A stretch of DNA of 38,058 nt from Myxococcales bacterium 68-20 (GTDB lineage: Bacteria; Myxococcota_A; Polyangia; Polyangiales; Polyangiaceae), in NCBI GenBank assembly GCA_001899635.1, contig MKVQ01000029.1, positions 107,483-145,540 of the forward strand. The letters are read 5' to 3'. Under the pieces are notes generated by a model. The model searched no databases. It had not been told where the DNA came from and saw nothing but the letters and a program-made list of their open reading frames with translations. Below are positions 1 to 38,058 of the stretch, in pieces. The position numbers were made by a program, and so were the translations under genes. Each line of letters begins with the position of its first letter. Within the stretch, counting starts at the first letter, position 1.

Positions 1-811
1 ACTTGTCGTAGACCGCGACCTCGTCGATCACACCGAGGAACGGTGCCTGCGGTGCGCCGGAGTAATCGCCGATCGCAAACGGGACCTGTTCGTCCGCGAG
101 CTCGCGCATCGCAGGCGTCGTGGCCACCAGAGCGCCGTCGACGTACAGGCTGAGCGCCGAACCGTCGTACGTCGCGACCACGTGGGTGAACCTGTCGGTG
201 GCCAGCGACGACGAACCGAACTGCACGGAGTCAGCGCCGCCCCCACCGGATCGGTCCGCTCCGACGTTGTTCGCGTTGGCGAACAGACTGTAGCCGGCGT
301 TCGGAGAGCCTCGCTCGCGGCTCAAGATCCGCCGGTACGCCATGTCGACACCCGACGGCTTGATCCACGCCTCGAGCGTGAAAGGAGCCCGCCCGGGAAA
401 TGCGAGCGTGTCGACGATCGAGATGTGACCACCTTCGAGCCGGATCGCTCCGTTCGCGTCACCGGCGATCGCGCCGGGCTGATCGAATTTGACGACGCCG
501 ACGAACGAGCCCGAGAGCGGGCTCATCTCGTCCTTCGCGAAGGGGCCTGCCTTCTCACCGAGTCGGAAGTACGCGACCGGCGAGTCGGCGAGGACCTCGT
601 CGACATAGGTTCTGCCCGCATCGACGGCGGCTTCGACGACCGTTGCATCGCGCGGCCCGCCGTCGTCGGTCACCGATGCTTCGTTTCCAGCCTCGCGGCC
701 GCCGTCGACGCCGTCACCTTGAAAGCTGTCCGTGTCGAGGAGGAGGCTGCACGCGGCGCCGGACATGGTCAGGACCGCGGCCACGAGACTTCCAACGATT
801 CGGTGCCCCAC
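1..811 (-). CDS. LamG-like (concanavalin A-like) domain lipoprotein, 3' end beyond window
   Basis: The minus strand is open from a GTG at 811 to the left edge (270 codons seen). The N-terminus reads as a lipoprotein signal: MGHRIVGSL, a hydrophobic run, then the lipobox-like SGAAC, so export and lipidation of that Cys are expected. An Asp/Gly-rich low-complexity linker follows, and then a LamG/jelly-roll domain recognised by AYFRLGE, FTLEAWIKPS, FTHVVATYDG, LSLYVDGALV and VIDEVAVYD, the classic order of LamG strands. Such domains bind carbohydrate or matrix ligands, and myxobacteria carry many lipoproteins of this architecture. The substrate cannot be told. No good Shine-Dalgarno precedes the GTG; it was chosen because it gives a short n-region before the hydrophobic core. 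The gene lies downstream of and on the same strand as the MarR gene, 160 bp away, so it may be separately transcribed. Confidence 0.75.
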   Translation of the reverse strand, partial: MGHRIVGSLVAAVLTMSGAACSLLLDTDSFQGDGVDGGREAGNEASVTDDGGPRDATVVEAAVDAGRTYVDEVLADSPVAYFRLGEKAGPFAKDEMSPLSGSFVGVVKFDQPGAIAGDANGAIRLEGGHISIVDTLAFPGRAPFTLEAWIKPSGVDMAYRRILSRERGSPNAGYSLFANANNVGADRSGGGGADSVQFGSSSLATDRFTHVVATYDGSALSLYVDGALVATTPAMRELADEQVPFAIGDYSGAPQAPFLGVIDEVAVYDK

Positions 812-971
812 GTTCGAAGAATACGCGAGGAGCCACGAACGACAATCCGAGCGTGTGCTCGCATCATGGCAGCAACAGCGACGAGGCCACGACCGCCGAG
901 CGACCCACGTTGTGGGCACTCGGACCGAGTGCGCGGCCACGCACTATCCGCATCGGCGTGAGTCGACTCGA

Positions 972-1487
972 TCAACGGCGTCGGCGATCGCCGCCCGCGG
1001 GGCGCTGCTGCTCTACCGCAGGGCCCCTCGCGGCTTCGGCGTGCACGACGGCGGTGAGGACCTCGTGAAGGCTCCGCATCTTCGCCGGCCCGACGAGCCG
1101 TTCGATGTCGGCTCCGAGCTCCGCCAGCACGGCGAGTCCTTCGAGGATGCCCGCTCGACCGCGCTTGCTGAACCGAACGAGCTTGGCGCGTGCATCGTCG
1201 GGATCGGCCACCCGCTCGAGCAGGCCCATCTCGACCAGCTCGTCGACGAGCTGTCCGGCGGCCTGCTTGGTGACGCCGAGACGACTCGCGAGCTCGGTCA
1301 GGCGAGTGCCTTCGAGATCGACATGCGGCAACAGGCTCGTATGAGCGATACGAAGCGGCCGGTTCGTCTTCGCCCGTACCCGCTCGATGGCGCGCTCGTT
1401 CAGGAGCCGCGCGGCCTTGAAGAGGAGCTGCACTGTGGACCTGGCCTTCTCGGCCTCGAGCCTGTCCGCGTAGTCCTCTGCATCCAT
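972..1487 (-). CDS. MarR-family transcriptional regulator
   Basis: A 171-residue protein, the normal length for MarR regulators, which bind palindromic operators as dimers. The winged helix-turn-helix is visible near residues 60-110: LTELASRLGVTKQAAGQLVDEL is helix 2 to recognition helix, and LLERVADPDDARAKLVRFSKRG is the wing with its usual DxRAKLVR-like signature. N- and C-terminal helices would form the dimer interface. The start is the ATG at 1487; a GTG two codons upstream (1493) is equally possible and neither has a clear ribosome site. The gene is divergent from the DUF4336 gene at 1610, and the intergenic region carries two matching palindromes, so auto-repression and control of that neighbour are likely. 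The ligand is unknown. Confidence 0.85.
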   Translation of the reverse strand: MDAEDYADRLEAEKARSTVQLLFKAARLLNERAIERVRAKTNRPLRIAHTSLLPHVDLEGTRLTELASRLGVTKQAAGQLVDELVEMGLLERVADPDDARAKLVRFSKRGRAGILEGLAVLAELGADIERLVGPAKMRSLHEVLTAVVHAEAARGPAVEQQRPAGGDRRRR

Positions 1488-1517
1488 TCGCACGATTCGA
1501 GCAGGCAGTGGCCCTCA

Positions 1518-1559
1518 TAGTCAAGCGCACTTGACCATTTCGTCAGGTCTGCTTGACTA
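1518..1559. promoter_or_regulatory. Tandem palindromic operators, probable MarR binding sites
   Basis: Two 16-bp inverted repeats lie between the divergent marR-like and DUF4336 genes. Site 1 (1520-1535) is GTCAAG-CGCA-CTTGAC, a perfect palindrome of arms. Site 2 (1542-1557) is GTCAGG-TCTG-CTTGAC, one mismatch between arms. They start 22 bp apart, about two helical turns, so two dimers would sit on the same DNA face. The outermost halves TAGTCAAG and CTTGACTA are also exact inverted copies. Binding by the adjacent regulator is inferred. Confidence 0.65.
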
Positions 1560-1609
1560 ACCACGAACCTGGCCTCACAAAGGGGCCGAACACTGCCAGC
1601 GAGGACACC

Positions 1610-2329
1610 ATGCTCGAGCGAATCGCCGAGGAAGTCTGGGCATACGAGCGCGACTTCGCGCTCCCAGCGGGAATGTCGATGCCGTGCCGCTCCACGATCC
1701 TGCGGCTACCGGACGGCCGCCTCGTCGTTCACTCACCACTCGCGCTCGACGACGACACGTCGAAGGCGATCGACGCGCTCGGGGACGTCCGCTTCCTCGT
1801 CGCACCGAACTGCTTTCATTGGATGTTCCTGAAGGCCGCCAAGGATCGCTACCCGAAGGCTCGCGTCTTTGCGGCTCCGGGGCTCGCGCGGAAGCTCGGG
1901 AACTTCGAGCACGAGCCGCTCCCACAGCAAGGGCTCGTTCCCGGGATGGACGGGATTCGGGTCGAGCGCATCCAGGGGGCACCTTCGTTCGAGGAGCACG
2001 TCTTCCTGCACGAGTCATCGCGCTCGCTGCTCGTGAGCGACCTGATGTTCAACCTGCACGACTGCCGGAGCTTCGGCATGCGGCTCGTTCTCCGTCTGAC
2101 GGGTACGTGGAAGAAGACCGCGCAGAGTCGAGCTTGGCGCTTCGCCGTGAAAGATCGCGCCGCCGCCGCCCGCAGCGCGGTGAACGTCCTCTCGTGGGAC
2201 TTCGAGCGCCTGATCGTCGGGCATGGCCGCGTGCTCGAGGCGGACGCGCCTGAGCACACACGGCGGGCGCTCTCGTGGATGACGCGCAACGCGCCGCCGC
2301 TCCTCGGAACGGGCTCCGTCGTCGCGTGA
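1610..2329 (+). CDS. DUF4336 domain protein (metallo-beta-lactamase-like fold)
   Basis: A 239-residue cytoplasmic protein matching the DUF4336 pattern from end to end: WAYERDFALPAGMSMPCRSTILRL at the start, LVVHSPLALDD, the VRFLVAPNCFHWMFL segment with its conserved Asn-x-x-His, ARVFAAPGLARK, VFLHESSRSLLVSDLMFN, and LIVGHGRVLE near the end. The family is distantly related to metallo-beta-lactamases, but the reaction is not established. The ATG at 1610 is preceded by GAGGA four bases upstream; a TTG at 1553 would add 19 residues that lie over the operators and is less likely. It is divergently arranged with the MarR gene and probably repressed by it. Confidence 0.8.
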   Translation: MLERIAEEVWAYERDFALPAGMSMPCRSTILRLPDGRLVVHSPLALDDDTSKAIDALGDVRFLVAPNCFHWMFLKAAKDRYPKARVFAAPGLARKLGNFEHEPLPQQGLVPGMDGIRVERIQGAPSFEEHVFLHESSRSLLVSDLMFNLHDCRSFGMRLVLRLTGTWKKTAQSRAWRFAVKDRAAAARSAVNVLSWDFERLIVGHGRVLEADAPEHTRRALSWMTRNAPPLLGTGSVVA

Positions 2330-2602
2330 GATCGACGAGCGAGGACGCCGAGTCGCGACGCGCCGAGCCGTCCGTCAGCTCCTCGAGCCACGCCTGAACG
2401 CCTGGCGAGGGTGCTCCCGCGGAGAAACCGTGCGTAGGCTGTTCCCGGTCGGGCAAGGGAGGCGTTAGAGATCTGCCGAGCGCGCTCGTCCCCCGCGAAA
2501 CCACATGGGAAGTCGGCGGTACATCTATTGCGTGGCGAGTCGCGCTCTCCAGACGTAGCTTCAACGAAGCCACCCCCTCCCCTTCCTGGATCATCGACCT
2601 CG

Positions 2603-3778
2603 ATGAACGATCGCCCAGCTCGACACGGGACGACAGCCCGCCACTCCGGGGGGGCCGGACGCGAGCCCAGAGTCCTGCGGTCGGCGCTCATCCTCACCGC
2701 TGCCGTCGTGGCGCTTGCGGTCCAGGCGGCGTGCGCGCGGTCGGTCGACGGCTCGGTGCCCGAGCAAGGCATCTTCGCGGGCAACGGCGCGACGCGCACG
2801 GCCTGCATCGAGACCGAGTGCCCAGCGCCCTTCGCGACCTGCGAAGGGCGGTCGGGTCTCTGCACCGTCGACCTCTCGAGCGACGTCAGGCACTGCGGTA
2901 GCTGCGACACGGCCTGCCTGTCGACTTCGTCCCTGACCCCCTGGACCTGGGTCTGCAGCGAAGGGCAATGCCGATTGGCATGCGAACCATCTCATGCAGA
3001 CTGCAACGGCCTCGAGAGCGACGGCTGCGAGACCTCGGTCCGAAGCGATCCCGCGAACTGCGGCGCATGCGGAAACGTGTGCGCCGACGGTGTGGTCTGC
3101 TGGAGAGGCGCGTGCGGGTGCCCGAGCGGCTTCACGCAGTGTGGCGACGACTGTGTGAGGCTCGACTCCGACAACGAGAACTGCGGCGCATGCGGCTCGG
3201 TTTGCACGGCCCCGGCGAGCGACACCGATCCCCGCTGGTCGTGCGGTCCCGGCATCACGCCACCTCACACGGAGTGGACGTGCAGCAACGCCTCGTGCGA
3301 TCTGCAGTGCGCGCCGGAATTCGGCGACTGCAACAAAGATTTCTGCGGCGACGGCTGCGAGACCTCCCTCGCCAACGATCCGGCCAATTGCGGAGCGTGC
3401 GGTCACGCCTGCACCGCCGGTCAGAAGTGCCAGCACGGCACGTGTCTCTGCCCGCCCGGCACGACGATGTGCGGTGGCATCTGCGTCGATTACCTCACCG
3501 ACCCAGCGAACTGCGGCGACTGCATGGCCGAGTGTCCAGGACCGCCGAGCTCGAGCGGAAAGGGCGGGCCCACCTGCGTCGGCGGGAAATGCGGCTACGT
3601 TTGCTTCCCCGGCTTCGCCGACTGCGACGGATCGATCGAAAACGGCTGCGAAGCGAATCTCCAAACGAGCCAGCACCACTGCGGAAGCTGCGGGACCAGC
3701 TGCGATGTCGCGAACGGGCAGCCCTGCGTACGCGGCACGTGTCTGACCAAGCCATGCGAGGAGCCGGTGCTGAATTGA
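2603..3778 (+). CDS. Cysteine-rich secreted or lipid-anchored protein with repeated NCGACG modules
   Basis: A 391-residue protein with an Arg-rich n-region, a hydrophobic run (ALILTAAVVALAVQAAC) and a cleavage or lipobox Cys, so it should leave the cytoplasm. The mature part has about six copies of a Cys-rich module built on a C..(S/N)D..NCG(A/S)CG..C pattern: RHCGSCDTAC, ANCGACGNVC, ENCGACGSVC, ANCGACGHAC, ANCGDCMAEC and HHCGSCGTSC, interleaved with DGCE or CGDDC stretches. Modules of this kind are abundant in myxobacterial surface proteins and are thought to be disulfide-knotted; automatic annotation often mislabels them as tryptophan synthase alpha chain. No enzymatic motif is visible. The stop codon overlaps the TTG start of the next gene, implying co-translation. 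A TTG at 2528 would give a longer form with a poor leader. Confidence 0.7.
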   Translation: MNDRPARHGTTARHSGGAGREPRVLRSALILTAAVVALAVQAACARSVDGSVPEQGIFAGNGATRTACIETECPAPFATCEGRSGLCTVDLSSDVRHCGSCDTACLSTSSLTPWTWVCSEGQCRLACEPSHADCNGLESDGCETSVRSDPANCGACGNVCADGVVCWRGACGCPSGFTQCGDDCVRLDSDNENCGACGSVCTAPASDTDPRWSCGPGITPPHTEWTCSNASCDLQCAPEFGDCNKDFCGDGCETSLANDPANCGACGHACTAGQKCQHGTCLCPPGTTMCGGICVDYLTDPANCGDCMAECPGPPSSSGKGGPTCVGGKCGYVCFPGFADCDGSIENGCEANLQTSQHHCGSCGTSCDVANGQPCVRGTCLTKPCEEPVLN

Positions 3779-4704
3779 GGGATCGACGTCCAACCAGGAG
3801 CCGGACCGAAGCGAAGACATCCTTCCCCGCGGCCATGCTGTGCGTCGCGCTCGGTCTGGCATCGGCGCTTCCCGGCTGCGCAGGCGGAGAGGGCCGCGCA
3901 AGGGGATTCGTCGAGAGCGACGACGCCGGTCCGCCGTCCGAGCCCACGACCAGCTTCGAGGACAAGGACGGCGGCGCTCCGCTCATCCCAGAGCCTCCCG
4001 AGTGCGCCGACGAGGCCGCGCAGCAGATCTACGTCGTGGCGACGGACAAGGGCTTCTATCGCTTCTACCCCGAGAAGCTCAGCTTCGAGCGCGTCGGCAC
4101 GCTTGGATGCCCGACGACGGCCGGCACCTTCTCGATGGCGATCGACCGGCGTGGCACTGCCTGGGTCGAGTACACCGATGGCCGAATCTACGCGGTCGAC
4201 ACGCACGACGCGACCTGCAAGCCGACCGCGTTCAAGCCCGGACAGACCGGCTTCGACTACTTCGGAATGGGCTTCGCGTTGAACAGCGATGACCCGAAGG
4301 ACGGCGAGAAGCTCTATGTCGCCGGCAACGGGCTCGCCACGCTCGATACCAAGTCGTTCGAGCTCACCTTCCTCGGCTCGCTCACGACGGGCCGCTCGGA
4401 GCTGACGGCGATCGGCAGCCAGTTGTTCGCCTTCAGCGTCGACTCGGGCGTGGTCACGCGACTGAACAAGGCCACCGGCGCGAGCGAGGCAACGCATCGA
4501 ACATCGGCGGTCGAAGATCTCGGCGGCTTCGCCTTCGCGCACTGGGGAGGCCAGTTCTGGCTCTTCACCGGCCGCGGTTCGTCGTCGAAGGTGACGACCT
4601 ACTCGCCGACCACGGATCAGTCCACGGTCGTCATCCCGAGCACCGGGATGCTCATCGTCGGCGCAGGCTCGTCCACCTGCGCGCCGCTCACGCCTCCGAA
4701 GTAG
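3775..4704 (+). CDS. Lipoprotein, probable beta-propeller of unknown role
   Basis: A 309-residue protein if translation starts at the TTG at 3775, which overlaps the TGA of the upstream gene. That start supplies the basic n-region MRDRRPTRSR needed before the hydrophobic core MLCVALGLASALPGC, where LPGC fits a lipobox. The ATG at 3835 gives a leader without positive charge and is less convincing. The mature protein has an acidic/Pro linker and then repeated strands such as QIYVVATDKGFYRFYPEKL, GTAWVEYTDGRIYAVD, EKLYVAGNGLATLD and GQFWLFTGRGSSSKVTTYSP, spaced as in WD/PQQ-like propeller blades. I recognise it as a recurring myxobacterial lipoprotein type but know no function. It ends 72 bp before the convergent efflux pump gene. 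Confidence 0.65.
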   Translation: MRDRRPTRSRTEAKTSFPAAMLCVALGLASALPGCAGGEGRARGFVESDDAGPPSEPTTSFEDKDGGAPLIPEPPECADEAAQQIYVVATDKGFYRFYPEKLSFERVGTLGCPTTAGTFSMAIDRRGTAWVEYTDGRIYAVDTHDATCKPTAFKPGQTGFDYFGMGFALNSDDPKDGEKLYVAGNGLATLDTKSFELTFLGSLTTGRSELTAIGSQLFAFSVDSGVVTRLNKATGASEATHRTSAVEDLGGFAFAHWGGQFWLFTGRGSSSKVTTYSPTTDQSTVVIPSTGMLIVGAGSSTCAPLTPPK

Positions 4705-4776
4705 CTCGCGCCCCACGCAGTCGGGACCGAGCTCGGCGACCGGCGGGGAGCCCGCACATGAAGAGCGTCGCGAGCG

Positions 4777-7700
4777 CTATTCGCCGTGGGCGCGCGCGCC
4801 ATGGCCGTGGCCGCCGTGGCCGTCGACGGCATCGTCGAGCCCGTCGTCCTCTTCTTCCTCGGGCTCGAGCGCCTCGCGGCGGGCAGCGACGAGGAGCATC
4901 GCCGGCAGGGCGAGCATCGAGATGACCATGCCGATGAGGAGACCGCCGATGACGACGGTGGCGAGCGGCCGCTGGACCTCGGCGCCGGTCCCGGTGGCGA
5001 TGGCCGCCGGGATGAAGCCGATCGCCGCGACGAGCGCGGTGCTGAACGGCGCGCGGAACGCCGCGAGCGACGCCTTGCGAACGCGCGCGACGATGTCCGG
5101 CTCGCGCGGTGTGTCGATCAGGCTCTGGGTCATGACGATGCCCGTCATGACGGCGACGCCGCAGAGCGCGATGAAGCCGACGCCTGCCGGGATGCTGAAC
5201 GGCAGGCCGCGGAGAACGAGCGCGACGACTCCTCCGCCGATCGCGAACGGCAGGTTCACGAGCGTGATGAACATGTACTTCAGGTTGCGGAACATGAAGA
5301 CGAGCATCAGCGCGATGACGCCGATCGAGATCGGCACGAGCATCGAGAGACGGGTCTTGGCGCGGTTGAAGTTCTCGAACTGACCGCCCCACACCACCTC
5401 GACCGACTTCGGAAGGGTGAGCGCCGCGACCCTCTCCTGCGCCTCCTTCACGAAGCCGACCATGTCTCGACCGCGCACGTTCGTCTGGACGATCAGGCGA
5501 CGCTTGTTCTGTTCGCGTCCGACGACGACGATCGTGTCCTCCGCCGTCACGTCGGCGACCATGCTGAGGGGCACGAGGTTCCCCTGCTGCGTGGCGAGCG
5601 GGAGGCGCTCGAGGTCGCGCTCGTCGTCGACGCGCTCGCCGCCGAGGCGAACGACGAGATCGAACACGCGCTCGCCCTCGCGGACGACGCCGACGGGCTG
5701 TCCGGCGCGCGCCATTGCGAGCGCGTCGAGGACGCTCCCCGGCGGGACGCCGAGTCGCCCGACGTGATCGCGATTGATGACGACGCGGATCGACGGAAGG
5801 CCCGTGACGATCTCCATCTTCGTGTCCGCGGCGCCGGGCGTAGCCGCGACGACCTTGCGGATCTCGTCGGCGATGTCCTGCATCTCCTGAAGGTCGTCGC
5901 CGTAGACCTTGATCGCGACGTCGCCCTTGATGCCGGCGACGAGGTCGTTGACGCGCATCTCGATCGGCTGGCTGAAGGCGTGAAGCGTCGCGGGGACGCT
6001 CGCCTCGAGCTTGTCCGAGAGCTCCTGGGCGAGCTTGTCCGGCGTCATGCCCGGACGCCACTTATCGCGCGGCTTGAGGATGACGAAGGAGTCGCTCGAC
6101 TCCGGGCCCGCGGAGTCGACCGCGCCCTCGGGGCGGCCGATGCGGTTCACCACCGTCTCGACCTCGGGGGCCTCCAGCAGCGTCTGCTCGGCGATCTTCG
6201 AGAGCTCGATCGCCTGCTTTACGTTCGTGCTCGGAGGACGGAGCGTGTCGAGGGCGTAGGCGCCCTCGAAGATGCGCGGGAGGAACTCGGCGCCCATCGA
6301 CGCTCCCGTCGAGAGGAGGCCGACCGCGACCGCGACCGCGCCGGCGATCGATGCCCAAGGCCGGCGGAGGACGAAGTCGAGCGCGGGCGCGTAGACGACG
6401 CGCAGCTTGCGGATGAGCCAGGGCTCCTGTGCGTCAGCCGAGCCGCGGAGGAAGCGGGGACCGACAGCCGGCACGAACACGAGCGCATAGATGAGCGCGC
6501 CCGCGAGCATGAAGCAGAGCGAGACGACGACCGGCCGGAACATCTTGCCCTCGATGTCCTCGAGGGTGATGAGCGGCAGGAAGACGAGGATCGTGATGAT
6601 GACGCTGAAGACGGCCGGCTTCGCGACGTCGGCCATCGCGTTCATGATCCGGCGCCGGCGCCGGTTCCGATCGGCCACGTTCGCGCCGTGGGTCATGGCG
6701 TGCTCGACCGTGAGCACGGCGCCTTCGACGACGATGCCGAAGTCGATCGCGCCGAGGCTCATGACGTTGCCGGTGTAGCCGACCGCGTTGAGCCCGATGA
6801 ACCCGACGAGCATCGCGAACGGGATCGCTCCGGCGACGAGGAGGCCGGCTCGGAGGCTCCCGAGCGTGAGCAGGAGGCAGACCACGACGATCAGCGCACC
6901 CTCGGAGAGGTTCTTCGCCACCGTCTTGAGGACGCGGTTGATGTAGTCGGCGCGGTCGTAATACGGGTCGATCGTGACGCCGCTCGGGAGATACGGAGTG
7001 ATCTCCGCGATCTTCTCCTTCACGCTCTCGACGACGTCGCGGCTGTTCGCGCCCTTGAGCATGAGGACGCTGCCGCCGACGATCTCGCCGCGTGCATCGC
7101 GCGTCATCGCGCCCTGACGCTGAGCGGGTCCGGTGTCGACGTTGCCGAGCTGGCTCAGTCGGATGGGGATGCCGTTCTCGTCCGTACGGACGACGGTGGC
7201 CTCGATGTCCTCGAGCCCCTTGTAGCGAGCGTCACCGCGAAGGACGATCTGCTCACCGGCAGACTCGACGTAGCCGCCACCGCCGACGCGGTTGTCGTTC
7301 GCGATCGCCTGCTTCACGTGCTCGATCGAGACGCCGTGCGCAGCGAGGCGCGCAGGGTCGAGCGTGATGCGGTACTGCTTCAGCGAGCCGCCGAACCCGA
7401 CGACCTCGATGACGCCCGGCACCTGCCGGAGCTTCGGTCCGAGCTGCCATTCGACGATCGTACGGAGCTCCTCCGGCGAGCGTCCGTCGCCGCGAAGCTC
7501 GAACATGTAGATCTCACCGAGCGCGGTCGTGACCGGTCCGAGCTCGGGCTTACCGAGCTCGGGTGGGATCTGCTCGCGGATCTGGATGAGGCGCTCGTTG
7601 ACGAGCTGTCGAGCGAAGTAGACGTCGACGTCGTCGTTGAAGATGAGCGTGATGATCGAGATGCCGAGCTTGCTCGTGCTGCGCGTGTGCTTGAGGCCCG

Positions 7701-7926
7701 GAACGCCGGCCATGCCGCGCTCGATCGGCTGCGTGATCTGCGACTCGACCTCGGTCGCGGAGAGCGCAGACGCGCGCGTGACGACCTGCACCTGGATGTT
7801 CGTGAGATCCGGGACGGCATCGATCGCGAGCTCCTTCGCCGCATAGGCGCCGGCCGCAATGATCCCGAGGCAGATCATGATCGCGACGAACGCGTTCTTC
7901 GCCGCCCAAAGAACGAGCCCCCTCAT
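4777..7926 (-). CDS. Heavy-metal efflux RND transporter, CzcA/CusA family
   Basis: A 1049-residue inner-membrane pump, full length for the HME-RND family, which exports metal ions from periplasm or cytoplasm using the proton gradient. The first transmembrane helix is at residues 8-28, followed by AIDAVPDLTNIQVQVVT, the family's N-terminal signature. The central proton-relay helix reads SLGAIDFGIVVEGAVLTVEH, equivalent to the conserved GAIDFG-D/E segment. EMRVNDLVAGIKGDVAIKVYGDD is closer to CzcA (Co/Zn/Cd) than CusA (Cu/Ag), but the metal is not proven. The C-terminus, after an acidic EEEEDDGLDD patch, is His-rich (GHGGHGHGARAHG), a possible metal-binding tail. It lies 31 bp downstream of the membrane-fusion gene and must share its transcript. 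No outer-membrane factor gene is in the window. Confidence 0.9.
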   Translation of the reverse strand: MRGLVLWAAKNAFVAIMICLGIIAAGAYAAKELAIDAVPDLTNIQVQVVTRASALSATEVESQITQPIERGMAGVPGLKHTRSTSKLGISIITLIFNDDVDVYFARQLVNERLIQIREQIPPELGKPELGPVTTALGEIYMFELRGDGRSPEELRTIVEWQLGPKLRQVPGVIEVVGFGGSLKQYRITLDPARLAAHGVSIEHVKQAIANDNRVGGGGYVESAGEQIVLRGDARYKGLEDIEATVVRTDENGIPIRLSQLGNVDTGPAQRQGAMTRDARGEIVGGSVLMLKGANSRDVVESVKEKIAEITPYLPSGVTIDPYYDRADYINRVLKTVAKNLSEGALIVVVCLLLTLGSLRAGLLVAGAIPFAMLVGFIGLNAVGYTGNVMSLGAIDFGIVVEGAVLTVEHAMTHGANVADRNRRRRRIMNAMADVAKPAVFSVIITILVFLPLITLEDIEGKMFRPVVVSLCFMLAGALIYALVFVPAVGPRFLRGSADAQEPWLIRKLRVVYAPALDFVLRRPWASIAGAVAVAVGLLSTGASMGAEFLPRIFEGAYALDTLRPPSTNVKQAIELSKIAEQTLLEAPEVETVVNRIGRPEGAVDSAGPESSDSFVILKPRDKWRPGMTPDKLAQELSDKLEASVPATLHAFSQPIEMRVNDLVAGIKGDVAIKVYGDDLQEMQDIADEIRKVVAATPGAADTKMEIVTGLPSIRVVINRDHVGRLGVPPGSVLDALAMARAGQPVGVVREGERVFDLVVRLGGERVDDERDLERLPLATQQGNLVPLSMVADVTAEDTIVVVGREQNKRRLIVQTNVRGRDMVGFVKEAQERVAALTLPKSVEVVWGGQFENFNRAKTRLSMLVPISIGVIALMLVFMFRNLKYMFITLVNLPFAIGGGVVALVLRGLPFSIPAGVGFIALCGVAVMTGIVMTQSLIDTPREPDIVARVRKASLAAFRAPFSTALVAAIGFIPAAIATGTGAEVQRPLATVVIGGLLIGMVISMLALPAMLLVAARREALEPEEEEDDGLDDAVDGHGGHGHGARAHGE

Positions 7927-7961
7927 CGTGGCCCCCCGATCATGCGTGGGCCCCCTATCAT
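7923..7961 (-). promoter_or_regulatory. Duplicated ribosome-binding site and six-codon leader ORF before the RND gene
   Basis: Between the two efflux genes the minus strand holds two nearly identical units: TGATAGGGGGCCCACGCATG, then TGATCGGGGGGCCACGATG. Each has a G-rich Shine-Dalgarno and an ATG. The first ATG (7943) opens only Met-Ile-Gly-Gly-Pro-Arg-stop, and its TGA overlaps the pump's ATG (7926) as ATGA. The second unit serves the pump. Translational coupling is inferred. Confidence 0.5.
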
Positions 7962-9106
7962 TGCTTCGTGACTTCGCCGCGAAGGACGAAGGCGCCTTCG
8001 ACGACGATCTTCTCGCCCTTCGCCAGGCCCTCGTGGATCTCGGCGACCTCGGTCGTCTTCCGCGCGACCTGAACCTTGCGAACCTCGAACGTGCCGGCTT
8101 CCTTCTCGACGAAGACGACCTTGTCCTCGCCAAGGGGCTGCACCGAGGGCGCAGGAACGAGCACGCGATCGTGCGTGGTCGTCTCCGGGAGCTTGATGCT
8201 CGCGCGGACGAAGAGGCCGGGCTTCAAGATGCCGTCCTGGTTCGGCACGTCGATGTACGCACGCGCGGAGCGACTCTGCTTGCCGATCTGCGGCTCGACC
8301 AGCGCGATCTTGCCCTTGAACGACTTGCCCGGGAGCGCGTCGACGAAGATCTCCGCTTCCTGCCCGACCTGGAAGTACGGGAGGTCTGCCTCGTAGACGT
8401 TCAGCGCCGCACGAAGATCGTGCGGATCCGCGATGACGAACGCGGTCTCCTTCGCCTGGAGGAAGCGGCCGAGGATCGCGTCGCGCCGGACGACCACACC
8501 GTCGATCGGCGCGGTGAGCGAGAGCATGCCTGCGCCGGAGATGTTCGAGCCCGCCGTCGGGCGCCCGACGCCGAGCGCCTGGAGCTTCGCCTTGGCTGCG
8601 GCGAGGTCCGCTTCGGTCCTCGACGCCTCGGCCTTCGCCTGTTCGGCTTCGCGGGCGGTCGTGAGCCCCTTCTCGAGGAGGCCGTTCTCGCGGTCGAGGT
8701 TCATCTTCGCCGACTTCGCCGCCGCCTCGGTCGAGAGGTACTCCGCTTGAGCCGTCGCGATCGACGGGACCACGAGCGTGGCGAGCAGCTGCCCGCGCTT
8801 CACGACGTCACCCGCCTTGACGGTGACGGAGGTGAGCCGGCCGTCCACGAGCGTCCCGACCTCGGCGTACTTGTCGAGGTTGTACTCGAGCGATCCGGGC
8901 ACCTCGAGGTCGAGCGCGCCGGTGCGGCTCCCTGCATGTTCGACCTTGATGCCGAGACGCTCGAGCGACTTCGGATCGAACTTCACGAGCTTCGGCCCAT
9001 CCGCTCGCGCGGGCGCATTGTCCTGCGCGTGCACGGGCTTCTCACCCGGACAGCCAGCAAGCGCGAACATGAAAACGAGGCCAACCAGGGGATAGAGCTT
9101 CGACAT
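7958..9106 (-). CDS. RND efflux periplasmic adaptor (membrane fusion protein, CzcB/CusB family), lipoprotein
   Basis: A 382-residue periplasmic adaptor that would link the RND pump to an outer-membrane channel. The leader MSKLYPLVGLVFMFALAGC has a clean lipobox (LAGC), so it should be anchored by lipid. The usual domain order is present: a first beta-barrel/lipoyl half (LEVPGSLEYNLDKYAEVGTLVDGRL, VKAGDVVKRGQLLATL), an alpha-helical hairpin rich in Ala/Glu/Lys (roughly residues 125-195), the second lipoyl half (LTAPIDGVVVRRDAILGRF), then the beta-barrel and membrane-proximal domains (GKIALVEPQIGKQSRSARAYIDVPN, LFVRASI). The ATG at 9106 is chosen because it begins the signal peptide. It is the first gene of the efflux operon; no metal-responsive regulator is adjacent. 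Confidence 0.88.
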   Translation of the reverse strand: MSKLYPLVGLVFMFALAGCPGEKPVHAQDNAPARADGPKLVKFDPKSLERLGIKVEHAGSRTGALDLEVPGSLEYNLDKYAEVGTLVDGRLTSVTVKAGDVVKRGQLLATLVVPSIATAQAEYLSTEAAAKSAKMNLDRENGLLEKGLTTAREAEQAKAEASRTEADLAAAKAKLQALGVGRPTAGSNISGAGMLSLTAPIDGVVVRRDAILGRFLQAKETAFVIADPHDLRAALNVYEADLPYFQVGQEAEIFVDALPGKSFKGKIALVEPQIGKQSRSARAYIDVPNQDGILKPGLFVRASIKLPETTTHDRVLVPAPSVQPLGEDKVVFVEKEAGTFEVRKVQVARKTTEVAEIHEGLAKGEKIVVEGAFVLRGEVTKQ

Positions 9107-9422
9107 TGGCAACGGAGGACGCCTCAGGTACCGCGAACGCCGGCATTCTGCCACCAAGCCGAGGGATTTTCCTACTCGGGAGATAGTTTGAGCTCCAACT
9201 ACCCCCCGCTTCGTAGCGAAACGCGACGAACCGTAACCGGGCGTAAACACTGTCGGGCTCGGTTGTGGGGAACGAGGCTCATGGCGAGACACGCCATCCT
9301 GCCGCTGAGTGAGGCAACGACGAGCCCGCGCGCTCGGAAGACATGACCGAGGCGGCCGGCTCGAGCGTCTGGAGCGCCTCGACGGCCTCGAACGTCGAGG
9401 CGCGCGTCGACCGCCCTGGTTC
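9107..9422. other. Intergenic region between efflux operon and AgmX-like gene
   Basis: 316 bp between two minus-strand genes. It should contain the promoter of the efflux pair, but I see no convincing sigma-70 boxes; the least GC-rich part is 9166-9200. The only clear structure is the hairpin at 9374-9403, close to the stop of the AgmX-like gene. No supported ORF. Confidence 0.5.
9374..9403 (-). terminator. Hairpin downstream of AgmX-like gene, possible terminator
   Basis: GCGCCTCGAC (9374-9383) and GTCGAGGCGC (9394-9403) form a perfect 10-bp stem with a 10-nt loop, about 20 bp past the stop codon of the minus-strand gene. No T-run follows on the minus strand, so intrinsic termination is uncertain; it may instead protect the mRNA 3' end. 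Confidence 0.4.
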
Positions 9423-10853
9423 TCAGCCGCCGACGCCGAACTTGAACGGGAAGCCAGCGACGGTCGTCGGCGAGTCGCTCGCGGGGAACTTCCAGCGCTG
9501 CACCTGGCGCACGACACACCCCTCGACGCGCGGATTGGAGAGCGTCGACCCGCCGACCGACGCGCTCGTCACGTTCCCACCGGGATCGATCTGCCACTGC
9601 ACGGTGACTCCGCCCTTGAGGCCCGGGTTGCGCTGCGCCTCGCTCTCGTAGCAAGCGCGGACGGCGCCGATGTGACTCATCACCACCCGCCGGATCTGCT
9701 CCGGAGAGAGGCCGCCCCTCGCGGCAGCCGCGCCGGTCCCGACCGCGACCTTCGCTTCCCCCGGACCGCCGCCGCCCGTGCCGTTCCCGGTGCCGGAGCC
9801 TCCGCCGGCACCGCCCCTGCCGTTGCCGCCGCTTCCACGGCCGCCCGGACCTCCGCCGCCTGCGCCGTAGCCGCCACCGCGACCGGCGCCGAAGCCGGTG
9901 TCGAGGGTGCCCGATCCGAACGCGACGCCCGGTCCGTTGCCGCCGCCGCCGCCCCCCGCGCCCTTGAGGCCGGTGCCCGGACCGCTGCCGAGGACGAGGT
10001 CCTTCGAGTTCAGACCGGAGAGCGCAGCCGACACCGTGTTGATCGACTTGAGCGTGTTCTGGATCTCCTTGCCGGTGTCGCCCTCGAGGACCTCGCTGAG
10101 GCCGCCGTAGTGCGTGGTCGGCTTGATCTCCCCGGGCAAGCTCGTGTTGTCGGCCGTCTTGTTCATGCCGAGCTTGCCTTCGTCGCCCTTGATCTTCTTC
10201 CCGCCGCCCTGCTCCTTCTTGTCCTGAGCGCCGGGGTCCTTGATGCCCGAGCCTCCCGCCTTGTCACCGCCCTCCGCCACGGCCGGCGGCGGGGGCGGCT
10301 CGAGCTCCATGCGCTTCATCTTGAAGCGTGACGCGAGATCATCCGGCGACTCGAGCTCGGGCGGCTTCGGATAGGGGAACGGCGTCGAGAGCGTGGAGAG
10401 GAGCCCGATGCCGCCGACGTGGAGGATGGCACTGCACAACCCGGCGAGGAGCACGAGCAGCTCGGGGCCGCGGAACGTGCTCATCTTGATCGGCTTCGAC
10501 GTGTACTGGAAGAAGAGCGAGACCTGGCCGTACTGGATCAGGCCGAAGTCGCCCGGCATGATCGGGACGGCTGCGCTCGTCCGCGCGATCGCGACCGGAT
10601 CCTCGGCGCGCCCTCGCAGCGTGAGAAGACCGCCAAGGCAGCCGCGCGCGTCGAGCTCCCATCCGCCCGCAACGGCACGGACCGGGACAGGCGACATCTC
10701 GATCCCGTCGGGGATCGGCACGCTCGCATCGGCGGCGTCGCCGAGCTGAAACGACTCACCACGCGCAAGCGTGCGGAGCGCGACCACCGTCGTCCCCCAC
10801 ACGACGGCAACGCGAAGCGCGTTCAGCGGCGTAGGCGCGGACGGGTTGGCCAT
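9423..10853 (-). CDS. AgmX/PglI C-terminal domain protein (TonB-like envelope protein)
   Basis: A 476-residue protein with four visible parts. Residues 1-120 form a beta-rich domain resembling FHA-like N-termini of this family (TVVALRTLARGESFQLGD...VPIPDG). A single transmembrane segment lies near 131-155 (ELLVLLAGLCSAILHVGGIG). A Pro-rich (EPPPPP) and then strongly Gly-rich linker spans roughly 285-375. The C-terminal domain is the AgmX/PglI type: LSPEQIRRVVMSHIGAVRAC, GGVTVQWQIDPGGNV, CVVRQVQRWKFP. The last part resembles TonB C-terminal folds, where a periplasmic domain contacts outer-membrane partners. AgmX was linked to adventurous gliding in Myxococcus, but paralogues are numerous, so a motility role is not claimed. 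ATG at 10853. It is transcribed away from the CRISPR locus. Confidence 0.82.
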   Translation of the reverse strand: MANPSAPTPLNALRVAVVWGTTVVALRTLARGESFQLGDAADASVPIPDGIEMSPVPVRAVAGGWELDARGCLGGLLTLRGRAEDPVAIARTSAAVPIMPGDFGLIQYGQVSLFFQYTSKPIKMSTFRGPELLVLLAGLCSAILHVGGIGLLSTLSTPFPYPKPPELESPDDLASRFKMKRMELEPPPPPAVAEGGDKAGGSGIKDPGAQDKKEQGGGKKIKGDEGKLGMNKTADNTSLPGEIKPTTHYGGLSEVLEGDTGKEIQNTLKSINTVSAALSGLNSKDLVLGSGPGTGLKGAGGGGGGNGPGVAFGSGTLDTGFGAGRGGGYGAGGGGPGGRGSGGNGRGGAGGGSGTGNGTGGGGPGEAKVAVGTGAAAARGGLSPEQIRRVVMSHIGAVRACYESEAQRNPGLKGGVTVQWQIDPGGNVTSASVGGSTLSNPRVEGCVVRQVQRWKFPASDSPTTVAGFPFKFGVGG

Positions 10854-11246
10854 GCTCGTCCAAGGCTATCAGAGCCTCCGGCTCGGCTTCGAGTTCCCGC
10901 TCATCCATGCAGCACGAGACGCCTACATGGCCCCCTCCGCTCGAGCTCATCCTCACGTCCTGCGCTCGCGGAGCCGGCGGTGGCGACGGATCGTGTCGCT
11001 CGGAGACCGGCGTCACCCCTGAGGCTCCCCCTTTGGACCCACGAACGTCGTTCAGCTGCGCTGGACCGAACGTCTCTTGGGCTACGCGACACCAACTGGC
11101 TCTGCATCGGCACGGGAACGCCCCACTTCAACAGTTTCCGGATCATCCCGACTGACAGAGCGAAGGGTAACCCCTGAGGGTGATGTGCATGAGCGATGGC
11201 TCGTGCTCCCTTTGGAAGTCATGCGTCGAGGGGGAGCGCGAGATCG
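10854..11246. other. Intergenic region without a supported gene
   Basis: 393 bp between the AgmX-like start and the nuclease-like remnant. Short ORFs exist on both strands, but none has a recognisable sequence or ribosome site. The 10-mer ACCCCTGAGG occurs twice (11015-11024 and 11170-11179). I see no RNA gene. It may contain decayed coding sequence like the segment to its right. Confidence 0.4.
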
Positions 11247-11675
11247 ATGAAGGTGCTGGCCGGCCTCGGACTCGGCGGTCCGACGGTCGCAATGGCCGCG
11301 AACGCTTCGACGCGAGCGTCGCTCGGCCGGCCCGCGTGGGGTCAGGCCGGCCTCCTCCGCGACCTCGAGCTCCGCATCGGCTCGTCTCCAATCACCGAAT
11401 CGGCGAGCGCACGCATTCCTCGCTGGACCGCCCGCATCAAGTCGCTCGCGGCAGCGAATGCATTCTACAACCGATCCTTCTCCGTCGACGAGCTGGGGAC
11501 GGCGGTGACGCTCCTCGAATGGCGCGACGCGCTCGTCGAGGCCGGCTGGGATGGCGCACCGATTGCGGGTGGGGGCGAGCGGCTCAATGCTCTCGCCGCG
11601 CTCGAAGGCCATGAGCGTGAAGGGGCGGAGCCCGGCCACGCCGACCGCCTCGTCCGCGTCGAGCGGGCGATCGCG
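11247..11675 (+). pseudogene. 5' remnant of a large nuclease-like gene (forward part)
   Basis: From ATG 11247 (GGGGAG about 11 bases upstream) the plus strand encodes MKVLAGLGLGGPTVAMAANA, then RPAWGQAGLLRDLELRIG, ARIPRWTARIKSLAAANAFY, SFSVDELGTAVTLLEWRDAL and GHADRLVRVERAIA. From memory this resembles the N-terminus of the long PD-(D/E)XK nuclease/AddB-like proteins found in myxobacteria, which run several hundred residues more. Resemblance stops near 11675, and the frame drifts on to a stop at 11900 with no family features. The next family-like stretch lies on the opposite strand immediately beyond (11682 upward), so the gene appears broken by an inversion. Family assignment is moderate and rests on recollection only. 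Confidence 0.5.
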
Positions 11676-11681
11676 AACCAC

Positions 11682-11850
11682 GAGCGGCTCGGCGTCGCGA
11701 CAGCGGATGACGACGTCCGATGCGGTCGATGTTCGACGCTGCGCGAGGAGCGCTGCGGTGAGCTCGGCGAGATCGCCCGGCGTGTCACCGCGCAGGAGAA
11801 GGAGCGTCCCATCACCCCGCGACACCAAAGCCCAACTCTCAAGACCGTGA
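11682..11850 (-). pseudogene. Inverted internal fragment of the same nuclease-like gene
   Basis: Read on the minus strand, this segment gives ESWALVSRGDGTLLLLRGDT, then PGDLAELTAALLAQ, and DVVIRCRDAEPL ending at 11682. In the large nuclease-like proteins I compare with from memory, a GDGxLxLLRGDT...LAEALAAxL...DLVVVR block lies downstream of the part encoded at 11247-11675. Here it abuts that part within about 7 bp but in opposite orientation. This points to an internal deletion plus inversion. The upper boundary (about 11850) is approximate. Confidence 0.4.
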
Positions 11851-11853
11851 CCC

Positions 11854-11873
11854 TTCAGGTGATTACGAGGGGC
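11854..11873 (+). promoter_or_regulatory. Candidate target (PAM plus seed) of the cryptic crRNA-like guide
   Basis: TTC at 11854-11856 is followed by AGGTGATTACGAGGGGC. The pseudo-spacer at 12052 begins AGGTGATTTCGTGGGGC. Positions 1-8, 10, 11 and 13-17 match; 9 and 12 differ; matching ends at 18. In type I systems position 12 is one of the flipped-out bases that tolerate mismatch. TTC fits the TTN PAM published for the Geobacter type I-G system. The site lies 43 bp upstream of the small ORF at 11916, where Cascade could block a promoter. I see no convincing -10/-35 pair. Confidence 0.6.
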
Positions 11874-11915
11874 TCGCCCTTGCCACGACCGCCTGAATGA
11901 CGACGTTGGCGCCCG

Positions 11916-11993
11916 ATGAAGGAAATCAAAATATCACTGACATTCGTCTTGCGCATCAACATCACACCTAAACTGCGGTATCGCGCCTACTGA
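11916..11993 (+). CDS. Candidate small toxin ORF (CreT-like position), 25 codons
   Basis: ATG 11916 to TGA 11993 encodes a 25-residue basic, partly hydrophobic peptide beginning MKEIKISL and ending RYRAY. It is clearly richer in A and T than everything around it, and uses codons rare in this GC-rich genome (AAA, ATA, TCA, ACA, TTG, CCT, TAT). CreT toxins of CRISPR-regulated toxin-antitoxin modules are equally tiny, and several act through rare codons that titrate scarce tRNAs. Its place, after a guide-matching site and before a crRNA-like element, is what CreT would occupy. No Shine-Dalgarno is evident. An overlapping 24-codon ORF (11897-11971) in another frame is an alternative. Function is inferred from position only, and the ORF could be fortuitous. 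Confidence 0.3.
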   Translation: MKEIKISLTFVLRINITPKLRYRAY

Positions 11994-12015
11994 CGACACG
12001 ACGATCACGTGCATA

Positions 12016-12106
12016 CGCTCGGACGTGCGGCGGCGCCGGCTCCGTTGAAGCAGGTGATTTCGTGGGGCGACTGGATCTCGACTCACCGTCTCCGGCGCCG
12101 GCGCCG
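12016..12106 (+). ncRNA. Cryptic one-spacer mini-CRISPR (CreA/CreR-like guide RNA)
   Basis: 12016-12051 matches the 36-nt array repeat at 26 of 36 positions without gaps. The last 14 (GGCTCCGTTGAAGC) are identical, including the full 8-nt 5' handle GTTGAAGC. The hairpin half is degenerate. A 36-nt pseudo-spacer (12052-12087) follows; array spacers are 34-42 nt. The next bases, GTCTCCGGCG, match 8 of the first 10 of a repeat and run into the palindrome GGCGCCGGCGCC (12094-12105). GGCGCCGGC occurs on both sides of the pseudo-spacer. Orientation equals that of the main array and cas genes. Known CreA antitoxin and CreR regulator RNAs look like this: degenerate repeats, an intact handle, and a spacer with only seed-region complementarity to a nearby promoter. 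Expression is not shown. Confidence 0.65.
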
Positions 12107-12241
12107 TCATCGTCGTCGTCGTGTAACGTGAAGGCCCTCGCGCACTGGGAGGCTCGACGCCCTCCGTCGCGGCGCCGCCACCGGTGGAACGCACGACCGC
12201 TCCCGTAGGCGAGATAGCGCAATCAATGAAGTGGGCTCGTC

Positions 12242-12264
12242 ATGACAATGACTTTTATATCTTG
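12242..12264 (+). promoter_or_regulatory. AT-rich island, candidate cas operon promoter
   Basis: ATGACAATGACTTTTATATC and flanks form a locally AT-rich patch about 160 bp before cas3 in otherwise GC-rich DNA. TTATAT or TATATC could serve as a -10 element, but no good -35 lies at the right spacing. If real, the transcript has a long 5' leader containing the inverted repeat at 12303-12327. Confidence 0.3.
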
Positions 12265-12302
12265 TCGAATCGCCCCAACTCCGTATCGTGAGAAATGCTG
12301 TC

Positions 12303-12327
12303 GCGTGCGACGCATGACGTCGCATGC
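12303..12327. repeat. Inverted repeat in the cas3 5' region
   Basis: GCGTGCGACG (12303-12312) and CGTCGCATGC (12318-12327) pair at 9 of 10 positions around a 5-nt loop. It lies between the AT-rich island and the cas3 start (12424; GGAGG at 12407-12411). It could be an operator for a cas regulator or an mRNA hairpin. Confidence 0.4.
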
Positions 12328-12423
12328 CTGAGATAGGGTCGCGGAGCGCCGCAGTCGTGGCGTGAAGCGGCACAGCAGGGCCCCACCGATCTTGGTGCGC
12401 TGCACTGGAGGACGGACGACACG

Positions 12424-15009
12424 ATGAGCACGTACCAGCAATGGTTCTCCGAGGTCACCGAGGAGCCCCGCGGGCCCTATCCGTGGCAGCTCGAGCTGGG
12501 CGAGGCGGTCGACTGTGCCGACCGGGTTCTCCGCATTCCGACCGGATTTGGAAAGACGGCAGGGACGGCACTCGCTTGGCTCTACAACCGCTGCGTGCGC
12601 CGTGATGAGCGCTGGCCCTTGCGCCTGATCTTCTGCCTGCCGATGCGGGTGTTGGTCGAACAGACGGAGCGCGTGCTCGAAGACTGGGTGAAGCGCGCCG
12701 GGCTCGAGGTGCCGGTCTTCACGCTTCTCGGCGGTCGCGAAGCTGCCCGCTGGGTCGACACGCTGGACCGTCCGGCGATTCTCGTCGGCACGCAGGACAT
12801 GCTGCTCTCGCGGGCGCTCAACCGGGGTTATGCATCGGCGCGCGGCCTGTGGCCGATGGAGTTCGCCGCGCTTCATCACGATGCGCTGTGGATCGTCGAC
12901 GAGGTTCAGCTCATGGACACCGGCCTCGCGACGACCACGCAGCTCGCCGCCTTCCGCATGGACGACACCGCGCGAGACCGGCCCCGGTTCCGTCCTGCCT
13001 TCACCTGGTGGATGAGCGCCACACTTCAGCAAGGCTGGCTGTCGACGATCGACTTTCGCTCGGCGCACGACCTCCCCCGCACCGCCATACCAGCGGCGCG
13101 GCGCGAAGGAGGACTGTGGGACGTCCGCAAGCGCCTCTCGTTTCGGCGAGACACGAGCACACCGGACGAAATCGCGGAGCTGGCGCTCGGTGCGCATCGC
13201 GAGGGCAAGCTCACTCTCGTCATCGTCAACACCGTCGATCGTGCGAGCAAGGTCTTCGCGTCCCTCGAGAAGGCGCGGAGGAAGTCGAAGCGCGCTTGTG
13301 AGCTCGCCCTCGTCCACTCTCGCTTCCGCGGCATCGAGCGCCGCGGCTGGGACTTTCTTCGGAAGAAGGCACCGGTTCCGTCCGATGGTCGGATCGTCGT
13401 GGCGACCCAGGTCGTCGAGGCCGGCGTCGACGTGTCGTCCAGCGTCCTCATCACCGATCTTGCGCCGTGGTCCTCCCTCGTCCAGCGCTTCGGCCGAGCC
13501 GCTCGCTACGCTGACGAGAGCGGCGAGGTGATCGTCGTTGGAGACGTCCCGAAGAAGGAGAGCGACGCGCGCCCCTATGCGCTCGACGCGCTCCAAGCGG
13601 CAGCCGACGTCCTCGCTGAGCTCGCACGAGACGCGGCCGATGTCGGACCGGCGACTCTGGAGAAGCTCGAGGAACGACTGGACGCGGCCCATCTCGCCCA
13701 GCTCTACCCGTACGAGCCTGCGCACGTGCTCCGGCGCCCCGACTTCGACGATCTGTTCGACACGTCGGCGGATCTCTCGGGCGCAGATCTCGACGTCGGT
13801 CGCTACATCCGCTCGGGGGAGGAGCGTGACGTCTCCGTCTTTTGGCGCACGGTCGAGGGCGAGCCGGGCACACTCTCCGATGTGCCGTGGCCGTCGCGCG
13901 ACGAGCTCTGTCCGGTCCCGGTCGCTGACCTTCGGAAGCTACTCGAGCGCGAGGAAAAGAGGGCCTATGTCTTCGACTACCTCTCCGGAAAGTGGGCGAG
14001 ACGTCGCAGCAAGGATCGCCTGGTCCCTGGAATGACCGTTCTCCTCGCCGCGGACGCCGGTGGCTACCGGCAAGATGCGGGCTGGGACCCGGCGAGCAAG
14101 CAGGCCGTTACCCCGCTGTCTGTCGGCGGCCACACGTCTCCGTTGCTCGAAGCGAGCCTGGCGAGCGACGACGACACCCTCTCGAGCGCGCCTGGCTACA
14201 AGACGATTCGCGCGCACGGGCGTGAAGCGGCGCTGGAGGTAGCACGGCTCGCATCCAGCTACGCGCTCCCGTCAGACCTCGCTCGTCTGCTCTCTCTCGC
14301 TGCTCGCTGGCACGATGTCGGCAAAGCGCATCCCATATTTCAAGCGGCGATCTCCGACACGGCACGTGGCCGCGACACACGGTTCGGAGGCCGGAACGAT
14401 CTCGCAAAGGCACCAGCGGACGCGTTCAAGCGCCCGCCCTATCCGAACCGCCCCGGCTTTCGACACGAGCTCGCAAGCACCCTCATGCTGTTCGAGGTGC
14501 TCCGGCGACGCGCACCGGACCATCCCGGTTTGCTGGGGTCACATCTCCAGCTCCTCTCGTTGATCGGCGACGCACCAGAGGAGGTGCCGACCGCGGAGCG
14601 GCTCGACGCGCATCCTCTCGCCGACGAGCTCACCGCGCTCAGCGCCGACGAGCTCGACCTCGTCGCGTACCTGGTCTGCGCCCATCACGGCAAGGTCCGC
14701 GGCCGATGGGCGAGCACACCTCAGGACATCGAAGCCGAGCACGGCGGCATTCACGGCGTCGTATCCAACGACAAGATACCGGCGTTCGCCTTCGAAGATG
14801 CGTCAGGCGACGAAGCGCAGCTTCCGGAGCTCACGCTCTCGCTCGCCGCTGCAGCCGTCGGTATCGGGAGTCGCTACGGCGCGTCCTGGACGGATAGGAC
14901 GTCTCGCCTGCTGGAACGCTATGGCCCCTTCGCCCTCGCGTTCCTCGAGACAGTGCTCCGCGTCGCCGACTGGCGCGCCTCCGCTCTTCCACCCGAGGAG
15001 TCACCGTGA
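12424..15009 (+). CDS. cas3: Cas3 helicase-nuclease, type I-G (HD domain at C-terminus)
   Basis: 861 residues. Cas3 is recruited to Cascade-bound DNA, unwinds it with ATP and cuts single strands. SF2 helicase motifs are present in order: Walker A IPTGFGKT (residues 38-45), Walker B DEVQ (159-162) in place of the usual DEAD/DExH box, motif III SAT (198-200), ATQVVEAGVDV, and motif VI QRFGRAAR (from 354). The HD nuclease is C-terminal: WHDVGKAH (H630, D631), RHEL (H681) and CAHHGK (H754, H755), so the metal-binding set is complete. Helicase first and HD last is the arrangement in type I-G. GGAGG precedes the ATG by 12 nt. The gene ends overlapping the next by GTGA. It appears fully intact. Confidence 0.95.
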   Translation: MSTYQQWFSEVTEEPRGPYPWQLELGEAVDCADRVLRIPTGFGKTAGTALAWLYNRCVRRDERWPLRLIFCLPMRVLVEQTERVLEDWVKRAGLEVPVFTLLGGREAARWVDTLDRPAILVGTQDMLLSRALNRGYASARGLWPMEFAALHHDALWIVDEVQLMDTGLATTTQLAAFRMDDTARDRPRFRPAFTWWMSATLQQGWLSTIDFRSAHDLPRTAIPAARREGGLWDVRKRLSFRRDTSTPDEIAELALGAHREGKLTLVIVNTVDRASKVFASLEKARRKSKRACELALVHSRFRGIERRGWDFLRKKAPVPSDGRIVVATQVVEAGVDVSSSVLITDLAPWSSLVQRFGRAARYADESGEVIVVGDVPKKESDARPYALDALQAAADVLAELARDAADVGPATLEKLEERLDAAHLAQLYPYEPAHVLRRPDFDDLFDTSADLSGADLDVGRYIRSGEERDVSVFWRTVEGEPGTLSDVPWPSRDELCPVPVADLRKLLEREEKRAYVFDYLSGKWARRRSKDRLVPGMTVLLAADAGGYRQDAGWDPASKQAVTPLSVGGHTSPLLEASLASDDDTLSSAPGYKTIRAHGREAALEVARLASSYALPSDLARLLSLAARWHDVGKAHPIFQAAISDTARGRDTRFGGRNDLAKAPADAFKRPPYPNRPGFRHELASTLMLFEVLRRRAPDHPGLLGSHLQLLSLIGDAPEEVPTAERLDAHPLADELTALSADELDLVAYLVCAHHGKVRGRWASTPQDIEAEHGGIHGVVSNDKIPAFAFEDASGDEAQLPELTLSLAAAAVGIGSRYGASWTDRTSRLLERYGPFALAFLETVLRVADWRASALPPEESP

Positions 15010-17141
15010 GTCTGTTCGTTCACGCCCTGCGCGGTTGCGCGCCAGCACCGCTCGCTCACTACCTCAAGGCCCTCGGCGTCTTGCGCCTCGTTGCGACGCA
15101 GGCTGACGAGAAGGCCCGCGGCCTCTGGAAGGATGGCGTCTTCTTCCTGGCGACCGCGCTCGACGAACCGAGCCTGGTGCGCTTCTTTCTCGAACGCTAC
15201 TCACCGACACCGATGCTGAGCCCGTGGAACGGCGGGAGCGGCTTCTATCCAGGTGACAACAAGGATGGCTACGGAGCACTGCGCGCCTCCAAGGCCGAGC
15301 GCTTTGCTCCGATTCGTACAGCCATCCTGCACGCCGAGTCCCTCGTGCAGGGCCTCACCGTCCGCCCTGCAGCCGAAGAGAAGGAGCGACTCCTCCGCCG
15401 TTGCGTGGCGACGTGGGACGCGACCAGCATCGCCTGGCTTCGCGCGGCCTTCACGTTGGATGGATCGGGCGAGCCGAGCTACCCAGCGCTCCTGGGCACG
15501 GGTGGGAACGACGGGCGCCTCGACTTCACCAACAACTATCTGCAGTGGATCGTGAAGCTCTTCGACGTCGATGCGGGGACGTCGGTGTCAGGCTCGGACG
15601 CGCTGCTGCGCCTCGCGCTCTTCCGTACGCCAGCCCCCGGTCTCGAGAGCGCAGCAATCGGGCAGTTCTTCCCGGGCGCCGCCGGTGGAGCGAACGCGAG
15701 CGCCGGCTTCGACGGCGCGAGCCAGGTCAATCCCTGGGACTTCCTGCTGATGCTCGAGGGTGCGCTCGTGTTGCGCGTGGCTTCCCTGCGCCGCCTCGAC
15801 TCGGACGACCTCGTCCAAGCCGCTGCGCCCTTCGCACTGCGGGCACAAACCTCGGGCTACGCGAGCGCTTCACCAGCAGATGCCTCCGCGCGCGGCGAGC
15901 AGTGGGTTCCACTCTGGTCGGGCGCAGCCACGCTCGCCGAGGTGAACGCGCTCTTCGACGAGGGACGGCTTCACGGTGGCCATCGCGCCGCTCGGAAGAC
16001 GCTCGATGCGACACGTGCCCTGGCGAATCTGGGTGTGGCACGGGGAATCGACGCCTTTGCTCGGTTTGGCTACTTCGAGCGTAACGGTCAGTCGAACCTC
16101 GCCGTTCCTCTCGGAATCATGCGTGTGAAGCACCGGCCCGAGGTGCGTGTGCTCGACGAGCTCGACGGCTTCGTTCGGACCCTCGGCTTCGCGGCCGACA
16201 AGACGGGCGCGCCACTGTCGCTCCCGCGTGCGGCCCGCGCACTCGAACGCGCCATGCTCGCGGCGAGCTTTCCGACAGCGACACGCGAGACCTGGGCCGA
16301 GCTGGTCTGCGTGCTCGGCGAGGTGGAGCAGGGCTTTCTCGCGCACGGCAAGAGCACCAAGGAAGCGAACCTTCGACCTCTACCGCGGTTGTCTCCGCGG
16401 TGGCTCGAGCTCCTCGGCGACTCCGACGAACATGACGAATCCGACCGCGCCACCGAGCTTCGCCTCGCGATCGCGATCGCCTCGCAGACCCACTCGAAGC
16501 TCGGACCACTCCGGGCGAATGCACTCCCGCTCGCCGCGCCGAGGTTCACCTCGTTCGAGACCACCGCAGACTCGCTCGCGAGCAATCCGAGCGTCGTGTG
16601 GAGCGGTCGCTCGCTCGTCGACGACCTCACCGCGGTCGGGCTCCGCCGCACGATCGACGGTGTCCGCGAACGGCTAGAAGCATTCCCGCTCGTCGGCCGG
16701 CGCAGCGCATCGCTCCCGGACGTGCAGCGCTTCCTGGAAGGCCGCGTCGACGACAGGCGCATCGCACGCCTCGTTCGCGGGCTGCTCGCGATCGACTGGG
16801 CCCGAGTCGAAGAACGCCACACGCCCCGCTCGGGAGAGCCTCTCGCGCTGCACGCGCTGGTACGCATGGCCTACCTCCCACACGACGTTCATCCACTCCT
16901 CCCCCGTCTAGATGCGACTCCACTACGACTGCTCGCCAGCGGTCGCCTGAAGGACGCCTCGACCATCCTGATGCGCGGTCTGGTTGCGAGCGGGGTCCGC
17001 GCGAAGGTGCGCGTCGTCGCCGGTGACGCTGACTTCGCGCGACGCCTCGCTGCCTCGGCGGCCATTCCGCTATCGAAGTCCGACTACATGCGCCTGATGG
17101 CGCGTCTCATCAAACCGTTTGTCCAGGAGCTCGAAACATGA
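15006..17141 (+). CDS. csx17: Csx17 (Cas8u2), large subunit of type I-G Cascade
   Basis: 711 residues. Csx17 is the type I-G large subunit, equivalent to Cas8, expected to read the PAM and help recruit Cas3. The conserved N-terminal features are visible: LRGCAPAPLAHYLKALGVLRL, and LSPWNGGSGFYPGDNKDG with the family hallmark PWNGGSGF at residues 73-80. Further blocks are LLGTGGNDGRLDFTNNYLQ and VNPWDFLLMLEGALVLR, and VPLGIMRVKHRPEVRVLDELDGFVR later. The GTG start overlaps the cas3 stop (GTGA) and its own stop overlaps csb1 (ATGA), so translation is coupled. No frameshift or missing block was noticed. Csx17 would also be needed for any CreA- or CreR-type repression by the cryptic guide upstream. 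Confidence 0.93.
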   Translation: MSLFVHALRGCAPAPLAHYLKALGVLRLVATQADEKARGLWKDGVFFLATALDEPSLVRFFLERYSPTPMLSPWNGGSGFYPGDNKDGYGALRASKAERFAPIRTAILHAESLVQGLTVRPAAEEKERLLRRCVATWDATSIAWLRAAFTLDGSGEPSYPALLGTGGNDGRLDFTNNYLQWIVKLFDVDAGTSVSGSDALLRLALFRTPAPGLESAAIGQFFPGAAGGANASAGFDGASQVNPWDFLLMLEGALVLRVASLRRLDSDDLVQAAAPFALRAQTSGYASASPADASARGEQWVPLWSGAATLAEVNALFDEGRLHGGHRAARKTLDATRALANLGVARGIDAFARFGYFERNGQSNLAVPLGIMRVKHRPEVRVLDELDGFVRTLGFAADKTGAPLSLPRAARALERAMLAASFPTATRETWAELVCVLGEVEQGFLAHGKSTKEANLRPLPRLSPRWLELLGDSDEHDESDRATELRLAIAIASQTHSKLGPLRANALPLAAPRFTSFETTADSLASNPSVVWSGRSLVDDLTAVGLRRTIDGVRERLEAFPLVGRRSASLPDVQRFLEGRVDDRRIARLVRGLLAIDWARVEERHTPRSGEPLALHALVRMAYLPHDVHPLLPRLDATPLRLLASGRLKDASTILMRGLVASGVRAKVRVVAGDADFARRLAASAAIPLSKSDYMRLMARLIKPFVQELET

Positions 17142-18124
17142 CCGTCGACCTCGCACCGCTGTTCACGAATGAGACCCTTCCGACACGCCTCCTCTTCGAG
17201 GTCGAGCTCAAGCCGGTGCAGGGCTCCCGGTTCCAGCCGACTGGGTTTCCTGATCTCGGCGCCGCCGTCTACGACACAGTCGAAGGGACCCGCCTCCTCG
17301 TCGAGAGCGCCCAGAGCATGGCGAATCGCCTCGAGAGCGTCTGCTGGGAGCCGTCCACGAACAGCCTCCCCGAAGAGCTGCAAGGCCTGTCATACGTGCG
17401 TGTCGAGCAGAAGGGCGCGTACCTGACCAGCACTCTGACCGAAGCCCATCGACTGAACTCGCCGTACATCCTCGAGAGCAAGAACAAGTCGTTCTTCGAG
17501 GAGCTCCAGCAGCACACCAAGGAGCTCGAGAACGGCGCCATCTCGCGCCCGAAGCTCGCGCGGCTCATCCTCCGCTACGACGCGAACGCGCTCCTGCACG
17601 GCGTCTTCCTCGCGAAAAAAGAGCTGGTTGGCGGCAGGCTCCGCCTCGAGCGTGCCCTCAGCGCGTTCATCGAGGCCGAAGACGTTCGCGTCGCCGCCTC
17701 GGGCGGCGTGAAGAACGATCACGTAAATCCAAAGGGTGGGGCAAAGGACGGTTTGGGGGGTGCAAAAGAAGGCTTCGGCAACGTGCCGTTCCAGCGCGAC
17801 GAGTACACCGCGCGTCGCATCGTGGCGTACTTCAACCTCGACCTCGAGGAGATCCGTGGTTTCGGCGTGGGCGAGGAAGCCGAGCGTATGCTGGTCCTCC
17901 TCGCTCTCTACAAGATCCGTAAGCTCCTCGACGGGCGACTCCGATTGCGCACGGCGTGCGATCTCGAGGTCGCGGGTGACGCCCCGATCACCGCGAAGCG
18001 GCCGGCGGGGTTCAAGCTGCCAGCGCTGAACGATCTCCGGACGGCTCTCCGGAGCGCGGTGAAGGCGTGCGCCTCGCAGTTCGCTGGCAAGGACGGTGTC
18101 ACCGTCGTCGAGTTCCAGGCTTGA
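17138..18124 (+). CDS. csb1: Csb1 (Cas7, GSU0053 family), crRNA-binding backbone of type I-G Cascade
   Basis: 328 residues. Csb1 is the Cas7-type subunit that polymerises along the crRNA spacer. The family start (LPTRLLFEVELKPVQGSRFQPTGFPDLGAA) and the block DHVNPKGGAKDG...EGFGNVPFQRDEYTARRIVAYFNLDLEEIRGFG are present. Within that block a Gly-rich element is repeated (GGAKDGLGGAKEGFG), where related proteins from memory have a single copy, so a small in-frame duplication seems to have lengthened a loop; the underlying DNA at about 17735-17770 is G-rich and repetitive. It overlaps csx17 by ATGA and ends 2 bp before csb2. It is otherwise of normal length and intact. Confidence 0.93.
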   Translation: MTVDLAPLFTNETLPTRLLFEVELKPVQGSRFQPTGFPDLGAAVYDTVEGTRLLVESAQSMANRLESVCWEPSTNSLPEELQGLSYVRVEQKGAYLTSTLTEAHRLNSPYILESKNKSFFEELQQHTKELENGAISRPKLARLILRYDANALLHGVFLAKKELVGGRLRLERALSAFIEAEDVRVAASGGVKNDHVNPKGGAKDGLGGAKEGFGNVPFQRDEYTARRIVAYFNLDLEEIRGFGVGEEAERMLVLLALYKIRKLLDGRLRLRTACDLEVAGDAPITAKRPAGFKLPALNDLRTALRSAVKACASQFAGKDGVTVVEFQA

Positions 18125-18126
18125 TC

Positions 18127-19782
18127 ATGACGGTACTCGCGTACCGATTTCCTGGGGGTCGCTATCACGCGACGCCCTGGAATGCCCACGTGAACGAAGG
18201 GCTCGTGGAATGGCCGCCGAGCCCATTTCGCATCCTTCGCGCGCTGGTGGCGACCGGGTATGGCCGATTGGGCTGGACGGCGATCGAGGAAACAGCGCGT
18301 GACCTCTTCGAGCGCCTCTCGTCCGTGCTCCCATCGTACTCATGTCCCGTCGGAACGGTCGCCCACTCGCGGCACTACATGCCGGTCAAAGGAACTGGCA
18401 CCAACGCGACTACCACCAAGGTGATCGATGCATTCCTTAGATTGCCTACGAACGCGACACTCTTTGTTCGATATGACGTCGAACTTCCGGATGCTCCGCG
18501 CGCCCTACTCGCGTCACTCGTCCGGGCACAGCCATACCTCGGACGTGCCGAGGCCTGGGTCGAAGGCGAGCTGCTGAGCCGAGCTCCCGACGGACTCCAC
18601 TGGATAGTCCCGCTGAGCGACTCGTCCGCGCCGGGGGAGGAGCGGGTCGAGCTCCTCGCCAGTGAGGTACCCGATGTCTATCACCGCTGGCGGGCAGACT
18701 TCATCGCTCGCGAGGTCGAGCGCCGTGAAGAAGCGGATCGGGCGAAGGCAGCCGCGAAGGGGAAGACCTTCAAGGGCATCTCGAAGAGTGACCGTGCGAA
18801 GATCGAAGCTCAACTCCCGCGCGACGTCGTCGATTCGCTGCTTCAAGACACGACCAGCCTCCGCAAGGACGGCTGGAGTCAGCCACCGGGAACGCGCTGG
18901 ATAGGATACGCTCGACCCGTCGATGCACTCGTACCGCGAGTCGTGACTCCGTCACGCCGCGAGCGCACGAAGCGCCCGACGGCAGCGCTCCTCGCGCTCT
19001 CGTCCGATAGCGCGCGCGCCGATGTACTTCCGCCCATCGCCGATGCCGTACGCCGGTGCGAAGCGCTGCATGAGGCGCTCGTACGTCGCTCGGATCCTGG
19101 AGACGGGCCGAGCCCTTGCTTCACGGGGACCGGCGCCAACGGCCAGCGCGACACCGATCACCGGCACGCGAGCCTGATCCCCCTCACGCTCGGCAAGCGA
19201 AAGGACCGGCTCGATCATGTGCTCGTCTACTGTCCGATGGGCTTCGATGACAAGGCCCACCAGGCCCTCTTCGGCATTCGAAAGACCTGGGCAGGTGACC
19301 TTCCCGACCTGTTCGTGACCTTGGCAGGGCTCGGGTCAGTCGAGTCGCTCCGGCAGACCGTGCCACTCATGTGCAGTGCGCGCACCTTCCGTAGCGAGAC
19401 CGCGTTCGTTCCCGCGCGCTTTCTCAAAGCCAAGGGAAAGGACTCTCTTCTCGAGCAGGTTCAACGGGAGCTCGAGTTCCGAAACCTTCCTCGTGCAGCG
19501 AACGTTGAAGTCGAGGTCATCGATGGGCGCTGGCTTCCCGCCTCCGCGGTGAGACCGGGGCGTCGCGCATCCGACCTGATCTTGGCCGATGGGAATGGCG
19601 AGTCGAGCCGACCGAGCGCGCGTTTCCGTTCCTTCCTGCGCGCCCGCGCGAAGAGGCCGCCGCCCGTTGCGTTCGGTCTCTCCCTCCGCCTCGCGTTCGA
19701 CACGCCGGTCGAAGGTCCGATCCTGCTTGGCTACGGCTCACACTTCGGGCTCGGAGTCTTCTCACCCGAGGGAGGCATGTGA
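18127..19782 (+). CDS. csb2: Csb2 (Cas5-Cas6 fusion, GSU0054 family) of type I-G
   Basis: 551 residues from ATG 18127. In type I-G one polypeptide combines a Cas5 role (holding the crRNA 5' handle) and a Cas6 role (cutting repeats to make crRNA). The N-terminal half begins AYRFPGGRYHATPWNAHVNEGLVEWPPSPFRILRALVATGY, typical of the family. The C-terminal RAMP part ends with FGLSLRLAFDTPVEGPILLGYGSHFGLGVF, whose Gly-rich GYGSHFGLGVF loop is the Cas6-like signature; catalytic residues cannot be assigned by eye. Its handle ligand should be GTTGAAGC, retained exactly in the pseudo-repeat at 12016-12051. Two bases separate it from csb1. An 89-bp gap follows before cas4-cas1. Confidence 0.92.
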   Translation: MTVLAYRFPGGRYHATPWNAHVNEGLVEWPPSPFRILRALVATGYGRLGWTAIEETARDLFERLSSVLPSYSCPVGTVAHSRHYMPVKGTGTNATTTKVIDAFLRLPTNATLFVRYDVELPDAPRALLASLVRAQPYLGRAEAWVEGELLSRAPDGLHWIVPLSDSSAPGEERVELLASEVPDVYHRWRADFIAREVERREEADRAKAAAKGKTFKGISKSDRAKIEAQLPRDVVDSLLQDTTSLRKDGWSQPPGTRWIGYARPVDALVPRVVTPSRRERTKRPTAALLALSSDSARADVLPPIADAVRRCEALHEALVRRSDPGDGPSPCFTGTGANGQRDTDHRHASLIPLTLGKRKDRLDHVLVYCPMGFDDKAHQALFGIRKTWAGDLPDLFVTLAGLGSVESLRQTVPLMCSARTFRSETAFVPARFLKAKGKDSLLEQVQRELEFRNLPRAANVEVEVIDGRWLPASAVRPGRRASDLILADGNGESSRPSARFRSFLRARAKRPPPVAFGLSLRLAFDTPVEGPILLGYGSHFGLGVFSPEGGM

Positions 19783-19871
19783 CCGAAGCGACGACGCGTC
19801 GGTCGCGAAGCGTGAAATAGTGGCACGCCGGAGCGTTCGCTTGGCCGCGGTTTTGGAGCAGGCAACCGAGT

Positions 19872-21539
19872 GTGAAACACTGGGCTCACAGGGGGGGGCA
19901 GGACTTGGCGGAACGACACGAACAGGAACGCGATGCACCGGTGGTGGCGCGCGCCAAGCCGTTGCCTCGCAAGCTGCCGCTCGCGAGCGAGGCTCCGGAG
20001 CTCGTCCCAGCGCGGATGATCAACGAGGCGCTCTACTGCGAGCGGCTCATGTACCTCGAGTGGGCGCAGGGCGAGTTCGCGGACAATGCGTTTACCGTCG
20101 ACGGCCGAGCCGTCCACGCGCGCGCCGATACCGCTGGAGGGGAGCTTCCACCGCCCGCGTTTGCGCCCACCGCATCCGGTGGCGAGACCGGCAGCAAGGT
20201 CTCGAGGGCGAAGGTACGGACGAGTGCCGACGATGACGATGATGACGAGGGCGCGTCCGATCCGGGGCCCGCGCCCTACCAGGCGCGATCAATCTGGCTG
20301 TCGTCCGAAGCGCTCGGGATGACCGCCAAGATCGACGTCGTCGAGGGCGATTCCGCAGGGCTCGTCGTCCCGATCGAGTACAAGCGCGGGGCTGCTCCCG
20401 ACGTACCGGAGGGCGCCCACCTACCGGAGCGCGCGCAGCTCTGCGCGCAGGTGCTCCTCCTGCGCGAGCACGGCTACCGGTGCGATCACGGCGAGATCTA
20501 CTTCGCGCGAACACGACGGCGCGTGCGGATCGAGATCGATGACGCGCTCATCGAGACGACACGCGAGACCGCTCGCCGTGCTAGGGAGCTCACGACCGCA
20601 GGCACGATCCCGCCGCCGCTCGTCGATAGCCACAAGTGCGAAGGCTGCTCGCTCGTCGGCATCTGCCTCCCTGACGAGACGAACCTCTTGCGAGGTGTGG
20701 GGCCGACTGCGGACACCGGCCTTCCGGAAGCCCCGGACGCGATGGACGCCTTCTGGCCCGTCGATGCGGGCGATGAAGACGAAAGCGACGACAACGACGT
20801 CGAGCTTCGCAGACTTCAGCCCGCGCGCGATGACGAGCTTCCCCTCTACGTCCAGGAACAGGGCGCGCGCATCTCGCTCTCGGGCGAGGAGCTCATCGTT
20901 CGAGGCAAGAAGGGCGAGACCCGCGCGCGCCTGGCGAACGTCTCGCAGATCAGCCTCTTCGGGAACGTCCAGATCTCGACACAGGCGCTCCGCGCGACGC
21001 TCGAGCGAGGGATCTCAGTATCGCTCCTCAGCACCGGCGGCTGGTTCTACGGCCGGGCGACGGGCGTCGAGTCGAAGAATGTCGAGCTTCGCGTCGCGCA
21101 ACACCGGGCGATGGCTGACACCGAGACCTGCCTCCGACTCGCGCGCGGCGTCATCGCGTCGAAGATCCGCAACTCGAGGACGCTGCTCCGCCGTAACCAC
21201 GCCCAGCCGCCCGAGGTGACGCTGTTCGAGCTCGAACAGCTCGCGAAGAAGGCGGAGCGTGTCGAGTCACTCGGATCCCTTCTCGGCATCGAGGGGACCG
21301 CCGCACGAAGCTACTTCTCGGCCTTCTCCGGCATGCTCAAGGGCGACGCCGCCGGCGCGTTCGAGCTCGACGGGCGCAACCGAAGACCGCCGAAGGATCC
21401 GGTGAACGCGCTGCTCTCCCTCGCCTACTCGCTCCTCACGAAGGAGCTCGCACACGTCACGGCCTCCGCCGGTCTCGACCCCTCCTCGGCTTCTACCATC
21501 AACCGCGCTTCGGCCGCCCCGCGCTCGCTCTCGATCTGA
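19872..21539 (+). CDS. cas4-cas1: Cas4-Cas1 fusion, truncated by a frameshift in the Cas1 part
   Basis: 555 residues as given. The Cas4 half (PAM-selecting nuclease that trims prespacers) has its four Fe-S cysteines C56, C256, C259 and C265, and RecB-like D155, E169-Y-K171. A long acidic linker (DDDDDDEG region and near 300) joins it to Cas1, the integrase. Cas1 starts at [14 protein letters not shown] and keeps the first catalytic Glu (E474 in [11 protein letters not shown]). After SAGLDP the frame is wrong: one base is missing near 21483-21484, so SSASTINR... replaces the expected (F/Y)[24 protein letters not shown]. The catalytic His and the acidic residues of that stretch are lost, so integration should fail. 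The start may be GTG 19872 or TTG 19905, the latter with a G-run upstream. Confidence 0.9.
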
Positions 21540-21822
21540 TGGAAGAGTTCCGCCCGATAGTCGCCGATTCAACCGTGATCTCGGCGATCAACAACGGCGT
21601 CATCGGCCCGTCGGACTTCACATCGCACTCCACCGGTGTCGCCCTACGCCCGCCGGGGCGCCGCCGCTTCCTACTCGCGTACGAAGGATGGACCAACTCG
21701 TGACCCATCCAGTATTCGGCTATCGAGTGAGCTACCGGCGCGTCCTCGAAGTCCAGGCGCGCCGCTTCGGACGCTACCTCCTGGGGGAGCTCCCGTCGTA
21801 TCCCGAGTTCAGGACTCGCTGA
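21484..21822 (+). pseudogene. cas1: Detached C-terminal part of Cas1, out of frame in two pieces
   Basis: 21485-21703 reads [40 protein letters not shown] and [20 protein letters not shown], then RFLLAYE. It includes the catalytic His (codon at 21497) and the Asp/Glu cluster (from 21533). It is one base out of frame with the upstream part. A second missing base at 21683-21688 (GAA-GG-ATG, where a full Arg codon is expected) shifts the frame again, and 21688-21822 reads [20 protein letters not shown] and the usual Cas1 end [13 protein letters not shown]. Restoring two bases would give an intact fusion of about 650 residues ending 9 bp before cas2. Either a double mutation or sequencing indels. 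Confidence 0.85.
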
Positions 21823-21831
21823 GGCTCGCTC

Positions 21832-22122
21832 GTGCGCCAGACGTTCATCGTCAGCTACGACATCGGTTGCCCGAAGCGCCTGCGCCGCGTCTACCGCCTC
21901 ATGCGCGGCTGGGGGGATCACATCCAGCTCTCGGTCTTCCGCTGCGAGATGACCGCCCGCGAGCTCGTCGAGCTACGCAGTCGGCTCAATGACGTCATCA
22001 ACAGCGTGGAGGATCAGGTGCTCTTCGTCGACGTCGGTCCTGTCGAAGGACGAGGGAGCACCTCCATCCGGGCAATCGGGAAAGTCTACACGCCACCGGA
22101 GAGGCGCGCCATCGTTGTGTAA
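21832..22122 (+). CDS. cas2: Cas2, structural partner of Cas1 in spacer acquisition
   Basis: 96 residues from GTG 21832. Cas2 forms the central dimer of the Cas1-Cas2 integrase. The first strand TFIVSYDIG carries the conserved Asp, followed by PKRLRRVYRLMRGWGDHIQLSVFRCEM, the standard ferredoxin-like pattern, then LFVDVGP in the last core strand. Length is typical. It follows the Cas1 fragments by 9 bp and is the last cas gene before the leader. It looks intact, so only Cas1 is damaged in the adaptation module. Confidence 0.95.
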   Translation: MRQTFIVSYDIGCPKRLRRVYRLMRGWGDHIQLSVFRCEMTARELVELRSRLNDVINSVEDQVLFVDVGPVEGRGSTSIRAIGKVYTPPERRAIVV

Positions 22123-22529
22123 ACCGCAATCGCAACCACGTCTGAAGTGACTCGATCAGGCGACGAACTGGGCCTGGACGCAAGCGGGCACCGAGCTCAT
22201 GATCGGAGCTCACGCAGAACGACCGGAGTCCTCGCGTCTGACAGCGAACGCCCAGACATGTCCAGAACGACCCGCGAACCCAAGTGGAACGACGAGTCCC
22301 ACGGCCACATGCTCGACGCCTCGATGTCGCGCCGCCGGCGGGCGAGCACCGAAACGCTAGCCAATCACCGCGGACCGCTCGCACGCCGCCTGTTCCTTGA
22401 CAATCAACAACTTGCAAGCGTGGCGCACGGAAATGCGACCCGGCACCGGCCATCGTCACATTCCCGTGCGCCACCGCTCGCAAGTCGTTCGCTATCCCCC
22501 CGCAATCGCGAATGTTCTGCGAGGTCGGT
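22123..22529 (+). promoter_or_regulatory. CRISPR leader
   Basis: 407 bp between cas2 and the first repeat, upstream of the array in crRNA orientation, so it should hold the array promoter and the integration anchor. A consensus -35 hexamer TTGACA lies at 22397-22402, but no good -10 follows at 16-18 bp. The strongest structure is the long inverted repeat at 22411-22484. Short palindromes (GAGCTC twice near 22193-22211) are also present. No supported ORF. Confidence 0.7.
22411..22484. repeat. Long near-perfect inverted repeat in the leader
   Basis: The left arm 22411-22435 starts CTTGCAAGCG, continues TGGCGCACGG and ends AAATG. The right arm 22459-22484 is its reverse complement except for two substitutions and one extra base. 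The loop is 23 nt (22436-22458). The right arm ends 45 bp before the first repeat. It could be a binding site for a leader-anchoring protein, a terminator-like structure after cas2, or a cruciform that shapes the leader. Confidence 0.7.
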
Positions 22530-25500
22530 CTCTCCGCCGATCACCATCGGCGGCTCCGTTGAAGCATAATTACCATGATGCAGTTGTGGCTGCCATTAAG
22601 GCTGCTCTCCGCCGATCACCATCGGCGGCTCCGTTGAAGCCGCGGGCGGCGACCGGATCGCGCTCGTCGTGCTCGGGCTCTCCGCCGATCACCATCGGCG
22701 GCTCCGTTGAAGCCTCGTCGTGGATGTAGAGCGGGCGCGGCGGGATCTGCTCTCCGCCGATCACCATCGGCGGCTCCGTTGAAGCCTCAAAAAGACCGAC
22801 GAGCCGATCAAGCCGTTCGTGAACTCTCCGCCGATCACCATCGGCGGCTCCGTTGAAGCACCCAGAAAGGCGAGCGGCGCTCGACGATCTATGCGCTGCT
22901 CTCCGCCGATCACCATCGGCGGCTCCGTTGAAGCATAGCCTGCACGGTTTCGATGCGAGACGCGAGCTCGCCGCTCTCCGCCGATCACCATCGGCGGCTC
23001 CGTTGAAGCGGTAGACATCAAGCTCGCGTTCCGCACGCGCTCGCTCCCTCTCCGCCGATCACCATCGGCGGCTCCGTTGAAGCTTCGGCCTCTTCGCCAT
23101 GGAGGAAGAGAAGGCGTACGAGCTCTCCGCCGATCACCATCGGCGGCTCCGTTGAAGCCGCCGCCACGCCGAGCAGGTCGCGAAGGCCTCCGCCGACTCT
23201 CCGCCGATCACCATCGGCGGCTCCGTTGAAGCGAGATCAACGAGAAGCAGCTCTGGAAGGTCCGTCCTCTCCGCCGATCACCATCGGCGGCTCCGTTGAA
23301 GCGCTGCATCTCGTGCTGAAGCTCGCCGAGCAGCGCGAGCCTCTCCGCCGATCACCATCGGCGGCTCCGTTGAAGCTTGGTGTCGCGCTCGAAGGCCTCA
23401 GGGTCGCGTACGGACTCTCCGCCGATCACCATCGGCGGCTCCGTTGAAGCTCCGAGATCTCCGCGAGCCGATGCCGCTCGCGGTCTCCTCTCCGCCGATC
23501 ACCATCGGCGGCTCCGTTGAAGCCAGGACAACGAGATCCTGGTCGGCCTCAAGGGGACCTCTCCGCCGATCACCATCGGCGGCTCCGTTGAAGCCCCTAG
23601 GATCCGTTCTTTCCACACGTCAGACGTGAGCAACTCTCCGCCGATCACCATCGGCGGCTCCGTTGAAGCGGCGCGCATCCCGACACGACGATCCGAGTCG
23701 TCGCGTGGCCTCTCCGCCGATCACCATCGGCGGCTCCGTTGAAGCGTGAACACGCGGCTGATGCTCTCCCACCCCTTGGAGACTCTCCGCCGATCACCAT
23801 CGGCGGCTCCGTTGAAGCGCCGCCAGCCACGCCTTCCACTCGTCGGAGAGCGGGAACTCTCCGCCGATCACCATCGGCGGCTCCGTTGAAGCCGGTACAC
23901 CAACGAGCGCACCGGACAGACGGTGCTCGTCTCTCCGCCGATCACCATCGGCGGCTCCGTTGAAGCGGCGCGCGCGCGGAGGGTCTGGGGCGTGAGGTTT
24001 CGCCTCTCCGCCGATCACCATCGGCGGCTCCGTTGAAGCTGGGAGAACGTGGAAAAGGAAGGGCCGATGGTTCGGCCCTCTCCGCCGATCACCATCGGCG
24101 GCTCCGTTGAAGCGTCGATCACGACGACGGGACCACGTCCGTGGTCGACCTCTCCGCCGATCACCATCGGCGGCTCCGTTGAAGCGAGCTGAAGCGAGCG
24201 GTCTGGTTCTTCGCCAAGCGTGCTCTCCGCCGATCACCATCGGCGGCTCCGTTGAAGCGCGAACCCTGACGCTGCCTTGAACGAGGCCGCCGCGCCTCTC
24301 CGCCGATCACCATCGGCGGCTCCGTTGAAGCTCCGTACTCGCCCTCTCTCGTCGCCGTCCCGGTCTCCTCTCTCCGCCGATCACCATCGGCGGCTCCGTT
24401 GAAGCTAAGCTTTGCATTCATAATGGTCGGAGCCTTTCACTTTCCTCTCCGCCGATCACCATCGGCGGCTCCGTTGAAGCAAGGGCAACGCATCATCGGC
24501 GAGCCCGCAGTCCGCACCTCTCCGCCGATCACCATCGGCGGCTCCGTTGAAGCGCGCAGAAGGAGTTCTCGACGTACGAGCAGGACAACAAGCGCTCTCC
24601 GCCGATCACCATCGGCGGCTCCGTTGAAGCCTCGGGAAGGAGACCCTCTCCGAATACCTCGACCGCTGCTCTCCGCCGATCACCATCGGCGGCTCCGTTG
24701 AAGCGCTTCCTGCGGGCGATCGCTGGTGCCACGCCCGAGGACGCTCTCCGCCGATCACCATCGGCGGCTCCGTTGAAGCGGCGCTCAACAGGTCGAGTCG
24801 ACCACGGGATACGTGGCTCTCCGCCGATCACCATCGGCGGCTCCGTTGAAGCGACAAGGAGCCGCCGCACGCCTGGCATTTCGTCAACGGCCTCTCCGCC
24901 GATCACCATCGGCGGCTCCGTTGAAGCGGGCCGATACCCCGGAAGAGAAGGGAAAGAGCGAGCGGGCTCTCCGCCGATCACCATCGGCGGCTCCGTTGAA
25001 GCTGCTCGCTTCGTAGAGGAATGCACGAAATTAGGACTCTCCGCCGATCACCATCGGCGGCTCCGTTGAAGCGCCGAGTACCGGGCCGAGACGCAGCGCC
25101 AGATCGACGCCTCTCCGCCGATCACCATCGGCGGCTCCGTTGAAGCGACCGCGCGACTGAGGAGTCTTGACGTATGGGCCCGTCGCTCTCCGCCGATCAC
25201 CATCGGCGGCTCCGTTGAAGCTCCTCCCAGGAGCGGACCACGTCCGGAGCGTAGACGCCTCTCCGCCGATCACCATCGGCGGCTCCGTTGAAGCAGGCAT
25301 CGTGCACTCGCCCCAACCACCCTCATCGAGCGGCTCTCCGCCGATCACCATCGGCGGCTCCGTTGAAGCTCATTGTACGTGGTCCTATCGGCGTCAGCCC
25401 ACTCCACTCTCCGCCGATCACCATCGGCGGCTCCGTTGAAGCCGCCCCGTCTCGCGAATCGCCTGGGCGACGCATTCTCGACTCTCCGCCGATCACCATC

Positions 25501-25851
25501 GGCGGCTCCGTTGAAGCCGGGCTTACCCGACGCTCGACGTCGGCATGCGCGTCTCTCTCCGCCGATCACCATCGGCGGCTCCGTTGAAGCTGGCCGAGCA
25601 GCGTACCGCTCGTGCCGAGGCCCGCAGCCTCTCCGCCGATCACCATCGGCGGCTCCGTTGAAGCGCCGCGTGCCCGCGCGAGGGATGGGCTGGCGACGCT
25701 ACTCTCCGCCGATCACCATCGGCGGCTCCGTTGAAGCAGGTCCTGCCATCCGCGGTCAGTCAGCAGTCGAACGAAGCTCTCCGCCGATCACCATCGGCGG
25801 CTCCGTTGAAGCTTCTTCGCCACGGCCTTGTTCAGCTCGTCGCGGTACCGC

Positions 25852-25887
25852 CTCTCCGCCGATCACCATCGGCGGCTCGGTTGAAGC
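25852..25887 (+). repeat. Variant repeat 46 (C to G at position 28)
   Basis: Reads CTCGGTTGAAGC at its 3' end instead of CTCCGTTGAAGC (base 25879). The hairpin and 8-nt handle are unchanged. The spacer after it (25888-25926) is one of the rare AT-rich spacers. Confidence 0.9.
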
Positions 25888-28800
25888 TTATACTTACCTA
25901 TTTGTAATTGTTCCATCTCCTCCGAACTCTCCGCCGATCACCATCGGCGGCTCCGTTGAAGCGGCACGTCGGGCGCGAGCGGCTTCCAGCTCCCGTCCGT
26001 GCTCTCCGCCGATCACCATCGGCGGCTCCGTTGAAGCGACCGTGAGCGCGCCGCGTCCAGGCGACCCGATCCGCGTCTCTCCGCCGATCACCATCGGCGG
26101 CTCCGTTGAAGCGCGGATGACGAACGAGAGCCCTTCGGAGAGCCGCCAGGCTCTCCGCCGATCACCATCGGCGGCTCCGTTGAAGCTGCGACCGCAACAA
26201 GCGCTGGTATTCTGTCTGCCAACCCTCTCCGCCGATCACCATCGGCGGCTCCGTTGAAGCTGACCGGACTTGCCGCAACGCGATCCGCAGCCGGGCAAGC
26301 TCTCCGCCGATCACCATCGGCGGCTCCGTTGAAGCCTGCCCGCTCGGGCCGTTGCCTTGCCGCTCCACGACCTCTCTCCGCCGATCACCATCGGCGGCTC
26401 CGTTGAAGCGCCAGCACCTCGGGGTGTGGCGAGACGGCCTCGGTGATCTCTCCGCCGATCACCATCGGCGGCTCCGTTGAAGCGGGCACCGCGCCGAGCA
26501 GGACGCCCGACTTCTTCCGGTCTCTCCGCCGATCACCATCGGCGGCTCCGTTGAAGCGAGCGGGGGAAGACCGGTGATTGCGGGGTGGGTGCCTCTCCGC
26601 CGATCACCATCGGCGGCTCCGTTGAAGCAAGCGCGAGCCCGATGACGTCGCGCCGCGATTCGACTCTCCGCCGATCACCATCGGCGGCTCCGTTGAAGCG
26701 TCGGGATCGTGGCCGCTGTTCCGCTCGCGAACTTGCTCTCCGCCGATCACCATCGGCGGCTCCGTTGAAGCGCGAGCAGCAGGCCGCCGACCGCGGCGCT
26801 GATGACGCCGGCTCTCCGCCGATCACCATCGGCGGCTCCGTTGAAGCGTCGAGCGCGCGACGCATCATGAGCGCCGCGAACTGTCCTCTCCGCCGATCAC
26901 CATCGGCGGCTCCGTTGAAGCGAGCTGGCGAGTGCGAGCTGGAGTGCCGACGGGCTCACCTCTCCGCCGATCACCATCGGCGGCTCCGTTGAAGCGCGCG
27001 CTCGATGAGCGCCGAGAGCCCGGGGCGGTTTCTCTCCGCCGATCACCATCGGCGGCTCCGTTGAAGCGGTACGCCGCTGCTCGCGGCGTACCACACCGCC
27101 TGGCCTCTCCGCCGATCACCATCGGCGGCTCCGTTGAAGCGTCGCATCGAACCTTCCGCTGACGCGCAGACACGAGCCTCTCCGCCGATCACCATCGGCG
27201 GCTCCGTTGAAGCATCTCGCCCTCCGCGTATCGACGCGCGCGATGTCGGCTCTCCGCCGATCACCATCGGCGGCTCCGTTGAAGCGAGGGTACGCTTGCG
27301 GGCGTCGCCGCTTCCGCTTCCGCAACTCTCCGCCGATCACCATCGGCGGCTCCGTTGAAGCTGGCTTGACCTGCGTGACGGGGATGAAGTCCGTGCTCAC
27401 TCTCCGCCGATCACCATCGGCGGCTCCGTTGAAGCTCTATTCCAGATGTTAATCGCCTAAATCCACGACCATTCTCTCCGCCGATCACCATCGGCGGCTC
27501 CGTTGAAGCACTGCGGGGATCCCGCCGAGAAGACGCACGGGGCATTCTCTCCGCCGATCACCATCGGCGGCTCCGTTGAAGCGAGCGCGATGAGAGTGGC
27601 TGGCCGACGGTGGCGTCGGTCTCTCCGCCGATCACCATCGGCGGCTCCGTTGAAGCTCGAGCGTCGCGATGACGCGAGGCGCGGAGACGGCAGCCTCTCC
27701 GCCGATCACCATCGGCGGCTCCGTTGAAGCGAACTCGAAGACCGAGCGCGACGCGCTCAACCCGGTCACCTCTCCGCCGATCACCATCGGCGGCTCCGTT
27801 GAAGCGCCGCGGCGGCGCCGACTCCGCGCGCTTGCTGCGCGGGCTCTCCGCCGATCACCATCGGCGGCTCCGTTGAAGCTCTGCAGCGATCGCGTTGTAC
27901 GTTCGGATCGCCTTCCTCTCCGCCGATCACCATCGGCGGCTCCGTTGAAGCTGCGGGATCTTCGGACGGGACGATCTCCCGGAGGACCTCCTCTCCGCCG
28001 ATCACCATCGGCGGCTCCGTTGAAGCGACCAATCCTGGGAGGGTCCAGATCACGCAGCGAATGCCTCTCCGCCGATCACCATCGGCGGCTCCGTTGAAGC
28101 ATGTAGCCCACGGCCGTCCACGCGCAGTAGTAGGGGTCTCTCCGCCGATCACCATCGGCGGCTCCGTTGAAGCCTCGTCGTCCTCGCCGGCCTCGGGATT
28201 CAGCTGCGGTGCTCTCCGCCGATCACCATCGGCGGCTCCGTTGAAGCATGCTCGCGTGCCTCGACATTGCCGCGAGTGACAAGCTCTCCGCCGATCACCA
28301 TCGGCGGCTCCGTTGAAGCCAGGGGCTAGGCGCGGACGCGACCGCGCACGCGGGCTGCTCTCCGCCGATCACCATCGGCGGCTCCGTTGAAGCCGGGCAT
28401 GCTCGCGGACTCGGGCACGCTCGACGCCGACCTCTCCGCCGATCACCATCGGCGGCTCCGTTGAAGCTTCGACGCCGGCTACCGACAGCGACGCCATCCA
28501 CCGCTCTCCGCCGATCACCATCGGCGGCTCCGTTGAAGCGGATCTTCGACGGCGCGCGCGATCTTGACCGCTGCCTCTCCGCCGATCACCATCGGCGGCT
28601 CCGTTGAAGCGGGCTCAAACGTTACGGTGGGTGCTCCAGTCGTTCTTCTCTCCGCCGATCACCATCGGCGGCTCCGTTGAAGCCAGACCTCAGTAAAGCT
28701 ACGGATTACCAACCGAGGTCAACTCTCCGCCGATCACCATCGGCGGCTCCGTTGAAGCGACGACATGAGGGAGTCGGACTTGATGTAGGCCTCGACACCT

Positions 28801-31800
28801 CTCCGCCGATCACCATCGGCGGCTCCGTTGAAGCGCCCGAGCGTCGTTCGTCTAGGGTCTCGTCTCTATAAACTCTCCGCCGATCACCATCGGCGGCTCC
28901 GTTGAAGCACGTCGCCCTCGAACCAGACCTCGGCGTCGCTCACGTCTCTCCGCCGATCACCATCGGCGGCTCCGTTGAAGCCGCCCGTCGCACGCGGGCG
29001 CGGTCATCGCCGGGGTGCTCTCCGCCGATCACCATCGGCGGCTCCGTTGAAGCGAGCCTGTACGGTCGCGTCGCTTCGATCCGCTTCGAAGGCTCTCCGC
29101 CGATCACCATCGGCGGCTCCGTTGAAGCGAGCTAGGAGGGGACGGCACCTCACGCGGGCTCGGGTTCTCTCCGCCGATCACCATCGGCGGCTCCGTTGAA
29201 GCGCCTGGATGACGCCGCACGAGAGACCATGCTCCGTTAGCTCTCCGCCGATCACCATCGGCGGCTCCGTTGAAGCGCGACGAGCAGAAAGCCGCGCGTC
29301 GGCTCGGCATCGGCCTCTCCGCCGATCACCATCGGCGGCTCCGTTGAAGCTCCTCGAGGGCGCGGCGAGCGATGCCGTCGGGCGTGTTCTCTCCGCCGAT
29401 CACCATCGGCGGCTCCGTTGAAGCGCGGCGGCGCGGGAGCTCGAGCTGCCGCCGGTCGAGCACTCTCCGCCGATCACCATCGGCGGCTCCGTTGAAGCTC
29501 TTTGAGCAGCCGAGCGATCTCCCGGCGCTGGGCTGCGATGCTCTCCGCCGATCACCATCGGCGGCTCCGTTGAAGCGTTCCCTTAGGTAGCCGCTGAGAG
29601 CCCTCGCGAGTCATCTCTCCGCCGATCACCATCGGCGGCTCCGTTGAAGCGCGCTCTGCCACGGCGGCGAGGGCACCACGGCGCCGACTCTCCGCCGATC
29701 ACCATCGGCGGCTCCGTTGAAGCGGGATGGGCGAAGGTGCCGGTGCCGGCGCCGAAGAGCCCTCTCCGCCGATCACCATCGGCGGCTCCGTTGAAGCGGC
29801 CCGTTCAAGGTCACGCCCCGCACCGAGGGGCGGCGCTCTCCGCCGATCACCATCGGCGGCTCCGTTGAAGCCTTCGAGAGCCGCCCGATGAGGTCGTCCG
29901 GTCCCCAGCTCTCCGCCGATCACCATCGGCGGCTCCGTTGAAGCATCGTCGCCCTCGTCTGGTCCTGTTGCCGCTGGAGGTCCTCTCCGCCGATCACCAT
30001 CGGCGGCTCCGTTGAAGCAACCGGGATGCCACCCATCGGGGTCGGATGACCGGCGCCCTCTCCGCCGATCACCATCGGCGGCTCCGTTGAAGCGAGAAGG
30101 CCACGGCGTGCCAGGTGATGCGCTCCGTCGACTCTCCGCCGATCACCATCGGCGGCTCCGTTGAAGCCAGCTCATCGAAGGCAACGCCTAGTTCGCCCCG
30201 GAGCTCTCTCCGCCGATCACCATCGGCGGCTCCGTTGAAGCTGCCCGTGCTCCACCTTCGAGAGCGGGAGCATGCGACTCTCCGCCGATCACCATCGGCG
30301 GCTCCGTTGAAGCGCTGCATGAGAAGGCTCGCGAGAAACGTCTCGCCGCCGGCTCTCCGCCGATCACCATCGGCGGCTCCGTTGAAGCGAGCTTTCGCGC
30401 TGCTAGCGCGACCCCTTCCCTCCCAACTCTCCGCCGATCACCATCGGCGGCTCCGTTGAAGCCCCTAAAGGAAGAGAGGCATTTCCCGATGGGCAGCAAG
30501 CTCTCCGCCGATCACCATCGGCGGCTCCGTTGAAGCATCCGGCTTCGCGGACGCGAGTCGGCGCTTCGCGTTCTCCTCTCCGCCGATCACCATCGGCGGC
30601 TCCGTTGAAGCCGGCACGAACGCCACCACTGAGGAACGGGCCGAGGAACTCTCCGCCGATCACCATCGGCGGCTCCGTTGAAGCGACGCCGCGGTCTTCA
30701 ATGTAACCGACGACGCAACCAACTCTCCGCCGATCACCATCGGCGGCTCCGTTGAAGCTGCGCAACGAGGAACGTGGTGTTGTGGCCGCCGCCTCTCCGC
30801 CGATCACCATCGGCGGCTCCGTTGAAGCCCAGGAAGGCACGTGCGACCCGAATTGCTCACGCACCTCTCCGCCGATCACCATCGGCGGCTCCGTTGAAGC
30901 TGCGTCCGCATCGTGCGCGCCGACACCATGGAGGACTCTCCGCCGATCACCATCGGCGGCTCCGTTGAAGCACCTGGGCCTGGAGCTGGAGGCCGCCACC
31001 CGCCGGAGTCTCTCCGCCGATCACCATCGGCGGCTCCGTTGAAGCGCGTGCCCGAAGAAGAAGACGCCGCGGCCGCGGCCGAACTCTCCGCCGATCACCA
31101 TCGGCGGCTCCGTTGAAGCCCTCGGTGGGAGGAGTGGCCGGCGGACGCTCAGCTTGCCTCTCCGCCGATCACCATCGGCGGCTCCGTTGAAGCGTCCGCC
31201 TGCGTGAGTCCCTTCGTCGCCGCCGTGAGCTCTCTCCGCCGATCACCATCGGCGGCTCCGTTGAAGCGTGCAGTCGTGGCTCATCGCGATCTGGCGCCGG
31301 CGCATCTCTCCGCCGATCACCATCGGCGGCTCCGTTGAAGCCGGCGTCACCCGCGGGCGAGGCGGGGGCGGCGCGGGCCCTCTCCGCCGATCACCATCGG
31401 CGGCTCCGTTGAAGCGGAAGGACCGCGAGCAACGCTCGGAAGAACGAGCGAAGCTCTCCGCCGATCACCATCGGCGGCTCCGTTGAAGCTCGTCACGGTC
31501 GGCGCGGCCGTGCAGTGGGGACTCCCCTCTCTCCGCCGATCACCATCGGCGGCTCCGTTGAAGCGTTGCCGCGAGCGCCAAGAGCTGCCCCCTCTGCGGG
31601 CACTCTCCGCCGATCACCATCGGCGGCTCCGTTGAAGCTTCGAGAAGTTCGTGTCAGCGACCGGCTGCCCCGCCTTCTCTCCGCCGATCACCATCGGCGG
31701 CTCCGTTGAAGCCGAGGTGGCCGAGGACGAGGTCCCCACGGCGCCCGCGACTCTCCGCCGATCACCATCGGCGGCTCCGTTGAAGCGTGCTTTGGGGGTC

Positions 31801-32199
31801 GAACGAGGACTCCGATCAGTTCATCTCTCCGCCGATCACCATCGGCGGCTCCGTTGAAGCAGAGGCTGTGGTGATGGTGACGACGATGGGTTGCGTGCTC
31901 TCCGCCGATCACCATCGGCGGCTCCGTTGAAGCCCCGGACCGCCGCGCACCCGTCCAAAGTGACGGCCTCCACTCTCCGCCGATCACCATCGGCGGCTCC
32001 GTTGAAGCTCGCGGATCTGGAGCCTACCTCTCAGACCAACTTCCCCGTCTCTCCGCCGATCACCATCGGCGGCTCCGTTGAAGCCGACGGGAGTTCTCGC
32101 GCGACGAGCGCATGCGGTTCATCGACTCTCCGCCGATCACCATCGGCGGCTCCGTTGAAGCCCTCGCCAGCGCGTGCTCCCGATCCCGGGCGAGTTCAA

Positions 32200-32235
32200 C
32201 TCTCCGCCGATCACCATAGGCGGCTCCGTTGAAGC
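32200..32235 (+). repeat. Variant repeat 132 (C to A at position 19)
   Basis: Base 32218 changes ATCGGCGG to ATAGGCGG, breaking one pair inside the repeat stem while the handle is intact. Confidence 0.9.
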
Positions 32236-35200
32236 GTCGTGTCTGAAAGTTCGCCATTCATCGGATTCGTGCTCTCTCCGCCGATCACCATCGGCGGCTC
32301 CGTTGAAGCGTGATGGGCTCCGACCTGCTCGAATCCTGCAAGTCGTGCTCTCCGCCGATCACCATCGGCGGCTCCGTTGAAGCGCTTACGCGTGAGTCGT
32401 CAACCAGGAGCAGAACATGTCCTCTCCGCCGATCACCATCGGCGGCTCCGTTGAAGCGTCGCGGGCGCGCGCCTCGTTGCCGAGTCGATCTACCGTCTCT
32501 CCGCCGATCACCATCGGCGGCTCCGTTGAAGCGAGGCACCGAGGGGCCAATGATCACCGCGCGCAAGCAACTCTCCGCCGATCACCATCGGCGGCTCCGT
32601 TGAAGCAACGACCGCGCCCTGAGAGCGCACCCAGAGAGCTCCTCTCCGCCGATCACCATCGGCGGCTCCGTTGAAGCGACGGAGCAAGCAGAAACGCCGA
32701 AACGGCACAGCTGTTGCTCTCCGCCGATCACCATCGGCGGCTCCGTTGAAGCATCGGTCGGTGCTCCTCTTCGGTCGCCAGGGGCGCTCCTCTCCGCCGA
32801 TCACCATCGGCGGCTCCGTTGAAGCGGCGACCCCGAGGATGCTGTCGCGCGCGCGCGCAACGCTCTCCGCCGATCACCATCGGCGGCTCCGTTGAAGCGC
32901 GCTCGGGATGGCCGTGTTCATCGGCATCCTCGCGAACTCTCCGCCGATCACCATCGGCGGCTCCGTTGAAGCCGTGATCACGCCGGGCCGGATGGTCCCC
33001 GAGCGGGATGCTCTCCGCCGATCACCATCGGCGGCTCCGTTGAAGCGCGCCCGCCGCAATCACGGTGTCGGCGAGGAGCTGGTAGCTCTCCGCCGATCAC
33101 CATCGGCGGCTCCGTTGAAGCGGCGAGGAGGAGTCCGGTCGTCAGCGCGCCAGCCGTCGGCTCTCCGCCGATCACCATCGGCGGCTCCGTTGAAGCAGAG
33201 CCCGTTCTGCCCCAAGGGCAACGTGTTCCTGCTCTCCGCCGATCACCATCGGCGGCTCCGTTGAAGCGACGAGGCGCTGACCGGGAAGTTCGCGGCAACC
33301 ATCCGCTCTCCGCCGATCACCATCGGCGGCTCCGTTGAAGCATCACGATTGCGCCGGGCTACGGCGGCTGGGCCAACTCTCCGCCGATCACCATCGGCGG
33401 CTCCGTTGAAGCCTCCCGCTCGGCTTCGACGTCCCGGCGGCGGCGGACCCCTCTCCGCCGATCACCATCGGCGGCTCCGTTGAAGCCGGTGGGGCATCAC
33501 CATCCGGTTCGTCCGCCACGGCCTCTCCGCCGATCACCATCGGCGGCTCCGTTGAAGCTCGCCGTCGTGGCGGCTCCTCTCGCTCGCGGTCGCGCCCTCT
33601 CCGCCGATCACCATCGGCGGCTCCGTTGAAGCTGCCAATGCCGCGCGTGCATGTCGACGTCGCCGGCGGCTCTCCGCCGATCACCATCGGCGGCTCCGTT
33701 GAAGCAAGACGATCGGGGAGAAGGATGTCGAGCTCACCGTCGTCTCTCCGCCGATCACCATCGGCGGCTCCGTTGAAGCCTCTGGGCTTGCGCGTGCGGA
33801 GCGAAATGCGACGAGCCTCTCCGCCGATCACCATCGGCGGCTCCGTTGAAGCGGGTTCTTCTTCGTGGTTGCCATGCCAACCCCCAATGCTCTCCGCCGA
33901 TCACCATCGGCGGCTCCGTTGAAGCGTGTATAGCGTCGGCCGCGGCAAGCCGATCAACGTCGACCTCTCCGCCGATCACCATCGGCGGCTCCGTTGAAGC
34001 GGGAAGTGGCGGCACGCCGACGGGACGGCCATCGAGCGTCTCTCCGCCGATCACCATCGGCGGCTCCGTTGAAGCCGCGTTGTTCTGACAATGCCTGTCG
34101 CGAATGACGACTCTCCGCCGATCACCATCGGCGGCTCCGTTGAAGCTTCGCGCGGTCGAGGGTGGAGAAGTCGACGCCGCGGAGCTCTCCGCCGATCACC
34201 ATCGGCGGCTCCGTTGAAGCACGGCATCACCTCGGCGCATCGCGGCCACTCCCGGCGGCTCTCCGCCGATCACCATCGGCGGCTCCGTTGAAGCGCGGAA
34301 CCGTGCGCGGTGCCGGCGCTCTCGGCGTCGACTCTCCGCCGATCACCATCGGCGGCTCCGTTGAAGCGGATTGAGCCCGAGCGAGTCAGCGATCGCCTGG
34401 ATGACCTCTCCGCCGATCACCATCGGCGGCTCCGTTGAAGCCTTCCGCACTTGGAGCAGTACGGTGCTGGGGGTCCATCCTCTCCGCCGATCACCATCGG
34501 CGGCTCCGTTGAAGCGGCGAGCGTAAAGTGGATCTCTACGTGGGCTGGAAGCTCTCTCCGCCGATCACCATCGGCGGCTCCGTTGAAGCAACCTTGGTGG
34601 GGTCGAGGGTGGGCCGGGGGTCGTCTCTCCGCCGATCACCATCGGCGGCTCCGTTGAAGCCGGTCGAGCACGAGCCAGATCAGCCGCGGCGTCTGCACCT
34701 CTCCGCCGATCACCATCGGCGGCTCCGTTGAAGCACGTTCAAGCCGCTCGACCTCGCCTCTATCACATCGCAGCTCTCCGCCGATCACCATCGGCGGCTC
34801 CGTTGAAGCTCGCCGCTCCGCCACTGCCGGACGATCTTCTCGTCGACCTCTCCGCCGATCACCATCGGCGGCTCCGTTGAAGCAGCTGGTGGCGAAATCC
34901 ATGTAACGAACGGCGACTGGGTCTCTCCGCCGATCACCATCGGCGGCTCCGTTGAAGCTACGATCTCACGTTCGCTAACCAGCGCGGCTTTGGCGACTCT
35001 CCGCCGATCACCATCGGCGGCTCCGTTGAAGCGGGTGGTCGCGATCGATGACGAGACGGGCGAGCGCCGGCTCTCCGCCGATCACCATCGGCGGCTCCGT
35101 TGAAGCTGGAGGTCACGGATGTTTTTCGCCCTGACTTCTTCGACTCTCCGCCGATCACCATCGGCGGCTCCGTTGAAGCTGCCCAATCGTCTTCTTCTTG

Positions 35201-35436
35201 GTCGCCATCAGACCTCTCTCCGCCGATCACCATCGGCGGCTCCGTTGAAGCTCGGAAGAGAAGGCTTGGATCGGCTTCGAGGCCGAGCTCTCTCCGCCGA
35301 TCACCATCGGCGGCTCCGTTGAAGCTCCGGGAGCGTCGCGCCGACGTACTCGCAGCCTTTGGCCTCTCCGCCGATCACCATCGGCGGCTCCGTTGAAGCA
35401 AGGAGAACATGGCGAAGCTCCAGCTCCGTCCGCACG

Positions 35437-35459
35437 CTCTCCGGCGGCTCCGTTGAAGC
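35437..35459 (+). repeat. Truncated repeat 176 (13-nt internal deletion)
   Basis: Only 23 nt: CTCTCCGGCGG followed by CTCCGTTGAAGC. The 13 bases lost include the loop and most of the left stem arm, so the hairpin cannot form, but both ends are kept. The deletion could have occurred by slippage between the two complementary arms. Processing of the two adjoining crRNAs is probably impaired. Confidence 0.95.
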
Positions 35460-35571
35460 CGGCCCGCAGCGGTCCTCATCGCTATGGCGATCGGCCCCTC
35501 TCCGCCGATCACCATCGGCGGCTCCGTTGAAGCGCGCGCCACAACGCGGGGATCAGCGCGACGACCTGAAC

Positions 35572-35607
35572 CTCTCCGCCGATCACCGTCGGCGGCTCCG
35601 TTGAAGC
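35572..35607 (+). repeat. Variant repeat 178 (A to G at position 17)
   Basis: Base 35588 changes ATCGGCGG to GTCGGCGG. In RNA the loop-closing pair becomes G-U, so the stem is probably kept. It lies two repeats after the truncated one. Confidence 0.9.
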
Positions 35608-38004
35608 CCCTGGGAGCTCTTCCTCGACCGCGTGCGCCGCTACCTCTCCGCCGATCACCATCGGCGGCTCCGTTGAAGCCTGTACCTCCAGGAGACGAAC
35701 ATCTCGAGACCGAGCCACTCTCCGCCGATCACCATCGGCGGCTCCGTTGAAGCCGATCGGCACGAAGATCGTTTCGACGTCCAACTCGGAACTCTCCGCC
35801 GATCACCATCGGCGGCTCCGTTGAAGCTTGCACATGATCGAGATCGCCTTCCAATGAAGGATGGCTCTCCGCCGATCACCATCGGCGGCTCCGTTGAAGC
35901 GTCGTCAGGGCGTGCAGCTCGCGGCGGTCGAAGAGCAGCTCTCCGCCGATCACCATCGGCGGCTCCGTTGAAGCGCGATCGCGGCCTGCGTGTACGCGAA
36001 GCAGTCCGCGAACTCTCCGCCGATCACCATCGGCGGCTCCGTTGAAGCGCGCGCCCATCGGCGTCTTCTCGAAGGGACCGCCGCCCGACCTCTCCGCCGA
36101 TCACCATCGGCGGCTCCGTTGAAGCGCGATCATGTCGAGGCGGAGGTGGAGCCACGTGTCCTCCTCTCCGCCGATCACCATCGGCGGCTCCGTTGAAGCC
36201 TCTTGGACATGACGCTTCCTTCTGCGTGAGGTCACCCTCTCCGCCGATCACCATCGGCGGCTCCGTTGAAGCCGGCGTCGTCCGCCTCTCCCGGCGGTCC
36301 GTCCGGGGAGCTCTCCGCCGATCACCATCGGCGGCTCCGTTGAAGCGAGCGCGACAAGAAGCAGGGCGGGCCGCAGCCGGGCGCTCTCCGCCGATCACCA
36401 TCGGCGGCTCCGTTGAAGCCCGCGCTTGCCGATATGGAGTTGCTCGGCGTCATAGTACTCTCCGCCGATCACCATCGGCGGCTCCGTTGAAGCGCCCCGA
36501 CCCGGAAGTTGCCCGAGCCCGCGGGCCGGGTCCTCTCCGCCGATCACCATCGGCGGCTCCGTTGAAGCGTGATCGGCGATAGGTCAACGCCGGACGTCAG
36601 GACACGCTCTCCGCCGATCACCATCGGCGGCTCCGTTGAAGCCGTGAGCACGCCTCCAGCCGGGCCGTCGCGTTTGTCCTCTCCGCCGATCACCATCGGC
36701 GGCTCCGTTGAAGCTGTCGAGGGCGACCGCGCGTGTGCCCCTTCACCCATCCTCTCCGCCGATCACCATCGGCGGCTCCGTTGAAGCCGGACCCAGGCGC
36801 GCGTGCCGATCAAGGACGTGCCGGCCTCTCCGCCGATCACCATCGGCGGCTCCGTTGAAGCCGCTTCATGGTCCCCATGAAGGTCTCCACCGCATCGACT
36901 CTCCGCCGATCACCATCGGCGGCTCCGTTGAAGCCTTGACCGACTCCTCCCTCTCGTCCCAGGCCTCCAGGACTCTCCGCCGATCACCATCGGCGGCTCC
37001 GTTGAAGCTCGCGGACGTCGCGCTCGGGGAACACGTATGCGAACTCTCCGCCGATCACCATCGGCGGCTCCGTTGAAGCCCGTAGACCTTGGCGTGCTTC
37101 GGGCTCGTCTTCGCGACCTCTCCGCCGATCACCATCGGCGGCTCCGTTGAAGCCGATTCGGTGACGTCGGCGAGCTGACGTCGGAGCGCCCTCTCCGCCG
37201 ATCACCATCGGCGGCTCCGTTGAAGCCCCGGGCTCGGGCCCCCCACGGCGCTCCCCTTCATCGGTCTCTCCGCCGATCACCATCGGCGGCTCCGTTGAAG
37301 CGACCGTCATCACGTCGCCGTAGTTGGGGATCGGCTCTTCTCTCCGCCGATCACCATCGGCGGCTCCGTTGAAGCATCTGGTCCGACGGCGGCATAGCGA
37401 TGGCCTTGCCGGCTCTCCGCCGATCACCATCGGCGGCTCCGTTGAAGCTCGAGCACCTCGGTCGCGGAGGCGCGCATGGTTCCGCTCTCCGCCGATCACC
37501 ATCGGCGGCTCCGTTGAAGCCGCTCCTTCAAAAAGTAGTCGCGCGCCGGGCTCGGCTCTCCGCCGATCACCATCGGCGGCTCCGTTGAAGCCCGGAGAGG
37601 ACGGCGCACGCCGGCCTCCTCGGCCACGAACTCTCCGCCGATCACCATCGGCGGCTCCGTTGAAGCGGGTGGCGGTCCCACGCGTGCAGAGGTGACTCCT
37701 CGTCTCTCCGCCGATCACCATCGGCGGCTCCGTTGAAGCTTCTCCGGAGTGCCGTAACGGAGGTTCGCGAGCCGGTCTCTCCGCCGATCACCATCGGCGG
37801 CTCCGTTGAAGCGGCGGGCTGAGGATCGTCTTATCCGCGGGGATCGGCATCTCTCCGCCGATCACCATCGGCGGCTCCGTTGAAGCAGCGCGCGCTCGTC
37901 GATCACTTGGCCTTTTTCGTCGCTCTCCGCCGATCACCATCGGCGGCTCCGTTGAAGCCAGCAGGAGCTGCGTATCCGCTGCTTGAAGCGGCGTGATGGC
38001 GGAG

Positions 38005-38024
38005 GTCTGCGGCGCGGCGCAGAC
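38005..38024 (+). terminator. Hairpin downstream of the array, possible end of the pre-crRNA
   Basis: GTCTGCG and CGCAGAC form a perfect 7-bp stem around GCGCGG, 46 bp past the last repeat. No U-run follows. The rest of the terminal 100 bp (37959-38058) shows no further repeat and no gene. Confidence 0.35.
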
Positions 38025-38058
38025 TGCCCGCGTGTGCGCCAGTTCAGTTCGACGACGG

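What the first reader, a model, noticed from the sequence alone, without database searches (positions are those of the whole stretch)
12016..12106. Cryptic crRNA-like guide upstream of cas3: a CreA/CreR-type element in a type I-G system
Seen: a stand-alone sequence matching the array repeat at 26/36 positions, with the last 14 nt exact (a 14-mer is expected by chance about 3 in 10,000 times in a window this size at even base composition; somewhat more in GC-rich DNA). A 36-nt spacer-sized segment and a weak second repeat start follow, in the same orientation as the array. Known: CreA antitoxin RNAs and CreR cas-regulating RNAs are degenerate single-spacer CRISPRs beside cas genes that keep the handle and use seed-only pairing to repress a promoter through Cascade. 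Inference: this locus encodes such a guide. I know of none described for type I-G, but could not search.
Basis: partly seen in the sequence, partly recalled or inferred. Interest (0 to 1): 0.88.

Follow-up and report, generated by a model that had tools for sequence, protein, structure and literature searches.

The report
Self-regulating guide RNA beside type I-G CRISPR
Just upstream of its type I-G CRISPR genes this bacterium carries a worn-down one-spacer mini-CRISPR whose spacer partly matches a nearby stretch of its own DNA beside a correct recognition motif, and similar units lie over promoter-like DNA beside cas3 in other type I-G systems, so it most likely lets the immune complex turn down its own expression instead of cutting.

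Summary
Window 12016-12051 matches the array repeat at 26/36, last 15 nt exact; the 14-mer GGCTCCGTTGAAGC has one copy outside the array in the 11.9-Mb genome. There is one: the guide from 12052 matches 11857-11873 (15 of 17, first 8 exact) beside TTC, the commonest PAM of myxobacterial G-type CRISPRs (PMC11237760). None of 209 array spacers or 6000 shuffled guides does as well. The pattern recurs: in 113 loci with a relative of this cas3, 14 had a repeat handle plus a nearby TTN target, against a mean of 0.17 for 116 decoy handles; with added loci, 16 of 137, all 16 with a csx17 relative. Positions 6 and 12, where type I guides do not pair, are often mismatched, and targets tend to lie on promoter-like DNA upstream of the guide. 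Best reading: a CreR-type autorepressor guide; a CreA/toxin reading is not excluded. A possibly new variant: in some relatives the two half-repeats pair with each other across the spacer, clear in three loci, weaker in the window. Expression and repression are untested.

The parts
11854..11856 (+). TTC PAM of the self-target
   Evidence: TTC is the commonest PAM for myxobacterial G-type CRISPRs (PMC11237760, passages)
11857..11892 (+). protospacer (36 nt); positions 1-17 match the guide at 15 of 17, mismatches at 9 and 12; little match beyond 17
   Evidence: seed pattern TTNAGGTGNTTNCG occurs once in the genome, reversed controls 2 and 3
11880..11907 (+). weak promoter-like pair TTGCCA / GACGTT, spacing 16, overlapping and just after the protospacer
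   Evidence: background p 0.051; the consensus scan found none in 11700-12440
12016..12051 (+). psiR1, ectopic degenerate repeat
   Evidence: 26/36, last 15 exact
12031..12039 (+). psiR1 stem arm CGGCGCCGG, ending 4 nt before the handle
12044..12051 (+). 8-nt 5' handle GTTGAAGC expected after Csb2 cleavage
   Evidence: sequence; type I-G gives an 8-nt 5' handle (PMC9638904, passages)
12052..12087 (+). guide (pseudo-spacer), 36 nt
12088..12123 (+). psiR2-like flank with arm 12092-12100 CCGGCGCCG complementary to 12031-12039
12424..15009 (+). cas3 (TIGR02621, type I-G Cas3g)
15006..17141 (+). csx17 / cas8g (TIGR04113)
17138..18124 (+). csb1 / cas7g
18067..19782 (+). csb2 / cas5-cas6 fusion (start codon not fixed)
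19872..21539 (+). cas4-cas1 fusion
21832..22122 (+). cas2
   Evidence: PF09827
22530..38058 (+). canonical array, 209 repeats counted in the window, reaching the contig end

Best explanation
12016-12123 is a degenerate single-spacer mini-CRISPR. Its transcript is cut by Csb2 to a crRNA-like RNA with handle GTTGAAGC and guide AGGTGATTTCGTGGGGC... Loaded into the type I-G complex (Csx17, Csb1, Csb2), it binds 11857-11873 beside TTC. Pairing is too short for Cas3 cutting, so the complex sits on the DNA and blocks transcription rightwards through the mini-CRISPR and on towards cas3. Canonical crRNAs compete for the complex, so repression would ease when crRNAs rise or the complex is inhibited. Shown from sequence: ectopic repeat, PAM, partial match, and recurrence of this anatomy over promoter-like DNA in other type I-G loci. 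Inferred: transcription, processing, repression, and that cas3 is among the repressed genes. In this lineage the two half-repeats may pair across the spacer and so replace the two hairpins.
For: Guide/target 15 of 17 with TTC; 14 of 15 scored positions, against at most 11 for 209 array spacers, at most 13 for 6000 shuffles and at most 13 for 5,551 random window 36-mers. In 113 loci 14 hits; the other 15 PAM dinucleotides give 6 in all; 116 decoy handles average 0.17, maximum 3. 16 of 137 after adding loci, all 16 with a csx17 relative. Thirteen of the 15 hits within 1,500 nt of cas3 have the target on the guide strand and upstream of the guide, as does L246. In 10 loci with a full seed, mismatches are 14 of 20 at positions 6 and 12 against 13 of 50 at 13-17, Fisher p 0.001. 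Promoter score peaks on the guide strand with the -35 at offset 12-23 from the target start (13 targets); combined p 1.3e-9 over 15 targets. In L039 and L044 promoter, mini-CRISPR and cas3 follow in one direction, in L057 with a csb1 fragment before cas3; target and handle are 73-79 nt apart.
Against: In the window the target is 187 nt from the handle and 568 nt from cas3, and an AT-rich stretch at 12240-12269 could be a separate cas3 promoter. No consensus sigma-70 promoter or terminator was found in 11700-12440; the window promoter p is only 0.051 and five of 15 targets have p above 0.1. The promoter offset range was chosen after seeing several targets. Seed position 9 is mismatched; positions 1-5 and 7-11 were needed in haloarchaeal CreA (PMC8501985). 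The closest relatives by cas3 (L122 63%, L142 65%) show no such unit. 121 of 137 loci have no accepted guide/target pair by this search. No RNA data.
Confidence: 0.58

Rival explanations
1. CreTA-like addiction module: the 11893-12015 gap encodes a small toxic RNA or peptide (CreT) whose promoter the guide represses; losing the complex would release it.
For: Order target, roughly 120-nt gap, guide is that of creTA operons, where CreA autorepresses the shared promoter (PMC8501985 passages). 11910-11969 is 53-57% AT in a 33% AT window, and the gap holds a 25-codon frame from ATG 11918 (read by eye). L046 has a ParE toxin gene between target and guide.
Against: No Shine-Dalgarno-like site before that frame (by eye); the frame itself was not searched. 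The larger frames at 11082-11900 have no Pfam or NCBIfam match. Two other mid-gap loci (L151, L105) show no shared small frame (by eye). Five short-gap loci (73-90 nt) leave little room for a toxin.
Confidence: 0.22
2. Relic: a stray, decaying repeat whose neighbour resembles nearby DNA by chance.
For: psiR1 stem half is degraded and psiR2 is not recognisable by identity; three loci have the repeat without a target.
Against: Handle is intact; target beats all 209 real-spacer decoys and 6000 shuffles; the same design recurs with unrelated guides.
Confidence: 0.08
3. Repeat decoy: an RNA that binds Csb2 or Csb1 without a guide function, like Racr RNAs.
For: Solitary repeats can act so in phages (PMC10651486, abstract and passages).
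Against: Does not predict a PAM-flanked target in cis or spared positions 6 and 12.
Confidence: 0.04
4. The guide acts on a leftward or unannotated transcript crossing 11857-11892 rather than on its own promoter.
For: Frames on both strands at 11082-11900 overlap or abut the target; in L103 and L143 the target is on the other strand.
Against: Those frames have no family and codon-position GC unlike the cas genes; L103 and L143 are among the weaker matches (9 of 10 seed).
Confidence: 0.08

Closest known systems
CreR cas-regulating mini-CRISPRs (Liu et al. 2023, paper not held; recalled, and seen through review passages in PMC12737573 and PMC12948488)
   Same: Degenerate mini-CRISPR beside cas genes, intact handle, partial match with PAM over promoter-like DNA upstream of cas genes
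   Different: Type I-G; shown, as I recall, for I-B, I-E and V-A. In the window the site is not proven to be the cas3 promoter, and the half-repeats can pair across the spacer
CreA of CreTA (H. hispanica, H. hubeiense; PMC8501985 passages)
   Same: Two degenerate repeats, 8-nt handle, seed pairing sparing positions 6 and 12, TTC PAM, guide downstream of the promoter it represses
   Different: No toxin identified; type I-G; window seed mismatch at 9
CrePA (protein toxin under a CreA-like guide; review PMC12737573 passages)
   Same: Geometry of L046, with parE between target and guide
   Different: ParE instead of a KilA-N protein, and it is in L046, not in the window
Mini-arrays and standalone repeats of Shmakov et al. 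2023 (paper not held; recalled)
   Same: Computational class of crRNA-like units near cas genes with partial targets
   Different: Could not check whether type I-G units were listed there; I do not recall pairing across the spacer from it

Membership tests
type I-G CRISPR-Cas (host system) | cas3g, csx17, csb1, csb2 with cas4-1 and cas2 | tested here: met
CreR | degenerate mini-CRISPR next to cas genes with intact 5' handle | tested here: met
   the second repeat is not recognisable by identity
CreR | guide partly complementary to a PAM-flanked site nearby | tested here: met
CreR | the site is the cas promoter | tested here: inconclusive
   promoter-like p 0.051, no consensus promoter, 568 nt from cas3; clearer in L044 and L057
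CreR | Cascade-dependent repression of cas genes | not testable with these tools
   needs expression data
CreA/CreTA | linked toxin gene under the targeted promoter | tested here: inconclusive
   no family for frames at 11082-11900; 11893-12015 was only read by eye
CreA/CreTA | seed pairing at 1-5 and 7-11 | tested here: not met
   window 9 of 10, mismatch at 9, but 13-17 all match; 10 of 10 in ten other loci
CreA/CreTA | Cas6-processed 5' and 3' handles | not testable with these tools
   needs small RNA-seq
canonical two-hairpin mini-CRISPR | second repeat recognisable with its own hairpin | tested here: inconclusive
   best identity 16/36; a local fold of -12.6 kcal/mol exists, but pairing across the spacer is stronger than the two local folds together, -46.9 against -28.5. 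Second-repeat hairpins are plain in L039, L044, L046, L049, L057, L060, L065, L088, L103, L156 and L246

The most novel reading that the evidence does not exclude
Some Myxococcota type I-G systems make a circularly permuted guide RNA. The 3' half-repeat before the handle and the 5' half-repeat after the spacer pair with each other, so one duplex serves both as the Csb2 cleavage site and as the 3' element of the crRNA-like RNA. This split-stem guide autorepresses the cas locus.
Probability: 0.35. Interest if true: 0.8.

Novelty: new variant of a known kind. Interest (0 to 1): 0.64.

Why it matters
It would extend RNA-guided self-control of CRISPR to type I-G, where Cas5 is fused to Cas6 and does not hold the 5' handle in the usual way (PMC9638904 passages), and it gives a repeatable anatomy: TTN PAM, protospacer often over the -35 box, guide 73-200 nt downstream in 11 of 14 same-strand cases and up to 475 nt. 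The split-stem form would be a different way to build a crRNA. Two carriers are named isolates (L044 Thioalkalivibrio halophilus HL17, L094 Roseomonas genomospecies 6 ATCC 49961), so the idea can be tested directly. L046 suggests that the same logic can hold a ParE toxin in check.

Tried and rejected
A second repeat by sequence identity: rejected. A consensus sigma-70 promoter or terminator in 11700-12440: none. Rfam on 11700-12440: two matches far below their gathering scores. Families for frames upstream of the target: none. Conservation of 11830-12424 inside the genus (12 genomes): apart from the window itself only matches of about 28-42 nt in seven genomes, mostly in the low-complexity stretch after the guide. 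Whole-locus scan for guides anywhere: 21 hits against a decoy mean of 6.9 and maximum of 38 (40 decoys), so that scan does not discriminate outside the region upstream of cas3; L030, L038, L078, L095 and L130 were dropped because by eye they lack a repeat-like flank. The first target scan used looser limits: decoys reached 13 hits (mean 2.5) and other PAMs up to 27, against 15; it was replaced. In some searches I searched the wrong side of cas3 for minus-strand loci (my reading of their coordinates); one search replaced them. Repeat-like unit without a target: L027, L088 (its contig begins about 250 nt before the unit) and L156; L054 has a repeat-like 14-mer with one mismatch and only a weak target and was not counted. 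first scanned the wrong frame of L246; the right one is. Loci not used: the tool kept 80 of 125 relatives; several genomes matched were not fetched; L217 was fetched but left out of the scans.

Full report
System. The window holds a complete type I-G locus: cas3g, csx17, csb1, csb2, cas4-1 and cas2, then an array of 209 counted repeats that reaches the contig end. Another 27 copies of the repeat's last 14 nt lie at the start of contig C17.

Observation. The ectopic repeat at 12016-12051 is real: 26/36, last 15 nt exact, next best place 22/36. In 200 shuffles the best chance match was 25, twice. The 14-mer GGCTCCGTTGAAGC has a single copy outside the array in 11.9 Mb (by arithmetic, since the listing was cut). 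The second repeat is not visible by identity.

Target. The guide from 12052 finds 11857-11873 at 15 of 17 with the first 8 exact, preceded by TTC. TTC is the most frequent PAM of myxobacterial G-type CRISPRs (PMC11237760, passages), and type I-G uses TTN (PMC9638904, passages). With positions 6 and 12 ignored the score is 14 of 15. The best of 209 array spacers is 11, of 6000 shuffled guides 13 (2 cases), of 5,551 random window 36-mers 13 (3 cases). The seed pattern occurs once in the genome, with reversed controls 2 and 3.

Recurrence. cas3 relatives were gathered from GTDB contigs (80 of 125 kept) and from family, order, class and phylum searches, with stretches fetched; 142 loci with the window, 137 after removing duplicates, of which 130 have at least 300 nt upstream of cas3 and 131 hold a csx17, csb1 or csb2 relative. 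In the first 113, handles with at most one mismatch within -1500 to +150 of cas3 gave 14 loci with a TTN target; the other 15 PAM dinucleotides gave 6 in all (AG 3, GA 1, GC 1, TG 1); 116 permuted handles averaged 0.17 hits, maximum 3, though with fewer occurrences (145 on average against 269). The enlarged set adds L244 and L246 at -1684: 16 of 137. They are WIN, L039, L044, L046, L049, L057, L060, L065, L094, L103, L105, L143, L151, L155, L244 and L246. By record title or kinship they come from gammaproteobacteria, an alphaproteobacterium (Roseomonas), planctomycetes, the window's phylum, and one unclassified bacterium (L103). All 16 have a csx17 relative, and no two guides share more than 17 of 36 positions. 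L103 and L143 have the target on the other strand and a 9-of-10 seed and may be false; WIN, L060, L105 and L246 also have 9 of 10. L027, L088 and L156 have the repeat but no target found.

Pairing pattern. In the ten loci with all ten seed positions matched, mismatches are 14 of 20 at positions 6 and 12 and 13 of 50 at positions 13-17 (Fisher p 0.001). Neither group of positions entered the selection of these ten. Each Cas7 of the type I-G complex flips out every sixth base (PMC9638904), and CreA tolerates changes at 6 and 12 (PMC8501985). The window fits at 12 but matches at 6 and mismatches at 9.

Where the targets lie. A sigma-70-like score was compared with local background for 15 targets: 10 have p below 0.1, combined p 1.3e-9, window 0.051, L143 0.91 (L246 not included). 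The offset range was chosen after seeing several by eye, so the combined value is optimistic. Over the 13 same-strand targets the mean score peaks on the guide strand with the -35 at offset 12-23 (5.19, against 2.76 on the other strand). In L065 the promoter is TTGACA-16-TATCAT and in L057 TTGCTT-17-TATAGT; in L246 TTGACA and TATACT can be read by eye. The best promoter near the L155 target lies upstream of it, with the -35 at offset -53. The handle follows 73-475 nt downstream of the target start in the 14 same-strand cases.

What is controlled. In L039 and L044 promoter-like DNA, mini-CRISPR and cas3 follow each other in one direction; in L057 a csb1 fragment precedes cas3; in L246 a DUF6119 gene lies between. 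In L049 and L065 the unit points away from a sigma-factor gene that precedes cas3, and in L244 it points away from cas3. In L046 the target lies between parD and parE. For the window the gap between target and guide has no known gene and cas3 starts 568 nt from the target, so CreR-like control is favoured by analogy and CreTA-like control is not excluded.

Split stem. In L143 (14 bp) and L151 (13 bp) the arm ending 4 nt before the handle is complementary to the arm starting 41 nt after it; L155 has a 7-bp stem there (register by eye) and an 11-bp stem outside it. These are the places of the 3' arm of a first repeat and the 5' arm of a second. Chance p of the longest stem in 300 shuffles is 0.000, 0.003 and 0.003. 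The window has 9-10 bp (p 0.010; duplex z -2.11), but its whole fold is not exceptional (z -1.38, 16 of 200 shuffles as good), part of its outer flank is low-complexity, and duplex energies of -42 to -46 also appeared at chance sites in GC-rich DNA of L132 and L134. In nine Myxococcota units own arms bind better than swapped arms (mean -33.4 against -22.2 kcal/mol; own best in 7 of 9 columns; the window first in its column, second in its row), whereas in nine other units they do not (-18.7 against -17.3; own best in 1 of 9 columns). L244 (z -3.50) and L027 (z -2.05) have 7-bp stems with p 0.06 and 0.10, L105 pairs further out, L156 and L088 have ordinary second hairpins, so the form is not universal in the phylum. 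A split duplex would present the same end to Csb2 as an ordinary hairpin (a duplex with the cut 4 nt 3' of one strand); this is inference. GC-rich palindromic arms can pair in more than one way.

Known or new. CreTA and CreR are established kinds (PMC8501985 and PMC9458426 passages; reviews PMC12737573 and PMC12948488 passages). In the listings and passages I saw from eight literature searches no such guide was described for type I-G, but I did not read the type I-G editing papers listed, the two key papers (Liu 2023, Shmakov 2023) are not held, and I recall that Shmakov et al. listed mini-arrays in many type I systems. I therefore call it a new variant of a known kind.

Noticed in passing
L046 4148-4826 (parD, target 4467, parE) and guide handle 4879: A ParDE pair lies before the mini-CRISPR; the guide's TTC target is in the parD-parE gap, so a type I-G guide may hold ParE in check. 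Pfam: ParD 8.5e-7, ParE 9.4e-19.
   Followed up: partly
L049 2919-3545 and L065 551-1063: A sigma-70-family gene precedes cas3 in two planctomycete loci (in L065 with one more small frame in between); the mini-CRISPR points away from it and its target lies at or near the sigma gene start.
   Followed up: partly
L246 2494-4104: An open frame between the mini-CRISPR and cas3 matches DUF6119 (1.7e-72, residues 49-533, that is from just after the mini-CRISPR).
   Followed up: partly
L057 about 222-464: A short frame starting like Csb1 but soon diverging lies between the mini-CRISPR and cas3; Pfam 1.7e-5.
   Followed up: partly
window 22530-38058: Very large array: 209 repeats in the window and 27 more repeat ends at the start of contig C17, possibly one array of about 236.
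   Followed up: partly
L142 and L144 upstream of cas3: Coding sequence that by eye looks WYL-like precedes cas3 in relatives that lack the mini-CRISPR; possibly a protein regulator instead of a guide (not tested).
   Followed up: no
window 10860-11850: About 1 kb between a TonB-like gene and the target has open frames on both strands without a Pfam or NCBIfam match among those tested and with codon-position GC unlike the cas genes.
   Followed up: partly
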